Part shown: positions 1 through 64,000 of the stretch, one piece after another | Layout: the number at the start of each line of letters is the position of its first letter | Numbering within the stretch: the stretch's first letter is position 1 | Assembly (NCBI GenBank): GCA_023664625.1 | Contig: JAMPFD010000001.1 | Location: 305,874-369,873, forward strand | DNA from: Bacillota bacterium | GTDB taxonomy: Bacteria > Bacteroidota > Bacteroidia > Bacteroidales > Bacteroidaceae | DNA length: 64,000 nt | Direction: 5' to 3' | Notes under the pieces: model-generated | Told to the model about the DNA's origin: nothing | The model's database searches: none | The model's input: only the letters and a program-made list of their open reading frames with translations | Position numbers and translations under genes: made by a program

Positions 1-1
1 A

Positions 2-2803
2 GCCGTATCCTCCGTAAAGAGCGCGGAAATCAAGGAAGCACCTGTGATGAACGCCATGGAAGGCCTGCAGGGACGTATCTCCGGACTTGACATCACCCGC
101 GAGAGCGGCCAGGCCGGTTCCTCACCGACAATCCTGCTGCGCGGCAACCGCTCGCTCAATGCCAGCTGCGCACCTCTTTATGTCATCGACGGCATACAGG
201 GCGGAAACATTGACGACATCAACCCTAATGACATTGAGACAATCGATGTCCTCAAGGACGCTTCCTCAACAGCCATCTACGGTGCCGCAGGAGCGAACGG
301 CGTAATCATCGTCACGACAAAGCAGGGCGTCAAAGGAAAAATACAAGTGGACTTCAACGGATATGTCGGCATCAACGCCTTCCCGTCATATCCTGAAACA
401 TATACCGGGCAGAAATGGATTGACTTCCTTACCGACGGCTTCGTTGCACGCGAAGGCCGCGAGCCGGAGGACATCAACGAGCTGTTCAACGTTGCAGGAC
501 TCTCCGCAGGAGCCGTGGAGGCATATAACCAGGGGAAATGGATCAACTGGCGCGACGAGATCCTCCATACCGGTGTGCAGCAGAACTACTCCCTCTCCCT
601 TAGAGGAGGCACGGAGAAACAGCAGAGCTACCTCAGTGTCGGCTACCAGCAGGAGAAAGGTCTTTACAAGGATGACAAGATGGATCAGATTACTTTCCGT
701 GCCGGTACGACATACAACATAAACAATATTATCAGTGTCGGCTTCCAAAGCACCATGACATACCGTAACCAGAACAAGCGGAACTCACGTCTCTCCAAGT
801 CATTGAACTACCTGCCGCTCGGCGATGTCTATAACGAAGACGGATCGCTCAAGCAGCGCCCTATCGACGACATGAACTCGTACATCAACATCCTGGCAGA
901 CGATCAGCCTAACGCATACGAGAACAATACGAAGAGAACCAACATCAACATAGCTCCATTCGTGGAAATCAAGCCGATGAAAGGCATGCTGTTCAAGTCC
1001 ATGCTCAGCGCAAGTCTCAGCCATAGCCGCGGAGGACTGTGGGACGGACTCGACACATTCATGAAACTCTCCGGCTCATCTGACAACAAGAGAATAGCAA
1101 GCTACAGCTCCGACAACAGCTGGAGCTACACATGGCAAAACATTCTCACATACAACTTCAAGCTTGCCTCTGACCATGACTTCACGCTTACAGGCATAAC
1201 GGAGTATGCAAAGACAAGAAACGAGAACGCACTCGCACAGAATGACCAGTTCGAGTTTGACGGTTTCAAATGGTATCACCTGGAAGGCGGACTCAATCCG
1301 TATGCTTCTTCAAGCTACAAAGAGACAGCAAAGATGTCCTACGCCTTCCGCGGAGCGTACAACTACCTCGGCAAATACCTCCTCTCTGCATCCATCCGAT
1401 GGGACGGTGCCTCACAGCTGTATAACAAATGGTGTGCCTTCCCTGCCGTATCCGCAGGATGGCGTATCTCTGACGAGGCATTCATGAAAGGTACGCGCAA
1501 ATGGCTTGACAACCTTAAGTTCCGCGTAGGCTACGGTGTTACCGGCAATGCCAACATCTCACCTTACGTGACCACTACCGAAGTGACAAACTCCGCTAAC
1601 CAGCTGAACCTCGGAGGCGGACGCGTACAGACATATATCCTTACGCAGAATGTTGCAAACAACGAACTGACATGGGAGAAATCCTACAACTGGAACTTCG
1701 GTCTTGACTTCGCCATCCTCGGCAGCCGCATTGACGGAAGCATCGAGTACTACATGACCGATACAAAGGGTGTCCTGTACAACAGACCTCTCCCTACCGC
1801 CCTCGGACTCTATAACGCAAAGGCAACATACTACAAGATGTCCAACATTGCCAGAATCAAAAACAAGGGTATAGAGATTACCATAAACAGCCGTAACATT
1901 GAGACAAAAAACTTCCGATGGAATACAACGTTCACCTTTGCCAAGAACGTCGAGAAACTGAAGGAAATCAACCTCGGCAACAATGTCACGGCATCTGAGC
2001 TCATAGCCCTGAACCTGTTCATGGACAACCCTGTCAACACGTTCTACGGATATAAGAAACTCGGAATCTGGCAGCTCGGCGAGGAAAATCAGGCAGCTTG
2101 TTTCGGAAGCCAGCCAGGCGACGTGCGCATTGAGACACCGGGACTGGTATGGGACGACTCCTATCAGTACACACGTGACGAAATTGTCACAAATCCTGAG
2201 ACTGGAGAAAGCGAAATGCAGACCAAGACCTATACCGGCGCATACTACAAAGAGGATGAAAACGGCGAGCGTGAGTACTTCACACGTGACCATACCTACG
2301 GCATCTCTACTAACGACAAGCAGATTCTTGGCCATAAGACTCCTGACTGGAGCATAGGATTCCATAACCAATTCGTATACAAGAACTTTGACCTCAGTAT
2401 CATGTGTTCCATGCGCTGGGGACAGATGATTAACGGTGAGCTGCTGTCTTACATGGACAACACCAACCAGCCTGTATGCTACGACTACTGGACTCCTACG
2501 AATCCTACGAATGCGTATCCGCGCCATGAGTTCGGAGCAAACAGCACTGATGCACAGAAAGAGGCGATGCGCTATGTGGACGGATCATTCTTCAAAGTGA
2601 AGAACATCACTCTCGGCTACACTCTGCCAAAGGGTGCCCTGAAGAAAGTGAAGATGTCCAATTTCCGTATCTACGCCACTGTAAGCAATCCGATTATCTG
2701 GAGCAAAAGCGAGATGCTGAAAGGCATGGACCCAGAGAACAACGCTTCTGACAAATTCCCTCTCTACAGGACAATCGTATTCGGCGTCAACGCATCGTTC
2801 TAA
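2..2803 (+). CDS. SusC/RagA-family TonB-linked outer membrane protein, 5' truncated by window edge
   Basis: Outer-membrane beta-barrel that imports a bound glycan or peptide using TonB energy, working with the SusD lipoprotein encoded next. The reading frame is open from base 2, so the first in-frame ATG at 44 is internal. The visible start AVSSVKSAEI followed by GLQGRISGLDI is the family plug-domain entry, and LLRGNRS and YVIDGIQGG are plug motifs. A DVLKDASSTAIYGAAGANGV stretch, typical of SusC, follows. The C-terminus ends in an aromatic residue (VNASF), as outer-membrane barrels do. About 933 residues are visible; full-length members have roughly 1000-1050, so the signal peptide and carboxypeptidase-regulatory-like domain lie upstream. 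It is 43 nt from the susD-like gene, so they are one operon. The substrate cannot be told from sequence. Confidence 0.95.
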   Translation, partial: AVSSVKSAEIKEAPVMNAMEGLQGRISGLDITRESGQAGSSPTILLRGNRSLNASCAPLYVIDGIQGGNIDDINPNDIETIDVLKDASSTAIYGAAGANGVIIVTTKQGVKGKIQVDFNGYVGINAFPSYPETYTGQKWIDFLTDGFVAREGREPEDINELFNVAGLSAGAVEAYNQGKWINWRDEILHTGVQQNYSLSLRGGTEKQQSYLSVGYQQEKGLYKDDKMDQITFRAGTTYNINNIISVGFQSTMTYRNQNKRNSRLSKSLNYLPLGDVYNEDGSLKQRPIDDMNSYINILADDQPNAYENNTKRTNINIAPFVEIKPMKGMLFKSMLSASLSHSRGGLWDGLDTFMKLSGSSDNKRIASYSSDNSWSYTWQNILTYNFKLASDHDFTLTGITEYAKTRNENALAQNDQFEFDGFKWYHLEGGLNPYASSSYKETAKMSYAFRGAYNYLGKYLLSASIRWDGASQLYNKWCAFPAVSAGWRISDEAFMKGTRKWLDNLKFRVGYGVTGNANISPYVTTTEVTNSANQLNLGGGRVQTYILTQNVANNELTWEKSYNWNFGLDFAILGSRIDGSIEYYMTDTKGVLYNRPLPTALGLYNAKATYYKMSNIARIKNKGIEITINSRNIETKNFRWNTTFTFAKNVEKLKEINLGNNVTASELIALNLFMDNPVNTFYGYKKLGIWQLGEENQAACFGSQPGDVRIETPGLVWDDSYQYTRDEIVTNPETGESEMQTKTYTGAYYKEDENGEREYFTRDHTYGISTNDKQILGHKTPDWSIGFHNQFVYKNFDLSIMCSMRWGQMINGELLSYMDNTNQPVCYDYWTPTNPTNAYPRHEFGANSTDAQKEAMRYVDGSFFKVKNITLGYTLPKGALKKVKMSNFRIYATVSNPIIWSKSEMLKGMDPENNASDKFPLYRTIVFGVNASF

Positions 2804-2846
2804 CAGCAAACAGATCTTATAATCATCTTAATAACCAAGGACTATA

Positions 2847-4829
2847 ATGAAAAAACTATTATATATCGGCGCAGCTGTAACGACTCTCGGCATGGCATCA
2901 TGCTCACTTGACGAGACAAACTATTCTTCGCTCGACAAAGATAAAGTCTATACTACTCAGGCGGGCATGAACGCCATAGTGAACTCCTGCTACGAGAACG
3001 TATATTATATGTACGGAAAGGTCGACGGCATCGACCTTATGGAAATGGGAACGGACTTATGGAAAAACGGCTCTCGCAACGGAGGACACGGCGACCTCAC
3101 CAACTATAACGAGAACCTTACTCCAAGTTCCGGTACAATCAAGACTATATGGAATGCCCTCTACGCCATCGTCGGCTATTGCAATACTGCCATAGCATAT
3201 CAGAACCGAGGCGTCAACTTCACGGAAGAGAGCGTCAGACAGAAGGTTGCAGAGGCTTACTTCCTCCGTGGCTTCGCCAACTTCCATATCGTGGAACAAT
3301 GGGGTGGCGTGGTTCTTCAGACAGAATCTTTCGCACAGTCAGGAATATCTTCCGAAAACGGCTACCGCTCTTCTGAGGAGGACTTCTATGAGCTGATAAT
3401 CAAAGATCTCACATTCGCCAAAGATAATCTTCCGCTGACACAGGCAGAACGCGGACGTGCAACAAGGAAGGCGGCATACGCAATGCTCGCGAAGGCTTAT
3501 CTACAGCGCACACGTCTCTATCCTGAAGGCAGTGAGGAACGTAAGAAATATGCGGAACTGGCCTTTCAGACTGCAACGGAACTCATTGACCACGCAAGAG
3601 ACTACAATTGCGGACTCTATGCCAGCACTGCCACAAAAAGCGGTGACGCCATCATGTGGGACGGCGAGAATAACAAGAATAACAGTGAGATACTGTTCAC
3701 CGAGGCAGTTGACCATGAGAGCGCATACAACCCCGAAGGATGGAACCGTGGACGAACTTCACAGTACTACATGATGAAAATAAGTTCACAGGCACAGAAT
3801 TTCGGCGTACAGAGCTCCGGTCTGCGTTACGGCCGTGACAATGCAACGGTATGGAGCCCTACCCTCTACCTCCTCACGGAATGCTTCGAGCCGAAACTTC
3901 CTAAGACAGAAACCAATGCCGAACTTATCAATCTCGCAAAGATTCCTGACGGACAGACAGAACCGGAACGCACCGCTGACACACGTTTTGAACAGGCTTT
4001 CTATTATAAGTACTACGGTGCGCAGCTGACAATGCAAAAGGATGTGCTGGCACGCTACAAGAAAGACATTGACGACCCTTACTTCAGCAAGATGAGCGGA
4101 CGCCGCATAGCATCGTCACTCATAACAGGAGCAAACCTCAACATGCAGTTCCCAGGTGCAAATTTCTATGCTGCGACAAGCAACTCTACATCAAACTATG
4201 AGCGTGAGGATATTCCTGACGCATTGGCATGCTACACTCCGAACTGGGAACTTGACCCTCAGAAGACGGCAGTCAACAAGCGTCTCTGTGTCGGAATCTC
4301 TGACTATTTCAACATGGAGGACAAGAACAGTGACAGCTATGGCGGCGAAGCAACATACACATATTTCCGCAATCTGTTCCCTTCATGGAAGAAATGGCAC
4401 AGTTTCAAATATGTCTACACCAATCAGTACTGCATGATGGACATTCCTATCATCCGCCTTACGGACGTTTATCTGATTGCTGCCGAAGCTTCCATCACTG
4501 CAGGACATCCGGCAGACGGACTGAAATACCTTAATGCTGTGCGCCGCCACGCTGCCGTTGCCGGCGATGCAACAGAAATGGACGTCACACTGAACGAGAT
4601 GACCATCGACTACATCCTTAAAGAGCGTGCACGCGAACTCTGCGGAGAGCAGTGGCGCTGGTATGACCTCAAACGTACAGGCCGTCTCACTTCTGAGTAC
4701 TTGTCACAGAAAGGCATGAACCCGTTCATTACCACTTTCGACAACAAGAAACATACAGTGCGTCCTGTACCGCAGCAGTTCCTCGACCAAATTGCCAACC
4801 CTGACGAGTTCGGAACAAACGGCTATTAA
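2847..4829 (+). CDS. RagB/SusD-family nutrient uptake outer membrane lipoprotein
   Basis: Surface lipoprotein that captures ligand and sits as a lid on the SusC-type barrel encoded immediately upstream. The N-terminus is a lipoprotein signal peptide with the lipobox GMASC, lipidated at Cys19, followed by the acidic SLDE that often follows the Cys in exported Bacteroidetes lipoproteins. Family signatures visible are AEAYFLRGFANFHIVEQWGG (first TPR-like helices), RATRKAAYAMLAKAYLQR, and the C-terminal pair LTDVYLIAAEA and LKERARELCGEQWRWYDLKR. At 660 residues it is slightly long for the family (usually 500-650). The gene is followed by a strong hairpin, which suggests the operon ends here. No enzyme gene follows, so this is a bare SusCD pair rather than a complete polysaccharide utilisation locus. 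Confidence 0.96.
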   Translation: MKKLLYIGAAVTTLGMASCSLDETNYSSLDKDKVYTTQAGMNAIVNSCYENVYYMYGKVDGIDLMEMGTDLWKNGSRNGGHGDLTNYNENLTPSSGTIKTIWNALYAIVGYCNTAIAYQNRGVNFTEESVRQKVAEAYFLRGFANFHIVEQWGGVVLQTESFAQSGISSENGYRSSEEDFYELIIKDLTFAKDNLPLTQAERGRATRKAAYAMLAKAYLQRTRLYPEGSEERKKYAELAFQTATELIDHARDYNCGLYASTATKSGDAIMWDGENNKNNSEILFTEAVDHESAYNPEGWNRGRTSQYYMMKISSQAQNFGVQSSGLRYGRDNATVWSPTLYLLTECFEPKLPKTETNAELINLAKIPDGQTEPERTADTRFEQAFYYKYYGAQLTMQKDVLARYKKDIDDPYFSKMSGRRIASSLITGANLNMQFPGANFYAATSNSTSNYEREDIPDALACYTPNWELDPQKTAVNKRLCVGISDYFNMEDKNSDSYGGEATYTYFRNLFPSWKKWHSFKYVYTNQYCMMDIPIIRLTDVYLIAAEASITAGHPADGLKYLNAVRRHAAVAGDATEMDVTLNEMTIDYILKERARELCGEQWRWYDLKRTGRLTSEYLSQKGMNPFITTFDNKKHTVRPVPQQFLDQIANPDEFGTNGY

Positions 4830-4860
4830 CCGGTTCTGCACTTCCATAAAAACATAATAT

Positions 4861-4899
4861 CATTGACATCCATGTAGTTGAGAGACATGGATGTCAATG
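4861..4899. terminator. 15-bp perfect inverted repeat after the first SusCD pair
   Basis: Arms 4861-4875 and 4885-4899 are perfect complements around a 9-nt loop. There is no U-run directly after it, so it may work as a transcript-end or mRNA-stabilising hairpin. Its position 31 nt past the susD stop fits operon termination. Confidence 0.65.
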
Positions 4900-4971
4900 A
4901 ACAATAGTAAAAAGAACACGTACTTAGTATTAAATTTTGTTAAGTCCTGCTGAATATAAAGAAAATTTCAG

Positions 4972-5056
4972 TACCTTTGTCCTCTGTGAATACCACGATA
5001 TTTATACATTGTTTGCCATAAGGCATATAAGATAATGTGAGACATTGATATTCACA
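4972..5056 (+). promoter_or_regulatory. -7 element and structured 5' leader of the secreted-protein gene
   Basis: TACCTTTG at 4972-4979 matches the Bacteroidetes -7 consensus TAnnTTTG; no good -33 TTTG sits at the right distance. From about the expected start site, TGTGAATA (4985-4992) is complementary to TATTCACA (5049-5056). The smaller pairs CATT/AATG and TGCC-ATAA-GGCA are nested inside, giving a rod-like hairpin of about 70 nt at the very 5' end of the mRNA. A further 77 nt of AU-rich leader leads to the ATG at 5134. It could be a stabilising 5' structure or a regulatory leader; it matches no riboswitch class I know. Confidence 0.5.
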
Positions 5057-5133
5057 GAAGAACAAAGAATTATATGCGACTATTGAACTAACATTTTTAA
5101 CTATATATTATTAACAACAAAAATTAAAGAATT

Positions 5134-5982
5134 ATGAAGAAAATTTTTACTCTTATCGCATCTGCATTGATGACACTTGGTGCTAATGCACAGGTGGTTG
5201 TGGAACCAATTGAACACACATTCTATACAGAGGTTACAGAGAATACTTATGCTGTGACAACGACTCTTGAAGCTGTAACATCAGTATGGGGAGAAGCGAA
5301 TCTGACATGGGGAATGGGCGTAAGACTGCCGGCTGACTATGTACTTGTTGACAATGAGAAAATGACCATGAAAACAGCCGTAGAAAGCACACCTATATAT
5401 TTCTCCGGTAACAAGTGCGGCGATATGCAAAAGGACTTCCCTGAGTATAAAGGCTATATGAATCTCGGATGCTCTTTCCCTCAGAATAACTGGAAGGGAA
5501 ACGAACCTGAAACTATAGAGGAAATCGGTGCACTGTATAAGAATCACCATGGTATTTTCGCTGTTGTTCCTAAGGTTGACGGCACCCTCAGCTTCGGCGT
5601 TTATGCCGGTGACAACTCACGTTCTATCGGCATCATTGACTTTTCTACAGAGGAAGAGATTCTTGACGGAAAGCCAAGCTCTTTTGTTGCATACAACAAC
5701 TTCAGAAATGATGGTGTAGAACTTGATCAAGACGGTAATGTCACTGTAAAGAATGCTCCTGCATATGTTAAAGGTGAAGTAAAGGCCGGCCGCACATATC
5801 TCCTCGTTGGTGGTGACGGTAAGAATCTCACAATGCATCAGGTTAAGTTCGTTCCTGGCACAGGTACAGGTATCCAGAACGTTGAAGCTGCTGAGAACGC
5901 AAAGGTTGCTCCTGTTAAGGTTATTAAGAACGGTCAGATCATGATCGGTGACTTCAACATCGCAGGCCAGCGTGTTAAGTAA
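5134..5982 (+). CDS. Secreted protein with Prevotella-type C-terminal tail, function unknown
   Basis: A 282-residue exported protein. A Sec signal peptide with a likely cut after GANA (about residue 19) is followed by a beta-rich, aromatic and acidic body with no motif I recognise. The last 36 or so residues read IQNVEAAENAKVAPVKVIKNG, then a hydrophobic strand, then FNIAGQRVK. A tail of this design (Ile/Val-x-x-Val-Glu-Ala, Lys-Asn-Gly, then aGqrvk at the end) recurs at the C-termini of many Prevotella exported proteins and resembles a sorting tail, possibly for type IX secretion or surface retention; that role is inferred. It has its own promoter, leader and terminator, so it is a single-gene unit between two SusCD systems, but it could be co-regulated with them. 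The codon use looks like that of a well-expressed gene. Confidence 0.8.
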   Translation: MKKIFTLIASALMTLGANAQVVVEPIEHTFYTEVTENTYAVTTTLEAVTSVWGEANLTWGMGVRLPADYVLVDNEKMTMKTAVESTPIYFSGNKCGDMQKDFPEYKGYMNLGCSFPQNNWKGNEPETIEEIGALYKNHHGIFAVVPKVDGTLSFGVYAGDNSRSIGIIDFSTEEEILDGKPSSFVAYNNFRNDGVELDQDGNVTVKNAPAYVKGEVKAGRTYLLVGGDGKNLTMHQVKFVPGTGTGIQNVEAAENAKVAPVKVIKNGQIMIGDFNIAGQRVK

Positions 5983-6026
5983 TCTCTATCCTACAAAACA
6001 ATAAGGCAACAATGCCTTAACATCTA

Positions 6027-6055
6027 TGGGGAAGCCGCTGTGGTTTCCCCATTTT
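6027..6055 (+). terminator. Rho-independent terminator of the secreted-protein gene
   Basis: A 10-bp stem (6027-6036 with 6042-6051, one G-U pair) with a 5-nt loop, followed by a short T-run. It begins 44 nt after the stop codon. A smaller hairpin, AAGGC-AACAAT-GCCTT, lies just upstream at 6003-6018. Confidence 0.8.
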
Positions 6056-6105
6056 CATGCCCGTTTCTTTCCAAATTCCCTGTAAGGAAGTTTCTTTAGC
6101 TACAT

Positions 6106-6280
6106 AAGTAACTATTGAAAATTATTTTATAGTATAATATTTTCTTACTAAAGCTTGTTCTTTTTGGTAGTTTAGTGCTTGTCACTCAGGCACAATGCCA
6201 GCATTGATCCTTCATTACGCACACTAACCGCCTAAAAAAACAACTGAGTTTTAGTATAAACTAATTTCCAACAGTTACTT
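6106..6280 (-). repeat. MITE-like dispersed repeat, long form, copy A
   Basis: About 175 bp with imperfect terminal inverted repeats (AAGTAACTATTGAAAAT at the left, the complement of AAGTAACTGTTGGAAAT at the right). Its reverse complement aligns along its whole length with the copies at 7057-7309 and 7749-7919, including the internal block GGCGGTTAGTGT and the CATTGTG-CTGAGTGACAAGC motif. It has no coding capacity. Confidence 0.8.
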
Positions 6281-7056
6281 TGCAAGAAGCTTTATCCATT
6301 ATGCATGGCTCCGTCTTTCTCATGTACATTCACACGCACATAACCGTCCGTTCTTTATACCACAAATAGAAACGTAACGTTATTCATCATGCACAAGTCC
6401 TAAATCTATAAAAACACTACTGGAGGAACGCCCAACAAGTATAAGCGCAAAGCCACCAAGATTCGCAAAGAAGGCAGACACATCGTCAAACAGACCATCT
6501 ATACCATGTCCATGCAGACACACCTCGGATAAGTTGGAATTAGCTGGCAATATGCCACACAAACTAAAAGACATGCGCAGAATGCGTCTTACGCATACCG
6601 CAAGGCGACAAACATTGCCAACCTCAACAAATACTTCAACAAACCTGCATGGGTATCATACGGAAGCCGGCAACAAACGTCTCTGCAACTTGGAGACAGC
6701 CATAACAGCAGACTCATACGGACATCCAACACGTTGCACTCCATTCGCCCCTTAGGTTTTCCGCAGAAATAACTGCACGAATAATACAAATAATTTTATT
6801 GACGACCTTATTTTTATAATGTAATAATTTCAAAGAACTCTCTTTGCTTTCGGAACAGTACGTTTCGTCATGCAGTGCAAAGGTACTACAATTGATATCA
6901 AAGACAAAATAATATATGAGTACTGTTAGGAATACAACTTCTATATTGAATCTGCAGATTGTTGTCATGGTTAGGTGTGATTTGAAATTTTGTTGATTAA
7001 CTCATATAGATATTTGACTTATGGAAACTATAAAAAGGCATATCAGATTATTTGCT
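6281..7056. other. Intergenic DNA with a possible decayed coding stretch
   Basis: No intact gene is supported here. From about 6420 to 6750 the plus strand reads like a broken protein: a basic stretch (KYKRKATKIRKEGRHIVKQT) followed, after a stop, by QYATQTKRHAQNAS and RKATNIANLNKYF in shifted frames. This could be a relic of a DNA-binding or transposase-like gene, but I cannot assign it. The rest is AT-rich spacer. Confidence 0.3.
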
Positions 7057-7309
7057 AAGTAACTGTTGGAAATTAGTTTATACTAAAAGCGCAGTTATTT
7101 TTCAGGCGGTTAGTGTACGGAACCGAAGGAGCAATGCGGGCATTGTGACTGAGTGACAAGCACTGACTGACAAAAAAGAACGTTTTCGTTAAGCCAAATG
7201 AGCAGAGTTAAGTTCACTTGAACTCTGCCATGGCGAGAAAAGGTAGAATGAAATTCAACAAGGTTTAGTGAGAAAACATTATATTATAAATAATTATCAA
7301 TAGTTACTT
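7057..7309 (+). repeat. MITE-like dispersed repeat, long form with extra insert, copy B
   Basis: About 253 bp with the same ends as copy A (AAGTAACTGTTGGAAAT at the left, ATTATCAATAGTTACTT at the right). It carries roughly 80 bp more than copies A and C, inserted after the AAAAAAGAACG block. The insert contains an 8-bp inverted repeat, GCAGAGTT/AACTCTGC. Confidence 0.8.
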
Positions 7310-7363
7310 ATGTCTTTGTCATTACATTCTTTGACAATTTTGTGACATGTTTAAACTGTTTGT

Positions 7364-7373
7364 GGGGGGGGGG
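7364..7373. repeat. Intergenic run of ten G
   Basis: Ten consecutive G on the plus strand in AT-rich non-coding DNA. No reading frame crosses it, so if its length varies it would act on a promoter or transcript, not on translation. Confidence 0.6.
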
Positions 7374-7425
7374 TACTTGGTAACTATTCTGAGGACATAA
7401 AACAAATAAATTCCAAGAAAAACGC

Positions 7426-7632
7426 GTTGGCGGAATTAATTTGACTATTATTCGGGTAACTGATGTTATTTTGTTATCCGTTTGTCAAATTTGAAGTGAT
7501 TAAGTGATTATATGATGTCATATTGTAAAAAACAACTCACATAAACCGCTCCTTTGACAAATGGAATAAGGTCGTAGAAATATTATACTGCTGATTATAA
7601 GCAGTTCCTATTTGGAAATTAATTCCGCCAGC
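7426..7632. repeat. Inverted repeat pair bounding a 170-bp AT-rich block
   Basis: The 17-mer at 7426-7442 and the reverse complement of 7616-7632 agree at 16 of 17 positions (GTTGGCGGAATTAATTT against GCTGGCGGAATTAATTT). A second, inner pair, TTTGTCAAA / TTTGACAAA, lies near 7480 and 7552. It could be a small non-autonomous element or an old invertible segment; there is no gene inside. Confidence 0.5.
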
Positions 7633-7748
7633 GGAGGCAAGAAAACAATTCGTTACAGAAGCGGACAACTGAAAGTCAACTCACAAATGAGTGCTTTTGA
7701 CTGAAATTGAAGTTGGCTCCGATTTGTATTGCACTGTAAATCTGTGAT

Positions 7749-7919
7749 AAGTAACTGTTGAAAATTAGTTTATACTAAAACGCAGTTATCTTTGAGGCGG
7801 TTAGTGTACGGGACCGAAGAAGGCGGGCATTGTGACTGAGTGACAAGCTCTAACCGGCCAAAAAGAACAAGCTTTAGTAAGAAGATATTCAATTATAAAA
7901 TAATTTTCAACAGTTACTT
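7749..7919 (+). repeat. MITE-like dispersed repeat, long form, copy C
   Basis: About 171 bp, the best preserved long copy: the left end AAGTAACTGTTGAAAATTAG and the right end ATTTTCAACAGTTACTT are near-perfect inverted repeats. It ends about 80 bp before the terminator of the second SusCD operon. A short open frame that crosses it is not a gene. Confidence 0.85.
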
Positions 7920-8000
7920 TATAATCCTCAGAATAGTTTCCGCACTTGAGGTTACAGCGAGACTTACAAGGATGAGCCCTGTCTGTGGTATTAAAAACAG

Positions 8001-8034
8001 TTGGGGCTGCACTCTAAATAGAGCACAGCCCCAA
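8001..8034 (-). terminator. Rho-independent terminator of the minus-strand SusC-SusD operon
   Basis: TTGGGGCTG (8001-8009) pairs with CAGCCCCAA (8026-8034). Read on the minus strand the hairpin is followed by CTGTTTTTAAT, a short U-run. It lies 45 nt past the susD stop. Confidence 0.85.
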
Positions 8035-8078
8035 CACATGTTATAATAATTTAATTTTCTGCTGATACAGCAATCTTT

Positions 8079-9971
8079 TTATTTTGTTGAGCGTACATAT
8101 GCATTGTATCCCGGATTCTGTCCGAACTCCTCGGCGTTTGTAAGTTTGTCGAGATAGTCGTTAGGAATAGGCCACAGATAGTTCTTCTCGTCAACACAGT
8201 CATCACCTGTCATTGAAGGATTATGACCACGTACATAGTCTACAAGTTTCTTTGTACGCTTAAGGTCGAACCAACGCAGATGCTCACCGCAAAGTTCACG
8301 TGCACGTTCTTCAAGAATCCAGTCAATGGTCATGTTCGCCTCTATGACATCAGCCTGAACCTCTTCAATAGTATGACCAGGAGCTTTAACACGCTCATTA
8401 CGGATGTACTGTTTGATTACATTTACGGCACCTGGCTTGTTGCCAAGACCGATATAGCACTCAGCTGCAATGAGAGGCATCTCTGCAAAACGAATCAAAG
8501 GAACGTCTGCAAAACCGACCTGACCGTTTGCCGCAGCAAGGAGGATCGTTCCATTCTCATCACCGTCCCAAATACGGAACTTATTGAAACGAGGGAAAGA
8601 AGTCTTTATATCCTGGTTGGTTGTAGGATCATCATTTGACTTCATCGGAGCACCGCCGGCTGCCGTCATCTTGTTAAGATCGTAAACATCACCGAGTCCA
8701 AGCAATACGATACCCTTCTCTGCTTCTGCAAGCTTCTCTGCATGAGTAACCTCACGACCGACGAACTTCATTACAGTGCCATTTGGCACTCTCGGAGCAT
8801 TCATGATAGCCTCCTTGATATCACCTTCAAGTTTGAAAGATGTACACATTGCCTCAGTCCACTTGTATCCAAGTTTTGATAAAGTGCAGAATTCTTCCTG
8901 GAAGAACACTTGGTAACGTATATCCCAGTCTTTCCACAACTTCATGAAATAGTATGTAGGAGCAAGTGAGAAGCCGGTCTCCTTAGGATAGTTCCAGGAA
9001 GTGGCTGTCGCTGCAATACCGCACTTGTTTATCAGCTTCGGAGTATAATAAACGTGTAGACGGTTAGGATTGCTCGGCTGGGCATTGAGTGAAGAATTGC
9101 TTGAGTGAGTGCATACCCAAAGATATTCAGAGTTGTTCTTATTGTTCTTAGCCTGCCATATTTCGTCGTATGTAGTGTAGAGACTGATACCAAGGCTTGC
9201 CTGGTTGTTCATGACATAATTGGCAGCGTCAAGGGCTTTCTGGTAGAATGCCTTCTGCTCGGCACTTCCCTCTGTCTCATACTGTGCACGGGCAAGGCAT
9301 GTACGTGCGAGGATTGCATATGCAGCCTTCCGGGTCAGACGTCCCTTGTCCCCCTGATACTCTGCAGCAGGAAGCAGTTTTGTGGCAGCCTCCGCATCAG
9401 GAATGATAACCTGATCATAGATAACCTTGCGGTCTGTGCGGTAAGCTGTGAATTCTGCAGTTTCCGTAGGCTCCGTACGGAGCTCTATATCACCGAACAT
9501 CTCCACGAGCCACCAGTAGCAGTAAGCGCGCATGGCACGTGCCTCTCCTTCGAAGTCGCTGCGCTGTGCCGCTGAGATATTATTATTCTTAGGGAGGTAA
9601 GCGAGTATGTTGTTGGCGACATTGATATTGTCATAGACACGCTTCCACGCATTGTTTGACTGACCGCACTTATCACCCTGCAAACCAAGGTAACGTGTAT
9701 TGTGATTACCGTAATCATAAGCATCGGCACGGTTCTGCCAGATGTCCGCAGAGCCCTCCATGTAAAGGACAGGGTCTTCACGTCCGAAGTATTTCCAGCC
9801 AAAGTTATAGTACAGTTGGTTAACAAGGTATTCCATACCGTTTGCGGTAGTGTAAACGGCATCAGCACCCTCACCGGAAGGATTGTATTCATCGAGGTCG
9901 CATGACTGGAGTCCGAGAGTCGCAGTTCCGAGTACAAGTGCGCCCATTATATATTTATTGAATATTTTCAT
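8079..9971 (-). CDS. RagB/SusD-family nutrient uptake outer membrane lipoprotein
   Basis: Substrate-binding surface lipoprotein partner of the SusC-type barrel encoded just upstream (10022-13138). The signal peptide ends in the lipobox GLQSC, lipidated at Cys24, followed by DLDE. Recognisable SusD features are EARAMRAYCYWWLVEMFGDI, RLTRKAAYAILARTCLARAQ, RFAEMPLIAAECYIGLGN and ILEERARELCGEHLRWFDLK; the C-terminus WPIPNDYLDKLTNAEEFGQN is also typical. It has 630 residues, normal for the family. The 50-nt spacing to susC and the shared terminator define a two-gene operon. Its specificity is unknown; no polysaccharide lyase or hydrolase is nearby. Confidence 0.96.
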   Translation of the reverse strand: MKIFNKYIMGALVLGTATLGLQSCDLDEYNPSGEGADAVYTTANGMEYLVNQLYYNFGWKYFGREDPVLYMEGSADIWQNRADAYDYGNHNTRYLGLQGDKCGQSNNAWKRVYDNINVANNILAYLPKNNNISAAQRSDFEGEARAMRAYCYWWLVEMFGDIELRTEPTETAEFTAYRTDRKVIYDQVIIPDAEAATKLLPAAEYQGDKGRLTRKAAYAILARTCLARAQYETEGSAEQKAFYQKALDAANYVMNNQASLGISLYTTYDEIWQAKNNKNNSEYLWVCTHSSNSSLNAQPSNPNRLHVYYTPKLINKCGIAATATSWNYPKETGFSLAPTYYFMKLWKDWDIRYQVFFQEEFCTLSKLGYKWTEAMCTSFKLEGDIKEAIMNAPRVPNGTVMKFVGREVTHAEKLAEAEKGIVLLGLGDVYDLNKMTAAGGAPMKSNDDPTTNQDIKTSFPRFNKFRIWDGDENGTILLAAANGQVGFADVPLIRFAEMPLIAAECYIGLGNKPGAVNVIKQYIRNERVKAPGHTIEEVQADVIEANMTIDWILEERARELCGEHLRWFDLKRTKKLVDYVRGHNPSMTGDDCVDEKNYLWPIPNDYLDKLTNAEEFGQNPGYNAYVRSTK

Positions 9972-10021
9972 AATTGTTTCCGTTATTTGTTATATTTAGG
10001 TGAAAGAATCCGGTTAAATTC

Positions 10022-13000
10022 TTAGAAGTTAACACTGAGTCCTGCAGTTATACTGCGCTGGTTGCCTTCCGGATCCTGATTCTTCATCCAGTCGTTCTTA
10101 ACCCAATAGAGAGGGTCTGTGACTGTTGCATAGATGCGTACATTCTGAACACCCATTGCTTTGAGAGCTGACTTCGGCAGAGTATATCCGACAGTGATTC
10201 TCTTCAGCTTGACGAAAGACTTATCGCAATATTTAAGACTGAGATAGCCTACATAGTCAGAGAACAGTTTACTCTTGTTGAGTGCCGGGAAATCAGCATT
10301 CTCGTTTGAGCCTGCAACCCAATAGTTATATGTCGTATAGTCACCACCTGTCTGAGGGTTGAAGTTGCTGAGAGGACTTTCTCCCCACTGTCCCCAACGT
10401 GCGTAGAGATAAAGGTTGACATCAAAGTTGCCAATCTTGAAATCATTGTTAAAACCGGCAAACCATTTAGGTGATGTTGAACCGAGATATACATAATCTT
10501 CGTCCTTGATTACATTGTCTCCGGTGGTATCCTGAACCTTAATGTCACCCGGCTTGAAGGCCTGTGTCTTGTTGTCGTCAGAGAAATACTTCGCAGCCTC
10601 CGCAGCCTCCGCTGTTGTCCATATACCAAGATACTTATATCCCTGGAAAGACTTTATAGGATGTCCTATCATAAGTGTTGTGGACTCTTTGTCGTTACCA
10701 AGCTGGATATTGGCACCATCAATCAAGTCTACAATCTTTTCTGAGTTGGCAGAGAATGTCAATGTAGAGTTCCACTGGAAGTTCTTCTTCACAATATTTC
10801 TTGTATTGATGGTCACCTCGACACCGGTGTTCTTTGTTTCACCGACATTAGTATATGTCGAGTATGTACCGTCCTGTCCTGCTGATGTAGGAAGAGAGCG
10901 GCGAAGAAGGAGGTCTGTTGTCTTTGTGGTATACCAGTCGAATACGATATTTACACGGTTATTGAAAAGATATGCATCAAAACCGAGGTCGAATGTGGTG
11001 CTGCGTTCCCACTTTGTATCTTTATTGCCTATTACATAAACCTTATCGTCAAGCTTTCCAGGAATATAACGATTTGCAGCATCGTCCTGGAAACCGAAAG
11101 ACCAGTTTGCGAATGTCACACCGGAAGCTGTTCCATAAACAGGAATACCGGAATTGCCCGTCACACCATACGTAGCGCGGATTTTCAAATCATCAAGCCA
11201 ATGTCCCTTGACGTTTTTCATCCAAGCCTCGTCCGTCACACGCCATGCAAGGGCTGCTGACGGGAACCAGTCCCATTTGTGTCCCTCGGCAAGAATAGAC
11301 GCACCGTCGCGACGGAGAGAAGCTGTAAACAAATAGCGGCTCTTCCAGTCGTACTGTACACGGAACGCATAAGAGAAGTTATTTGACTTGAGATAGTTTG
11401 AGGAATGTAGTGAAGAGCCGTCCTTACCATCATTGGAAGCAAGATTCCACCAAAGGTTGCTTGCCAGAGACTGTCCTTTTGACGTAGCAGACAGTTCGTC
11501 TTCTGTCTTGCGGCTCCATGTCGTGAGTGCAGTGAGGCTGAGATGATGGTCTTCAGGAAGCTGCCAGAACTTATATGTAAGAATATTATTCCACTCGAGA
11601 TACATGCTGTTTGCCTTTGTCATGACAGCCGTAGACTGGAATGTACCGCTGTTGATTTCCGTTGCAGAGTGGGCATCTGTATATTTACCCTCTGATGCGT
11701 TGGTTATATGCGCAGCAAACTGTGTACGGAAGTCAAGTCCCTTGACCGGATGAATATCAAGGTAACCGTTAGCAACAACGTTTGTGCTGTATTTCTCGCT
11801 TGAATAGCGGTCATCACCCAAAGTGTTAATGAGAGGATTGACATAATCTGTTGATGCGAGAGGGCGTTCAACCATCTCTGTACCTATTGTATATTCGCCG
11901 GTTTCCGGGTCATACACACCATAAGGGCTTCCGAGCTCAATTTTCTTTGTCGTGTTGCTCTCATAAGGAGACACGAAATTTCTGTTGTGTGTCAACTGGA
12001 ATGTCACACCGGCATCAATTATCTTATTGATTTTATGGTCAATGTTGGCACGGAGAGTATATTTGTCCGTACCACCGCTGTTTCTCCATTTGCTGCCATC
12101 ATTGGCATAGCCTACGGAGAAACGTGCGGAAGTCTTGTCATTGCCGCCACTGACAGTGACAGTATGCTTATTGCTCCATGTCGTGGCTTTCTGAAGCAGG
12201 TCCTCATAATCAGTCCATGACCCTGCCTCATATGCCGCATATGCCGCATCAGAAGAGAAGAGGTTGCGATTATCGTCTGTAGAATTCCACAGGCCGGCGT
12301 TTGCCGCTGCAATACGGCGTGCTTCATACCAATTATCGCCTGTGCGATAGTCAGGATGCTCCTCGCGGAAAGCACCACGGACATATCCGTCGTAAGAGAT
12401 GCTGAGCTTGTTCTTATCAGCCTTCTTCGTTGTTATTATGATTACGCCGTTGGCACCCTGCGAACCATAGATGGCTGTAGAGGATGCGTCCTTGAGCACG
12501 TCAACAGACTCGATGTCATTAGGGTTGAGGTCGCTCATCGAACCACCCTGCACACCGTCAATGATAACGAGAGGGGCATTGCTGCCGTTAATAGAGCGGT
12601 TACCGCGGATACGCAGATCGTCACCGCTGATGTCAAGACCTGTTATACGTCCCTGCAGAGATGACGCCACACTTGACGTAGGAGACTGGAGAATTGCCTC
12701 TGACTTGACTGACGCCACGGAACCTGTAAGGTCACGTTTCTTTACCGTGCCGAAACCGATGACAACGACCTCATCCATCATCTGGGAGTCAGGAGCCATC
12801 TGTACTTTTATACCATTGTGAGCCTTTACAGTCTGAGTCGTATATCCTACGTATGAAAATTCAAGCACAGCACCGTTTGCTGCATTCAGTGAGAAATTAC
12901 CATCAATATCGGTAATTGCGGCAGCCTGTGAGTTCTTTGCCTTGATGGTGACGCCAATCATAGGCTCTCCGAACTCGTCAACAACAGTACCCTTGATTGA

Positions 13001-13138
13001 GTTCTGCTGGGCCTGTACGAAGGCATTCGCACTACCCCCCCCACCGGCAAATGCCGACACCGGGGACATCGTTGCTGCAAAGCCAGCCACCAACATTGCC
13101 TTCATGGCTCTGTTGACCAAAGTTTTGTTCTTTTGCAT
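10022..13138 (-). CDS. SusC/RagA-family TonB-linked outer membrane receptor
   Basis: Full-length 1038-residue TonB-dependent transporter that forms the channel for the neighbouring SusD. A signal peptide covers about the first 32 residues. A carboxypeptidase-regulatory-like beta domain spans about residues 47-115 (IKGTVVDEFGEPMIGVTIKA). The TonB-interacting/plug entry DEVVVIGFG lies near 122, and plug motifs IRGNRSINGSNAPLVIIDGV and VLKDASSTAIYGSQGANGVI follow. The barrel ends in LSVNF. A run of eight G (13035-13042, C on the plus strand) encodes Gly32-Gly35 at the signal-peptide end. In this sequence the run is in frame, so the gene is intact; a one-base slip would cut it off within the leader. 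Two TAAATTTG -7-like boxes precede it. Confidence 0.96.
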   Translation of the reverse strand: MQKNKTLVNRAMKAMLVAGFAATMSPVSAFAGGGGSANAFVQAQQNSIKGTVVDEFGEPMIGVTIKAKNSQAAAITDIDGNFSLNAANGAVLEFSYVGYTTQTVKAHNGIKVQMAPDSQMMDEVVVIGFGTVKKRDLTGSVASVKSEAILQSPTSSVASSLQGRITGLDISGDDLRIRGNRSINGSNAPLVIIDGVQGGSMSDLNPNDIESVDVLKDASSTAIYGSQGANGVIIITTKKADKNKLSISYDGYVRGAFREEHPDYRTGDNWYEARRIAAANAGLWNSTDDNRNLFSSDAAYAAYEAGSWTDYEDLLQKATTWSNKHTVTVSGGNDKTSARFSVGYANDGSKWRNSGGTDKYTLRANIDHKINKIIDAGVTFQLTHNRNFVSPYESNTTKKIELGSPYGVYDPETGEYTIGTEMVERPLASTDYVNPLINTLGDDRYSSEKYSTNVVANGYLDIHPVKGLDFRTQFAAHITNASEGKYTDAHSATEINSGTFQSTAVMTKANSMYLEWNNILTYKFWQLPEDHHLSLTALTTWSRKTEDELSATSKGQSLASNLWWNLASNDGKDGSSLHSSNYLKSNNFSYAFRVQYDWKSRYLFTASLRRDGASILAEGHKWDWFPSAALAWRVTDEAWMKNVKGHWLDDLKIRATYGVTGNSGIPVYGTASGVTFANWSFGFQDDAANRYIPGKLDDKVYVIGNKDTKWERSTTFDLGFDAYLFNNRVNIVFDWYTTKTTDLLLRRSLPTSAGQDGTYSTYTNVGETKNTGVEVTINTRNIVKKNFQWNSTLTFSANSEKIVDLIDGANIQLGNDKESTTLMIGHPIKSFQGYKYLGIWTTAEAAEAAKYFSDDNKTQAFKPGDIKVQDTTGDNVIKDEDYVYLGSTSPKWFAGFNNDFKIGNFDVNLYLYARWGQWGESPLSNFNPQTGGDYTTYNYWVAGSNENADFPALNKSKLFSDYVGYLSLKYCDKSFVKLKRITVGYTLPKSALKAMGVQNVRIYATVTDPLYWVKNDWMKNQDPEGNQRSITAGLSVNF
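13035..13042 (-). repeat. Run of eight G inside the susC signal-peptide region
   Basis: Read on the coding (minus) strand the bases are GCCGGT followed by eight G and TAGT, giving Ala-Gly-Gly-Gly-Gly-Ser. Loss or gain of one base would shift the frame near codon 35, before the mature protein. Confidence 0.7.
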
Positions 13139-13200
13139 AAATGTTTAGTTAGTTATAAATATTGTGAATTTTATTCAAACCGGAATCAAGTTAGGTTTCG

Positions 13201-13231
13201 CAAATTTAGCAAATTTAATAAAGATGTAAAC
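13201..13231 (-). promoter_or_regulatory. Promoter of the minus-strand SusC-SusD operon
   Basis: Two overlapping copies of the -7 element TAAATTTG occur on the minus strand (plus-strand 13201-13208 and 13210-13217). A GTTTAC at about 13226-13231 is a weak -33 match. The expected leader is about 55-65 nt. Confidence 0.55.
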
Positions 13232-13404
13232 GTGTACAGGTTTTGATTTAACACATTTTTGTTATCAAAGTGGAGTTTTAACATTCAAAAACGGTTAAAA
13301 AGAAAAAATATATAAAAAAGCAATAGATTCGTTAAGCCTGCAAATTGGCCGGAGCAGGTTTTGATATTTGTCCAAACTTTTCTTTGGCCATGAGTGTAAA
13401 TGAT

Positions 13405-13493
13405 AAGCGACTGTTGAAAATTCTTTCGAAATGAAATCGTTGCCCGCTAAGAACTTATTGCTTTCAGCATAAACCAATTTCAGACAGCAGCTT
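13405..13493. repeat. MITE-like dispersed repeat, short form, copy D (worn)
   Basis: The left end AAGCGACTGTTGAAAATT and the right end CAATTTCAGACAGCAGCTT are recognisable but mutated; the middle differs from other copies. About 89 bp, non-coding. Confidence 0.6.
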
Positions 13494-13693
13494 ATTTTAA
13501 GTTTGTCAACAAAATAAACATGTCCGAAAAGAGGTGCCGGACTGGCGGATAATCCGATATTTGAAAGATACAGGAAAGCCATGTCGTCAGGCACCGGCCA
13601 TAACGGCATATATCACTGAACAGCAGGCATATAGACACAAAGTGCAAGTCTGTGGAGGATTATATGCAAGAATGAGGAGGACGAAAGGTTACT

Positions 13694-13752
13694 TTTTACC
13701 TCACAAAAGGTAACCTTTTACCCTGCGAAAGGTAACCTTTTGTGAGGTAAAA
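13694..13752. repeat. GGTAACC palindrome cluster: 25-bp perfect inverted repeat
   Basis: Arms 13694-13718 and 13728-13752 are perfect reverse complements around a 9-nt loop. Each arm itself contains the palindrome AAAGGTAACCTTT. A further degenerate unit, AAAGGTTACTTTT, sits at 13684-13696. Related units occur near 17330, 17470, 25791-25870 and 35826. Confidence 0.85.
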
Positions 13753-13861
13753 GATAACGGTTTGCAGGCTTGTAGAAAATGACCTGCGGAAAAGTCCATT
13801 AGCACCACCGGTGCGGAACATTACAGAGCAAGTGGAGAAATGTCCTTTCCCGAGTGAATAC

Positions 13862-13913
13862 AGGAAACCGGCTTGTGCTGAAAACAATAAGTTTCAGCAC
13901 AAGCCGGTTTCCT
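13862..13913. repeat. 22-bp perfect hairpin
   Basis: Arms 13862-13883 and 13892-13913 are perfect complements with an 8-nt loop (ACAATAAG). It directly abuts the short repeat that begins at 13915. No gene ends close by, so it is not an obvious terminator; it may be a repeat element in its own right. Confidence 0.85.
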
Positions 13914-13914
13914 T

Positions 13915-13976
13915 AAGCAACTGTTGAAAATCAGTTTCCATTGTATTCGTTTTATACTAATTCCCGACAGTTTCTT
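13915..13976. repeat. MITE-like dispersed repeat, short form, copy E
   Basis: 62 bp with ends AAGCAACTGTTGAAAATCAG and TAATTCCCGACAGTTTCTT, the short version of the family lacking the internal block. Confidence 0.7.
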
Positions 13977-14413
13977 AATGAAAATAATTTCAGAAAACAA
14001 TTTCCATGCCATAGTCCGGCACTCATTTGTCTGCGGGAAGCAGTCCCTGCCCCATGGAATCGTGGCGTGGGGCTTTTGGGTTCATACAGGCCGGCAGGCC
14101 GAAGTTGGCCAGCGCAACCAAGCGGAATGACGTTGACAGGCATTGCTGCTGCATTTCCTTTTACATCCCCTGCTTGCTCCTTCCTGTCAAAACATTATGT
14201 ATAATCGGTCATGCAGCCCGCTGTCCCCCCTCTTCCTCTTCAGGTCTTTCCGAGAAAACAGCTGCACAGACAATGCAAATCAATATTGTTGACAAATTAA
14301 ATATAATAAGGTCTTTCATGGAGAGACAGGAAAGAGTTTCTGCAAGCATGTATTTTTTTACGGTTTTCATGTATTTTTTTCTTCACCAGCAATGTTGTTT
14401 GTATTTTTTTTTA
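13977..14413. other. Gene-free spacer before the FMN-riboswitch transcript
   Basis: No gene, strong hairpin or repeat is seen. Several short open frames cross it on both strands but none has homology-like features or a start-site context. Confidence 0.4.
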
Positions 14414-14421
14414 TAATTTTG
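14414..14421 (+). promoter_or_regulatory. -7 promoter element of the riboswitch-controlled gene
   Basis: TAATTTTG fits TAnnTTTG. TTGTTTG at 14395-14401 is a possible -33 box, but the spacing is short (12-16 nt rather than 19-20). Transcription would start just ahead of the riboswitch. Confidence 0.55.
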
Positions 14422-14433
14422 CATCAACAAAAA

Positions 14434-14607
14434 ATCTTCAGGGCAGGGTGTAATTCCCGATCGGCGGTAAAGTCCGCGAGCCTTTTGAGCCTGCAAGCCA
14501 TGGAAAGATTCGTACCGAATCCCACCCGGCGCAAGGTCCTTAAGGTTGAACCGTTGAAGCGAAAGTCGCCATTACGGTACCGACAGTAAAGTCTGGATGA
14601 AAGAAGA
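14434..14607 (+). promoter_or_regulatory. FMN riboswitch (RFN element)
   Basis: The conserved RFN blocks are present in order: GGGCAGGGTG, AATTCCCGA, CGGCGGTAAAGTCCGCGAGCC, and at the 3' side CCGACAGTAAAGTCTGGATG followed by AAAGAAGA. The closing helix pairs TCTTC at the 5' end with GAAGA at the 3' end. The last base of that helix is only about 5 nt before the ATG at 14613, and its 3' strand is the purine-rich region where a ribosome would bind. Ligand-bound folding should therefore block translation directly, with no separate expression platform. FMN binding is established for this RNA class; the mode of control here is inferred. Confidence 0.95.
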
Positions 14608-14612
14608 AAAGA

Positions 14613-16979
14613 ATGAAAAAGACAGTTTTATCGCTGGGCATCCTTATGTCCGCACAACTCGTCTGCGCCGGTGGCGTAAACGAGAAGAGTGTCAGCAATT
14701 CAGCCTCTGTCAACCCGACAGAGCTTTCCGACACCACAATTACTCTTCAGGAGGTCTCCATCCGTGGTAATTTCTGTAACGAGAAGGAGACGCCGCTTAA
14801 TCTTACAACCATCACTCCGCAGGACATACGCCTGCACTTTACGTCTCCCAACTATGTGGAGATGCTCAACGGTGTGCCGGGAGTCTATGCCACAGCCTCC
14901 ACAGGCAGCTATGGCGACGCTTCGCTTAACATGCGCGGCTTCAAGCAGGAGAACATCTCCATCATGCTCAACGGCATCCCTATCCAGGGACTCACCTCTG
15001 GCAGCATGTACTGGAGTAACTGGATGGGCCTGGCAGAGGCCACCTATTCCGTGCAGGTGCAGAAGGGCATGGGTGGCTCGATGCTTGCCGATTGTGCCAT
15101 GGGCGGCATGGTGAACATCATCACAAAGACCGGCAACGGTCTGCCTAACGGCTCGTTTGCCCTCTCCGTCACTGACGAGGGACTCACGAAAGGGGTGCTG
15201 AACTACTCCACCGGGACATTGCGCCATGGGTGGAACGTCGACGCGATGGTGTCGTACACGAGGGGACACGGCTTTGTGGAGTGTTCCGATGTCAGCACAT
15301 TCTCCTACATGCTCAGCATCAGCAAGCTCCTCGGAGCACACAACACGCTTGTATTCACGGCACTCGGCTCACCTGAGGTCCACGACCAGCGCAACACGGA
15401 ACTTTCCGCTGCGGAGGTGGAAAAGTATGGGCGCGGCTACTCAAAGAACTGGGGATGGCTCAACGGAGAGAAATATTCCATTGGAAGAAACCACTACTAC
15501 AAGCCGTATTTCACCCTGCAGCACATCCTTGACGGCGAGCGTTTCTCCATGAAGAACTCACTGTACCTTGCCATTGCCAACGGAGGCGGCCGCTCCACCT
15601 ACGGGCAGAAAGGGAGCGTTCCGATAATAAGCCACCAGACACCTGACGGGCACATCGACTTTGATGCTGTGCAGGCGGAGAACCGTGCGTCGGAGAATGG
15701 TTCGCAGAACATTATGCTGGACTATCTTTCGGGGCATACTCAGGCTGGTGCAATAGCTTCGGCGGAGTACAGCCTGACAAAGGAAGCGAAGGTGCTTGCA
15801 GGCATTCAGTACCAGTATTATGACACTTGGTCAAAGATGAAGGTGCTTGATCTGCTTGGCGGGGACTACTGGTATGACTCCACTACGAAGCAGAATGTCG
15901 GTGCAGGCGACTATACCGGCGCGCGTTATGGCAGAACCACGCACCATGCTTCAGGGTACGTCCAGGGACAGTATGCCACCGGCCGTCTGAACGCCAATGT
16001 CGGTGTGTCACTGTTCAGCGGGACCTACAGCCGTCACGACGACATCTCCGGTGCACGCAGCCGTTGGGCTCACGGTTTCGGCGGAGGAGTGAGAGGCGGA
16101 CTGCTCTACCACATCCTCAAAGCCGGCAGTGACGGCAAGACTGCCTTGTCAGCATACGCCAACGCAGGATACAACTCACGTCTTCCGTACGCCGGTGTGT
16201 ATCTCGCGTCGAGTGACCTGTCAGTCACCAATGACATTGCCAATGAGAAGAACCTGCTCGGCGAGATAGGAATGAGAGCATCATGGCAGGGTGGCGGTGC
16301 GGAGCTGTCGGGATACATCGCTTCATGGCGTGACAAGACGCTCACGGTGAATATCACCAAGCGTGCCAATGAGGCAGCCGAGAAATATAATATCACAGGC
16401 CTTAATGCACTGCACCGCGGCATAGAGCTTTCCCTGTATCAGCAATTGCTGCCATGGCTTCGTGCAAAGGCGTTCTTCTCCACCGCTTCATGGCGCTGGA
16501 AGAGTGACGGCAAGGGCGTGAACTACGATTCTTTCAGCGGAGAGACGCTGAAAGAGTACAAGATTTACTGTAACAATCTTCATGTCGGCGATGCACCGCA
16601 GACGCAGGCGGGACTGACCCTTGACGGCAGGATTCCTCTGTCAGCAGCCTTGGGAAGCAAGGCGGGCGCACTGTATTTCAATGTCAGCTGGCAGATGAAC
16701 GCACGCATGTATGCCGATTTCGAACCGTCGTCACGTACGGAGGAGGGCGCCCCTGACGCTTATCGTCTTCCTGCATATCATCTCGTGGATGCCACGGCCG
16801 GCTGGGAAGGACGTGTCGCAAAAGGACTCCGTCTGAATATTTTCGCCTGCTGCAAGAATCTCTTTGATGCAGACTATATAGAGCGCGGCATAGACGGAAC
16901 GTCACACGACCTTGAGTCTTTCCGCGGATATTGGGGTGCGCCGCGGCAGTTCAGTTTCGGCATGCGCCTGGCTTTTTAA
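14613..16979 (+). CDS. TonB-dependent outer membrane receptor under FMN-riboswitch control, probable flavin importer
   Basis: A 788-residue TonB-dependent receptor of the siderophore/vitamin type, not SusC-like: it lacks the regulatory-like N-terminal domain and has no SusD partner. A signal peptide of about 19 residues is followed by the TonB-box-like ITLQEVSIRG, then a plug (PQDIRLHF, MLNGVPGVYA, MRGFKQENISIMLNGIPIQG, VQKGMGGSMLADCAMGGMVN). The beta barrel has the usual C-terminal signature (FACCKNLFDADYIERG, then a final FSFGMRLAF). The start ATG lies directly behind the FMN riboswitch, so expression should fall when flavin is plentiful. This makes import of riboflavin, FMN or another flavin the best guess. 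It is a single-gene transcript with its own terminator; the inner-membrane carrier must be elsewhere. Confidence 0.92.
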   Translation: MKKTVLSLGILMSAQLVCAGGVNEKSVSNSASVNPTELSDTTITLQEVSIRGNFCNEKETPLNLTTITPQDIRLHFTSPNYVEMLNGVPGVYATASTGSYGDASLNMRGFKQENISIMLNGIPIQGLTSGSMYWSNWMGLAEATYSVQVQKGMGGSMLADCAMGGMVNIITKTGNGLPNGSFALSVTDEGLTKGVLNYSTGTLRHGWNVDAMVSYTRGHGFVECSDVSTFSYMLSISKLLGAHNTLVFTALGSPEVHDQRNTELSAAEVEKYGRGYSKNWGWLNGEKYSIGRNHYYKPYFTLQHILDGERFSMKNSLYLAIANGGGRSTYGQKGSVPIISHQTPDGHIDFDAVQAENRASENGSQNIMLDYLSGHTQAGAIASAEYSLTKEAKVLAGIQYQYYDTWSKMKVLDLLGGDYWYDSTTKQNVGAGDYTGARYGRTTHHASGYVQGQYATGRLNANVGVSLFSGTYSRHDDISGARSRWAHGFGGGVRGGLLYHILKAGSDGKTALSAYANAGYNSRLPYAGVYLASSDLSVTNDIANEKNLLGEIGMRASWQGGGAELSGYIASWRDKTLTVNITKRANEAAEKYNITGLNALHRGIELSLYQQLLPWLRAKAFFSTASWRWKSDGKGVNYDSFSGETLKEYKIYCNNLHVGDAPQTQAGLTLDGRIPLSAALGSKAGALYFNVSWQMNARMYADFEPSSRTEEGAPDAYRLPAYHLVDATAGWEGRVAKGLRLNIFACCKNLFDADYIERGIDGTSHDLESFRGYWGAPRQFSFGMRLAF

Positions 16980-17097
16980 TACGGAGAACGGCAGGATGCC
17001 GGAAAGAAAGGGCAGGATGCAATTTTTCTTGCAAGCGTCATTATTATCAAGAAAGCTTCAATATGGAAAGGGGATAGAGATTATCCTCATATGAGGA

Positions 17098-17130
17098 GAG
17101 CCCGGTTCCGCACCGGGCTCTTTCTTTTTT
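17098..17130 (+). terminator. Rho-independent terminator of the receptor gene
   Basis: GAGCCCGGT (17098-17106) pairs with ACCGGGCTC (17112-17120), 5-nt loop, followed by TTTCTTTTTT. It lies about 120 nt past the stop. The palindrome TCCTCATATGAGGA sits immediately upstream at 17084-17097. Confidence 0.92.
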
Positions 17131-17327
17131 ACAGGCCGTTTCATGTAACGTGAGCTAAACATATTAAAGCAATGCCTGTTGGAAAGCATTTTGTAACAGT
17201 GTCTTTTTTAGTATGGACCAACGCCCGGCAGAGACTCATGTCAAGCCCTTTTCCCGGGTTCCGCACCATCCCGACATGCAACAAGACAGGAGGAGAGAGA
17301 ACCTCTTGATGCGAAAGGCTGCAGAAC

Positions 17328-17512
17328 GACGCTGCGAAAGGTTAAGGTTTACCTCACAAAAGGCAGCCTTTGGAATGGTAAGTAACTATTGAAAATAATT
17401 TTATGATATAATATTTTTCATTAAAACGCAGTTGCTTCTTAGTACAAGCTGATTCACGGCAGTTACCTGAAAGAAAACCTTTTACAAGGCAAAAGGTCAC
17501 GGCCAGGCGGAT
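17328..17512. repeat. GGTAACC-type units flanking a short MITE-like repeat (copy F, 17380-17468)
   Basis: Degenerate palindrome units (GCGAAAGGTTAAGGTTTACC, CACAAAAGGCAGCCTTTGG) lie to the left and AAAACCTTTTACAAGGCAAAAGG to the right of a dispersed repeat with ends AAGTAACTATTGAAAATAAT and CACGGCAGTTACCT. The arrangement looks like one repeat inserted into a cluster of the other. Confidence 0.6.
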
Positions 17513-17632
17513 GACTTTCACAGTACAATTGCAGACCGCCTTGCGGCCGGCAGTCCAGACACTGCCTGTCCGCCATGCAGAATCCTCCTCCGGAGCCATC
17601 GGGAATCAGACGCGGAAGGCACTTAAGAAGAC

Positions 17633-17667
17633 GAAAAAGGCACTGTCCCATAAAGTGACAGTGCCTT
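17633..17667 (-). terminator. Rho-independent terminator of the HU gene
   Basis: The 11-bp perfect stem AAGGCACTGTC (17637-17647) / GACAGTGCCTT (17657-17667) is followed on the minus strand by a run of T. It is 34 nt past the stop of the HU gene. Confidence 0.92.
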
Positions 17668-17700
17668 AACGTTTATCTCTTGTATGTATCAATTCAAGGA

Positions 17701-17970
17701 TTAGAGAGCTGCATTGAGGTCAGCACCGGCCTTGAACTTTGCAACTTTCTTGGCAGCGATAGTTATCTTCTCCTTTGTTGCAGGGTTGATACCCTCACGA
17801 GCAGGACGCTCGTTCACTGAGAAAGTTCCGAAGCCGACGAGGGCGACCTTGTCATTTGCAGCAAGAGCCTCCTTGATAGCGTCGAGAGTTGCCTCAAGAG
17901 CCTTCTTTGAATCTGCCTTTGTGAGACCTGCAGCTGCTGCAACCTTCTCAACCAATTCTGTCTTGTTCAT
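17701..17970 (-). CDS. hup: HU-family nucleoid DNA-binding protein
   Basis: A small basic, abundant histone-like protein that bends and wraps DNA. Its 89 residues fit the HU/IHF fold exactly: helical dimerisation part MNKTELVEKVAAAAGLTKAD, the signature VALVGFGTFSVNERPAREG near residues 43-61, the arm INPATKEKITI, and the closing KKVAKFKAGADLNAAL. The Pro in the arm is the residue that intercalates into DNA in the family. It is a single-gene unit with a textbook promoter and terminator. It could be called HU-beta (hupB-like); the exact paralogue name is not certain because Bacteroidales carry several. Confidence 0.95.
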   Translation of the reverse strand: MNKTELVEKVAAAAGLTKADSKKALEATLDAIKEALAANDKVALVGFGTFSVNERPAREGINPATKEKITIAAKKVAKFKAGADLNAAL

Positions 17971-18051
17971 AATTTGCTATTAATTAAAGTTAATACTGTA
18001 CTTTGTCCCTTAAACACAAGTAAAATAGGGGGTTGTGAAATAAATATTCGG

Positions 18052-18082
18052 CAAAATTAGTATTTTAGTTTTAGAAAACAAA
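18052..18082 (-). promoter_or_regulatory. Bacteroidetes-type promoter of the HU gene
   Basis: On the minus strand, TTTG (plus-strand 18079-18082) is followed 19 nt later by TAATTTTG (18052-18059). This matches the -33 TTTG / -7 TAnnTTTG promoter of Bacteroidetes with ideal spacing. Confidence 0.85.
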
Positions 18083-18164
18083 CAAATTTGTCAAAAAAGT
18101 TATTAAAATCAACGAAAAAAATGGGTTTTAATGCTGTTTTTACGACTTTTCGCTCTTTTTTTTG

Positions 18165-18172
18165 TACTTTTG
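18165..18172 (+). promoter_or_regulatory. -7 promoter element of the rhomboid gene
   Basis: TACTTTTG fits TAnnTTTG; no well-placed -33 TTTG is seen. The predicted leader is about 150 nt. Confidence 0.5.
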
Positions 18173-18328
18173 CGCAAAAATAAGTCACAAGACCGTCCGG
18201 CAGTCATCCGGTACCTGCATAAGAGACTATGCCTGCGGCATTTGTAACGGGAAACGGCATCCGTATGCACTGGATGCCTGCCGCAGGAAGAGAAAAAGGA
18301 CAACATTCAAGCAAAAAACAAGAAACAA

Positions 18329-19231
18329 ATGCGACAGATACCACCAATCACAAAGAACCTCCTAATCATCAATGTGCTGGCATTCCTCGCACATTATGTC
18401 ATGCTCTCGAGAGGCATTGACCTCAACAGCATCTTCGGTCTGCACTTCATCATGGCCGAGGATTTCTCGCTGTACCAGATTGTGACATACATGTTCATGC
18501 ATGCAAACGCAGCCCACCTGTTCTTCAACATGTTCGCGCTGTGGATGTTCGGATGCACCGTGGAGAACGCATGGGGACAGAAGAGATTCCTTTTCTATAC
18601 CCTCGCCTGCGGAATAGGTGCCGGACTTTTTCAGGAATGCGCACAATTCATCTCCTATGCCGTACAGGGACTTGCGGCATATGACAGCGTAAACCTCGGA
18701 GGAATGATACTCCCGACATCCGAATATCTCAACCTGTGGAACACCGTCGGTTTCTCTGGAGCAGTCTACGGCATACTTCTCGGATTCGGCATGACATACC
18801 CTGAAGAGCGTATCTTTATCTTTCCCCTGCCCGTGCCCATCAAAGGCAAATGGTTTGTGTGCATCTACGCAGCGGTGGAGCTGTTCTCCGCCCTCGGGAC
18901 CTCTTCCGACAACGTGGCACACATAGCACACCTCGGCGGCATGGCGATAGGATATGCCATCATACAGTACTGGAAATATCAATACCGCAACCGTTATCAA
19001 TTCAAGGGATGGGACGGATATGAAGTGCGGGACCATGAGAGTCTCGGCGACAAACTGAAAGTCTTTTTCTCCAACCTCGGCAAGAAAAATTCAGGAAAGA
19101 ATGTCAAGAATGACAATGAGGAGGAGCGCAGACGGCAAGCGGAGATAGACCGCATCCTTGACAAAATCAAACGTACAGGATATGATTCACTGACAATGGA
19201 GGAACGCAAAAAACTCTTCGACAGAAAATAG
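18329..19231 (+). CDS. Rhomboid-family intramembrane serine protease
   Basis: Integral membrane protease that cleaves substrates inside or near the membrane. It has six or so hydrophobic segments across residues 10-215. The catalytic Ser143 is in GFSGAVYG, and the catalytic His198 is in NVAHIAHLGG. The oxyanion-hole motif HANAAHLFFN (His58, His63, Asn67) is also present, so the active site is complete. The C-terminal 80 residues are a charged cytoplasmic tail (KKNSGKNVKNDNEEERRRQ). At 300 residues it is long for a minimal rhomboid because of that tail. It is followed 90 nt later by an EEP-family phosphodiesterase in the same direction, a pairing often seen in Bacteroidales. The substrate is unknown. 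Confidence 0.93.
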   Translation: MRQIPPITKNLLIINVLAFLAHYVMLSRGIDLNSIFGLHFIMAEDFSLYQIVTYMFMHANAAHLFFNMFALWMFGCTVENAWGQKRFLFYTLACGIGAGLFQECAQFISYAVQGLAAYDSVNLGGMILPTSEYLNLWNTVGFSGAVYGILLGFGMTYPEERIFIFPLPVPIKGKWFVCIYAAVELFSALGTSSDNVAHIAHLGGMAIGYAIIQYWKYQYRNRYQFKGWDGYEVRDHESLGDKLKVFFSNLGKKNSGKNVKNDNEEERRRQAEIDRILDKIKRTGYDSLTMEERKKLFDRK

Positions 19232-19321
19232 CGTACCGCCACTTATCGGAAAGACAGGATCATTAACATAAGATATATATACCCGAAGACAGGGAAAAAA
19301 GTTATTTTTCAGGATATAGCA

Positions 19322-20404
19322 ATGAAAACAGCAGCAATGAGAATATTGCTCTATGCCAACATTATTGTCATCGCAATGATGCTGGCCACGGGCTTCGCAG
19401 GACTTCTCAATCCGGAGACGTTCACGCATCTGCACCTTATAGGATTCGCATTCCCGGCTTTTCTCCTCGCCAATGTCGCCTTTATCGTGATATGGCTCTT
19501 CTTTGACTGGAAGAAAGTCTGCGTTCCGGCACTCGGTTTCCTGCTCGCCTACTCACCAGTGATGACCTACTTCCCCGTCAATGCATACAAGGAAGTACCG
19601 GCGGATGCCATAAAGGTCATGTCATTCAATGTCTTCGCTTTCAACAACGAAGGCATCACGGAAGGAGAACCGAACCCTATACTTGAATATATCACACAGT
19701 CGGGAGCAGACATCGTGTGCATACAGGAATTTACGGACATCCGTGGACAGGACTCACTATGGCACGAGATGAACCGCATCTACCAACACAACGATACCGT
19801 CAGAGGGAATTCCGCCGGAAGCGGCAGTGTGGCGCTGTACAGCAAGTTCCCCATAAAGGCGAAGGAAAAACTGCCTATCAAATCAGCAAACAATCTCGCA
19901 GGTGTCTTCACCATAGACATTGACGGCCGGGATGTCAAAGTAATCAATGCCCATCTTGAGACCGTCGGTTTCTCAATGGAGGACAAGAACAAGTTCAGCC
20001 AGATGGTTCACGGAGACACTGACCGTGGAGAAATAAAGAAAGATTCCAAGACCCTGCTGTCCAAACTTGCTGAGTCGGCGGTGAAACGGGCATCGCAGGC
20101 ACGCACCATTGACGAATATGTAAAGGCAAACAGCAACACGCCCGTCATTTTCTGCGGAGACATCAACGACCATCCGCTTTCCTATGTGCACAACACCATA
20201 GCGGAAAACCTAAAAGACTGTTACCGCGAAACCGGCCATTGGGCTGGATATTCCATGCATTACTACTCCATGCACGTGCGTATAGATAATATAATGTGTA
20301 GCGACCATTGGAACATCTATGACTGCATCGTGGACAGATCTGTAACACAGTCTGACCATTACCCCATTTTCAGCCACATAAAGCTCAAGGATACCGACAG
20401 ATAG
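19322..20404 (+). CDS. Membrane-anchored endonuclease/exonuclease/phosphatase (EEP) family protein
   Basis: A 360-residue protein with three hydrophobic segments in the first 85 residues, then a full EEP catalytic domain: IKVMSFNVFAFNNEG (first metal/Asn motif), DIVCIQEFTD (metal-binding Glu), KVINAHLETVGF (His/Glu), VIFCGDINDHPLSYVH (catalytic Asp/Asn) and the closing SDHYPIFSHIKL (Ser-Asp-His). All catalytic residues appear present. The family hydrolyses phosphodiester bonds in DNA, phospholipids or inositol phosphates; in Bacteroidetes these membrane-bound forms are not well characterised, so the substrate is open. The likely operon partner is the rhomboid protease upstream. Confidence 0.9.
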   Translation: MKTAAMRILLYANIIVIAMMLATGFAGLLNPETFTHLHLIGFAFPAFLLANVAFIVIWLFFDWKKVCVPALGFLLAYSPVMTYFPVNAYKEVPADAIKVMSFNVFAFNNEGITEGEPNPILEYITQSGADIVCIQEFTDIRGQDSLWHEMNRIYQHNDTVRGNSAGSGSVALYSKFPIKAKEKLPIKSANNLAGVFTIDIDGRDVKVINAHLETVGFSMEDKNKFSQMVHGDTDRGEIKKDSKTLLSKLAESAVKRASQARTIDEYVKANSNTPVIFCGDINDHPLSYVHNTIAENLKDCYRETGHWAGYSMHYYSMHVRIDNIMCSDHWNIYDCIVDRSVTQSDHYPIFSHIKLKDTDR

Positions 20405-20409
20405 CATCA

Positions 20410-20453
20410 TGCAGGACACAGGAACAGTAATGACATATATCCTGTGTCCTGCA
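20410..20453. terminator. Long hairpin after the EEP gene
   Basis: TGCAGGACACAGGA (20410-20423) and TCCTGTGTCCTGCA (20440-20453) are perfect 14-bp complements with a 16-nt loop, starting 6 nt past the stop. There is no U-run, so termination is likely but not certain. Confidence 0.6.
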
Positions 20454-20791
20454 CGGTTCTCCTTGAAGTTTCCAACCCGTAAGAACACAACAAATTGCAC
20501 CCATATCCGGTATCTGACACGACTTTACATGCATTTCACTATCTGCCGGACACCGGAAAACGCGGCATAAAGCCTGTATCCTGCATATTGTCACATACAT
20601 CTTCCACAGTGCAAGCCTGAAAACAGGTGCCACTTATACCTGCATTCCGCATAATTTCACATACACTTTCTGATAGAGGCAGACACACATAAAGTGCCTG
20701 TTTTCAGGTCATTTAACGCCACTTGCACACAGGTTTTGCCACCTTTTTGAAAAAATAACCAACTTTTTTCTTTTATTTGGATAAAATTAAT
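20454..20791. other. Spacer with degenerate repeats before secDF
   Basis: No gene. CCTGAAAACAGGTGCCACTT (20616-20635) is an imperfect inverted match to AAGTGCCTGTTTTCAGG (20692-20708). The phrase CTGCAT..TCACATACA occurs twice (near 20581 and 20640). The palindromic content suggests worn repeats or transcript-end structures. Confidence 0.45.
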
Positions 20792-20799
20792 TAACTTTG
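20792..20799 (+). promoter_or_regulatory. -7 promoter element of secDF
   Basis: TAACTTTG matches TAnnTTTG, in an AT-rich region about 100 nt before the start codon. No clear -33 TTTG is at 19-20 nt. Confidence 0.55.
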
Positions 20800-20897
20800 C
20801 ACGCATATTGTGTATAGTCCTCATTGGCTCCACACCTCAGCAGGAGGACACGAAAAACTGACAGACACGAAAATAAATAACAAAAATAAATAACAAA

Positions 20898-23800
20898 ATG
20901 CAAAACAAAGGAATTGTAATTGTAACAGCGGTCCTTCTGACTCTGGCAAGCATCTTCTACCTTTCCTTCTCGGTAGCCACAAGTTACTATGACAGCAAGG
21001 CAAGCGAGATAGAAGACCCGATTGCCCAGCAGGACTACAAGGACTCTGTGAAGTACCTTGGCGTCTACACCTATCAGAAGTGTCTTGAGACACAAATCGG
21101 TCTCGGCCTTGACCTGAAAGGTGGTATGAACGTGATACTTGAAATCAGTGTTCCTGACGTTATCGACGTGCTCGCCGACCACAAGTCTGACGCAGCGTAT
21201 CAGAAAGCTCTTGCAGAGGCCAAGAAAGAAGAAGAGACAAGCCAGTCAGACTTCATCTCTCTCTTTATCAAAGCTTACCACAAGGCAGCTCCCGGTCACC
21301 GTCTCGCAGAGGTTTTCGCCACACAGCAGCTGAAAGGAAAGGTGTCAACACAGTCTTCCGATGCAGAGGTGGAGAATGCTCTCCGTGCGGAAGTACAGTC
21401 TGCCATAGACAACTCATTCAACGTTGTACGTAACCGTATCGACAAGTTCGGTGTCGTCCAGCCTAACATTCAGAAACTCGAAGGTCAGGACGGACGTATC
21501 ATGGTGGAGATGCCAGGTGTCCGCGAGCCGGAGCGCGTCCGCAAGCTCCTCCAGGGTTCTGCAAACCTTGAGTTCTGGGAAACATACAACGCATCGGAAA
21601 TTCTTCCTTATCTCCAGCAGCTTGACCAGCGTATCGCAAACGGCGAGACTGCAGCTGACACAACAGCAATACAGGAAGTTGTTGCCGAAGCACAGGCACA
21701 GCAGGACTCTGCAAAGGCAGCCGAGGCACAGCCTAAGTTCCAGTTGAAGAAGAACGAGGCACAGGCTGAGGCGGGCGTTGCCGCCAAGAGTTCAAAGAGC
21801 ACAGACAAACTCATTGCCGAAGCAAAGAAAAAGAGCCCCCTCTTCGCAGTATTCCAGCCAACAGGTGGTCAGAGCCTTTCTGTCATAGGTTATGCCAACG
21901 TACGCGACACAGCATACATAGCACAGCTTCTCAACACTCCTGAAGCAAAGCAGATTATCCCTTCTGACGTAAGACTGCTATGGTCTGCCAAGCCGGCTGA
22001 CGGCATTCAGGCAAAGAATATCTTTGAACTCCACGCCCTGAAAGTAACAACATCCAACGGACGTGCTCCGCTTGAGGGCGATGTAATTGTCGATGCAAAG
22101 GACGAGTTCGACCAGTACGGACGGCCATGTGTATCCATGCAGATGAACTCTGAAGGCGCACGCCTTTGGGCACAGCTCACGAAAGCAAACGTAGGCAAGG
22201 CCATCGCCATCGTACTTGACGGCGTTGTATACTCCGCCCCGCGTGTAAACGGCGAGATTGCCGGCGGCAACTCACAGATTTCAGGCAACTTCACAATCGA
22301 GGATACAAAAGACTTGGCAAACACGCTCAAGTCAGGACGCATGCCAGCACCGGCACGTATCGTACAGGAAGAGGTCGTAGGTCCTACGCTCGGCGCACAG
22401 TCAATCCAGCAGGGCTTGATATCTTTCGTCATAGCATTCGTGCTCCTCTGCGTGTACATGATTCTGATGTACGGATTCATCCCCGGCGCAATGGCTGACG
22501 GCGCATTGATTATAAACCTCTTCTTCACAGGAGGCATCCTTGCATCCTTCCAATCTGCACTTACGATGCCTGGTATCGCAGGTATCGTTCTGACACTCGG
22601 TACGGCAGTAGATGCCAATGTGCTTATCTACGAGCGCATCAAAGAAGAGATGAAACGAGGGCTCGGAATCAAGGAAGCCCTGAAGGCCGGCTACAGCAAC
22701 GCCTTCTCTGCCATCTTCGACTCCAACCTTACATCAATCATCACAGGTGTAATTCTCCTCACAATCGGTACCGGCCCAATCAAGGGCTTTGCCACAACAT
22801 GGATCATCGGCATCGTCTGCTCATTCTTTACGGCAGTGTTCCTCACACGTCTCATCTATGAGAACCGCCTTGCCAAGAACAAGTGGCTCGGTCTGACATT
22901 CACGACAGGAATCAGCAAGAACCTCCTTCAGAACACGAACATCCACTTTATCTCTATCTGCAAGAAGACATTCGTCGTTTACGGAATATTCATCATAGTG
23001 TTCGTTGCCTCTTTCTTCGTGCGCGGTCTGTCACAGTCCATCGACTTTACAGGCGGACGCAACTATGTAGTGGCATTCGAGAAGGCTGTTGAACCGGAGA
23101 GCGTACGCCCTCTTCTCGCAGAGGCATTCGCGGGAGCAAACACCTCTGCCCTCGCAATAGGCACAGACGGCAAGACTCTCCGAATCTCAACAAACTACAA
23201 GATCGAGTCCAACAACCCGGCTGTTGACGACGAATGTGAGACAAAGCTCTACAACACACTGAAGAAGGCGGGCTTCGTAAACCAGGAGAACGTTGAGTCG
23301 TTCAAGAACCCTGACATACGTGAAGGCGGTTCTATCATCTCTTCTACGAAGGTAGGACCTTCCGTTGCGAAGGACATCACTTACGGCGCGATCATCTCCG
23401 TGCTCGTTGCCCTCATCGCAATCTTCATCTACATCCTTGCACGTTTCCGCAACATGGCATTCTCAATAGGCTCCATAGCAGCTCTTGCCATTGACACCAT
23501 CGTCGTCATCGGCTGCTACTCAGTCTTCTACGGCATACTGCCATTCTCACTCGAGATTGACCAGACGTTCATCGGAGCCATACTTACCGTGATAGGCTAT
23601 TCTATCAATGACAAGGTGGTTGTCTTCGACCGTATCCGCGAGAACATGGGGCTCCATCCTAAGGCAGACCTGCAGAAAACTTTCAACGCTTCTATCAACC
23701 AGACTCTTGCCCGTACAGTCAACACTTCACTCTCAACACTCCTCGTGCTGATCTGTATCTTCATCCTCGGCGGTGACAGCATACGCAGCTTCTCATTCGC

Positions 23801-23909
23801 AATGATTCTCGGTGTAGTGTTCGGTACCCTGTCGTCTATTTTCGTTGCCGCACCGGTGGCCTACATCACTCTCGGCAAGAAGGTGAGAGACTTGCGCACA
23901 GAAGAGTAG
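20898..23909 (+). CDS. secDF: Protein translocase subunits SecD and SecF fused (SecDF)
   Basis: A 1003-residue inner-membrane RND-type protein that uses proton motive force to help the SecYEG channel release exported proteins. The N-terminal TM segment is followed by the SecD periplasmic region: GLDLKGGMNVILEI (D1-type motif near residue 72), RNRIDKFGVVQPNIQ and AIVLDGVVYSAP. The SecD membrane part includes ALTMPGIAGIVLTLGTAVDA and EEMKRGLGIKEA. The SecF half starts near 680 (FVVYGIFIIVFVASFF, IDFTGGRNYVV) and ends with the IGYSINDKVVVFDRIREN motif. An Ala/Gln/Lys-rich low-complexity insert of about 60 residues lies around residues 250-310. Fusion of SecD and SecF is normal in Bacteroidetes. 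Confidence 0.97.
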   Translation: MQNKGIVIVTAVLLTLASIFYLSFSVATSYYDSKASEIEDPIAQQDYKDSVKYLGVYTYQKCLETQIGLGLDLKGGMNVILEISVPDVIDVLADHKSDAAYQKALAEAKKEEETSQSDFISLFIKAYHKAAPGHRLAEVFATQQLKGKVSTQSSDAEVENALRAEVQSAIDNSFNVVRNRIDKFGVVQPNIQKLEGQDGRIMVEMPGVREPERVRKLLQGSANLEFWETYNASEILPYLQQLDQRIANGETAADTTAIQEVVAEAQAQQDSAKAAEAQPKFQLKKNEAQAEAGVAAKSSKSTDKLIAEAKKKSPLFAVFQPTGGQSLSVIGYANVRDTAYIAQLLNTPEAKQIIPSDVRLLWSAKPADGIQAKNIFELHALKVTTSNGRAPLEGDVIVDAKDEFDQYGRPCVSMQMNSEGARLWAQLTKANVGKAIAIVLDGVVYSAPRVNGEIAGGNSQISGNFTIEDTKDLANTLKSGRMPAPARIVQEEVVGPTLGAQSIQQGLISFVIAFVLLCVYMILMYGFIPGAMADGALIINLFFTGGILASFQSALTMPGIAGIVLTLGTAVDANVLIYERIKEEMKRGLGIKEALKAGYSNAFSAIFDSNLTSIITGVILLTIGTGPIKGFATTWIIGIVCSFFTAVFLTRLIYENRLAKNKWLGLTFTTGISKNLLQNTNIHFISICKKTFVVYGIFIIVFVASFFVRGLSQSIDFTGGRNYVVAFEKAVEPESVRPLLAEAFAGANTSALAIGTDGKTLRISTNYKIESNNPAVDDECETKLYNTLKKAGFVNQENVESFKNPDIREGGSIISSTKVGPSVAKDITYGAIISVLVALIAIFIYILARFRNMAFSIGSIAALAIDTIVVIGCYSVFYGILPFSLEIDQTFIGAILTVIGYSINDKVVVFDRIRENMGLHPKADLQKTFNASINQTLARTVNTSLSTLLVLICIFILGGDSIRSFSFAMILGVVFGTLSSIFVAAPVAYITLGKKVRDLRTEE

Positions 23910-23980
23910 TGAACACATGCCGTAAAGGCAAGGATGACAGTCTGCATATAAAAGACACATCCTTTCTTACATAACACAGA

Positions 23981-24019
23981 ACAAAAGGCTGCTCCCTGAC
24001 AAAGGTGGCAGCCTTTTGT
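23981..24019 (+). terminator. Rho-independent terminator of secDF
   Basis: ACAAAAGGCTGC (23981-23992) pairs with GCAGCCTTTTGT (24008-24019), a 12-bp perfect stem with a T-rich 3' arm. It is 70 nt past the stop. Confidence 0.88.
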
Positions 24020-24079
24020 CTTATCTGCAAGACCATAATCCAAGAAAAAAACACCGTTTAACCTCAACACATCACCGCA

Positions 24080-25357
24080 ATGAAAAAGAACCTTGAGACT
24101 ATATGCATCCATGGAGGATGGAAGGCAAAGAAAGGCGAACCGCAGCAGCTCCCCATCTACCAGTCGACAACATTCAAGTACGAGACCAGCGAGCAGATGG
24201 CACGTCTCTTCGACCTGGAGGACGAAGGATACTTCTATACACGCCTCGCCAATCCGACAAACGACGCTGTGGCAAAGAAAATCTGCGCCCTCGAAGGCGG
24301 CGTGGGTGCAATGCTCACATCCTCAGGACAGGCGGCAAACTTCTACGCCGTGTTCAACATATGCCAGTCAGGTGACCATTTCATCACCTCGAACAGTATC
24401 TACGGCGGCACCTACAACCTCTTCGGAGTAACAATGAAAAAGCTCGGCATCGAATGCACCTTCATCGACACTGACTGGACTGACGAGCAGATAGAAGCCT
24501 GCTTCAAGGAAAACACAAAATGCTTCTTCGGCGAGACAATCTCCAATCCCGGCGGAAACGTCTTCGACATCGAACGCTTCGCCAACATAGCTCACAAGCA
24601 CGGAGTGCCGCTCATTGTCGACAACACCTTCGCCACACCAATAAACTGCCGCCCGTTCGAATGGGGCTGCGACATCGTAACACACTCCACGACAAAATAC
24701 ATGGACGGACATGCCACACAAGTCGGAGGATGCATTGTCGACTCCGGCAACTTCGACTGGGACCAACATGCGGAGAAATTCCCGGGACTGACATCTCCCG
24801 ACGAGTCGTACCACGGGCTGACATACACCAAGTCATTCGGCAAAATGGCATATACCACAAAACTCATAGCACAGCTCATGCGCGACCTCGGCTCAATCCC
24901 TGCCCCTCAGAATTCTTTCCTGCTCAATCTCGGCCTCGAGACTCTCGCGCTCCGTATGCGCCAGCACTGCGCCAACGCCCAGAAAGTGGCAGAATGGCTG
25001 GAGAAGAATCCTAAAGTCGGCTGGATAAACTATTGCGGCCTGCCATCCAACAAGTACTATCCGCTCGCCCGGAAATACATGCCGGAAGGCTCCTGCGGCG
25101 TGATAGCCTTCGGACTTAACGGAAGCCGTGACGAAGCAATAAGGTTCATGGACAACCTCGAGTTCATATCCATCGTCACCCACGTTGCCGACGCACGCAC
25201 CTGCGTCCTCCACCCCGCCTCCCACACCCACCGTCAGCTCTCCGACGAACAGCTCCGTGAAGCCGGCATCGCACCTGACCTCGTACGCCTCTCCATAGGA
25301 ATCGAGAATGCCGAAGACATCATCGCCGACCTTCGCCAGGCCATGGAAAAAATGTAG
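24080..25357 (+). CDS. metY: O-acetylhomoserine aminocarboxypropyltransferase / Cys-Met metabolism PLP enzyme
   Basis: PLP enzyme that makes homocysteine from O-acetylhomoserine and sulfide (direct sulfhydrylation) in methionine synthesis. The 425 residues cover the whole Cys/Met-metabolism fold: ICIHGGWKAKKGEPQQLPIY at the start, YTRLANPTNDAV, SSGQAANFYAVFNICQSGDH, ISNPGGNVFDIE, and VDNTFATP before the PLP lysine in HSTTKYMDGH (Lys206). The C-terminal THVADARTCVLHPASHTHRQL with its substrate-binding Arg is characteristic of the MetY rather than the MetB branch. A related role such as methionine gamma-lyase cannot be excluded by sequence alone. It is a single gene between the secDF terminator and a repeat-rich spacer; no S-box or other methionine riboswitch was seen. 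Confidence 0.9.
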   Translation: MKKNLETICIHGGWKAKKGEPQQLPIYQSTTFKYETSEQMARLFDLEDEGYFYTRLANPTNDAVAKKICALEGGVGAMLTSSGQAANFYAVFNICQSGDHFITSNSIYGGTYNLFGVTMKKLGIECTFIDTDWTDEQIEACFKENTKCFFGETISNPGGNVFDIERFANIAHKHGVPLIVDNTFATPINCRPFEWGCDIVTHSTTKYMDGHATQVGGCIVDSGNFDWDQHAEKFPGLTSPDESYHGLTYTKSFGKMAYTTKLIAQLMRDLGSIPAPQNSFLLNLGLETLALRMRQHCANAQKVAEWLEKNPKVGWINYCGLPSNKYYPLARKYMPEGSCGVIAFGLNGSRDEAIRFMDNLEFISIVTHVADARTCVLHPASHTHRQLSDEQLREAGIAPDLVRLSIGIENAEDIIADLRQAMEKM

Positions 25358-25428
25358 AAGCCGCACATCTTCAACATGTAAAGGCACCGCACTCCGGCCG
25401 AAATATTCGGAAAAGTAAAAAAGCGCAC

Positions 25429-25670
25429 AAGTAACCATCTGTATATCAGCACACACCGCAAACACAGCCGTTTCCGGCGATTACTATGCGGACAGAAGGA
25501 AGAATGCCGGCATTGTGACAGAGCGACAACTATTCCCATAAGCCATACGAACAGAGCGAATATACAAAAAGTGCACGTAACGTCAGCAAGCGGCAAGCAC
25601 TGAGCAGTGAAGAAGAACAAGCTTTAGTGAACAAGAACTGCGTTATAAAATAATCCTCGCAGCAGCATCC
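25429..25670 (+). repeat. MITE-like dispersed repeat, long form, copy G (decayed)
   Basis: Only parts are conserved: the left end AAGTAACCATCTGTATATCAG, an internal GGCATTGTGACAGAGCGACAA, and the block GAACAAGCTTTAGTGAACAAG with TTATAAAATAATCCTCGCAGCAG at the right. Its length (about 242 bp) is like copy B, with a comparable insert. Confidence 0.6.
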
Positions 25671-25716
25671 CCTAAGGCACCACATCATGTATCCGCTGCC
25701 ATTCCACAAACATCCT

Positions 25717-25764
25717 CGGAGACAGGGAACACGAGAGACAGGCAACACGAGAGACAGGCAACGC
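25717..25764. repeat. Three tandem 16-bp units
   Basis: Units at 25717-25732, 25733-25748 and 25749-25764 follow the pattern GAGAGACAGGCAACAC with a few changes. This is too short and spacer-free to be a CRISPR array. Confidence 0.7.
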
Positions 25765-25790
25765 AACAGACATCACATACGAACTACTTC

Positions 25791-25870
25791 GCAAAAGGTA
25801 ACCTTCTGTTATACGAAAGGTTACCTTTTGCAATATAAACCGTAACCTTTTACCACACGAAAGGTAACCC
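25791..25870. repeat. GGTAACC palindrome cluster
   Basis: GCAAAAGGTAACCTT (25791-25805) is a perfect inverted match to 25817-25831. Two further units (CCGTAACCTTTTACC and ACGAAAGGTAACC) follow. It is the same repeat family as at 13684-13752. Confidence 0.8.
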
Positions 25871-26147
25871 TTCATCCTGCCGCTCCTCAGCATTTGAAAT
25901 CAAGCCCCTCCGCAATCCATGTCCGAAAGCACCACGACAACACCGGCAGCCACAGCCACACCCCTCCTCCACCACCCGCTTTTCATGCCGTTGTTTTGGT
26001 TAATGTATTATAAAAACTGACAGAAATCAAGTCCATTACAAAAACTTTTTATTAATTTTGTACCAAAGATGTTGCCGCAGAAAGACACCTGAACCGGCAG
26101 CCGACAAAACGAACTGACATTAACAATTATCATAAAAACAAACCACT
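25871..26147 (+). promoter_or_regulatory. Upstream region and -7 element of the SDR gene
   Basis: TAATTTTG at 26053-26060 fits TAnnTTTG; no good -33 box at 19-20 nt. The leader is about 85 nt. The rest of the spacer holds nothing recognisable. Confidence 0.45.
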
Positions 26148-26948
26148 ATGGCAAATCCATTCTCACTCGAAGGTAAGAATGCCTGGATTACCGGCGCATC
26201 TTACGGTATCGGTTTCAACATCGCCAAGGCCTTCGTTGAAGCAGGTGCAAAGACAATCATCTTCAACGACATCAACGAGGCAGCACTCGAGCGCGGCCTT
26301 GCCAACTACAAGGAAGCCGGCATAACAAACGTCAAAGGCTACGTCTGTGACGTTACCGACGAAGAAGGCGTGAAAGCTCTCGTAGAAAAGATACACGAGG
26401 AGGTTGGCCAGATAGATATCCTCGTAAACAACGCCGGCATCATCAAGCGCATCCCTATGCACGAAATGAAGCGTGCAGAATTCCAGCAGGTCATCGACAT
26501 CGACCTCGTCGCACCATACATCTGCGCCTCTGCAGTGCTCCCTGAAATGATGGAGCGCAAGGAAGGAAAGATCATCAACATCTGCTCCATGATGTCTGAA
26601 CTGGGCCGCGAGACAGTATCCGCATACGCAGCAGCAAAGGGCGGCCTGAAGATGCTCACCCGCAATATCTGCTCCGAGTACGGCGAATACAACATCCAGT
26701 GCAACGGCATCGGCCCCGGCTATATCGCCACACCACAGACAGCTCCGCTCCGCGAGCGTCAGGCAGACGGCTCACGCCATCCATTCGACTCATTCATCTG
26801 CGCAAAGACCCCGGCAGGACGCTGGCTTGACCCATCCGAACTCGGAGGCCCGGCAGTATTCCTCGCATCAAAGGCATCTGACGCAGTGAACGGCCACGTG
26901 CTCTACGTCGACGGAGGCATCCTCGCATACATCGGCAAGCAGCCTTGA
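26148..26948 (+). CDS. Gluconate 5-dehydrogenase-like short-chain dehydrogenase
   Basis: NAD(P)-dependent SDR of 266 residues. The cofactor motif TGASYGIG (residues 15-22), NNAG (94-97) and the catalytic Ser147, Tyr160 and Lys164 (in SMMSEL and YAAAK) are all present. The wording around them (LEGKNAWITGASYGIGFNIAKAF and GIIKRIPMHEM) resembles gluconate 5-dehydrogenase (IdnO) and 2-deoxy-gluconate 3-dehydrogenase (KduD) rather than FabG. The reaction is probably reversible oxidation of a sugar acid such as gluconate to 5-ketogluconate. There is no isomerase (KduI) or kinase next to it, so the pathway role is uncertain. It is followed 71 nt later by a GNAT gene. Confidence 0.85.
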   Translation: MANPFSLEGKNAWITGASYGIGFNIAKAFVEAGAKTIIFNDINEAALERGLANYKEAGITNVKGYVCDVTDEEGVKALVEKIHEEVGQIDILVNNAGIIKRIPMHEMKRAEFQQVIDIDLVAPYICASAVLPEMMERKEGKIINICSMMSELGRETVSAYAAAKGGLKMLTRNICSEYGEYNIQCNGIGPGYIATPQTAPLRERQADGSRHPFDSFICAKTPAGRWLDPSELGGPAVFLASKASDAVNGHVLYVDGGILAYIGKQP

Positions 26949-27019
26949 TGACACAGCCGTCAAGGATTCCCCTGACGACAAGAGACATAAATGTACAACC
27001 AATTTGTCCATACAACTGA

Positions 27020-27568
27020 ATGACGATATTCAGAAAAGCGACACAAGCGGACGCACTCTTCATAGCAAAAGGCTTCCATGCGGCAATGCTCATGGAAGAC
27101 GTTGCCGAGGAACGCATCCGCTTGTTCGCAGAAAAGATATGCAGCCGTGACGATGTCCTCTACAGCGCCTGCAACACCACCATCGCAGAGATTGACGGCT
27201 GTCCCGCAGGCATGCTCACAGCATATGACGGCAGCCGCTACGGAGAAATGCGCCGGATTACGATGGAACTTGTCAAGGAACATCTCGGCATAGAATTTCC
27301 CGGCATGGACGACGAGACTGTCCCGGGAGAATATTACCTGGACTCCGTTGCCGTATGCCCTCAGTTCCGCGGCATGGGAACAGGCCGGCAGCTGCTCGAG
27401 AACGCCGTCGCCGAAGGCCGGAGACGCGGACTCACGGTGACCCTTGCCGTAGACCCGGTGAACACAAAGGCACAGAAACTCTACCGTGACATCGGTTTCA
27501 AGCCTATGGGAGAACTGTTCATCTTCGGACATACCTACTGGAAATGGGGAATAGACCGGAAGGAATGA
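27020..27568 (+). CDS. GNAT-family N-acetyltransferase
   Basis: A 182-residue acetyl-CoA-dependent acyltransferase. The core motif is visible: YLDSVAVCPQFRGMGTGRQLLENAV, in which RGMGTG is the acetyl-CoA pyrophosphate-binding loop. It is followed by LAVDPVNTKAQKLYRDIGFKPMG, the usual beta-bulge and C-terminal helix. The N-terminal half (IFRKATQADALFIAKGFHAA) is the substrate side. The acceptor (a small amine, a protein N-terminus or an antibiotic) cannot be told. It lies downstream of the SDR gene with no terminator between, so the two may be co-transcribed. Confidence 0.88.
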   Translation: MTIFRKATQADALFIAKGFHAAMLMEDVAEERIRLFAEKICSRDDVLYSACNTTIAEIDGCPAGMLTAYDGSRYGEMRRITMELVKEHLGIEFPGMDDETVPGEYYLDSVAVCPQFRGMGTGRQLLENAVAEGRRRGLTVTLAVDPVNTKAQKLYRDIGFKPMGELFIFGHTYWKWGIDRKE

Positions 27569-27843
27569 CACCGGCATCCCCACAGAAAACACCACACCTC
27601 CGTACCCCCGGACAATATGACATGCCGGCAGAACAGCAAGACAATTAGCATGATACACCGGCCGGCAGCCAGCCACCATAAGCAGAAAACACAAGAACAC
27701 AAACAAAGAAAAAGCAGATTAAAGACTGGCACAGGCAAAAAACAAAAAAGACAAATCAAGCCACAAAAAGTGACAAAAATGACACAAAATATGCACAAAG
27801 ACATCTACCTTGTGCACGAAAAGTGTCATTTCTTGTTATTTTT
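27569..27843. other. A-rich spacer without genes
   Basis: The plus strand is unusually rich in A and C (runs such as GAAAAAGCAGATTAAAGAC and CAAAAAACAAAAAAGAC). No conserved open frame or hairpin stands out; a short frame on each strand was judged chance. Confidence 0.4.
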
Positions 27844-27875
27844 TTTGTATAATTCAATAATTATTTGTTACTTTG
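27844..27875 (+). promoter_or_regulatory. Promoter of the acpP-fabF-rnc operon
   Basis: TTTG (27844-27847), a 20-nt spacer, then TTACTTTG (27868-27875), one base off TAnnTTTG. It leaves an untranslated leader of about 85 nt before acpP. Confidence 0.7.
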
Positions 27876-27965
27876 CAAACGATTTCCTGCTTATGCCGGA
27901 GATTCCATCTGTTTTTCACCCCTAAGTAAACTAAGAACATTCAATAAATTAAAAACATTACAACT

Positions 27966-28202
27966 ATGTCAGAAATTGAAAGCAAAGTAGTGAATATCAT
28001 CGTTGACAAGCTCGGCGTTGATGAGACAGAGGTAAAGCCAGAAGCATCTTTCACAAACGATCTCGGCGCTGATTCACTTGACACAGTAGAGCTCATCATG
28101 GAGTTCGAAAAGGAATTCAGCATCTCTATTCCGGACGACAAGGCAGAGAAAATCGCTACTGTAGGCGACGCAATCGCTTATATTGAGGAGAATGCAAAAT
28201 AA
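27966..28202 (+). CDS. acpP: Acyl carrier protein
   Basis: Small acidic carrier (78 residues) that holds growing fatty acyl chains on a 4'-phosphopantetheine arm. The attachment Ser37 is in the DSL motif of [16 protein letters not shown]. The flanking helices [15 protein letters not shown] and [20 protein letters not shown] are standard. It is followed by fabF and rnc, the conserved Bacteroidetes order. The 176-nt space to fabF holds hairpins, which may set a higher acpP level relative to fabF. Confidence 0.98.
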
Positions 28203-28227
28203 GCATCCCCTGAAGAGATAAAACTTA

Positions 28228-28322
28228 TTCGGAAGTTGTGCCATGGCTTTGTCAGGGCGTGGCTTCCGATTATTTTTTAAAATAAGCAGGCTGCTCCCGC
28301 GAGAGGTGCCACCTCTCACGCC
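28228..28322 (+). promoter_or_regulatory. Two hairpins between acpP and fabF
   Basis: TCGGAAG and CTTCCGA close a loop just after acpP. Further on, GAGAGGTG and CACCTCTC form a tight inverted repeat near 28299-28315. Neither has a U-run, so they are more likely processing or stabilising structures than terminators. Confidence 0.45.
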
Positions 28323-28378
28323 ACGACCACTGACGCAGAGAGAGCAACCGGAAAATCATAACTCCCCAAAAGATTATT

Positions 28379-29644
28379 ATGGAACTGAAAAGAGTTGTTG
28401 TAACAGGACTCGGCTGTATCACTCCTTGTGGCAATACCGTTGAGGAAACCTGGAACAATATCGTTGCAGGCAAGAGCGGGTGCGCACCTATCGAGGGATT
28501 CGACGTGGAGCGCTTCAAGACCCATTTCGCCTGCCAGGTGAAGAATTTCAAGGCTACCGACTATATCGACCGCAAGGAAGCACGCAAGATGGACCCATAC
28601 TGCCAGTTCTCACTGGCTGCCGCAATGCAGGCCATCGATGACGCAGCATTCGACATGGAGACACTCGACAAAGACCGCGTAGGCGTTGTCATGGGTGTCG
28701 GCATCGGCGGCATGCGCACCTTCCAGGACGAGATTGTGAACTTCGCAATCAACGGCCCGGCCCTCGGTCCTAAGTTCAATCCGTTCTTCATCCCGAAGAT
28801 GATCGGAGACATCGCCTGCGGCCATATCTCCATCAAGTACGGATTCCACGGCCCGAACTACATCACATCGTCAGCATGCGCGTCATCAAGCAACGCCCTC
28901 GCCGACGCTTTCAACCTCATACGCCTCGGAAAAGCTAACGTCATCGTCAGCGGCGGTGCCGAAGCAGCCGTAGTGGAATGCGGCCTCGGCGGATTCAACG
29001 CAATGCACGCACTCTCCACCCGCAACGACGACCCTGAGCGCGCAAGCCGCCCGTTCTCAGCAAGCCGCGACGGATTCGTAATGGCAGAAGGCGCTACAGT
29101 ACTCATCCTTGAGGAACTGGAGCATGCGAAGGCACGCGGCGCTAAGATCTACGCCGAGATGGCCGGTGCAGGAATGTCCGCCGATGCCTATCACATCACA
29201 GCGTCCCACCCAGAAGGCCTCGGTGCGAAACTCGTCATGGAGAACGCCCTCTCTGACGCAGGAATGAAACCGGAGGACATCGACTACATCAATGTCCACG
29301 GCACTTCAACCCCTGTGGGAGACATCTCCGAGGCAAAAGCCATAAAGGATGTCTTCGGCGATGCCGCATACAAGCTGAACATCTCCTCAACAAAGTCAAT
29401 GACAGGACACATGCTCGGAGGAGCAGGCGCCGCAGAGGCAATGTTCTCCGTCCTTGCCGTCAAGAACGACATCGTGCCTCCTACCATCAATCATGAGGAA
29501 GGCGACGAGGATCCGGAGATAGACTATAACCTCAACTTTACATTCAACCAGGCACAGAAGCGTGAGGTGCGTGCAGCACTCTCAAACACTTTCGGCTTCG
29601 GAGGACACAATGCCTGCGTCATTTTCAAGAAATACGCAGAGTAA
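28379..29644 (+). CDS. fabF: Beta-ketoacyl-ACP synthase II
   Basis: Condensing enzyme that elongates acyl-ACP with malonyl-ACP in type II fatty acid synthesis. It has 421 residues with the complete Cys-His-His triad: Cys167 in SSACASSSNA, His in VHGTSTPVGD and His in MTGHMLGGAGAAE. The N-terminal VVVTGLGCITPCGNTVEETW is typical of FabF. The preceding gene is acpP and the following one is rnc with a 9-nt gap, so the three form one operon. Confidence 0.97.
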   Translation: MELKRVVVTGLGCITPCGNTVEETWNNIVAGKSGCAPIEGFDVERFKTHFACQVKNFKATDYIDRKEARKMDPYCQFSLAAAMQAIDDAAFDMETLDKDRVGVVMGVGIGGMRTFQDEIVNFAINGPALGPKFNPFFIPKMIGDIACGHISIKYGFHGPNYITSSACASSSNALADAFNLIRLGKANVIVSGGAEAAVVECGLGGFNAMHALSTRNDDPERASRPFSASRDGFVMAEGATVLILEELEHAKARGAKIYAEMAGAGMSADAYHITASHPEGLGAKLVMENALSDAGMKPEDIDYINVHGTSTPVGDISEAKAIKDVFGDAAYKLNISSTKSMTGHMLGGAGAAEAMFSVLAVKNDIVPPTINHEEGDEDPEIDYNLNFTFNQAQKREVRAALSNTFGFGGHNACVIFKKYAE

Positions 29645-29653
29645 GAAGAACGT

Positions 29654-30697
29654 ATGGTAAATGCTATCATTGATAGGATAAAGCTCCCTTTCCGTAAGGA
29701 CAAGGAGCTTTATCTTGCTTTGTATCAGATACTGGGATTCCTCCCACACGACATCTCTCTATACAAACTTGCGCTGATGCACAAAAGCGTGGCACACCGC
29801 AACGCCAAAGGACGCCCCGTCAACAACGAGCGTCTCGAATTTCTCGGCGACGCAGTCCTTGACGCAACCGTAGGACATATCGTCTATGACCATTTCCCAG
29901 GCAAGAAGGAAGGCTTTCTTACCAACACACGCTCCAAACTCGTACAACGCGAGACTTTGGGCAAACTGGCCAAGGAAATGGGTATAACACGCCTCGTCCT
30001 CTCCAGCGGACGCTCCGCCACACATAACTCCTACATGGGCGGAAACGCTTTTGAGGCTCTCGTCGGCGCACTCTATCTCGACCACGGATATGACGCCTGC
30101 ATGAAGTTTGTACAGAAACAGATACTCTCAAAGCTCGTCAATATCGACAAAGTCGCATACAAGGAAGTGAACTTCAAGTCCAAGCTTATCGAATGGACCC
30201 AGAAGAACAAGGTCTGCATGGAATACCGCAGCACCTTTGAGGGAAAGGACGAGAACGGCTCGCCTGTCTTCGAATGCGTATGCGTCATTGAGGGAGTGGA
30301 ATGCTGCAAAGGCAAAGGCTTCTCCAAGAAAGAAGCCCATCAGCATGCTTCCGAAGAGACATTGAAACAGTTGCGCAAACAGCCTAAGTTCTGTGACAGC
30401 ATCTTCGCCGCCAAGACAGCCCGCACCAAGATGGAGGAAGAGCCGGTAATGGCTGCCCCTGACATAGAGAAGGAGGTGGCGGAGAAGCAGCAGTTCATCA
30501 TCGTAAACACACAGGCTGCCACTGTTTCTGATACCTCAGCACCTGCCGGTCATGGCGAACAGCTGTCTGAGACAACAACGGATAACCTCAGCCCCGCACA
30601 TTTTGAGATAGACTTCTCCGACATACAGACTGAGGCAAAAGAGCCTACGCGCGAGGATATAATAGCCGCCGCAGAGGCAGAGGCCTTCAAAAACTGA
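29654..30697 (+). CDS. rnc: Ribonuclease III with long C-terminal extension
   Basis: Cuts double-stranded RNA during rRNA and mRNA processing. The catalytic signature ERLEFLGDAVLDATV is at residues 59-73, and the second acidic patch NAFEALVGALYLDHGY follows. A double-stranded RNA-binding domain covers about 170-245 (FKSKLIEWTQKNK, then SKKEAHQHASEETLKQL). Beyond it is a tail of about 100 residues rich in Glu, Ala and Thr with no domain I recognise. Most RNase III proteins have about 225-250 residues, so this 347-residue form is clearly extended. It starts 9 nt after fabF. Confidence 0.95.
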   Translation: MVNAIIDRIKLPFRKDKELYLALYQILGFLPHDISLYKLALMHKSVAHRNAKGRPVNNERLEFLGDAVLDATVGHIVYDHFPGKKEGFLTNTRSKLVQRETLGKLAKEMGITRLVLSSGRSATHNSYMGGNAFEALVGALYLDHGYDACMKFVQKQILSKLVNIDKVAYKEVNFKSKLIEWTQKNKVCMEYRSTFEGKDENGSPVFECVCVIEGVECCKGKGFSKKEAHQHASEETLKQLRKQPKFCDSIFAAKTARTKMEEEPVMAAPDIEKEVAEKQQFIIVNTQAATVSDTSAPAGHGEQLSETTTDNLSPAHFEIDFSDIQTEAKEPTREDIIAAAEAEAFKN

Positions 30698-30740
30698 CAT
30701 AAACCACTGCTGAGATAAAGACGGTGGGATGATAATAGTC

Positions 30741-30792
30741 ACCTGCAATGTACAGAGTATTCTGATAACTGTACGTTGCAGGTTTTTCTTTT
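30741..30792 (+). terminator. Rho-independent terminator of the acpP-fabF-rnc operon
   Basis: A 15-bp stem (30741-30755 with 30769-30783, one G-U pair) with a 13-nt loop and then TTTTCTTTT. It lies 43 nt past the rnc stop. Confidence 0.93.
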
Positions 30793-31047
30793 ATAACGGT
30801 CTGATGATGTTATATCCAGGCTGATAGGCAACGGTACAGCACCATTACTGACATTAATTTAAAAGGTGGTGGATGTTTGCGTATAATAATAAATATCCAA
30901 GTCTTTATTTGTTTCGGCTCGTTTTAACTTCCCCAATCACCCTTCCTGTCCCGTTGGCTTAAAGACAGCAAAAGCGGTTTTGCTAATATTTCTTTTCTAA
31001 GGGAGTGTGATGTATGTATCTCTTGGCGTATATGAACAGACATTACT
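30793..31047. other. Spacer between convergent operons
   Basis: No gene. A small hairpin, AGCAAAA-GCGG-TTTTGCT (30967-30984), could end the minus-strand radical SAM/TonB transcript, but the T-run is weak. Confidence 0.4.
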
Positions 31048-31866
31048 TTATTTGAGGCGGAAGATGACGGGAACATACATCCGCATTTCGACAGGCTGAC
31101 TCCCAATAGCTCCCGGACGGAATCTGGGCAGAAGCCCTACCACACGGAGAGCCTCTTGAGAGAATTCTTCAGGAAGATTGCTCCGCATGATTTCAGGATG
31201 GCATACATTGCCCGTCTTGTCAACCATAAACCGTACCACCACTTTGCCCTGAGCACAAGCCTCTGTCTGAGGATACCTTAGGTTCTCTTCTATAAATTGG
31301 GACAGTGCCACTGCTCCTCCGGGAAATGCAGGCTGTATTTCCATTATCTCCCCGAAAACAGCGTTGCTCAGAGTGTCTCGTGTTGATACAGTATGAGACG
31401 TATCCTGTTCTGTGAATGTGGCAGGACATCTTACCGTCTTCACCTGTGCGCCCTGCCTCCGGCTTGAGCCTTGGGAAACTGACTCATTACTGCTGGCTAT
31501 CTCTCCTTCCTTTATGTGCATGGAGTCAGTCTCTTTCAAATCTTGTCTGACATTCTTCTCAAGTAGTTCCATAGGTTCTCCCTGCAGTATATCGCTACCG
31601 TCAATTGTTTGGGTTTCACAACTGTTACACCCTGTGAGCCCAAGCACTCCTGCCGATACACCAGCCACAACGACAGCCTTTCCCATGAGCTGACGCTTGT
31701 ATAACTGTTGCTCCAGATAGCGAATCTCAGCCTCACATTTAGGGCACGTACCTGGGCAGTCTCCCTTGTAGCGACACTCTGAGGTGATCAGTTCAATGTT
31801 GTTTGCCTCCGCTATTTGCCTGCGGATGTCTTTCAGAATCCTGCAGGTATGTTTTCCTCGTGCCAT
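31048..31866 (-). CDS. TonB C-terminal-domain protein with N-terminal four-cysteine domain
   Basis: A 272-residue protein with an unusual layout. Residues 1-60 form a basic, apparently cytoplasmic domain with four spaced cysteines, Cys31, Cys37, Cys41 and Cys44 (CRYKGDCPGTCPKCE), able to hold zinc or an iron-sulfur cluster. A hydrophobic stretch at 62-78 ends in LTGC (Cys80), which could be a membrane anchor or an internal lipobox. A flexible linker leads to a TonB_C-type domain from about 175 (FPGGAVALSQFIEENLRYP, GKVVVRFMVDKTGNV, and the closing MRMYVPVIFRLK). TonB domains normally contact outer-membrane receptors. The upstream radical SAM gene ends 2 nt before this start, so they are translated together. 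The same pairing recurs in Bacteroidales; its function is not known to me. Confidence 0.85.
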   Translation of the reverse strand: MARGKHTCRILKDIRRQIAEANNIELITSECRYKGDCPGTCPKCEAEIRYLEQQLYKRQLMGKAVVVAGVSAGVLGLTGCNSCETQTIDGSDILQGEPMELLEKNVRQDLKETDSMHIKEGEIASSNESVSQGSSRRQGAQVKTVRCPATFTEQDTSHTVSTRDTLSNAVFGEIMEIQPAFPGGAVALSQFIEENLRYPQTEACAQGKVVVRFMVDKTGNVCHPEIMRSNLPEEFSQEALRVVGLLPRFRPGAIGSQPVEMRMYVPVIFRLK

Positions 31867-31868
31867 AG

Positions 31869-32492
31869 TTAATGCTTGCGTATTAGATAGGTGAATAAAT
31901 CGAAGTTGGAGAAGCCAAGAGAGGAGAGAATCCTCCGGCTTTCCTCCCGGTCGGTGTCAGTGTTGTAGTTCGGAATAAGCGGCAATCTGACCGTACAGTC
32001 ATTCTGCCGTCCAGCATCAGCTATCAGCAGGAGATTTTCCATTACAGGCGAATTGTCTGCCCTGGTGTATTGCCGGTAAATATCCGCATCCATATCTTTG
32101 ATGTCTATGATCCATGAATCAGCAACAGGAAGCAGTCTCTCTATGTTCTTCTGTTCCACATTCAATGATGTTTCCAGTGTGAGCCGCCATGTCATGCCGC
32201 ATAGTTCACGGAACCGGAGTATGAAATCGGGACGCAGTGCCGGTTCTCCGCCACCGAAAGTAACACCGCCGTTTGTGGCTATGAAATACAGTTCGTCAAT
32301 ACGTATTTCATCATAAAGCGATTGTGGTGTGTATTCCATGAATCGCTCACCATTGCCGAGTGATTGCGGATTGAGGCAGTAACGGCAGCATAGCGGACAC
32401 CCATGGAAAGCAACAAGCGTAGTCACTCCCTCTCCGTCAGTGGAGAGACGGTGGCGTGATATACCTATTATTTTCGCTTTCTCACCTTCCAT
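31869..32492 (-). CDS. Small radical SAM protein (activating-enzyme type) paired with Cys-rich TonB protein
   Basis: A 207-residue radical S-adenosylmethionine enzyme. The [4Fe-4S]-binding motif is Cys32, Cys36, Cys39 (FHGCPLCCRYCL). GGVTFGGGEPALRPDF is the SAM-binding Gly-Gly-Glu-Pro motif typical of glycyl-radical activating enzymes, and LTLETSLNV and IIDIKDMDADIY are later strands of the barrel. It resembles anaerobic RNR or pyruvate-formate-lyase activases in size, but no glycyl-radical enzyme lies nearby. The target might be the four-cysteine protein encoded 2 nt downstream, or that protein could supply or receive its cluster; both are inference. Confidence 0.88.
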   Translation of the reverse strand: MEGEKAKIIGISRHRLSTDGEGVTTLVAFHGCPLCCRYCLNPQSLGNGERFMEYTPQSLYDEIRIDELYFIATNGGVTFGGGEPALRPDFILRFRELCGMTWRLTLETSLNVEQKNIERLLPVADSWIIDIKDMDADIYRQYTRADNSPVMENLLLIADAGRQNDCTVRLPLIPNYNTDTDREESRRILSSLGFSNFDLFTYLIRKH

Positions 32493-32593
32493 TATAGAAT
32501 GAATTATATCATTATTCTTAAAATTTGGCCGTGTGCGTCAACTGATAAACTTTGATTTTTTAAATTTAAGTTTCTAAGGTCAACCGTCAAGTG

Positions 32594-32601
32594 CAAAATT
32601 A
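32594..32601 (-). promoter_or_regulatory. -7 promoter element of the radical SAM/TonB operon
   Basis: TAATTTTG on the minus strand, about 100 nt upstream of the radical SAM start; no clear -33 box. Confidence 0.45.
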
Positions 32602-32749
32602 CAAAAAAAACTGAGAAAGACATCATGTGTATCATGAAAAATGATTATCACATTGATTTAGTGTTGATTTTTTATCCCATTAAAAACAAAAAACGCTCTA
32701 AGAGCATTAAAAACTTCATAAAAATAGCCTGTAATCACGGAAAAATCAT

Positions 32750-33155
32750 TAACTTTGTCTGCGATAAACCATTACGTGTAATAGTCATAACCGTAATGAA
32801 GAGAAAATAAAGTACTAAGCATATAAAAATAGGAGGCTGACAAAACGACAACGGACGAGACGCAAAACGGAACCTTCATGCACGAGCATGGTATTCCTTA
32901 CTGATTAGATATAAACCAAAAACAATAATCAACCCGGCGTTTCCATCCCTTGACTTGAAATGAACATATAATACGATATTGAGCTTTTGGCTCTTGTTCT
33001 CATCTTCTGAATACCGCCAATATTCTACATCCGAGAACAGGCAGACTGAAGGTTCACGCCACTAAGGCGTGAACTATTCTGTGCTTGTAGGATGTAAGGT
33101 CACTTGGCGGTAACCTGGAAGATAGCAAGTCTCAGAATGGTTTACGCCTTTTTTT
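32750..33155 (+). promoter_or_regulatory. Promoter and long structured leader RNA with attenuator-like 3' end
   Basis: TAACTTTG (32750-32757) is a -7 match. The region to 33171 has no gene. From 32993 to 33129 it folds into a rod from these pairs: CTTG/CAAG (32993-32996 with 33126-33129), ATCTTC/GAAGAT (33002-33007 with 33118-33123), TACCGCCAA/TTGGCGGTA (33012-33020 with 33104-33112), TACATCC/GGATGTA (33026-33032 with 33090-33096), and a tip hairpin of 9 bp (33052-33060 with 33066-33074). The segment 33107-33116 can instead pair with 33139-33148, which is followed by seven T, giving a terminator. The two folds exclude each other. The ATG lies only 17 nt past the T-run. It could be a cis-acting attenuator/riboswitch or a separate small RNA; I do not recognise the class. 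Confidence 0.6.
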
Positions 33156-33171
33156 ACATCCACAAAACACT

Positions 33172-33756
33172 ATGAAAAAAATCATTTCCATGCTGCTATT
33201 CGCCTGCATTACACTCGGAATATCAGCACAAGATCAGGGAGAACATCTGAAATTCAAAGGCATTCCCATTGACGGGACGCTTAATAGTTTTGTTGCAAAA
33301 CTGCGGCAGAAGGGGTGCATACCTCTAAAATCGGGTGATGGTGTAGCTTTGTTAAAAGGAGACTTTGCCGGTTACAAAGACTGTACCATTGGCGCCGTAG
33401 CTATCAAAAATAAAGATTTAGTCTGCAAGGTAGCGGTCGTATTCCCTTCTCATGATACTTGGGGAAAACTTGAAAATAACTACATGTCACTTAAGAGCAT
33501 GCTGACAAGTAAGTATGGCGAGCCGTCCGACTGTGTGGAAGAATTCCAGTCCTACTCCCAACCAAAAGATGATAATTCCAAAATGTATGAGCTTCAATTT
33601 GACCGATGCAAGTATTATACTGTTTTCAGGACGGGAAATGGCGCAATACAATTGGAAATATCTCATCAAAGTGTTACGGAATGCTATGTGATGTTGTCAT
33701 ATTATGACGCTCTAAATCAGCAGGTGGTAGTCTCCGATGCCATGGACGATATTTGA
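33172..33756 (+). CDS. Secreted protein of unknown function
   Basis: 194 residues. A Sec signal peptide with a cut after GISA (about residue 19) is followed by a periplasmic or secreted body that starts HLKFKGIPIDGTLNSFVAKL. This opening (a small domain introduced by 'fkGipidGtl') is common to a family of small Bacteroidales exported proteins that I know only by appearance. No catalytic motif is visible; there are four cysteines in the mature part. It is the first gene behind the structured leader that ends 17 nt upstream, and two more small exported-protein genes follow in the same direction with gaps of 33 and 44 nt, so the three may be one transcript. Confidence 0.75.
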   Translation: MKKIISMLLFACITLGISAQDQGEHLKFKGIPIDGTLNSFVAKLRQKGCIPLKSGDGVALLKGDFAGYKDCTIGAVAIKNKDLVCKVAVVFPSHDTWGKLENNYMSLKSMLTSKYGEPSDCVEEFQSYSQPKDDNSKMYELQFDRCKYYTVFRTGNGAIQLEISHQSVTECYVMLSYYDALNQQVVVSDAMDDI

Positions 33757-33789
33757 TATTCACGATAAATTTAACACTTATTTTTTGCT

Positions 33790-34176
33790 ATGAAAAAAAT
33801 CGGAATATTTATCGCTGGCTTCATTTGTGGGATACTCTCCATGGTTATCTTAGCGGCAATTGTCACTAACAGGTCATCAAACCTCCCCTCCGGTATGACA
33901 TTGTTTGACGAGAAGGGTGATGTCATCAGTGAGAATTCATTCAAAGTATTCCAGGTTCTTGACTCTGGAGATGCACTTGCCCTGGAGCTTGGGGAGTACT
34001 CCATATCTACCGGTCTGGTTGTTTTGTTTCTGAATGAAGAGAGTAATGCTTATTACGATGACCAAGTAATAACCGTGCCGGCGGGAAAATGCGTAAGGCA
34101 AATAGGTACATATAAGTACACCACGAAAAACGAAATAGAAAAGACTGTCCCCGTAGTTGTTCTACGGAGTAAATAA
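33790..34176 (+). CDS. Small membrane-anchored protein of unknown function
   Basis: 128 residues. An N-terminal hydrophobic segment (about residues 4-25, IGIFIAGFICGILSMVILAA) acts as a signal anchor and is followed by TNRSS. The soluble part, about 100 residues, is beta-rich: FKVFQVLDSGDALALELG, VVLFLNEESNAYYDDQVITV and the closing TVPVVVLRSK. No known motif was recognised. It is likely co-expressed with the secreted protein 33 nt upstream and the lipoprotein 44 nt downstream. Confidence 0.7.
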   Translation: MKKIGIFIAGFICGILSMVILAAIVTNRSSNLPSGMTLFDEKGDVISENSFKVFQVLDSGDALALELGEYSISTGLVVLFLNEESNAYYDDQVITVPAGKCVRQIGTYKYTTKNEIEKTVPVVVLRSK

Positions 34177-34220
34177 TATATTTATTCTAAATTTGGAAAA
34201 ATCCATCAAACAAATATACT

Positions 34221-34634
34221 ATGAAAAAAAACATCGCATTTCTTATCTTAAGCCTGGCTTTAAGCTGCATAATGAATGCCTGTAACACCGCCAAGAAAAA
34301 CGAGTCACATACAACACAAGTGACAACAATGGACAAACCAACTTACCAGTTGTTTGCGACTCAAAATATGTGGAATTTTATAAAACTGAATACCATAAAC
34401 GGCAAAATGTGGATTGTTCAATACTCTGTGAATGGAGAAGACAGCCGTTTCCAAAGCACATTGAATGAGCAAAGCCTGCTATCACAAGGGCAGACACAAA
34501 CAAGGGGACGGTTCACACTTGTACCTACAAGTAACATGTGGAACTTTATCTTACTTGACCAAATAGACGGCAAGCAATGGCAAGTACAATGGACGACAAA
34601 CGGAGAAGGAAACATGACTATCCCTATTAAGTGA
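34221..34634 (+). CDS. Lipoprotein with duplicated Trp-rich motif
   Basis: 137 residues. The lipoprotein signal peptide ends in the lipobox MNAC (Cys21). The mature part is almost entirely two copies of the same 35-residue unit: YQLFATQNMWNFIKLNTING with WIVQYSVNGE, then FTLVPTSNMWNFILLDQIDG with WQVQWTTNGE. Each unit has an NMWNFI core, a DG/NG turn and an aromatic strand. This looks like a small beta structure made by gene duplication, perhaps a binding surface. The function is unknown. It is followed by a strong terminator and is the last of three small exported-protein genes. Confidence 0.8.
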   Translation: MKKNIAFLILSLALSCIMNACNTAKKNESHTTQVTTMDKPTYQLFATQNMWNFIKLNTINGKMWIVQYSVNGEDSRFQSTLNEQSLLSQGQTQTRGRFTLVPTSNMWNFILLDQIDGKQWQVQWTTNGEGNMTIPIK

Positions 34635-34659
34635 CACTCTCCATATTCATCACATTCCC

Positions 34660-34704
34660 AAATGCCGCCTTTCACATGTTGAAGGGCGGCATTTTATTTT
34701 TCCG
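34660..34704 (+). terminator. Rho-independent terminator of the small exported-protein genes
   Basis: A GC-rich stem of about 13 bp (34660-34672 with 34682-34694, one G-U pair) followed by TTTATTTTT. It starts 26 nt past the lipoprotein stop. Confidence 0.9.
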
Positions 34705-34802
34705 TCCCGGTCATCTGCACCAAAAGCCGTGAATAATATGGGAAGAATGAATGACGGCGTGATTTTCTTTTCATTTTTGCAGGATAATTCATAATTTTTC
34801 CG

Positions 34803-34810
34803 TAACTTTG
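34803..34810 (+). promoter_or_regulatory. -7 promoter element of the keto-acid cleavage cluster
   Basis: TAACTTTG fits TAnnTTTG. TTTG at 34776-34779 is a possible -33 box with 23-nt spacing, longer than ideal. Confidence 0.55.
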
Positions 34811-34873
34811 TCATCGTTAACTCACCATTGGCAAAAATAACATAAACAACCTAATAACCACTAACCTACAACA

Positions 34874-35719
34874 ATGAGAAAGATCATCGTTACCGTTGCC
34901 CCGGTATGCCACGTGGGCAAGGAAATACCATCTGAATGCAAGAACCCTCTCACACCGGAGGAAATCACGGAAGACGTAGTCAACTGCTATAAGGCAGGAG
35001 CCTGTCAGGTACATCTGCACACACGTGACCTGCAAGGCAACCCGACATTCGAACTTGACGTGTTTTCCAAGACCATAGGAATGATCCGCGAGCAGGCTCC
35101 CGACATCATCATCCAAGGCTCTACAGGAGGACTCTCGTCCCTCTCCCTCGAGCAGCGATGCGTCAGCCTCAATGTCCCCGAAGTGGAAATAGCATCCCTG
35201 AACATGGGCTCCGTAAACTTCGGCGAGACCGTATATGTCAACACCAACCCTGACCTGCGCTATTGGGCACAGCGGCAGAAGGAGGCCGATGTCGTGCCTG
35301 AAATGGAACTCTTTGACCTTTCCCATGTCGAATGCTGCTCACGCCTCGCCGATGAAGGCGTTATCCGACGTCCGCTGCATTACAATTTCTGTGTCGGACC
35401 GGGTGCAAGCAGCAACCTTTCCGCCACGGGGCGTAACCTTGCGCTGCTCAATGCGCTTGCGGAACCGGGCACATCGTGGGGCATAAACCATGACTCCATG
35501 AAAGATTTCTCCATGCTCGCCTGTGCCATCGGCATGGGAGCGAACGCCGTACGCGTAGGCTTTGAGGACAGTTTCTATTACGCACCGGGACTGCGGGCGC
35601 ACACAAATGCGGAACTTGTCGAAAGACTTGTCCGGCTTATCCGCCTCATGGGGTGTGAGCCGGCAACCCCGGCAGAGGCGCGCGAGATGCTCGAAATTGG
35701 CACTTACTGGAATAAATGA
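34874..35719 (+). CDS. Beta-keto acid cleavage enzyme (BKACE, DUF849 family)
   Basis: Zinc-dependent TIM-barrel enzyme of 281 residues. Family members, such as 3-keto-5-aminohexanoate cleavage enzyme, condense a beta-keto acid with acetyl-CoA to give acetoacetate plus a new acyl-CoA. The metal-binding histidines are in CQVHLHTRD (His47, His49). GASTGG-like IQGSTGG, ASLNMGSVNF and VRVGFEDSFYYAPG match the family active-site strands, and the C-terminal NAELVERLVRLIRLMGCEPATPAEAREMLEI is typical. The usual lysine-fermentation genes are absent. Instead an ACS-type transporter and a DUF1537 sugar-acid kinase follow, pointing to an acid substrate taken up from outside. The substrate is unknown. Confidence 0.88.
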   Translation: MRKIIVTVAPVCHVGKEIPSECKNPLTPEEITEDVVNCYKAGACQVHLHTRDLQGNPTFELDVFSKTIGMIREQAPDIIIQGSTGGLSSLSLEQRCVSLNVPEVEIASLNMGSVNFGETVYVNTNPDLRYWAQRQKEADVVPEMELFDLSHVECCSRLADEGVIRRPLHYNFCVGPGASSNLSATGRNLALLNALAEPGTSWGINHDSMKDFSMLACAIGMGANAVRVGFEDSFYYAPGLRAHTNAELVERLVRLIRLMGCEPATPAEAREMLEIGTYWNK

Positions 35720-35825
35720 CGCTACTTCCGGGACGTTTTCCCCCGGCCTTTCCAAGATGATCTGACAACGGCATGTAACGCAACGCACGAGGCTGTGCGG
35801 ACACAGACCCGGCACCAGCCTGGCC

Positions 35826-35838
35826 AAAGGTAACCTTT
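35826..35838. repeat. Single GGTAACC palindrome unit
   Basis: AAAGGTAACCTTT, the 13-bp core of the palindrome family found at 13684-13752 and 25791-25870, in the 280-nt space between the keto-acid cleavage gene and the transporter. Confidence 0.7.
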
Positions 35839-35999
35839 CACACAAGCAAGTATACCGAAGAATTCTACATCACGCGCAAACCGTTGGTCTACAGGCACAT
35901 GCTTCTTGCAAAGGCAATCCTTTCCTGGAAACGAAGAAGGCTGCAACCTCCACCATCGTCCATACAGGGAAAGCACCGGAAAGAAAAAGACATGACATC

Positions 36000-37283
36000 A
36001 TGAGCAAGAAAAACATCATTCTTGTACTCCTTGTAGTACTTAGCGTTATCACGTTCCTAGACAGAACATGCATCACCTTCGCTTCCATGGAAATCAAGGA
36101 AGACCTCGGCATAGACCAGAGCGGCTGGGGCTGGGTGATGAGCATCTTCACTCTCTCATACGGACTGATGCAGATACCTTTGGGAGCACTCGGCGACAAG
36201 GTCGGCCACCGCTGGGTGCTTGCACTGATAGTCCTCTGGTGGTCACTGTTCACAGGATTCACCGGCATGGCCGGCGGACTGATGTCCATGCTCGCCATCC
36301 GCTTCTGCTTCGGCATAGGCGAGGCGGGAGCGTCGCCATGCTCCACCAGCGTCATAAGCCGGTGGTTCGAGAAAGAGAAAGTCGGCAAGGCCCAGGGCTT
36401 CGTATGGGCGGCGACACGCCTCGGAGGAGCAGCGGCACCGTTCCTCGTCATTCCCCTTGTCGCAAGCCACGGCTGGCGGTTTTCGTTCTACCTGCTCGGC
36501 GGTATCGGAGCGATATGGTCACTGGTCTGGATATACACCTACCGCGACAAGACCCACCCCCACCGCACCGTCCGCGAACGTCTGCATCAGGCCAACGAGA
36601 AGGTACATATCGGTGCCAAGCAGGCAAAACAGGCGAAGAATATCATTGAGGACAAGCGGAAGGACATCCCATGGCGCGAAATAACGTCCCACAGACAGTT
36701 CTGGATTATCTGCGGCATGTACTTCTTCTACGCCTTCGGTTCATGGTTCTTCTTCACATGGTTCCCAGAGTTCATGAAGCAGGGACGCGGCTTCGCCGCC
36801 GAGGAACTGAAGTATGCAGTGGCAATACCTTTCCTGATGAGCATGTTCGGCAACATCGCCGGAGGCTATCTTACGGACAGGCTCACTGCACGCTTCGGCA
36901 TAAAAGTCGGCAGGAAAGCCCTCGGCACAGCGTGCCTTGCGGTATCAGCCGTGTGCATGGTTCTCGCAGCCTTCATCCCGGGCAAGATTGCCGTATTTGT
37001 GTTCCTGTCCCTGTGCTTCGGCATTTTCGACCTCATGCTCCCGTCGGCATGGGCACTGTGCATAGACCTCGGCAAGCATTACGCCGGGTTTGTCTCCGGT
37101 GCCATGAACACCTTCGGCAACCTCGGCGGCTTCTGCTGCTCGCTGATGTTCGGCTATCTCCTGAAGTCTACAGGGAACTACAACCTGCCGCTCTACATGA
37201 TTGCCGCGATGCTTCTTCTCAGTGCGGCACTCTTCGCATTCATAAACCCATCAAAACCCATAGTCACCGACGATGAACAATAA
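36000..37283 (+). CDS. MFS transporter, anion:cation symporter (ACS) type
   Basis: A 427-residue inner-membrane carrier with twelve hydrophobic segments. The N-terminus ITFLDRTCITFASMEIKEDLG and the following WGWVMSIFTLSYGLMQIPLGALGDKVGHRW match the ACS family (hexuronate, galactonate, tartrate and phthalate symporters); D-x-x-G-H-R in the first cytoplasmic loop is the MFS signature. FCFGIGEAGASPCSTSVISRWF and RLGGAAAPFL are also family motifs. It probably imports a sugar acid or related carboxylate with protons. Its stop overlaps the start of the kinase gene by 11 nt, so the two are coupled, which supports a sugar-acid substrate. Confidence 0.92.
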   Translation: MSKKNIILVLLVVLSVITFLDRTCITFASMEIKEDLGIDQSGWGWVMSIFTLSYGLMQIPLGALGDKVGHRWVLALIVLWWSLFTGFTGMAGGLMSMLAIRFCFGIGEAGASPCSTSVISRWFEKEKVGKAQGFVWAATRLGGAAAPFLVIPLVASHGWRFSFYLLGGIGAIWSLVWIYTYRDKTHPHRTVRERLHQANEKVHIGAKQAKQAKNIIEDKRKDIPWREITSHRQFWIICGMYFFYAFGSWFFFTWFPEFMKQGRGFAAEELKYAVAIPFLMSMFGNIAGGYLTDRLTARFGIKVGRKALGTACLAVSAVCMVLAAFIPGKIAVFVFLSLCFGIFDLMLPSAWALCIDLGKHYAGFVSGAMNTFGNLGGFCCSLMFGYLLKSTGNYNLPLYMIAAMLLLSAALFAFINPSKPIVTDDEQ

Positions 37284-38532
37284 CACTAAAATGGTTGTCT
37301 TCGACGACGACCCTACCGGAATCCAGACTGTCCACGGGTGCCTCCTCATTACCGACTGGAGCGAGGAGAACATCACCGAGGCGATGAACGACAAGCAGCC
37401 GTTCTTCTATTTGCTGACAAACACCCGCGCCCTGACAGCCTCCGAGGCGGAAAGGGTGCTGGAGAGTGCCGTGGAAGCCGTGCTTAGAGTTAATGAGAAG
37501 TTTGGCTACAGACTCATCTGCGTGTCCCGCAGCGACTCCTGCCTCCGCGGCCATTTCCCGCTTGAGACAGACATCATCAGCCGTACACTGGAGAAGCACG
37601 GCATAAAAGTATGGCAGCGCATACCGTTCTGTCCGGCATTCATCGAGAGCGGAAGAGTTACCGTCAATGGAACCCACTACATGAAAGTCCCTTCGCCGTC
37701 AGGAAAGGCGGGCGAAGAGACGCTTGTCCCTGTATCGGAAACGGAGTTTGCACGTGATAATGTCTTTGGTTACAAAAATTCCGCACTCACGGAATACATC
37801 AAGGAAAAAGGCGGCAATCCCGACGGTTACGAGATTGTCAACGCGGAAAGCTATGCAGAACTTGACGCCTTCCGCGACCGGCTGTTCACGGAGACAAAGG
37901 ATTTCGACGGCGCTGTGGTAATCCGCTCCTCGTCCTCCCTGCCCCGTTCGATGTCAGGAATCAGTGACAAACCGTATCTGTCACGTGAGGACCTCGGCAT
38001 AAAGGATGACACACCGGGAGTCTTCATCGTAGGCTCACATGTCAGAAAGACAACCGTCCAACTGGAGAACCTGCTCACTTCGGACAGCGTCCGTGGCATT
38101 GAGCTTCCGATAGAGCGTATCCTCGACGAGCCGGAGAACCTTATGAGCGACACGCTCATGGAGATGTCCCGGATTTTCCGTGACGGCAAGACACCCGTTG
38201 TCTTCACGGCAAGGAAAGAAGTGCGCATAAATAATCCGGAGAAGCGTCAGCAACTCGGACAGACAGTGTCAGACTTCCTCGTCGGCATCGTAAGGAACAT
38301 GCCCTTCACCCCTGCCTATCTGGTGGCGAAAGGCGGAATAACGAGCCACGACATCCTCACCAAAGGACTTGAGATAAAAGTCGGAAGAGTCATGGGACAG
38401 GCAATCAACAGTGTCCCGTGCGTCATGGCAAAAAAGTTCGGATACATCATTTTCCCCGGCAATGTCGGAGGAGAGACGTCCCTTCTCGACATTCACGAGA
38501 AGTTCAGAGGCCGTGCTCCTGAGCGTATTTGA
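37273..38532 (+). CDS. Four-carbon acid sugar kinase family protein (DUF1537)
   Basis: A 419-residue ATP-dependent kinase of the family that phosphorylates erythronate, threonate and related acids at C4. The N-terminal DDDPTGIQTV (residues 11-20) is the family substrate-binding motif. RSDSCLRGHFPLE near 86-98 and the nucleotide-binding part VFTARKEVRI, VAKGGITSHDILTKGL and PGNVGGETSLLD near the C-terminus complete it. Usual partners (a PdxA2-type dehydrogenase, a class II aldolase, an isomerase) are missing, and a keto-acid cleavage enzyme is present instead. It overlaps the upstream transporter by 11 nt, and its last 29 nt overlap the convergent xerD gene. Confidence 0.92.
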   Translation: MNNNTKMVVFDDDPTGIQTVHGCLLITDWSEENITEAMNDKQPFFYLLTNTRALTASEAERVLESAVEAVLRVNEKFGYRLICVSRSDSCLRGHFPLETDIISRTLEKHGIKVWQRIPFCPAFIESGRVTVNGTHYMKVPSPSGKAGEETLVPVSETEFARDNVFGYKNSALTEYIKEKGGNPDGYEIVNAESYAELDAFRDRLFTETKDFDGAVVIRSSSSLPRSMSGISDKPYLSREDLGIKDDTPGVFIVGSHVRKTTVQLENLLTSDSVRGIELPIERILDEPENLMSDTLMEMSRIFRDGKTPVVFTARKEVRINNPEKRQQLGQTVSDFLVGIVRNMPFTPAYLVAKGGITSHDILTKGLEIKVGRVMGQAINSVPCVMAKKFGYIIFPGNVGGETSLLDIHEKFRGRAPERI

Positions 38533-39457
38533 TGTTCCTCGGATGACATTTTATAATATCCTCGCGCAGGCGTGACACATCCAGATGGGTATAAATCTCC
38601 GTGGTGCCGATCTTCTCGTGTCCCAGCATGACCTGTATGGAACGGAGGTCGGCACCGCCTTCAAGGAGGCAGGTGGCGAAGGAATGGCGCAGAGTGTGCG
38701 GAGAAATGGTCTTTTTTATTCCCGCGGCGATACCGAGACGCTTAATCATTATCAGGATCATGGTGCGCGTCAGGTGCGCCCCGCGCCGGTTCAGGAAGAC
38801 ATAATTCTGCTCCCCAGGCTTTATCTTCATCATATTGCGGTCAATGAACCAATACTCAAGTTCCTGCACCGCACGCGGCGAGATCGGCACAAGACGCTCC
38901 TTGTCACCCTTCCCTATAACACGTATGAAGCCCTCCTCAAGATAAAGATTGGAAAGTTGCAGCCCTACAAGCTCCGAGACACGCAGCCCGCAGGAGAAGA
39001 GCATCTCCACGATGGCCTTGTTCCGCTGCCCCTCCGGCAGAGAAAGGTCTATGGCAGCTTCCAGCATGTCCACCTCCTCCACACTGAGCACCTCCGGAAG
39101 ATGTGCTCCCTGAGCGGGTGACTCGAGAAGTTCCGTGGGGTCCTGCTCCACGAAACCGTCAAGAAGAAGGAATTTGTAGAACGTCCTTATGCCGCTGAGA
39201 ATCCTGGATTGCGAACGCGGAGATATGCCGAGGTCGAACAGTGACGCGAGGAATGCCTGAAGGTCCTCCAATGTCACGCCAAGCAGAGACTTGACAACTT
39301 TATCCTCTCCGATGCCATCCGCTGACGACAGGAAGGACTGCAGCTTGTCAATGTCCCTCATATAGGCATCTATCGTATTCCCTGAATATGAACGCTCAAG
39401 ACGCAGATAACGGCGGAAACGCTTCGTTATTTCCTTGTTATTATTTGCTTTTTCCAT
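38504..39457 (-). CDS. xerD: Tyrosine recombinase XerD-like
   Basis: Site-specific recombinase that resolves chromosome dimers at dif with a partner recombinase. 317 residues with the SAM-like N-terminal domain (FRRYLRLERSYSGNTIDAYMRDI) and the complete catalytic set: Arg159 (CGLRVSEL), Lys183 (GKGDKE), His254 and Arg257 (HTLRHSFAT), His280 (LGHEKIGTT), and Tyr289 (EIYTH). A stand-alone integrase is possible, but there are no phage or transposon neighbours, and the sequence is of the chromosomal XerC/XerD type. The gene is divergent from aroQ with interlocked promoters, and its 3' end overlaps the kinase gene on the other strand. Confidence 0.9.
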   Translation of the reverse strand: MEKANNNKEITKRFRRYLRLERSYSGNTIDAYMRDIDKLQSFLSSADGIGEDKVVKSLLGVTLEDLQAFLASLFDLGISPRSQSRILSGIRTFYKFLLLDGFVEQDPTELLESPAQGAHLPEVLSVEEVDMLEAAIDLSLPEGQRNKAIVEMLFSCGLRVSELVGLQLSNLYLEEGFIRVIGKGDKERLVPISPRAVQELEYWFIDRNMMKIKPGEQNYVFLNRRGAHLTRTMILIMIKRLGIAAGIKKTISPHTLRHSFATCLLEGGADLRSIQVMLGHEKIGTTEIYTHLDVSRLREDIIKCHPRNIKYAQEHGL

Positions 39458-39489
39458 TTATTTTATATACCTTTGCAATTGCAAAAGTA
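39444..39489. promoter_or_regulatory. Face-to-face overlapping promoters of aroQ (+) and xerD (-)
   Basis: Plus strand: TTTG (39444-39447), 20 nt, TACCTTTG (39468-39475). Minus strand: TACTTTTG (plus-strand 39482-39489). The two -7 boxes point toward each other and are joined by the palindrome TTTGCAATTGCAAA (39472-39485). Each expected start site falls in or next to the other's -7 element, so the two promoters should not be used at the same moment. Confidence 0.7.
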
Positions 39490-39532
39490 CAAAAAATAAA
39501 TCATAAAACATGCTTTGCAGACTATAAAAAAG

Positions 39533-39958
39533 ATGAAGATTCTTATCCTAAACGGTCCAAACCTTAACCTTCTCGGTGTCCGTGAGCCAGGAATATACGG
39601 CAGCATGTCGTTCAATGACTATATGCCTAAGCTGAGAAAACTGTTTCCCGATGTTGAGATGGAATATTTCCAGAGCAACATTGAGGGGGAACTGCTCAAC
39701 AAAATCCAGGAGACAGGCTTCTCATATGACGGCATAGTGCTCAATGCCGGCGCATACACTCACACCTCCGTGGCTCTTCACGACTGCATACGTGCCGTGA
39801 CAGCCCCTGTCATTGAGGTGCACATCTCTAATGTCCACACCCGCGAGGAGTTCCGCCATCATTCCCTTATCTCCGCTGCCTGCAAGGGCGTAATCTGCGG
39901 TTTCGGGCTCGATTCCTACCGCCTCGCCGTATCTGCATTGACCAATGGCCAAGTCTAA
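39533..39958 (+). CDS. aroQ: 3-dehydroquinate dehydratase, type II
   Basis: Third step of the shikimate pathway: dehydrates 3-dehydroquinate. The chosen start gives 141 residues, normal for type II (about 140-150). An upstream in-frame TTG at 39515 would add six residues and is less likely. Motifs: ILNGPNLNLLG with the family Tyr in REPGIYGS, FQSNIEGELLNKI, LNAGAYTHTSVALHDCI (catalytic Asn and His region) and VEVHISN-type IEVHISNVHTREEFRHHS. The next gene, a methyltransferase, overlaps its 3' end by 14 nt. Confidence 0.96.
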   Translation: MKILILNGPNLNLLGVREPGIYGSMSFNDYMPKLRKLFPDVEMEYFQSNIEGELLNKIQETGFSYDGIVLNAGAYTHTSVALHDCIRAVTAPVIEVHISNVHTREEFRHHSLISAACKGVICGFGLDSYRLAVSALTNGQV

Positions 39959-40622
39959 GACACAGGACCCTAACCACACTACCCTTGACGGCGAGGCTGC
40001 TCTCGACAACTACGTCATCAGTCACAGTGACCCGGAACCGGAATATCTGTACCGCCTGTGGCGCGCCACCAATGTCCACATGCTTCACGGACGAATGGCG
40101 AGCGGGCATTTGCAGGGCAGACTGCTGAAGATGCTGGTCAGGATGATACGGCCAAGGAGAGTGATTGAAGTGGGAACTTTCTCGGGCTACTCCGCCCTGT
40201 GCATGGCTGAGGGACTTCCTTCCGACGGTCATCTGTGGACATTCGAGATCAACGACGAGCAGGAGGACTTCACCCGTCCGTGGATAGAGCAGTCGCCATG
40301 GGCAGACAAGATTACGTTCGTCATCGGCAACGCCATCACCGAAGCGGAGAAAGTGGGAGAAAGGTTTGACATGGCTTTCATCGACGGCGACAAGCGCACA
40401 TACATAGAAACATACGAGGCACTGCTTCCGCTGATGTCTCCCGGAGCGTTCATTCTTGCCGACAACACCCTTTGGGACGGTCATGTGATCGACCCGGAAT
40501 ACCGGCATGACAGGCAGACACAGGCCATCCGTGCCTTCAACGACCACATAGCGGCAGACGACAGGGTGACACGCGTCATTCTTCCCTTGCGCGACGGCCT
40601 GACCATAATACGCAAGAACTGA
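39945..40622 (+). CDS. Class I SAM-dependent O-methyltransferase
   Basis: 225 residues of the caffeoyl-CoA/catechol O-methyltransferase family (methyltransferase family 3). VIEVGTFSGYSALCMAEGL is the SAM-binding motif I. FDMAFIDGDKRTYIETYEALLPLMSPGAFILADNTLWDGHV carries the metal-binding Asp/Asn residues. The DGLTIIRKN C-terminus is typical. The family methylates hydroxyl groups of small catechols or tRNA wobble uridines (TrmR); which applies here is unknown. It overlaps aroQ by 14 nt, suggesting translational coupling in a small operon. Confidence 0.9.
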   Translation: MAKSKTQDPNHTTLDGEAALDNYVISHSDPEPEYLYRLWRATNVHMLHGRMASGHLQGRLLKMLVRMIRPRRVIEVGTFSGYSALCMAEGLPSDGHLWTFEINDEQEDFTRPWIEQSPWADKITFVIGNAITEAEKVGERFDMAFIDGDKRTYIETYEALLPLMSPGAFILADNTLWDGHVIDPEYRHDRQTQAIRAFNDHIAADDRVTRVILPLRDGLTIIRKN

Positions 40623-40658
40623 ACATCCGGCCATCCATTCCACAAATAACCCTTTACC

Positions 40659-41855
40659 ATGCGAACAGCTATAATCGGAGCCGGTGCTGCCGGCTGCTTT
40701 TGCGCAGTGAACCTCAAACGGAGGTTTCCTGACTCTGAAGTATGCGTTTACGAAAGCGGCACACGCCCATTGGCGAAAGTTGCCATAACAGGAGGCGGCA
40801 GATGCAACCTCACCAACTCCTTCGACGGCGTGCGGAGCATGGAGAGCGTCTACCCCAGAGGGGCACGGCTCATGAAGAGAGCACTGAAAATATTCTCACA
40901 CAACGCCACGATGCAGTGGTTCGAGGATGAGGGAGTGCGCCTTGTTGTGCAGGAGGACAACTGTGTTTTCCCTGCTTCCCAGGATGCAATGGAGATTGTC
41001 ATGACACTCACAAGGCTTATTGAGAACCTCGGCATAAATCTGGTCCTCAACCACAGAGTCACGGATTTGCAGAGCATCATGTCAGACTATGACAACGTGG
41101 TGGTGACGACAGGCGGTGCGCCGAAGCCTTCGGCACTGTCATTCCTTGACTCCCTGGAGCTGGAGAAAGTTGCTCCGGTGCCGGCACTGTTCACCTTCAA
41201 CGTCAATGACAAGGCACTGCATGAACTCATGGGTACTGTTGTCGAGCACACGGCATGCAAGCTTTGCGGCACAAAACTCCGATCTTCGGGGCCGCTGCTG
41301 ATTACCCATTGGGGACTATCCGGCCCGGCAATTCTGCGGCTGTCTTCATACGGGGCACGGCTCCTTGCCGAAAAAGACTACGAAGCCGATGTCTGCATCA
41401 ACTGGCTTGGAGAAGAGAACGCCATGGAGGCTATGGAGAGACTTGTGGACTACCAATCCGCAAACCGTCATAAACAGCTGTCAAGCGTCTATCCTACAGT
41501 GCTCAACCAACGCCTGTGGTGCTACCTTCTCCGAAGAGCGGGACTTGTCCCTGAAAGGCGTTGGACGGAAATCGGCGACAGGCAGCTTAACCGTCTTGCC
41601 ACCGTACTGACAAGTGACACGCACCATATCACCGGACGCGGCACTTTCAAAGATGAGTTCGTCACCTGCGGAGGCATAGCACTCGGCAACATTAACCCGA
41701 ACACTCTCGAGTCGCACCGTTACCCCGGGCTCTACTTCGCCGGAGAAGTTCTCGACGTGGATGCCGTCACCGGAGGATTCAACCTTCAGGCGGCATGGAC
41801 AACGGGCTATATCGTGGCACAGAGCATCATGGCAGGAAGCAATTGTCAAGCATAG
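40659..41855 (+). CDS. FAD-dependent oxidoreductase, BaiN/YhiN (HI0933) family
   Basis: A 398-residue flavoprotein. The dinucleotide-binding fold is at the N-terminus (AIIGAGAAGCFCAVNL), and GGGRCNLTN near residue 48 is diagnostic of the HI0933 family. YFAGEVLDVDAVTGGFNLQAAWTTG at the C-terminus is the second conserved family signature. Members include BaiN, linked to bile-acid dehydroxylation, but most have no known substrate. It lies 36 nt after the methyltransferase gene and 61 nt before the YeiH-type gene, so they may be one transcription unit. Confidence 0.92.
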   Translation: MRTAIIGAGAAGCFCAVNLKRRFPDSEVCVYESGTRPLAKVAITGGGRCNLTNSFDGVRSMESVYPRGARLMKRALKIFSHNATMQWFEDEGVRLVVQEDNCVFPASQDAMEIVMTLTRLIENLGINLVLNHRVTDLQSIMSDYDNVVVTTGGAPKPSALSFLDSLELEKVAPVPALFTFNVNDKALHELMGTVVEHTACKLCGTKLRSSGPLLITHWGLSGPAILRLSSYGARLLAEKDYEADVCINWLGEENAMEAMERLVDYQSANRHKQLSSVYPTVLNQRLWCYLLRRAGLVPERRWTEIGDRQLNRLATVLTSDTHHITGRGTFKDEFVTCGGIALGNINPNTLESHRYPGLYFAGEVLDVDAVTGGFNLQAAWTTGYIVAQSIMAGSNCQA

Positions 41856-41916
41856 ACATCACGGTAAAAAAAGACATCATATCCTCAGACAACCATCCCA
41901 CTTCATACAGAAAAAC

Positions 41917-42960
41917 ATGAACAGCAATTCATTGAAAGGATTTACCGTTATCGCCGCAATGTCCGTTGCGGCATGGTACATAGCGACACTGCCGGCGGTG
42001 AAGGCTCTGTCGTTCAGTTCCCTTATCATAGGCATCCTGCTCGGCATGGTCTACGCCAACACGCTCAGGAGCAGGCAACCGAAGGAATGGGACTCAGGAA
42101 TAAAGTTCTGCTCAAAACGGATGCTGCGCCTCGGCATCATACTCTACGGATTCCGTCTGACCTTTCAGGACGTCATAGCCGTAGGGCCGAAAGCGGTACT
42201 CATAGACTGCATAGTGGTCATCGTAACCATCCTCCTCGGCGTATGGGCAGGCCGGCAGCTCGGTATTGACCGAGAGACGACGCTAATGACCTCCACCGGC
42301 TCGGCCATCTGCGGAGCGGCAGCTGTCCTCGGAGCAGAATCCATTGTCAAGGGAAAGCCTCATCAGACAGCAGTGGCTGTAAGTACGGTGGTTATCTTCG
42401 GCACACTGTCAATGTTCCTCTACCCTGTCATGTACCGAAGCGGGCTCAGTGAATTCCTCACTCCACAACAGATGGGTATATATACCGGCGGCACGCTGCA
42501 CGAAGTGGCACACGTTGTCGGCGCAGGAAATGCCATGGGCGAGCAGATTGCGACAGATTCGCTTATAGTGAAGATGGTGCGCGTGATGCTCCTCGTCCCT
42601 GTCCTCATCGCCATGTCCTGGGTTCTTGCAAGGAGAAGCCGTAAGAGTGTCAACGTCACCGGTTGCGGAACGGAGAAGAGCAGGATAAGCATTCCGTGGT
42701 TTGCCTTTGTCTTCCTGCTGATGATTGGCGTAAACAGCGGACTCCATGCCATAGCCGGCGGACAGCAGTGGCTCACCGACGGTCTGAAGATAATTGAGAT
42801 TGTCTCCACTTTCATGCTCACCCTCGCCATGACGGCTCTCGGCAGCGACACCTGCATCAACAAGTTCAAGCAGGCAGGGGCAAAGCCGTTCTATCTTGCG
42901 GGAATACTCTATGTATGGCTCGTCATTGGCGGATTCGCCCTTGTAAAATGCCTCGCATGA
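41917..42960 (+). CDS. YeiH/UPF0324-family membrane transporter
   Basis: 347 residues with about ten hydrophobic segments. The start at 41917 is chosen because the longer open frame from 41761 overlaps the flavoprotein gene and adds 52 His/Arg-rich residues with no membrane character. Family motifs: IIGILLGMVYANT, CSKRMLRLGIILYGFRLTFQD, TSTGSAICGAAAVLGAE, GGTLHEVAHVVGAG and TLAMTALGSDT. Members are proposed to export sulfate or similar anions when organosulfonates are degraded, though this is not firmly established. No regulator of the LysR type (yeiE-like) is adjacent. Confidence 0.9.
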   Translation: MNSNSLKGFTVIAAMSVAAWYIATLPAVKALSFSSLIIGILLGMVYANTLRSRQPKEWDSGIKFCSKRMLRLGIILYGFRLTFQDVIAVGPKAVLIDCIVVIVTILLGVWAGRQLGIDRETTLMTSTGSAICGAAAVLGAESIVKGKPHQTAVAVSTVVIFGTLSMFLYPVMYRSGLSEFLTPQQMGIYTGGTLHEVAHVVGAGNAMGEQIATDSLIVKMVRVMLLVPVLIAMSWVLARRSRKSVNVTGCGTEKSRISIPWFAFVFLLMIGVNSGLHAIAGGQQWLTDGLKIIEIVSTFMLTLAMTALGSDTCINKFKQAGAKPFYLAGILYVWLVIGGFALVKCLA

Positions 42961-43054
42961 AAGCAGGAGGACTCATTTCCAGGAATTATACTCTATCTTC
43001 ATATTACGACCTGACAGTAAAACACAACATTACGGCTTACACATATCCCCACAA

Positions 43055-43558
43055 ATGAAAAGACTTATATCTCTGGCTCTCTTCTCTATATTGCAGCTTT
43101 CCGTACTTGTCAGCATGGCAAGTGCCGACGAGCGGCTGTTCCATATCGCCCGCAGCCTGAACCCTAACTGGGTATGTTATGACGCAAGGCTGAAAAACGG
43201 GAAACTGAACGCTGACGACCCTGTGCATGTCTACTGGCACAATAATTCTGACAATCCTGGACATGAGAACGAACTTTCCTTTTTCCAGCGCAAGATGGCA
43301 TACGGGGTGAAAGTTCTCAAAAGAGGGAATCAGGAGGCGGAGATTCGTCTTACAGCCTACAAGAAACGTAGCATAAAAGTGTGCAGACACAACGGCCATT
43401 GGGTGGCGTTGTGCACCATAAACAACAGACGGTGCATACTGAAAGAAATTTATGTACAGCTGAAACCGAAGAGTTCCATGAGTGTCGCATATATCCGGCT
43501 CTCCGGAGTCTCTGCATCTGACGGCTCCAAACAGGCGGAGAAGATATACAACAAGTAG
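43055..43558 (+). CDS. Small secreted protein (DUF4833-like)
   Basis: 167 residues with a Sec signal peptide (cut after ASA, about residue 24). The mature part reads FHIARSLNPNWVCYDARLKNG, DPVHVYWHNN, YGVKVLKRGNQEAEIRLTAYKKR and a C-terminal strand SVAYIRLSGVSA. This order matches what I recall of the DUF4833 family of Bacteroidetes; no function is established. It is followed by repeat-rich intergenic DNA and is the last plus-strand gene before the polysaccharide locus. Confidence 0.75.
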   Translation: MKRLISLALFSILQLSVLVSMASADERLFHIARSLNPNWVCYDARLKNGKLNADDPVHVYWHNNSDNPGHENELSFFQRKMAYGVKVLKRGNQEAEIRLTAYKKRSIKVCRHNGHWVALCTINNRRCILKEIYVQLKPKSSMSVAYIRLSGVSASDGSKQAEKIYNK

Positions 43559-43599
43559 GAAAAGCCTTTTCAAAGAGAAGACTGTTCATGGTGAAAAGA

Positions 43600-43664
43600 A
43601 AGTAATTAGTGAGAATTATTTTTATGATGAAATATTTTCTTACTAATTTCAAAAACAGTTGCTA
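43600..43664. repeat. MITE-like dispersed repeat, short form, copy H
   Basis: About 65 bp: AAGTAATTAGTGAGAATTAT at the left, then TATGATGAAATATTTTCTTACTAA, ending AAAACAGTTGCTA. Same layout as copies F and I, with a worn left end. Confidence 0.65.
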
Positions 43665-43772
43665 AATAACCGTAGGAGTCTGAAATCCGCCCGAATCAAA
43701 CGGGTATAACTTCGCAAATAACAGGTAGTGTTTAGTTGCAGAGACAAATATATTGCCATCAGAAAGAAAAAC

Positions 43773-43810
43773 AGCCATATCACCTACTATAAAAGAAGAA
43801 TGATATGGCT
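43773..43810. terminator. Hairpin between two repeat copies
   Basis: AGCCATATCA (43773-43782) and TGATATGGCT (43801-43810) are perfect complements with an 18-nt loop, followed by ATTTTAT on the plus strand. It may end transcripts from either side; the nearest minus-strand gene is the mutase at 43996. Confidence 0.5.
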
Positions 43811-43837
43811 ATTTTATAAACAGACCGGCAATATAAT

Positions 43838-43905
43838 AAGTAACTATTGATAATTATTTTATAATATAATGTTTTCTCACTAAAACTAATTTCCAACAGT
43901 TACTT
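43838..43905. repeat. MITE-like dispersed repeat, short form, copy I
   Basis: 68 bp, the cleanest short copy: AAGTAACTATTGATAATTAT at the left and AATTTCCAACAGTTACTT at the right, around the AT-rich core TATAATATAATGTTTTCTCAC. Confidence 0.8.
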
Positions 43906-43995
43906 AGTACTACACACAATAGTGCTACATACTGCAAAAAGGGCTTTTATGTCACTGCAACTTACATCTTTTTCAGAAATACATTCAAAATTATA

Positions 43996-45120
43996 TCAGA
44001 CAATCTCAATGGCAAGCACTTGTTCAATAACAGGTGCCATGTCATAATACTTGTACTGGGCAAGACGCCCACCGAAGATTACATCATCTTCCTTTTCCGC
44101 CAACTTCCGATATTCCTCTGCAAGAATATTATTACGCTCGTTATTCACAGGATAGTAAGGTTCCATCCCTTCTTTGTATTCCGTTGAATACTCCTCGCTG
44201 ACAACAGTCTTAGGACAATCATACACTTCCTGACCGAACATTTCAAAATGCTTATGCTCTATCACACGGGTGTAGGGCTCGTCATGCGATGTATAGTTCA
44301 CCACGGCATTGCCCTGAAAGTTCGGAGTATCCTCCACACGGGTCTTGAAACTTACGGTACGCCAGTCAAGTTTGCCAAGAGAGTAATCGAAATACTCGTC
44401 GATGGCTCCGGTGTACACCAGCTTATCTGCATATTTTCTCCAGTCCCTGTATTCAGAGTGGAAGAAGTCCACACTGGTCAGCGTGTCCGCTCCTTCGAGC
44501 AGCCCTTCCACCAGTTTATTGTAACCACCTACGGGAATGCCCTGATACTTATCATTGAAATAATTGTTATCGAAAATCATGCGTACTGGCAGACGGCGGA
44601 TGATGAATGCGGGCAGTTCAGCACACTTACGTCCCCACTGTTTCTCTGTATATTCCTTTATCAGCTTGTTGAAAATATCCTTACCGACAAGGGTCAGTGC
44701 CTGCTCCTCCAGATTCTGCGGTTCCCTGCCATTCAGTGCCGCAACAGCTTCTGACTTCTGACGGTCAATCTCGGCCTGTGCCTCGGCAGGAGTCTTCACA
44801 TCCCAAAGCCTGCTGAACGTATTCATATTGAAAGGCAGGTTATACAGCTCACCTTTATAGTTTGCCACCGGACTGTTGGTATATCGGTTAAACTCGACAA
44901 TCAAGTTGACGAAATCCCAGACTTCCCGGTTTGATGTATGGAATATATGCGCACCATATTTATGCACATTGATTCCTTCCACCTTTTCACAATACACATT
45001 GCCACCCAATTGTGGACGCTTGTCTATTACAAGACATCGCTTACCTGCCTTATGCGCACGATAAGCAAATGTGGCACCAAATAATCCGGAGCCAACTATC
45101 AGATAGTCATATTTGTTCAT
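43996..45120 (-). CDS. glf: UDP-galactopyranose mutase
   Basis: Flavoenzyme that interconverts UDP-galactopyranose and UDP-galactofuranose, supplying Galf for the surface polysaccharide. The chosen ATG at 45120 gives 374 residues starting NKYDYLIVGSGLFGATFAYR, the FAD-binding fold. The longer open frame adds 31 Cys-rich residues inside the neighbouring gene and is rejected. Other motifs: LGGNVYCEKVEGINVHKYGAH, HTSNREVWDFVN, FNMNTFSRLWDVKTPAEA, YTEKQWGRKCAELP, and the closing FGGRLAQYKYYDMAPVIEQVL. It is the last gene of the minus-strand locus; its start overlaps the acyltransferase stop by 4 nt. Confidence 0.96.
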   Translation of the reverse strand: MNKYDYLIVGSGLFGATFAYRAHKAGKRCLVIDKRPQLGGNVYCEKVEGINVHKYGAHIFHTSNREVWDFVNLIVEFNRYTNSPVANYKGELYNLPFNMNTFSRLWDVKTPAEAQAEIDRQKSEAVAALNGREPQNLEEQALTLVGKDIFNKLIKEYTEKQWGRKCAELPAFIIRRLPVRMIFDNNYFNDKYQGIPVGGYNKLVEGLLEGADTLTSVDFFHSEYRDWRKYADKLVYTGAIDEYFDYSLGKLDWRTVSFKTRVEDTPNFQGNAVVNYTSHDEPYTRVIEHKHFEMFGQEVYDCPKTVVSEEYSTEYKEGMEPYYPVNNERNNILAEEYRKLAEKEDDVIFGGRLAQYKYYDMAPVIEQVLAIEIV

Positions 45121-46128
45121 TTGAATACAAAAAATAAAATTCTCTTTATGATTGGAATTATAGCAACAGACATTATGGCCGTCACAGCAAAACATATCAC
45201 TAATGCAACACAACCATCATTCACAATTTTCTTGATTATAAAACTTGTTCCCATCAAAACAAACATATGAAAACAAAGAATGACTAATGAATTACGACCG
45301 ATATATTGCAACATCTGATTATTACTTATACATTTAGAAACCGCCAAAACAATAATTGAGCCTGCTATTGCAGACAGAAAGAATGTTGGCAGATGACCTG
45401 AATACAGATTGTTCTGCATTGAGCACCCCACTCCCCATAAGCTGGCATAAACATAACATACAACAGCCAAACAAAGCAAGACGGCCCTGCGATTCATGCC
45501 ATTCATCACCCTACGGATATAAGAACCGACAAACACAAATCCCACAGCTGTAAGACCCGTATCGAAAAACAAAGGCAATCGCCATTCTACAAAACGATTC
45601 CAATAAAAGCCTACTGCACAAACACAGAATGCTAAAATCCACCTTAGCCATTCATTGGATGATTTTCGTATGAAATACACCACATTCAAAGAAAAGAACA
45701 GGGCTGAAAGAAACCATATTGGCCCATTTGTGAAATTTCTGCTGAAAAATATATTCCAGAAGCTCACATTGTTCTTCAGCAACTCCGGCTTTATGGAACA
45801 TACAGCCAATGCGAATACGTACGAAAGCACATACACAAACAACATAGGCCATATCAATGTCTTTATTCTTTTTTGACAAAATATCCTATAATGCTCATTT
45901 TTAAGAAAGAAGCCGGATATAAGAAAGAAGCATGGCATATACATAATGCTGATAAACCGATTAATAAAATCAAACTCAGGGACCTTTGGCATATTATTGG
46001 TAGAATGCATCCATATCACCATCAACATCGTTATTCCCTTTGCCACATCTATCGACGCATCACGCCCCCCCCGATTTAGGATTAGTTAACACATCAGAGG
46101 GTGCCTCCACTTCATTTACTTTTGTCAT
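45117..46128 (-). CDS. Acyltransferase (family 3), reading frame split by an 8-G run; probable phase-variable gene
   Basis: Membrane acyltransferase, likely adding acetyl groups to the polysaccharide; about ten hydrophobic segments. The continuous frame starts only at a GTG (46046) and lacks the family N-terminus. On the same strand an ATG at 46128, overlapping the upstream gene's 3' end by 17 nt, opens MTKVNEVEAPSDVLTNPKSG. It then hits a run of eight G (plus-strand C at 46065-46072) and stops at once. With seven or ten G the frame continues as RDASIDVAKGITMLMVIWMH, exactly the family start (Arg...IDVAKGI...His). As given the gene is off. True phase variation and a sequencing error in the run are both possible; the matching N-terminus makes the split itself secure. 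Confidence 0.85.
46065..46072 (-). repeat. Run of eight G that breaks the acyltransferase frame
   Basis: Eight C on the plus strand between codon 19 of the ATG-initiated frame and the acyltransferase body. Seven or ten bases would join the frames; eight or nine lead to an early stop. Confidence 0.85.
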
Positions 46129-46888
46129 ACTTCTTACCTTTAAATTTAGCACTAAGGAATCCTCTTATCTTGCTTCCCCAGTTTTCATCTCCCATCTGCA
46201 CAAATCCGATTTCCTTATACTTGATCTGATTGTGCTCTATCCACACATCCAGCAGAAGCTCACTGACACGGCCGTAAAGGCGGGCATCAAAAGCAGACAT
46301 ATTGGAAGTGTCGATCATAGTCTCCAGTTCAAACAGAATGGGAAACAGCCAGCTGCAATAAGCATCCAGAAAATCACGACGCATGATGAACATATTGAAC
46401 ATGTGGGCGTATGTACGGTCCATGATGCTGTCAAACTGCGGCAGATAGTCAGGACATTGCTTGCGGAGCACTTCGCGGGCCAGTTCCAGATGTTCAATGT
46501 CATGCGTATGCTTGTAGTGCGATGCCAGCGACTCTATATAATAACGTCTCTTCCTGGGCAGAATGACCGCATGTTTTGAACATAACGCCTCTGCCTCTTT
46601 TCCCGACAGGATGCTTGCAAACTTCCATTTCTCCTTGCGGCAGCTGAAATGCCTGCGATAATGTGCCAGACCAATATAATCGGCATCCAGATTCTTCCAC
46701 GCCCAATAGATTGCCGTCAGTTCACAAAAGAAAGGATTCTTTTCCGAAATGTTATCACCCGAATCGTCGCCCATATATCCAAAATCGCTTTTAGCCAAAG
46801 CATTTCCCACACGCACCGGCAGATACATATCATCCATCGGCATGTGATACTTCCTGTGTGTTGCCACACAAATCTTTATCTTCACCAT
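46112..46888 (-). CDS. DUF4422-family glycosyltransferase
   Basis: 258 residues of a family common in exopolysaccharide loci and classed as glycosyltransferases. Signatures: KICVATHRKYHMP at the start, VGDDSGDNIS-type MGDDSGDNISEKNPFFCELTAIYWAWKN, ADYIGLAHYRRHF, and MFNMFIMRRDFLDAYCSWLF. The donor and acceptor are unknown; galactofuranose is possible because UDP-galactopyranose mutase lies two genes on. Its 3' end contains the start codon of the phase-variable acyltransferase frame. Confidence 0.88.
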   Translation of the reverse strand: MVKIKICVATHRKYHMPMDDMYLPVRVGNALAKSDFGYMGDDSGDNISEKNPFFCELTAIYWAWKNLDADYIGLAHYRRHFSCRKEKWKFASILSGKEAEALCSKHAVILPRKRRYYIESLASHYKHTHDIEHLELAREVLRKQCPDYLPQFDSIMDRTYAHMFNMFIMRRDFLDAYCSWLFPILFELETMIDTSNMSAFDARLYGRVSELLLDVWIEHNQIKYKEIGFVQMGDENWGSKIRGFLSAKFKGKKYDKSK

Positions 46889-46898
46889 GTTGTCTATC

Positions 46899-47369
46899 CT
46901 ATTTTTTAAACCAGTTTTCCAATGTTTCCTTTATAATCGATGCGTTGCCGCGCTTCAGTGGCTGAAAACGATAGGTGCGCGCCTTTTCAATCACAGCCGG
47001 CAGATCTTTCGTGTCATAAACACCCAGCACACATCCCAGCTGTTCCATCTTTCTCACCACCTGTCCTTGGTCATGTACGTGCTCCAATCCGTTGATGCGT
47101 GGAATCACCACCACACGTTTTCCTTTGTCCACTGCCTCACACATTCCGCCCCATCCTCCTTGCAGCACCAGGATGTCGGCCTCATCCATCAAGGCTGTCA
47201 TACGCTCTTTGGGGCAGAAGTCAAAATGTTCCTTGATGTGTTCAAACCGATAATGAGTGTAACCCGTCTGCACGACTATCCGCTCATCTGTCGTTGCGGC
47301 ATATTCATCGGCAGCCTTAGCCATACGGCTGAAGTCCTGGTCATGGGTTCCTAAACTAAACAATATCAT
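46899..47369 (-). CDS. Alg13/PssE-like glycosyltransferase subunit (catalytic C-terminal half)
   Basis: 156 residues from the ATG at 47369; the longer GTG-started frame is rejected because it runs back into the partner gene. ILFSLGTHDQDFSRMAKAAD is the usual start and DILVLQGGWGGMCEAVDKGKRVVVIPR is the donor-binding motif of GT28-type C-terminal domains. It works as a two-part enzyme with the membrane-binding Alg14-like subunit encoded directly upstream (4-nt overlap). This gives an enzyme that adds a sugar to a lipid-linked intermediate. Confidence 0.88.
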   Translation of the reverse strand: MILFSLGTHDQDFSRMAKAADEYAATTDERIVVQTGYTHYRFEHIKEHFDFCPKERMTALMDEADILVLQGGWGGMCEAVDKGKRVVVIPRINGLEHVHDQGQVVRKMEQLGCVLGVYDTKDLPAVIEKARTYRFQPLKRGNASIIKETLENWFKK

Positions 47370-47833
47370 AATACTCCTATATATTTTGCGTCCGGGAATA
47401 CCGCCTTCATCTCCTCCCACTGCACACAGAACAAGTCACTGTGCTTATATGCCACGGCAGGAGTACGCGAAGGCGATGTCACATCAGCAGCAGAGCACAC
47501 ATAGATCACCTTGCTGCCAAACAGCTTCTTTCCAAAGAATATCGTGGGATAAGCCATTCCCGAACCTGTGGATATGATGCAGTCGGGACGTTCCTTCACC
47601 AAAAACCAGAGCGACTGAATGGCATTTACCGCCCAAGTCCATTTACTGCCCGGCTTCACATTGATCACATAGTGATGTCGTCGTGTGGAGAGGAATGTCT
47701 TCAGATGCTCCGACTTGAACGTCAGCCAATAGATGTCATACAGGCTTTCGTCAATGTCCTTTGTGGCGAGACGAAGTTCGGCGAAATGCCCTCCCGGACA
47801 ACATGCCATACAAATGCGTGGTTTACGTTTCAT
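47366..47833 (-). CDS. Alg14/PssD-like glycosyltransferase subunit (membrane-binding half)
   Basis: 155 residues. KPRICMACCPGGHFAELRLA is the conserved N-terminal glycine motif, and WAVNAIQSLWFLVKERPDCIISTGSGMAYPTIFFGKKLFGSKVIYV is the membrane-associated centre. The Alg13-like catalytic subunit follows with a 4-nt overlap, and the GT4 gene upstream overlaps it by 4 nt as well, so all three are coupled. Confidence 0.88.
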   Translation of the reverse strand: MKRKPRICMACCPGGHFAELRLATKDIDESLYDIYWLTFKSEHLKTFLSTRRHHYVINVKPGSKWTWAVNAIQSLWFLVKERPDCIISTGSGMAYPTIFFGKKLFGSKVIYVCSAADVTSPSRTPAVAYKHSDLFCVQWEEMKAVFPDAKYIGVL

Positions 47834-48909
47834 CTCAACAAATCGTTATATAATTGCGTTAATGTCTCAAACACAGTCTCCGGCAGGAACGGCTTCACCA
47901 GTTCGGCACTTCGCCGCCCATACTGTTCCACCAGTTCCCGGCTTTCCGTAAAGGTCCTTATCGCACGGTCTATCTCACCACAGTTGCCGGGCTCCACCAG
48001 GATTCCGTTCTCGCCATCCCTCACCACCACCGGAATGCCACCCACCGGCGTAGAGACAACGGGATGTCCGTATGCCATCGCTTCAAGAATGGCAATGGGC
48101 AGTCCCTCATTGAATGACGGCAAGATATACACATCGCACCAGTTGAGGCATTCCGTCTTCTTGTCTCCTTTCACAAAGCCTTCAAACTTCACGAAACTCT
48201 CCAGCCCGGCATCATGTATGATTCTTTTCAGTTTCTCCTCTTCCTGATTTCCTCCTATCCGCAGTTCCAGCTTGTTCCTGTAATAATCACTGTTCATCTC
48301 CAAGACTTTGAGAATATCATAGATTCCTTTCCGTTGGCCTATCACACCCAGATACAACAGATGCAACTTATTCTCGCTTCTTTCCACCGTCCGGAATTGC
48401 GGAGGCGTGATGGTGTTGTTCAGCACAACGATTCTATGATTGTCCACCCCGATTCCCGTGAAATAATCTTTCCACGAATCCGACAGGACGAAGAAACTGT
48501 CGCAGGCATTAATCGTATCTATGATTCTTCTCTTGTGTCCCGACGGATTGTAATATGACTCAAAATCGGCACAATGCATGTGCATGATCACTTTCTTCCC
48601 AAAAACCTTTCCCAACTTCACAAAGAAGATGTTCCGTTCAAACGAAGCAAAGGCGGCTCCCTGTATGTGCACAATCTTTATGTTCCTGTCAAACAGCATA
48701 TACCCCATAAAGACAATGTAAGAATAGATGGCATACCAAAGTTTGGTTGCCAGCCCGCCGTTTTTCCATGTCGGGATAAACTTCATATCCTCGAAATACT
48801 CATCGTAGGATGCCAGCACAGCCGCCATTCCTCCCGGCGCACTGTTCTTGAAGTACTCACCTATCATAAGTACTTTCGAAGAAAGTTCCTTCTTGATTAT
48901 CTTTTCCAT
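47830..48909 (-). CDS. Glycosyltransferase family 4 protein
   Basis: A 359-residue retaining GT-B enzyme. Donor-binding elements: LHLLYLGVIGQRKGIYDILK, SFVKFEGFVKGDKK, and the GT4 signature LPSFNEGLPIAILEAMAYGHPVVST (E-x7-E). NSAPGGMAAVLASYDEYFED near the N-terminus marks the acceptor half. It is transcribed with the kinase-like gene upstream (12-nt gap) and the Alg14-like gene downstream. Confidence 0.93.
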   Translation of the reverse strand: MEKIIKKELSSKVLMIGEYFKNSAPGGMAAVLASYDEYFEDMKFIPTWKNGGLATKLWYAIYSYIVFMGYMLFDRNIKIVHIQGAAFASFERNIFFVKLGKVFGKKVIMHMHCADFESYYNPSGHKRRIIDTINACDSFFVLSDSWKDYFTGIGVDNHRIVVLNNTITPPQFRTVERSENKLHLLYLGVIGQRKGIYDILKVLEMNSDYYRNKLELRIGGNQEEEKLKRIIHDAGLESFVKFEGFVKGDKKTECLNWCDVYILPSFNEGLPIAILEAMAYGHPVVSTPVGGIPVVVRDGENGILVEPGNCGEIDRAIRTFTESRELVEQYGRRSAELVKPFLPETVFETLTQLYNDLLR

Positions 48910-48921
48910 ATCTCTTTTCTC

Positions 48922-49545
48922 TTATTTCAACACCTTTAAGATCTGTTCCACACTCTCCGCTATCGTGCCCGTGTTGTCAACCACGTTCACGTCCGGTTTG
49001 TCCGCCAGGCGCTTGTAAAGCTCAAAACGGAAAGGGAAATCAGGATTGGCATGATTTTCCACCCTGCAGTCCAACACCGCCTGACGGTCGCGGATCACCA
49101 CAAACTGATGCGAGCCTTCCGGAAGTATCTGATGAAACTTCCGATACCATTTCGAATCCAGAATGCCCATCATGCGTCCCTCCGCTCCCAAGTCTATCAG
49201 GATGTCGTTAATCCAACGGTCGCAGATCACGTAGTCTGTCTTCAGCCTCACCACCTTGCGGCGGGCTATCAGATTGTCCAGATACGAACACCACACATAG
49301 ATCTTACAAAACCAGGGCATCTTATAGAGCCTGTGCTCCCAGATGTCACCCATCTCGTTGTGCACCCTCACACTGATTCCCAACACACGCGCCAGGGCAT
49401 TCATCGCCTTCACCGTGTAATGACTGTACCGCATCCATATATACGAGACGCTATTACCCTGCTTCTTCAGTTCCTCCTGCAAGGCATTGATGACGGTGGT
49501 CTTGCCCGAACCGTCCACACCACTTATTATTATATACTTTGTCAT
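48922..49545 (-). CDS. Thymidylate-kinase-like P-loop protein in polysaccharide locus
   Basis: 207 residues from the ATG at 49545; that start overlaps the upstream glycosyltransferase stop by 4 nt, and a longer GTG form is less likely. The P-loop is GVDGSGKTTVINALQ; VICDRWINDILIDLGAE is the DR(Y/W) motif of dTMP kinases, and HQFVVIRDRQAVLDCR sits where the lid is expected. Normal Tmk is about 210 residues, but the sequence around the substrate site (WMRYSHYTVKAMNALARVLG) is unusual. It is therefore probably a kinase for a sugar or lipid intermediate, not the cell's thymidylate kinase. This is inference from context. Confidence 0.72.
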   Translation of the reverse strand: MTKYIIISGVDGSGKTTVINALQEELKKQGNSVSYIWMRYSHYTVKAMNALARVLGISVRVHNEMGDIWEHRLYKMPWFCKIYVWCSYLDNLIARRKVVRLKTDYVICDRWINDILIDLGAEGRMMGILDSKWYRKFHQILPEGSHQFVVIRDRQAVLDCRVENHANPDFPFRFELYKRLADKPDVNVVDNTGTIAESVEQILKVLK

Positions 49546-50690
49546 ATTCCGTTTTGTATCACATCCATCCATTCCTGTCCGACCTGTTCCCACGCCGGAT
49601 GTCTTTCCATTATCCCGGCAGCCTGTTTTCCAAGCACAGCACGCTCCTCAGGCGAGCACCAAAGTTCTCTCAGGGCCTTGGCAAGAGGCTTTACGCCAAG
49701 GCCATCCGTAATCTTCAGCCCATCTTTCAAATAATCCGTTGTTCCGGCGTTGGGGAAACTTACAACAGGGGTTCCGCATGACATGACTTCATAATACGTT
49801 ATCGGAACTTCTGCCGGAATACATATAAACGGCAGCACCACGGCATAGGCTTCCATCATGAACGCTTTCAGCTGAGGCACGGTAAGCGACTCACGCAATA
49901 CCATGACATTTTCCTTATGCATCAAACCATTCAAAGCCTTGAAGAAAGCATCATACTGCGCCCCTACATCATTACGCATAAGGAAGACAATCCTTGCATC
50001 TGAATGACTGTCCGCCAATTTATCAAACGCTTTCAGCAACACCTGACTGCCCCTCACCTCTCCTGGAGCACCGGTGAAAAGAAAAAACTTCTTATTTTGC
50101 AGACCATGCTTCGCAACAATGGAAAAGTCAGGTTCCATATCCTCAAAGCCGTCTTTTCCCGGATAGACTGTATGCGGAGACAAACTGTCTCCAAGCCTGT
50201 CCGTTGTATATTCTGTCAATCCTATTACATCCGAGAAGCCGGCCTTATGCAGTTTCCTTACAATCCACGATTTCGGAGTAAAGGCCTCCAACACCCATGC
50301 CTTTGCAAACAAGCCGTACATCCTCATCAGCCATAAAGCATTTTGTTTGGGTGTGATGCCCGAAGGTACATACGCTATCTTCCGGCATTTCATCTCGTTG
50401 AAGCCGTCAACAGAGCGAAGCCCTTCACGGATGGTTGCAGCGAAGAAGAATGCATCAAATCCCCTGTCATTCACCCATCTGCTAAGTTGACGGAAATCTC
50501 GCGGACATTGCCGGACACAGACACCTTGCCATTCAAAGTCCTCGGCACCTTTCATGCTTACACTGCTGTTCACCACTTCCGCTTCCCAACCATGGCAGTT
50601 CATTACCTTTGCCACTTCAAGAAGCGTGCGGAACGGCATAAGGCGCTCACGCCCCGGGAACAAGTCGACTGTATGTAAGGCTACTTTCAT
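49542..50690 (-). CDS. Glycosyltransferase (GT4-like)
   Basis: A 382-residue GT-B enzyme: VALHTVDLFPGRERLMPFRT at the start, FLFTGAPGEVRGSQVLLKAFDKL and ARIVFLMRND in the donor domain, and IPAEVPITYYEVMSCGTPVVSF in place of the usual E-x7-E signature. The acceptor is unknown. It overlaps its neighbours by 4 nt at both ends (ATGA-type), so it is tightly coupled to the nucleotidyltransferase upstream and the kinase downstream. Confidence 0.87.
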   Translation of the reverse strand: MKVALHTVDLFPGRERLMPFRTLLEVAKVMNCHGWEAEVVNSSVSMKGAEDFEWQGVCVRQCPRDFRQLSRWVNDRGFDAFFFAATIREGLRSVDGFNEMKCRKIAYVPSGITPKQNALWLMRMYGLFAKAWVLEAFTPKSWIVRKLHKAGFSDVIGLTEYTTDRLGDSLSPHTVYPGKDGFEDMEPDFSIVAKHGLQNKKFFLFTGAPGEVRGSQVLLKAFDKLADSHSDARIVFLMRNDVGAQYDAFFKALNGLMHKENVMVLRESLTVPQLKAFMMEAYAVVLPFICIPAEVPITYYEVMSCGTPVVSFPNAGTTDYLKDGLKITDGLGVKPLAKALRELWCSPEERAVLGKQAAGIMERHPAWEQVGQEWMDVIQNGI

Positions 50691-51391
50691 TTCTTCAGAT
50701 GTTCGTGAGTAAACATTTTCTTGAAATCTTCAAAGGACATCAGCTCCTTATAATACCGCTGAGCCTCATTGTTAACATCCTTAAAGACAATCGGCATTTC
50801 ATCCTTGCTCATTACATCATAAGAATGCTTCATCGTAAAAATATACATGTCCAGCGGATAAGCCCTGAAAAAGGCTATCATTCTCTCGCGAAGCCCTACA
50901 AGACAGGCTTTCCAGAAATTCCACTCTCCTTTTGCTGGGATGAAACGTATGTCTATGTCACTGGAGTTATGCCAGCGTCCTTTCGACAGCGACCCATAAC
51001 TGATAGCTGCCGCCACGCACTTGTCTTTCTGCAACCGTCGCTGCATGGCTACGGTTCCGTCATAAAATGCCTGCGCCGTCATGTTGCCGGCCTTGATATG
51101 ATAAAACACGCATATCGCCTGCCCATTGATGCAATAATTGATGACGTGTGCGATAAACAGTCCCGCCCACCACGGCATCACCAGGCTCAGCAATATGGTT
51201 ATCACCACATCCATTCCAATCTTTATCACATTGTCCCTCCAGTTGGCATAAAGCATTCCCTGAAGTATAAAACTCGTGATAAACGTGATGTAGCCGTAGC
51301 TCATCCACTCGTCAAACCACGTTCCCTGCAACCTCTTCGGCAGGTGCTTCTTCTTGTGCTTTGTAAACAAAGCGTAGATGTATCTGTTCAT
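50687..51391 (-). CDS. Membrane-anchored nucleotidyltransferase-domain protein
   Basis: 234 residues from the ATG at 51391 (a TTG at 51448 would add 19). Residues about 30-100 hold two or three hydrophobic segments (YITFITSFILQGML, VVITILLSLVMPWWAGLFIAHVI). The C-terminal half has the polymerase-beta-type motif ISYGSLSKGRWHNSSDIDIRF: GS, then D-x-D metal ligands. This combination of membrane anchor and minimal nucleotidyltransferase is unusual. It might attach a nucleotidyl or phospho-group to a lipid-linked glycan, working with the kinase-like protein encoded two genes on; that is inference. It is the first gene of the more GC-rich half of the locus. Confidence 0.75.
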   Translation of the reverse strand: MNRYIYALFTKHKKKHLPKRLQGTWFDEWMSYGYITFITSFILQGMLYANWRDNVIKIGMDVVITILLSLVMPWWAGLFIAHVINYCINGQAICVFYHIKAGNMTAQAFYDGTVAMQRRLQKDKCVAAAISYGSLSKGRWHNSSDIDIRFIPAKGEWNFWKACLVGLRERMIAFFRAYPLDMYIFTMKHSYDVMSKDEMPIVFKDVNNEAQRYYKELMSFEDFKKMFTHEHLKK

Positions 51392-51462
51392 GTTGTATTC
51401 GCTTATCTGTTTATTCTTTCTAATCAAATAACTCTGCAGACTTAACAAAAAAGAAATATAAA

Positions 51463-52560
51463 TTACCTCTCACCAAATATTGCTTCATAACCTTTCGCAC
51501 ATTGTGCAATAGTGTATTGACTATTTTTTTTAGTTGCTTGGCAATAGTTTTTCAACGAACATTCTAGAATAAGAAAACATTCTAATGCCTCATTATACGA
51601 AGTAATTTCATTATCCTTACTTAATATTCCATTTTGTTTATCTTTAATCACATCAATAACACCACATACAGGGGTCGAAATAACAGGAATACCTGAATTC
51701 ACACATTCAATAAGAGTGATTGGCATACCTTCAAAAACAGAAGAGAGACAAAATGCGTCAGAACAGAGAATATAATCTCCTACATTTGTTTTTGTACCCA
51801 AAAATTTAACATTATCACAGGCTATTGATTTAAGGAACAAGCCCTCTGGTGTATCATCAAAATGTGAACCTATAATAAGCAATATCACATCTTTTCCCGA
51901 TTCAACAAATCTATTAAATGCTTTGATAAGTAATTCCTGATTTTTTTGCGGAGCACATCGGGCTATATGGAGAAAAACCTTTGTCTCCGATGTCATTTTA
52001 TAGGAATTTATTTCTGTTACAACATCACCTTTTCTTTCAGTGGGAATCAATGGTGCACGACCATTATAAACAAGATGGTTTTCTAACTTAGGGTATATTA
52101 AATTAAAATCATTATAATTTGTTTGTGATATTGTCACATAGCGCAATAATTTTAAACGCCCTAAAACATTAAAAATTATCTTAATCTTAGTAGCAGCATA
52201 TACCGTTTTAATATCATTATGTATAGTAAGGTAAAACTTATACATCCTACCAAGAAGCAAAATAGCAAGTATAGCAAACATGTGACACATATGAAGATGA
52301 ACGACATCTGGCTTTACTTGACGAATACATTCCACGATTTTCCACAAAACCTGTAATCTACATCTTTCATCTAATTTCATATTTATATAATGAACTTTGG
52401 CTGATAGTTCTTGTCTGTAAAACCCAAAATCAGTCAACTGGTCGTCCCATAAAGTTACCAAAGTAACATCATTTGATTTAGCTAATTCATTACATAAATC
52501 CACAACTAATCTTTCACCACCTCCAGACCGTAAAGAAGGTATTATTTCAATGATTTTCAT
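51463..52560 (-). CDS. Glycosyltransferase family 4 protein
   Basis: 365 residues. IIEIIPSLRSGGGERLVVDLCNELAKS is the classic GT4 N-terminus. VKPDVVHLHMCHMFAIL, KVFLHIARCAPQKNQELLIKAF, NVKFLGTKTNVGDYI and the signature SSVFEGMPITLIECVNSGIPVISTPV (E-x7-E) follow. Base composition is markedly more AT-rich than in the genes from 44 to 51.4 kb. It overlaps the pyruvyltransferase gene by 14 nt. Confidence 0.93.
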   Translation of the reverse strand: MKIIEIIPSLRSGGGERLVVDLCNELAKSNDVTLVTLWDDQLTDFGFYRQELSAKVHYINMKLDERCRLQVLWKIVECIRQVKPDVVHLHMCHMFAILAILLLGRMYKFYLTIHNDIKTVYAATKIKIIFNVLGRLKLLRYVTISQTNYNDFNLIYPKLENHLVYNGRAPLIPTERKGDVVTEINSYKMTSETKVFLHIARCAPQKNQELLIKAFNRFVESGKDVILLIIGSHFDDTPEGLFLKSIACDNVKFLGTKTNVGDYILCSDAFCLSSVFEGMPITLIECVNSGIPVISTPVCGVIDVIKDKQNGILSKDNEITSYNEALECFLILECSLKNYCQATKKNSQYTIAQCAKGYEAIFGER

Positions 52561-53629
52561 TAAAAAAACTCTTTAACACATCAATTGAAAACTTACGTTT
52601 TTCTTCTATTTTCTGATTTACAAAATCCCAATTTATTGGAATATCTCTTTCTATATTAACATCCAATCCTTCCCTATGCAAAATTTCTAATTCCGTACAC
52701 AAGCTAATCATTCTAGATTTATTTCCCCTATTATAATAGAAAACAGGTGTATTGAAATACAGCGAAAAAAGCAAACCATGATAACTTGCTGTAAAAACAC
52801 ATTCTGCATTTTGGAATAATGCAATCCAATCATAAAATGTTTCTGGCATTATGAGCTTTATTCCACGAATTAACTCTGGAATACCAAATTTTATGAAATA
52901 AACGGGAATATTATATTTTTTACCGTAATTAACAGCATCCTTTATATTTTTCTTATTCTTATCTCGCATGTAAACTAATACATACCTATTTTCAGGTACA
53001 TTTTCTTTACGAGAATATGTTGTCCAAAAATCAGCATTAAAAAGCATTGTTGGATCACACGTTGTATATATATTCTTATTTATAAGTTTTCCTAACCATT
53101 CGGCTGCTAATTGTTCACGCGTTGAGATCTGCTCAAACCGAGACAACAAAATCTTAATCTGCTCTGAATCTTCATCACTCCATTTTTCTCCAACAGAAGA
53201 AGAAAATGCAAGTTTTCTTTTATTGTCCTTAACGAACTGAAGCATGTAATTAAAATCATGTCCAGTAATATCCATTCCCCAAACGATATCACTTCCAACA
53301 ACAAATGTGTCATACCTCTCATTTAATTTCTCTATACCGTATTTATCCACCCTTACGCTTAACCGCATATTTTTATGGACAAAATCTTGATAATTATTCC
53401 ATTTTCTTCTATTCGCATTACGAACTATGAGCCATTCAAAAATAGCCGTTATACTATGTGATTCAAATAGGTTTTTAAGTCGTTCACGTTCCCATATTTT
53501 ATCACATTTATAATCTACAAGTTCAACGTCAACACCAATACTCTCTAAAGCTTTGTAAGTACTAAATGCCTGAGCTAAAGAGCCGTAATTTAATGTTTCA
53601 TGGATTGTAATAAGTCCCACTTTTTCCAT
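52547..53629 (-). CDS. Polysaccharide pyruvyl transferase family protein
   Basis: 360 residues of the family that transfers pyruvate from phosphoenolpyruvate to a sugar as a ketal. Conserved parts: ETLNYGSLAQAFSTYKALES at the start, VVGSDIVWGMDITGHDFNYML, SSSVGEKWSDEDSEQI, TCDPTMLF, and ECVFTASYHGLLFSLYFNTPVFYYNRG near the C-terminus. The product would be an acidic pyruvylated sugar in the surface glycan. It ends 14 nt inside the next GT4 gene and lies 3 nt from the ThDP enzyme gene, so the two could be linked in making or placing an acidic group. Confidence 0.9.
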   Translation of the reverse strand: MEKVGLITIHETLNYGSLAQAFSTYKALESIGVDVELVDYKCDKIWERERLKNLFESHSITAIFEWLIVRNANRRKWNNYQDFVHKNMRLSVRVDKYGIEKLNERYDTFVVGSDIVWGMDITGHDFNYMLQFVKDNKRKLAFSSSVGEKWSDEDSEQIKILLSRFEQISTREQLAAEWLGKLINKNIYTTCDPTMLFNADFWTTYSRKENVPENRYVLVYMRDKNKKNIKDAVNYGKKYNIPVYFIKFGIPELIRGIKLIMPETFYDWIALFQNAECVFTASYHGLLFSLYFNTPVFYYNRGNKSRMISLCTELEILHREGLDVNIERDIPINWDFVNQKIEEKRKFSIDVLKSFFNENH

Positions 53630-53632
53630 ATT

Positions 53633-55375
53633 TCACTTATTTAAAAGTTTTTTCGCAAAAATTCTTATCCCGTTCATCTCTGGGGAATTTTTTAAATCTG
53701 TCACTGTCTTTTTTAAATAAGCATACCTCGTTTGCATCGTTATCAATTCAAACGCTCTGCTCTCATCCTCTGTATTAGTAAAGACTTCAAATAGAATTGG
53801 GCGCTCTGTCATTATCGGCGAAAGGAAATAATCAACATTCTGATTAAATTCATCTTTGCTTTTTGCTGTCAGGTACTCAAAACCAAGTGCTTCTGCATAA
53901 GCCTTAACCAAAGTGTACGATTTTTTTCCAAAATGTCCTTCAGCTGCTGTAAACTCATTAATACAATTCCCCAAAACAGATCCTCCAAAACAATAATTTT
54001 TAAATTCTTGTCCCAGCCCATTATTAATCATCAGAATCCTTACATTAGATTTTATATGACGATTACCTATGCTGTTCATGTCATAAAAAAACAATAAATC
54101 TCCAAAGACACCAAAAAAAATCTTGTCCACACTTACAAAAGAAGCACCTAACATTGAGGAGATTCCTCCATCAATACCAAATCCACCTGTATTACAATAA
54201 CCCAGAACCGATTGTGGTACTTCAAAATAATTCCAAGAACGGAGACTATTACGAATACCTAAATGTAAAACCGATTTTTCAGGAAGTTTATTTGCCATTT
54301 GCTGAGCAATCCACATATTCGAAAAAGGCAGTTCAGGAATACCAATAAGAAGTTTTTTATATTTTTCCACATAAGACGTCCAAAGAGTATTTTTATGAGA
54401 ATCTTCTTGTCCTAATGTATATGCTTTAAAGAAAGTGAGTTCAGACATTTGGAAAACATTGTTCATCTTTTTAAAAGGATCTCGAATCTCACCGTCCTCA
54501 TTTACACGCCAAATACGCTTTCCTGTAAAAATACAATTACTAACATGTCCTATATGAATAAGAGTATCTATTGTTTCAGCCCCTTTATCTGCCCCATACT
54601 GATCGTTCATTAACGGAAATAAAATACGATATTTTCCTTTATAGTTAGACGTATGATCACAAAAAACGCATGCATCATAAATACCACAGAATCTATCAAC
54701 AAGGGCAGTCAGTTCATCTGACCACTGGTTATGAGCCCCCACAAAAATACCAACCGTTCCTTTTGGGATATCGGGCAACTTATCTTCTAATGTGTATCTG
54801 TTTATGACACGCACTTTGGGAAGTTCTTTCACATTAAATACTGGACTGCGTTGAGTTGCCAAATTTATATGGCAAGGTCCTCCGCCATTACGCATAAGAG
54901 CTAAGATGGCTTTATTAACCTTAATCATAACATCCCATTCATCATCAGGTGTATCTACCACCTGCACTTGTACACTCACTTGGGCGACATCATTGGGTAA
55001 AACGGTTCTATCTGTAGATTGATCCACATTATGACCTATCAAGTTATTGTCACGGCTACAAGTAATTGCGAGCACAGGTAACTTGCGATAAAATGCTTCT
55101 GTCAATCCTGGCATATAGTTACGAGAAGAAGTTGCACCTGTACATGTAATAACAACAGGTTCACCACTCTCAGCAGCCATTCCACAAGCCAGATAAGCCG
55201 CACCTCTTTCATCAACCTCACTATACATTTCAAACCATGGGTCATGCTGGAAACTTACAACAATTGCCATATCTGTAGCACCTGGGGATGCTATAATCTT
55301 TCGAATACCATGTTCCTTCAGAAGTTTTTGTATAATCTGCACGCTCTTCTCACTAGAATAATGAATTTCCGACAT
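53633..55375 (-). CDS. MenD-like thiamine diphosphate-dependent enzyme
   Basis: A 580-residue ThDP enzyme. The N-terminal half is MenD-like: KIIASPGATDMAIVVSFQ, YSEVDERGAAYLACGMAAESGEPVVITCTGATSSRNY with the catalytic-site Glu in VDERGA, and LTEAFYRKLPVLAITCSRD. The cofactor half has GDLLFFYDMNSIGNRHIKSN with the Asp and Asn that bind Mg-diphosphate, and ILMINNGLG. No menaquinone genes adjoin it. In surface-polysaccharide loci such enzymes decarboxylate a 2-oxo acid and add the resulting group to a sugar or make an aldehyde. It is a plausible source of a branched-chain or otherwise rare residue. The substrate cannot be told. Confidence 0.88.
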   Translation of the reverse strand: MSEIHYSSEKSVQIIQKLLKEHGIRKIIASPGATDMAIVVSFQHDPWFEMYSEVDERGAAYLACGMAAESGEPVVITCTGATSSRNYMPGLTEAFYRKLPVLAITCSRDNNLIGHNVDQSTDRTVLPNDVAQVSVQVQVVDTPDDEWDVMIKVNKAILALMRNGGGPCHINLATQRSPVFNVKELPKVRVINRYTLEDKLPDIPKGTVGIFVGAHNQWSDELTALVDRFCGIYDACVFCDHTSNYKGKYRILFPLMNDQYGADKGAETIDTLIHIGHVSNCIFTGKRIWRVNEDGEIRDPFKKMNNVFQMSELTFFKAYTLGQEDSHKNTLWTSYVEKYKKLLIGIPELPFSNMWIAQQMANKLPEKSVLHLGIRNSLRSWNYFEVPQSVLGYCNTGGFGIDGGISSMLGASFVSVDKIFFGVFGDLLFFYDMNSIGNRHIKSNVRILMINNGLGQEFKNYCFGGSVLGNCINEFTAAEGHFGKKSYTLVKAYAEALGFEYLTAKSKDEFNQNVDYFLSPIMTERPILFEVFTNTEDESRAFELITMQTRYAYLKKTVTDLKNSPEMNGIRIFAKKLLNK

Positions 55376-55378
55376 AAT

Positions 55379-55999
55379 TTAATTTATAAAATAAAAATTC
55401 AACTTTATATTTCTTTCACTACAAAAGGATAGTATTTCAGAGAACGGACATACTACATTTTCCAAATTACATCTCGGCTTAATAGAAAATAAAACTTTAA
55501 ACGAGCCTACGGGTGAAAATAAAAAAGGTAATTTACACAATCTTTTCATATAATAAAGATTCCTATCCATAAGTAAGAAATCATGCATATATGGAATATC
55601 GAAGACAGAAATTTTGCCGTTTTTTACTTGTTTCTTATGCATTATAATCACAAGCGTTCCATTATCTTCATCTATCAAACTATACAGTCTTTTAACAAGT
55701 TCAAATATGGAATATATTGAACGCGGTGTAGGAGAATAATATGAAATACTATTGGGATAATCAATATCAACCCAATCTGCTATAACTAAATATTTATAAT
55801 TCCGTTCTATTGTTGAAAACAACATACGTGCATTATACGAAATCCTATCATAAACAATTTTATTTGTATAAAAGAACAAAACTAAAAAACACAATAATGC
55901 GTACACATACACACATCTGGCGTAAACAGCTATAGTGAGCATAACAACTGCACAAATTACCAAAAGACATATGGTCTTACTTAATTTATATTTCTTCAT
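55379..55999 (-). CDS. Unknown protein with two N-terminal membrane segments
   Basis: 206 residues from the ATG at 55999, which follows the aldo/keto reductase stop by 5 nt; an ATG at 56026 would overlap that gene. Two hydrophobic segments lie at about residues 7-48 (TICLLVICAVVMLTIAVYA, YVYALLCFLVLFFY). The remaining part, VADWVDIDYPNSISYYSPTPRSIYSIFELVKRLY and FDIPYMHDFLLMDRNLYYMKRLC, matches no family I recognise. The layout (two segments then a cytoplasmic domain) could be an anchored transferase or a chain-length helper. Very AT-rich. Confidence 0.6.
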   Translation of the reverse strand: MKKYKLSKTICLLVICAVVMLTIAVYARCVYVYALLCFLVLFFYTNKIVYDRISYNARMLFSTIERNYKYLVIADWVDIDYPNSISYYSPTPRSIYSIFELVKRLYSLIDEDNGTLVIIMHKKQVKNGKISVFDIPYMHDFLLMDRNLYYMKRLCKLPFLFSPVGSFKVLFSIKPRCNLENVVCPFSEILSFCSERNIKLNFYFIN

Positions 56000-56004
56000 A
56001 TCTG

Positions 56005-56817
56005 TTAAAATCCAGGGCATCCCCATGATTCAAGAAATATTTTGTAATTTTGATTCATTGATGATATTACATTTATCTCTTCATCAGTTAGAGAAAAATC
56101 AAAAATATCTATATTTTCCTTTATTCTAGAAGGCTTAGTGGACATAAATACAGGTATTACACCTGAGTCTATATGCCACCTCAAGATTATCTGAGCTACC
56201 TTTTTTTTGTATTTTTCGGATAATGATTCTAAATACGAACTATCTTTTATCATCGGATGCATTCTACATAAAGGAGAATAAGCAAATACTTTTATTTTGT
56301 GTTGGGCACAATAATCAAGCTCAGCAGAACATGTTCTCAACGGATGTCGTTCAATTTGTACATAATTAGGATTTATACCTCTGCTCTCCCATTGTTTTAA
56401 ATGCCTTACACGCACATTACATATTCCAACATTTTTAACAATACCTTCAGAAACCAATTCCATAAAACATCTCCAAGTCTTATCTAAATATTTGTCAATT
56501 GGCCAATGAATATATAAAAGATCAATATACTCTGTATCTATTTTTTTTAATGCATTTTCTACATAAGGACGTATTTCGCCGTCACTCTTATACATTTGCC
56601 AAGCATCAACCTTATCTGATAAGAAAAAATTTTCACGTTTTAAATTCATTGCATTACAGCATTCGCGAATAGCACGCCCTAAGTATAGTTCCGTTCCATA
56701 GCTTGGTGCAGTATCAAATCCAAAAAAGCCATTCTCTACACTAACCCTTACAACGTCCAACAAGCTTTTATAGTTCTTGTTTTGAAACGTTCCAATCATT
56801 AATTTAGGCGTCTCCAT
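56005..56817 (-). CDS. Aldo/keto reductase
   Basis: 270 residues from the ATG at 56817, which directly follows the upstream glycosyltransferase stop; a longer start at 56898 would overlap it by 80 nt. The catalytic tetrad is present: Asp and Tyr in GFDTAPSYGTE, Lys in FFLSDKVDA, and His in LLYIHWPID. GICNVRVRHLKQW and VQIERHPLRTC follow the usual barrel order. It is an NADPH-dependent carbonyl reductase that could reduce the aldehyde or ketone product of the ThDP enzyme encoded two genes on. That link is inference. Confidence 0.9.
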   Translation of the reverse strand: METPKLMIGTFQNKNYKSLLDVVRVSVENGFFGFDTAPSYGTELYLGRAIRECCNAMNLKRENFFLSDKVDAWQMYKSDGEIRPYVENALKKIDTEYIDLLYIHWPIDKYLDKTWRCFMELVSEGIVKNVGICNVRVRHLKQWESRGINPNYVQIERHPLRTCSAELDYCAQHKIKVFAYSPLCRMHPMIKDSSYLESLSEKYKKKVAQIILRWHIDSGVIPVFMSTKPSRIKENIDIFDFSLTDEEINVISSMNQNYKIFLESWGCPGF

Positions 56818-56818
56818 A

Positions 56819-57916
56819 TCATCGTTTATCCATAATATTGTTAAAATAGTCAATATATCGTATAGATACAGCTTCAAGCCCAAAATTTGCCTGAGCATAA
56901 GTATAAAGATTATTTTTCATTTGAGTATATTCGTCCTTGCTCATAGAAACGGCTCGAACAATAACTTGGCGGAATGATTCAAGATCATTTTTTTTGAATA
57001 TGAAACCATTTTCACCATCAACTATACGCTCCGTAAATCCATCAATGTCAGAAGCTATGACAGGCAGATTATAATAATAAGCTACCATATGTGGACCACT
57101 TTGTGCTACATCTTCATATGGAAGCATCAAAAAATCATGTTTTGTAAACAATTCTGCAACTTCTTCATCTGGAATACGTTTAAAATAAGTCGTTATATTT
57201 TTATTATCTCCAATTAATTGTTTATAATAACCTGCCTGACCTTTATCATCACCTGCAATTGTCAAATGAATTTTTCCTAATATATCCTTTGGCAAGGATT
57301 TAATCGTTTCAATAAGCAAATCTAGTCGTTTATTCGCAATAATATTTCCAAAAAATAGCAAGTTGACCTTATTTCTATCTATGTCATAATTTGATGTTGT
57401 CATATTTCCATAGCCTTTCAAAGTCATAGGACAATAAAACATTGATTTTTGTGGAAATTTTGCCTCAAAATATTTAGCCGTAAATTTGGAAAACAATTGA
57501 AAATAGTTGTGATGACTGAATATATAATCAACGCAATTAATTAACCTTTGTGGCCACACGTCATATGCAATTACATTATGAGCAGCATGAATTATAGGGG
57601 TTTCTCCTGCTAATTTAAGAAGTATCTTATGATAATGTAGATTGCCAACCACATCCGAATAAATCAAATCACTTTTTGTAAGATGCAATTTGTATATATG
57701 CAAATACATTTCAATAATAGAAAGAGGATTTCGATAACCAAATTTACATTTCATATATTTAACATCAATATCACATGGGATTTGTACTCGACTACCTTTC
57801 CCTATTAAAACATACCAATCAATATCATAATATTCGCGTAAATACGGTACTAATAAAAAATCAACATCAATAAAATAGTCCGCAGTAATCCAAGTGATTT
57901 TTTTCTTGTTCATCAT
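56819..57916 (-). CDS. Glycosyltransferase (GT4-like)
   Basis: 365 residues. ITWITADYFIDVDFLLVPYLRE begins the acceptor domain. The donor domain has VNLLFFGNIIANKRLDLLIETIKSL, KIHLTIAGDDKGQAGYYKQL, YFKRIPDEEVAELF, and LPYEDVAQSGPHMVAYYYNLPVIASDIDGF, a variant of the GT4 signature. Its start is close to a good -7 box (58008-58015), so an internal transcript may begin here. Confidence 0.88.
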   Translation of the reverse strand: MMNKKKITWITADYFIDVDFLLVPYLREYYDIDWYVLIGKGSRVQIPCDIDVKYMKCKFGYRNPLSIIEMYLHIYKLHLTKSDLIYSDVVGNLHYHKILLKLAGETPIIHAAHNVIAYDVWPQRLINCVDYIFSHHNYFQLFSKFTAKYFEAKFPQKSMFYCPMTLKGYGNMTTSNYDIDRNKVNLLFFGNIIANKRLDLLIETIKSLPKDILGKIHLTIAGDDKGQAGYYKQLIGDNKNITTYFKRIPDEEVAELFTKHDFLMLPYEDVAQSGPHMVAYYYNLPVIASDIDGFTERIVDGENGFIFKKNDLESFRQVIVRAVSMSKDEYTQMKNNLYTYAQANFGLEAVSIRYIDYFNNIMDKR

Positions 57917-58007
57917 TTATATATTAAAGTCAAAATAAATCTTTCGTAATCAAATTTCACATTCGTCTACCCATCTTCAAGTTAGATATTCAATTAATAG
58001 CACTTTG

Positions 58008-58015
58008 CAAAATTA
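58008..58015 (-). promoter_or_regulatory. Possible internal promoter of the polysaccharide locus
   Basis: TAATTTTG on the minus strand (CAAAATTA on the plus) about 90 nt upstream of the glycosyltransferase start; no clear -33 TTTG. It lies just past the wzy remnant, in the only long gap of the locus. Confidence 0.45.
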
Positions 58016-58043
58016 GTAGTAGGGGGCGACTAATGTCTATATC

Positions 58044-58212
58044 TCAATAATTTACAGTCCTTTTACTATATAGACATATTTTGTATTTATGCATGTCAGA
58101 TGGTCTAAATGTATAGTATGACAACAAGAAAACCATCCATTGAATGGGATTTACTAAATGAGGATTTGAAAGTCCTACAACATAGAAAGATAACAGTATC
58201 ATTATTTTCTAT
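58044..58212 (-). pseudogene. 3' remnant of a second O-antigen polymerase (wzy) gene
   Basis: On the minus strand this stretch reads ILLSFYVVGLSNPHLVNPIQ followed by WMVFLLSYYTFR, then about 20 more codons and a TGA at 58044-58046. It lines up with the C-terminus of the intact polymerase at 59229-60443 (FAFYIIGMSNPQLANPVQWI, VFFLSFYAFRKE), sharing SNP-L-NP-QW-VF-LS-Y-FR. Upstream of it there is a stop and then the 3' end of the acyltransferase gene, so only the last 55 or so codons survive. It is a fossil of an earlier polymerase replaced by recombination. Confidence 0.85.
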
Positions 58213-58216
58213 TTCG

Positions 58217-59224
58217 CTATTTTTTTACACTTAAAAACTCTATGCTTCTATATATTTGTTTTTTTACATTACTACAAAGCATAATTGCAATAATTTCAGC
58301 CAATGTTATCTTATACAATTCTGATATATGTAAACAATCCAACGATATGAATATATTATAAAGCAACAAATGAAGTATATATAACTCCAATGTATATTTG
58401 CCAAACCAATCCAATAATTTCTTTAAAGCCTTAATGGCATAATAATCGCTCATCAAACTAAAAAAAACACAAATCATTGGCATATATATTGTTACACGAG
58501 ATAATATACTAAAATACGAAGGATTGGCTTGTTTCAAATACAAAGAACATAATAATAATATTATATAAATCATATTACCCACAATGTTCCTTGTTTCCTT
58601 TTTTTTAGATAATGACGCAGAATATACCCCTAACACAAATGCAGGAACTTGGGTTACGGTGTGTATCACTAAATTATAATAATCTAAATTATTTTTTTTT
58701 AGCAGTTCCAATGAAATACAAACAAAAACAAAAAACAAGATATACTGAATATGTTCTGTCCTGAAACTTGTAAGAACTACATGTATTATTGGATAAAACA
58801 AATATAATAAAACAGATAAAGAAACATACCACATTCCATAAAAATTTCCACTAATCCAGTATTTCAATGTCGTTATTTCCTCAAAAAGATCCAATACACC
58901 ATTATGGTTCAGCCTATTCAAAAGCAACAATAATGGGAAAGAAATTAAAACATATGGTATATATAAACGTAAAATCCTTTTTTTATAAAAGGATATCCAG
59001 CTTGGTTCTTTTTCCATAGAATAATATAGACCGTATCCAGATAGGAATAAAAAAGCAGGAGTGAATGCCAATTTCGTAAAAAAATAAAGCGAATTATATA
59101 GTACCGAATTGCATGCGATATTGGAACTATGCAACCAATGTGCTATGAAAACTCCTATTATTGCTATACCCATTAATGTGGTTCGGTAAGTCCCAAATAA
59201 TTTAAAGTCAAATATATTATTCAT
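58217..59224 (-). CDS. Acyltransferase family 3 membrane protein
   Basis: 335 residues with about ten hydrophobic segments. The family start is recognisable: TYRTTLMGIAIIGVFIAHWLH (Arg ... His), followed by FFTKLAFTPAFLFLSGYGLYYS and YKKRILRLYIPYVLISF. It probably O-acetylates a sugar of the repeat unit using acetyl-CoA from the cytoplasm. It starts 4 nt after the polymerase stop and is followed by the wzy remnant. AT-rich like its neighbours. Confidence 0.88.
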   Translation of the reverse strand: MNNIFDFKLFGTYRTTLMGIAIIGVFIAHWLHSSNIACNSVLYNSLYFFTKLAFTPAFLFLSGYGLYYSMEKEPSWISFYKKRILRLYIPYVLISFPLLLLLNRLNHNGVLDLFEEITTLKYWISGNFYGMWYVSLSVLLYLFYPIIHVVLTSFRTEHIQYILFFVFVCISLELLKKNNLDYYNLVIHTVTQVPAFVLGVYSASLSKKKETRNIVGNMIYIILLLCSLYLKQANPSYFSILSRVTIYMPMICVFFSLMSDYYAIKALKKLLDWFGKYTLELYILHLLLYNIFISLDCLHISELYKITLAEIIAIMLCSNVKKQIYRSIEFLSVKK

Positions 59225-59228
59225 TTTT

Positions 59229-60443
59229 TCAAATCAAATTACTATGTTTTTCTTTCCTGAAAGCATAAAAAGATAGAAAAAAAACTATCCATTGTACAGG
59301 ATTTGCCAATTGAGGATTAGACATTCCTATAATATAAAATGCAAAAATAATAATATACATTTCCCACCTTCTATAATATATGTACAAAGTCTTTATTTGA
59401 TACACAAACATTAATAATAACAAAGGACACCCAAAAATAATTCCCCAATGAAGTAAAATGACAATAAGTCCATTTTCAACAAATAAAGAACCCGTATGGA
59501 GGGACATCAAATTATTATACACATTCGAGGAAGAACCCCATAGAAAAAGTTCATTATCCAAATATTGAAATATTTCTATTGCATCAAAACGTGCCATAGA
59601 ACTACTGTCTTTTGCCCCAAGATCCTGATTAAACAATCGTCCCCCAAGTCCCAAGTCTTCTATATGTAATAATAAATACCCTCCAAAAAATAGCATTATC
59701 AGCGATAAATATTTTGTTGATTTCGACGATGTTTTGTATGCAGAATATAGAAAAGGCATCCCCATTATAGCAAATACTAAAATATTTCCACGGGTATTAA
59801 AACAAAATAAAGACAATAATATTAAAATATAAATGACATATTTCACTTTATCTTTTATTGTTTTATCAGCCAACAAGAACAATCCGATTGAACTTACAAT
59901 CATTGCATTTGTTAAAGAATGTCCAAAAAGAGCCTGGGCCCTAAACGCCCAAGTATCTCCTGCAGCATTAAAACCTTCGTAACTGAATTCTGAATCTACT
60001 ATTGATATCAAAATTGAATATGTCATTCTTTCATAAAAAGACATAAACATCTCAACAAACAATAAACCCAGGATAATCAATCTAATTATTTTTTTTTCCC
60101 ATAAACGGATTCTTTCAAAATAAGCATAAATTAGAAATGGAAATACTGAAAATGTTAAATAATTAATGGCATCTGTTCCTGTAATAAAAGGCAATACGAC
60201 AGAAGAAGATATACTCCAAACTAACAAAATTTTTAATAATTGACTAATTCGATTAAGTTTGAATCTCCCGATTAAGATCTGGTAAAACAAATAGAGCAAA
60301 ATAGGGAAAAACGCAACAGTCCTTTTATTTGAGACACCTATAATGACGGCAAAATTCGAATACAAAAAGACAAGTGCAAAAATCGAGCAAATAAAAAGAA
60401 TCTTTTCAAAGAAAGACCCTCTATTCTTAATATATATATTCAT
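59229..60443 (-). CDS. wzy: O-antigen/capsule polymerase (Wzy-like)
   Basis: 404 residues with about eleven hydrophobic segments and one long periplasmic loop (about residues 270-320: LGLGGRLFNQDLGAKDSSSMARF, then EIFQYLDNELFLWGSSSNVYNN), the usual Wzy layout. Wzy proteins share little sequence, so the call rests on topology, the RGNILVFAIMG stretch, and position between the flippase (4-nt overlap) and the acyltransferase. It would join lipid-linked repeat units in the periplasm. A remnant of a related polymerase lies 1 kb downstream. Confidence 0.82.
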   Translation of the reverse strand: MNIYIKNRGSFFEKILFICSIFALVFLYSNFAVIIGVSNKRTVAFFPILLYLFYQILIGRFKLNRISQLLKILLVWSISSSVVLPFITGTDAINYLTFSVFPFLIYAYFERIRLWEKKIIRLIILGLLFVEMFMSFYERMTYSILISIVDSEFSYEGFNAAGDTWAFRAQALFGHSLTNAMIVSSIGLFLLADKTIKDKVKYVIYILILLSLFCFNTRGNILVFAIMGMPFLYSAYKTSSKSTKYLSLIMLFFGGYLLLHIEDLGLGGRLFNQDLGAKDSSSMARFDAIEIFQYLDNELFLWGSSSNVYNNLMSLHTGSLFVENGLIVILLHWGIIFGCPLLLLMFVYQIKTLYIYYRRWEMYIIIFAFYIIGMSNPQLANPVQWIVFFLSFYAFRKEKHSNLI

Positions 60444-61993
60444 TTTTCCTGTAGAAACGAATTTATTACTTTCATTTTTATTCTTTGTTTGACCTCATGG
60501 CTTAATCCAAAAAAGTATATACATAAAGCTGTACATACCAACGAAGCGACACATATAACTAAGAAATTAACTGTAGCATCATGTATTGGACGAAAATACT
60601 CTAAATATAGTGGCAAAAGCATTGACGGCAAAATAACTTTAATAGAATCGAATACTACATATCTCAGATAATCATATTTTTTCATTTTAATCATTGGAGA
60701 TACTATGAATATACGTATAATCTGCACTAAGACAAATATAACCAGCTGAACCCAGAATACAGTTACGGCAGGAAAACCTAACTTCAAAAACATATAAGAC
60801 ACAGGTACAATCAACAATAATGTTGTAGCCTCCCATAATTGAAACTTTTTGATATTTCCTGTAGCATGCGCCGATGTGTTCATAGGATTCGTGAGAGTAC
60901 TTATAATCCCTATCGCCAAGGTCAAGCGGACGAACCAAATAGTTTCTACAGGTACATTATCACCCAACCAGACCTTTAGAATAAAAGGACACTCCAACAT
61001 TAATGGGAAAGACAGAAAAAATACGAGAAGAACAGAATATTTGGATGAATTAAATATTAATTTATGCATATACTCAAGATTTCCTGCCGCATAGTTTTTG
61101 GTTATTTGAGGATTAACTGCCACTTGAAAATTATAACTAAATCCCTGTACTTTTGCTTGTACAGTTGTCGCGACAGCACGTGCAGCATTTACAGATGGGC
61201 CAAAGAAAGCATTCAGTAACAAATTAAGTCCCTGAGTATAAGCCATAAAGGCAATACTTCCGTTAACAATCCAAAAAGCGAATTTCAGCATTTGACGGAA
61301 AAGCGTTTTATCAAAATAGAACCGCCCACTTGTTTCCGAAAAATTCCGCTTGCAATAAATTCCATATATTAAGCGTATTGATACTTGAACCATCATGACA
61401 AGAAATCCATAGAGAATCAGATTGTCTTTATGGAAAAATGGAATAGTAAGTATTATAAGAACATTTGCAATCGTCTCATAAATGGCTATAAAGGCAAAAG
61501 CCCCCATTTTCTCATGAGAAATAATTGCGGCATTGAATGGAACACTAATAATAGCTGTCATTGTTGTTATCACAGAGAAGTGATACAAGTATAAAACTGC
61601 TGTTAAGCGTTCTGGAGGAAAAACCAACTTATTTAATACATACCATAGACCTAATGTTTCTGCCAGTATCAATATTAATACGGCTATACCCCAATGTATC
61701 AATTCTGCAGTACTGAATATCTCTCTCAGTCTTTTTTCATTAGTTCCTTTACCTAACTCAAAAGTCAAAAAACGCATAGTGGCATTACTCATCGAGCCAT
61801 TAATAAAGCTAAACATAGCAACGACTCCACCAACTACACCATAGATTCCATAATCAACAACCCCTAATGTATTGAAAACGAAACGTGCAGTAAGCAGACC
61901 AACTATTAATTGGAACAGCATACGCATATATAAATAGACCGTATTTCGAGCTATTCGTTTATTATTTTGGGATTCTATATTTGTTTGCATCAC
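60440..61993 (-). CDS. wzx: Wzx-type polysaccharide flippase
   Basis: A 517-residue integral membrane protein of the PST/MOP superfamily with about fourteen hydrophobic segments. ARNTVYLYMRMLFQLIVGLLTARFVFNTLGVVDYGIYGVVGGVVAMF is the standard family start. FWIVNGSIAFMAYTQGLNLLLNAFFGPSVNAARAVATTVQAKVQGFSY is the central signature. It flips undecaprenyl-linked repeat units across the inner membrane. First gene of the locus in transcription order; the polymerase overlaps it by 4 nt. Confidence 0.94.
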   Translation of the reverse strand: MMQTNIESQNNKRIARNTVYLYMRMLFQLIVGLLTARFVFNTLGVVDYGIYGVVGGVVAMFSFINGSMSNATMRFLTFELGKGTNEKRLREIFSTAELIHWGIAVLILILAETLGLWYVLNKLVFPPERLTAVLYLYHFSVITTMTAIISVPFNAAIISHEKMGAFAFIAIYETIANVLIILTIPFFHKDNLILYGFLVMMVQVSIRLIYGIYCKRNFSETSGRFYFDKTLFRQMLKFAFWIVNGSIAFMAYTQGLNLLLNAFFGPSVNAARAVATTVQAKVQGFSYNFQVAVNPQITKNYAAGNLEYMHKLIFNSSKYSVLLVFFLSFPLMLECPFILKVWLGDNVPVETIWFVRLTLAIGIISTLTNPMNTSAHATGNIKKFQLWEATTLLLIVPVSYMFLKLGFPAVTVFWVQLVIFVLVQIIRIFIVSPMIKMKKYDYLRYVVFDSIKVILPSMLLPLYLEYFRPIHDATVNFLVICVASLVCTALCIYFFGLSHEVKQRIKMKVINSFLQEK

Positions 61994-62218
61994 TCTTGTC
62001 CTACGATTATCTATAATAATTAAATGATGAATGGAAAAGCCTCTGACTTATATCCAAGAAAGTTGCAAAAAAAAGATACAGTATCATCGGCTTTTATCTT
62101 TGATTCGTTAGATATTGAATGTCATGCTACCTTTTCACACTATTGTTGAACTGAAACAAGCTTTGTCCTGCTCATTTGGCTCAGCGAAAACATCCGATTT
62201 TTTTGAAATTATTTAGTT
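61994..62218. other. Spacer between the polysaccharide locus and the HNH cassette
   Basis: No gene. I looked for a promoter on the minus strand and for inverted repeats that could flip one, and saw neither an exact TAnnTTTG nor a repeat pair. The locus may be read from further upstream or from a non-consensus promoter. Confidence 0.4.
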
Positions 62219-63241
62219 CTATAGTCTATTAATGCTATCCATAAAGGACGAAAGTAAAATCTTTATCAAATCATACACAAGTGTGGCAAGGAAACTCATG
62301 CCAAAAACATAAAATGAGTATTTTATGATTCGGTATATATCCTTTGAAGAATAAACGGTTCTCAGAAACACTTTACATCCGGCATTCTGCACATCTACAT
62401 TCCAATGATAGGCAATGCACATAAGTTTTTGGGGATTATGCCCGCCAAGATATTCAGCCCAATCCGCATACGAAATAGGACGGCAATCCTTATATGTAGT
62501 CTGTCCTGACACCGTTTCCTCGCATGAGGAGCCGACAAAGAAGAAATGGAACTTTGAGAATGTAAAGAATGTTCCCATATTTGACAGATCCTGATAGTCT
62601 GACTTGTCAAAGCTTCGCTTATCATTTATATAGATGTCTGTCATCTCTGTCTTTGAGAAAGCGCTTTGAATAAAATCATTCGACAGAGTCTCTGAGTTGT
62701 ACAGGTTCTTATCTGTTATATTGTTTACTCTGAACCGTATATAAAGATTATATTTTTGTGAGTCTTTTTTATAATTGCCCTCTTTGATGACTGTCTCATT
62801 GTTTGGGTGAGTCTTTATTTTTACTTTTACTATTGTGCCACTTTGTTTCTTGACTATTTCAAAATTAGGTTTATCCAGCTGATACATCCAGAAAGACAGT
62901 TTGCCTTCCGTTTTCGTATCTGCATAAGTGTACGAAGTACTGATGCCGTTACGGAGCTCGTAGTCTGCGCCAAAGAGCAGGCAGAGAAGATCTTTCTGCG
63001 ACAGGGATTTTCCCAAGTCCTCAAGGTCTGCCTCCAACACTTCGAACGGGAAATAGAAATACAGTTCATCAATATCATTGCCTACTTCATACACCATGAC
63101 GCCAAAGTCTATGAAGCGGTCATAATTACCGCCCTTTATAGGCAGTTTCCAGTAATTCACATGCAAATCTGCATTGATGCCGACATTTTCACGCGGAGTA
63201 CAGCCCTGCCTTATTTTATAAAGTATTCCTATGCTGTTCAT
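62219..63241 (-). CDS. Unknown protein with C-terminal membrane anchor, next to HNH nuclease
   Basis: 340 residues, not recognised. It opens NSIGILYKIRQGCTPRENVG, then runs through a long soluble region with FDFGVMVYEVGNDIDELYFYFPFEVLEADLEDLGKSLSQKDLLCLLFGADYELRN. Later parts include CRPISYADWAEYLGG and LMCIAYHWNVDVQNAGCKVFLRTVYSSKDIYRI. The C-terminus holds one or two hydrophobic segments (YSFYVFGMSFLATLVYDLIKILL), so it is probably tail-anchored with the body in the cytoplasm. It starts 3 nt after the HNH gene stop. A sensor or effector of a defence module is possible, but no known domain supports it. Confidence 0.65.
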   Translation of the reverse strand: MNSIGILYKIRQGCTPRENVGINADLHVNYWKLPIKGGNYDRFIDFGVMVYEVGNDIDELYFYFPFEVLEADLEDLGKSLSQKDLLCLLFGADYELRNGISTSYTYADTKTEGKLSFWMYQLDKPNFEIVKKQSGTIVKVKIKTHPNNETVIKEGNYKKDSQKYNLYIRFRVNNITDKNLYNSETLSNDFIQSAFSKTEMTDIYINDKRSFDKSDYQDLSNMGTFFTFSKFHFFFVGSSCEETVSGQTTYKDCRPISYADWAEYLGGHNPQKLMCIAYHWNVDVQNAGCKVFLRTVYSSKDIYRIIKYSFYVFGMSFLATLVYDLIKILLSSFMDSINRL

Positions 63242-63244
63242 AAT

Positions 63245-63568
63245 TCACACATGCCAATGTTTGGTCAATTCCTCATTATCCACACCTTGGGAAGAGTAGG
63301 ATGTCTGCCACCTTGGATAATGATTGCCTTTTGCCACATTATTCCGCCAATGTAACGGGATAAGGTTATTGATGTCGTCTGTTCCTCCCTTCTCTTTTGG
63401 CTTCAGGTGGTCTATCTCCCATCCATAAACGGAATCGCGGGAACCATAATCGTCACGTTTTATCCAAGCTCCGGCATAGTCTTGCCGAAACGCATCCGGA
63501 TTATTGTTAACTTGCGGGAAAGCTTTAGACCACACGGCTTCAATTATATCCTCAGAAAAGACAGCCAT
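63245..63568 (-). CDS. Small HNH endonuclease
   Basis: 107 residues forming little more than an HNH domain: VYGWEIDHLKPKEKGGTDDI then NNLIPLHWRNNVAKGN. The catalytic His is in EIDHLKP, the middle Asn in NNLIPLHW and the last Asn/His part in NNVAKGN. The N-terminus, FSEDIIEAVWSKAFPQVNNNPDAFRQDYAGAWIKRDDYG, resembles other HNH proteins that cut unmodified or foreign DNA. It lies 2 nt after the repeat-protein gene and 3 nt before the anchored protein gene. It could be a restriction-like enzyme, a homing-type enzyme or a toxin. No immunity gene can be named. Confidence 0.85.
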   Translation of the reverse strand: MAVFSEDIIEAVWSKAFPQVNNNPDAFRQDYAGAWIKRDDYGSRDSVYGWEIDHLKPKEKGGTDDINNLIPLHWRNNVAKGNHYPRWQTSYSSQGVDNEELTKHWHV

Positions 63569-63570
63569 AC

Positions 63571-63795
63571 TTATTTTGTAAAATCTAAAAACACATTTCC
63601 TAATCCTCCATTAGAGAATGCAATAAGTTTACAATCTGAAGCGGTTAAGACCGATGCATTTCTAATAATGACTTTTACATTCTTGCTTTTAGCCGTGAAT
63701 GCTATACTTCGTAAATCTGAAACTGTATAATTTTTCGCATCAATAATGATACTACCTCCTGTAAATACTATTGATTTTATATCTGATGCTGTCAT
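63571..63795 (-). CDS. Short protein of three tandem repeats
   Basis: 74 residues made of about three copies of a 25-residue unit: TASDIKSIVFTGGSIIIDAK, TVSDLRSIAFTAKSKNVKVI, TASDCKLIAFSNGGLGNVFL. Each unit is T-(A/V)-S-D-x-(K/R)-x-I-(A/V)-F followed by a beta strand, as in short solenoid proteins. No enzyme motif. It is the first gene of the three-gene cassette and might be a binding or recognition subunit for the nuclease encoded next. Confidence 0.75.
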   Translation of the reverse strand: MTASDIKSIVFTGGSIIIDAKNYTVSDLRSIAFTAKSKNVKVIIRNASVLTASDCKLIAFSNGGLGNVFLDFTK

Positions 63796-63938
63796 ATTTT
63801 ACCTCATGTTATCCATTATATCGCTAATATTTCGTTGCCCCATACATTACACTTTTGTATTTGCAGACGGACTCATTTTATATTGTCATTCTCATCAACA
63901 ACAGACAGGCAAATAAGTCATTTCCATCAACTTACTGT

Positions 63939-64000
63939 TTACTCCGAGAACAGATACCCGTAGTTCATCATCAGGCATTCGCGGTCGGCCTCGTACTCCT
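63939..64000 (-). CDS. 3' end of a gene cut by the window edge
   Basis: On the minus strand the last bases of the window read EYEADRECLMMNYGYLFSE followed by a TAA at 63939-63941. Amphipathic composition and lack of stops suggest a real C-terminus, but only about 20 codons are visible and I cannot name the product. It lies 143 nt upstream of the repeat-protein gene. Confidence 0.5.
   Translation of the reverse strand, partial: EYEADRECLMMNYGYLFSE

Follow-up and report, generated by a model that had tools for sequence, protein, structure and literature searches.

The enzymes encoded by oafA of Haemophilus influenzae and lot3 of Neisseria meningitidis are acyltransferase-3 proteins that O-acetylate a surface glycan; lot3 is phase-variable, and both genes switch by simple repeats. 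On/off switching of oafA has been described (PMC9558356). In Campylobacter jejuni, where switching is established, the polyG/polyC phasome consists of numerous G runs located in the surface genes of a single genome; in strain NCTC11168 there are 29 loci whose runs reach at least seven (PMC4965091). In the order Bacteroidales, phase variation is usually described through DNA inversion, as the first-pass annotation of the DNA studied here had remarked. This agrees with a 2025 review, the available part of which covers inversion-based phase variation of capsule loci, restriction systems and SusC/SusD in Bacteroides fragilis (PMC12632263).

No description of polyG phase variation in Bacteroidales was found among the open-literature matches listed. 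In the parts available, the review just cited makes no mention of slipped or homopolymer, PMC12118408 contains none of five slippage- or homopolymer-type terms, and PMC2831843 contains no Bacteroid- or Prevotella names. The nearest case is that of Bacteroides fragilis 638R, in which an extra C in a run of four was reported in an acetyltransferase-related gene of a polysaccharide locus, slippage being suggested as a possible source of variation in the polysaccharide (PMC3090145, available in part). Subscription journals and bioRxiv preprints are mostly outside this coverage, so an earlier description is possible.

The locus described here lies in a window of 64,000 nucleotides (the whole stretch of DNA that was analysed) belonging to a genome of 2.87 Mb in 32 contigs, hereafter the source genome. 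As in oafA and lot3, the gene product is an acyltransferase-3 enzyme predicted to O-acetylate a surface glycan. It differs from these in belonging to another phylum, in its setting among genes for a Wzx/Wzy-type polysaccharide rather than a link to the lipooligosaccharide core, and in that its switching is a prediction. Like Campylobacter jejuni, the source genome has many G runs, in surface genes; unlike that species, its switching is predicted from the DNA, it keeps MutS1, and of its 36 runs with at least eight G, 19 have no assigned gene. The mechanism in Bacteroides fragilis concerns the same order and the same kinds of target, but there it is recombinase inversion, whereas a change of run length is proposed here. 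The 638R case involves a single gene and was offered as a possibility; in the source genome there is a genome-wide set of tracts.

The proposed slippage site is a run of eight G at 46065-46072 on the minus strand (C on the plus strand). An upstream frame of 22 codons, MTKVNEVEAPSDVLTNPKSGGA, extends from an ATG at 46128 to a TGA directly past the run (46060..46128, minus strand). The ATG sits within the last codons of the upstream gene, overlapping its end; it is followed by 18 full codons, counting itself, and codon 19 (TCG) contains the first G of the run, which thus forms a long mononucleotide tract in the 5' part of the ORF. The acyltransferase-3 frame emerges from the same run (45117..46070, minus strand) and continues for another 315 codons with no second stop or other lesion. 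This frame contains the whole PF01757 domain (E 3.4e-33, 115.5 bits against a curated cut-off of 31, profile positions 2-323 of 326). It includes a K-X10-H motif, KGITMLMVIWMH, that fits the R/K-X10-H of the first helix, named as a motif of the family in the available part of PMC9558356. By eye, KRIK is found on the cytoplasmic side of helix 3 at the position of RXXR, another acyltransferase-3 motif (PMC9833829, available in part), which it matches inexactly. By frame arithmetic, the length of the tract decides whether the reading frame is open or closed. Both the run of eight G and the stop that follows it in the ATG frame, which had been pointed out before, can be read directly from the sequence, and the lengths then named as joining the two frames (seven or ten G) agree with the arithmetic.

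The acyltransferase gene is the next-to-last in a series of minus-strand genes that probably form one operon. Its downstream neighbour (43996..45120, minus strand) codes for UDP-galactopyranose mutase (PF03275), and the ATG of this gene overlaps the acyltransferase stop codon. The upstream neighbour (46112..46888, minus strand) codes for a DUF4422 protein (PF14393), read as a glycosyltransferase. The minus-strand stretch 46899..57916 encodes an Alg14-like protein paired with a GT28-like one, four group 1 glycosyltransferases, a pyruvyl transferase, a TPP enzyme, an aldo/keto reductase and some proteins without an assignment. It is followed by the second acyltransferase-3 gene of the operon (58217..59224, minus strand), which is intact and has no G run of seven or more, and by two minus-strand genes for membrane proteins without a Pfam match, read as a Wzy-like polymerase (59229-60443) and a Wzx-like flippase (60440-61993). 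The predicted gene make-up is that of a Wzx/Wzy-type surface polysaccharide locus, and the presence of a predicted acyltransferase-3 gene among polysaccharide genes provides the surface-structure target expected of a contingency locus. The window also contains a gene for a phage-integrase-family recombinase (38504-39457).

Long G runs are over-represented in the source genome when compared to its composition. There are 55 runs of exactly six G, 11 of seven and 36 of eight or more (14 of eight, nine of nine, nine of ten, two of 11 and one each of 17 and 21), giving 47 of seven or more. The number of runs of at least eight predicted from the geometric tail of the short runs is 2.75 to 4.28 (P < 1e-20); the 6-to-7 run ratio of 0.2, close to the P(G|G) of 0.217 in the window, gives 2.8-3.1. 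The window by itself shows a modest excess, with eight matches of seven G against 2.81 expected, a count reached in one of 100 shuffles. Runs of at least nine G with a preceding base number 21, and one more begins at a contig end. Among 298 other genomes drawn from the genus, only two exceed this count (31 and 23) and three equal it, while roughly five of every six have between 0 and 6 such runs; among 149 genomes drawn from the order, the source genome has the highest G-run count. Chance alone is ruled out as the cause by the break in run lengths at eight and by the control gene families described below. Loss of MutS1 is also ruled out, as a MutS1 match over the curated cut-off was found in all 20 genomes searched (these have many or few runs, and include the source genome); slippage is thus not raised by loss of MutS1. 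The two longest runs consist of 21 G (L049:4131-4151) and 17 G (L052:2049-2065). The former stands at the end of contig C21, which suggests that additional loci may be hidden where long runs interrupt an assembly.

Thirteen of the 36 runs lie inside a gene whose frame is open on both sides, and eight of these 13 are out of frame, which is near the two thirds expected for a freely changing length and far from the result of purifying selection on the frame. Besides the run at 46065-46072 (minus strand), the out-of-frame cases are two further acyltransferase-3 genes (C27:110570 and C30:121584), a hexapeptide transferase (C27:109989), a pyruvyl transferase (C27:98253), a membrane transferase resembling PMT_2, with a score slightly under the Pfam threshold (C27:105962), a DUF285/BspA-type protein (C27:148695) and a Sel1 protein (C21:4799). 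The in-frame cases include an acyltransferase-3 gene (C27:111882) that scores 48.3 bits as a whole and 27.1 bits, under the cut-off, for the piece downstream of the run alone. The others are a GH25 gene (C27:143015), a long coiled protein with nine G that is read as a phage tape measure and has no Pfam match (C31:12907), and two genes for which the effect of a slip can be foreseen. In a SusC/TonB-dependent receptor gene of the window (10022-13138), eight G follow the putative signal peptide (13035-13042, minus strand), and a change of length would turn the transporter off. In hsdS (type I restriction, C11:48767), eight G lie between the two specificity domains; a slip would remove the second domain, perhaps altering the methylated motif. 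Four more runs are at or near the ends of genes (a group 1 glycosyltransferase, WbsX, a GntR regulator, and a protein read as a regulator without Pfam match). The remaining 19 fall between genes, within repeats or at the ends of contigs, or have no assigned gene.

Six runs of at least eight G are gathered in one glycan locus, C27:96200-120000, where they are hosted by a pyruvyl transferase, the end of a group 1 glycosyltransferase, the PMT_2-like gene, a hexapeptide transferase and two acyltransferase-3 genes. A different setting is seen at 7364-7373 of the window, where ten G lie in a 2-kb convergent intergenic region with an interspersed repeat. Copies of this repeat are found near 6102-6285, 7745-7868 and 43836-43907, and parts of it are common to the flanks of a G10 run (C11:185667) and a G9 run (C26:186786). 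A homopolymer control, in which shifted frames were counted, gave 5 of 8 scored G/C runs of at least eight and 2 of 27 G/C runs of five; for A/T runs the figures were 2/10 (at least eight), 5/15 (seven) and 8/40 (six). This control is noisy, overlapping neighbour genes being scored as breaks, and the case does not rest on it.

Acyltransferase-3 genes are hit far above expectation. The source genome has 11 of them (from 12 matches, two belonging to one gene), four with a run that lies inside the family match or no more than 10 bases away from it, where 0.1 to 0.17 would be expected (Poisson P 4.6e-6 to 2.7e-5). In 24 loci from other genomes of the genus, chosen only for likeness to the focal protein, a run was present in 3 of 24 genes and in none of the flanks, i.e. 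3 runs in 25.1 kb of genes versus 0 in 62.7 kb of flanks (P 0.023). In 12 related genomes, most of them picked for many runs, a run was found in 9 of 30 acyltransferase-3 loci versus none of 30 MatE and none of 30 tRNA-synthetase loci (Fisher P 2e-5). Some of these loci share a gene; when distinct genes are counted, the result is 9/29 versus 0/54 controls (P 3e-5), or versus 0/29 for MatE alone (P 9e-4). The same 30 acyltransferase-3 loci contain 9 runs in 32.5 kb of genes versus 5 in 83.6 kb of flanks (P 0.005). In the comparison with controls, the surroundings had 5 runs in 82.0 kb for the acyltransferase genes, 3 in 45.3 kb for tRNA-synthetase genes and 0 in 59.4 kb for MatE genes, so runs as such are also found in other neighbourhoods. 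Twelve runs within acyltransferase-3 genes of relatives were assigned as eight in frame and four out of frame; these are rough calls from a search that favours intact genes.

Acyltransferase genes broken at a tract also occur in relatives. In Palleniella muris NM73_A23 (G125), several acyltransferase-3 genes carry a run internally or at their start, some out of frame (C1:79819, C3:97269 and C19:33695) and others in frame (C3:100755 and C19:24692). Genomes G194 and G006 have one out-of-frame acyltransferase gene each, and G194 has another in frame. Eight split genes could be placed on the family profile, and in four of them (C27:110570, G125:C1:79819, G125:C3:97269 and G006:C107:37551) the break is at about positions 63 to 78, as if this loop were a tolerated seat for the tract. 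The others break near 99 and 106 (G125:C19:33695, with a run of seven, and G194:C2:714210), near 149 (C30:121584), and, for the focal gene, before position 2. Parabacteroides massiliensis SN4, which belongs to a different genus of Bacteroidales, has three runs of 8 to 10 G (L098:729, 3512 and 5244) near a UDP-galactopyranose mutase gene. They stand at the beginning of frames that were read by eye as hexapeptide-kind transferases; Pfam searches with 70-residue pieces of the three gave one weak hexapeptide match under the cut-off and left two unmatched. In another genome, a short element that contains G9 to G10 is present three times with near-identical flanks (G162:C1:1307463, 1312106 and 1318788) and is possibly a promoter-type switch.

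A direct orthologue with another run length was not found. At E 1e-10 there were matches in 24 of 299 genomes of the genus, its own included, the 23 non-self genomes showing at most 33% identity to the focal protein. As far as can be read from the assembled DNA, the nearest thing to an observed length change is a pair of paralogues in the source genome, C27:110570 (G9, out of frame) and C27:111882 (G8, in frame), which carry the run at the same aligned site.

Several other explanations of the locus have to be weighed. The true start might be GTG 46046 or a later codon, in which case the enzyme would always be made, a few residues short, and the tract would lie in the leader. In the present frame GTG 46046 is the earliest start codon for the acyltransferase reading, and it opens an ORF of 309 aa in the frame of the domain, which is the annotated length (45117..46046, minus strand). 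This ORF retains most of the domain, K-X10-H included, and is short of roughly six residues that precede the core of the domain, amounting to four positions of the profile. The first-pass annotation was therefore correct that the GTG form misses the family N-terminus, but this does not prove that function is lost. Its proposal that the N-terminus be compared with homologues was followed by tblastn against 60 loci with acyltransferase-3 genes, of which 27 could be aligned at E 1e-3 or better. All 27 alignments begin at query residue 1 to 8, and in each of these loci (26 genes) an in-frame ATG lies at least seven residues upstream of the GTG-form start; most of them also have a pattern like IDxAKGI...H. 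The K of K-X10-H would be only residue 3 of the GTG form, and at other acyltransferase loci the run falls inside the domain. Given the homologous ATGs and the position of the motif, it is unlikely that the GTG-form product is the normal enzyme, although it may be active, and we regard a start at or beyond the GTG as distinctly improbable. Alternatively, the G run might be a site of programmed transcriptional slippage or ribosomal frameshifting that yields a low, constant share of full-length enzyme. The available part of PMC3711429 lists runs of at least eight identical bases among slippage motifs, although its introduction concerns A or T runs. The RNA at the tract has no unusual structure (z -0.94), and runs of eight and of nine bases occur both in and out of frame, which is better accounted for by a switch at the DNA level; this explanation is very improbable.

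It is also conceivable that the gene is dead, a single slip having broken a frame that is now decaying without useful switching. The focal gene is indeed out of frame in the single genome at hand, and some of its neighbours look truly decayed. For example, the copy at C27:110570 also ends early (profile 78-197), and the acyltransferase-3 gene C27:117620-118473 is broken near six A (C27:118282) instead of a G run, which shows that the source genome is also subject to ordinary decay or error. Against this, the frame covering nearly the entire profile has no lesion other than the tract, and random decay does not explain the concentration of runs in acyltransferase genes across species; we consider a dead gene improbable. 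Error in assembly or base calling, with a real run of fixed, in-frame length, is highly unlikely. Homopolymers are error-prone, the break near six A may be of this kind, and runs like the 21 G that end contig C21 may trouble an assembler. However, the long run itself is the anomaly, and an error of one base cannot produce it. The MatE and tRNA-synthetase matches listed for the 12 relatives have no internal stops, and their 60 control loci have no genic runs. The same kind of tract-broken acyltransferase genes is found in Palleniella muris, where a contig title gives cov_473.894.

The reading we prefer is that of a slipped-strand, phase-variable switch of surface-glycan acylation that is part of a large polyG phasome and is assembled here in the OFF state; on the sequence evidence this is quite probable. 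The original proposal of a candidate phase-variable glycan acyltransferase is thereby supported by a break confined to the tract, the polysaccharide operon, the genomic excess of runs, the enrichment in acyltransferase-3 genes, the G9/G8 paralogues and the ATGs of homologues. Translation would start at ATG 46128, which appears to be the true start, and would continue across the G tract to reach the acyltransferase-3 domain. As the DNA is replicated, slipped-strand mispairing would alter the length of the tract, presumably at useful rates; one length class in three would hold the frame, the others stopping within a few codons, and the assembled copy would have an OFF length. In the ON state, this membrane enzyme would add acyl groups, most likely O-acetyl groups, to the repeat unit that the surrounding Wzx/Wzy-type operon makes; the product probably acetylates a surface glycan. 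A clonal population would then be a mix of acylated and bare cells, and the focal locus would be one of many polyG contingency loci in the genome. More tentatively, we suggest that Bacteroidales commensals with intact MutS run a large polyG phasome whose main targets are glycan acyltransferases (acyltransferase-3 and hexapeptide types), a generalization that is nearly as probable as its opposite. The mechanism is of a known kind, while its genus-wide scale and its aim at acyltransferases look new within the literature searched.

With so many slip-prone runs, the source organism may, like Campylobacter and Neisseria, change its surface chemistry through slips in DNA copying. If so, a single clone would display surface acylation in many combinations, in addition to the capsule switching by inversion that is known in the order. 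Gene callers would record such variation as truncated or missing genes, and surveys confined to inversion would overlook it. A 2025 review asks, in its available part, why genomes rich in phase-variable loci appear to be restricted to pathogens (PMC11868660). Judging by the names of the relatives, the source organism and its kin are probably gut commensals, and a Prevotella-type genome with 36 long G runs would, together with these relatives, be a counter-example among apparent gut commensals. The surface glycans that are read by phages and by host immunity would then vary within clones.
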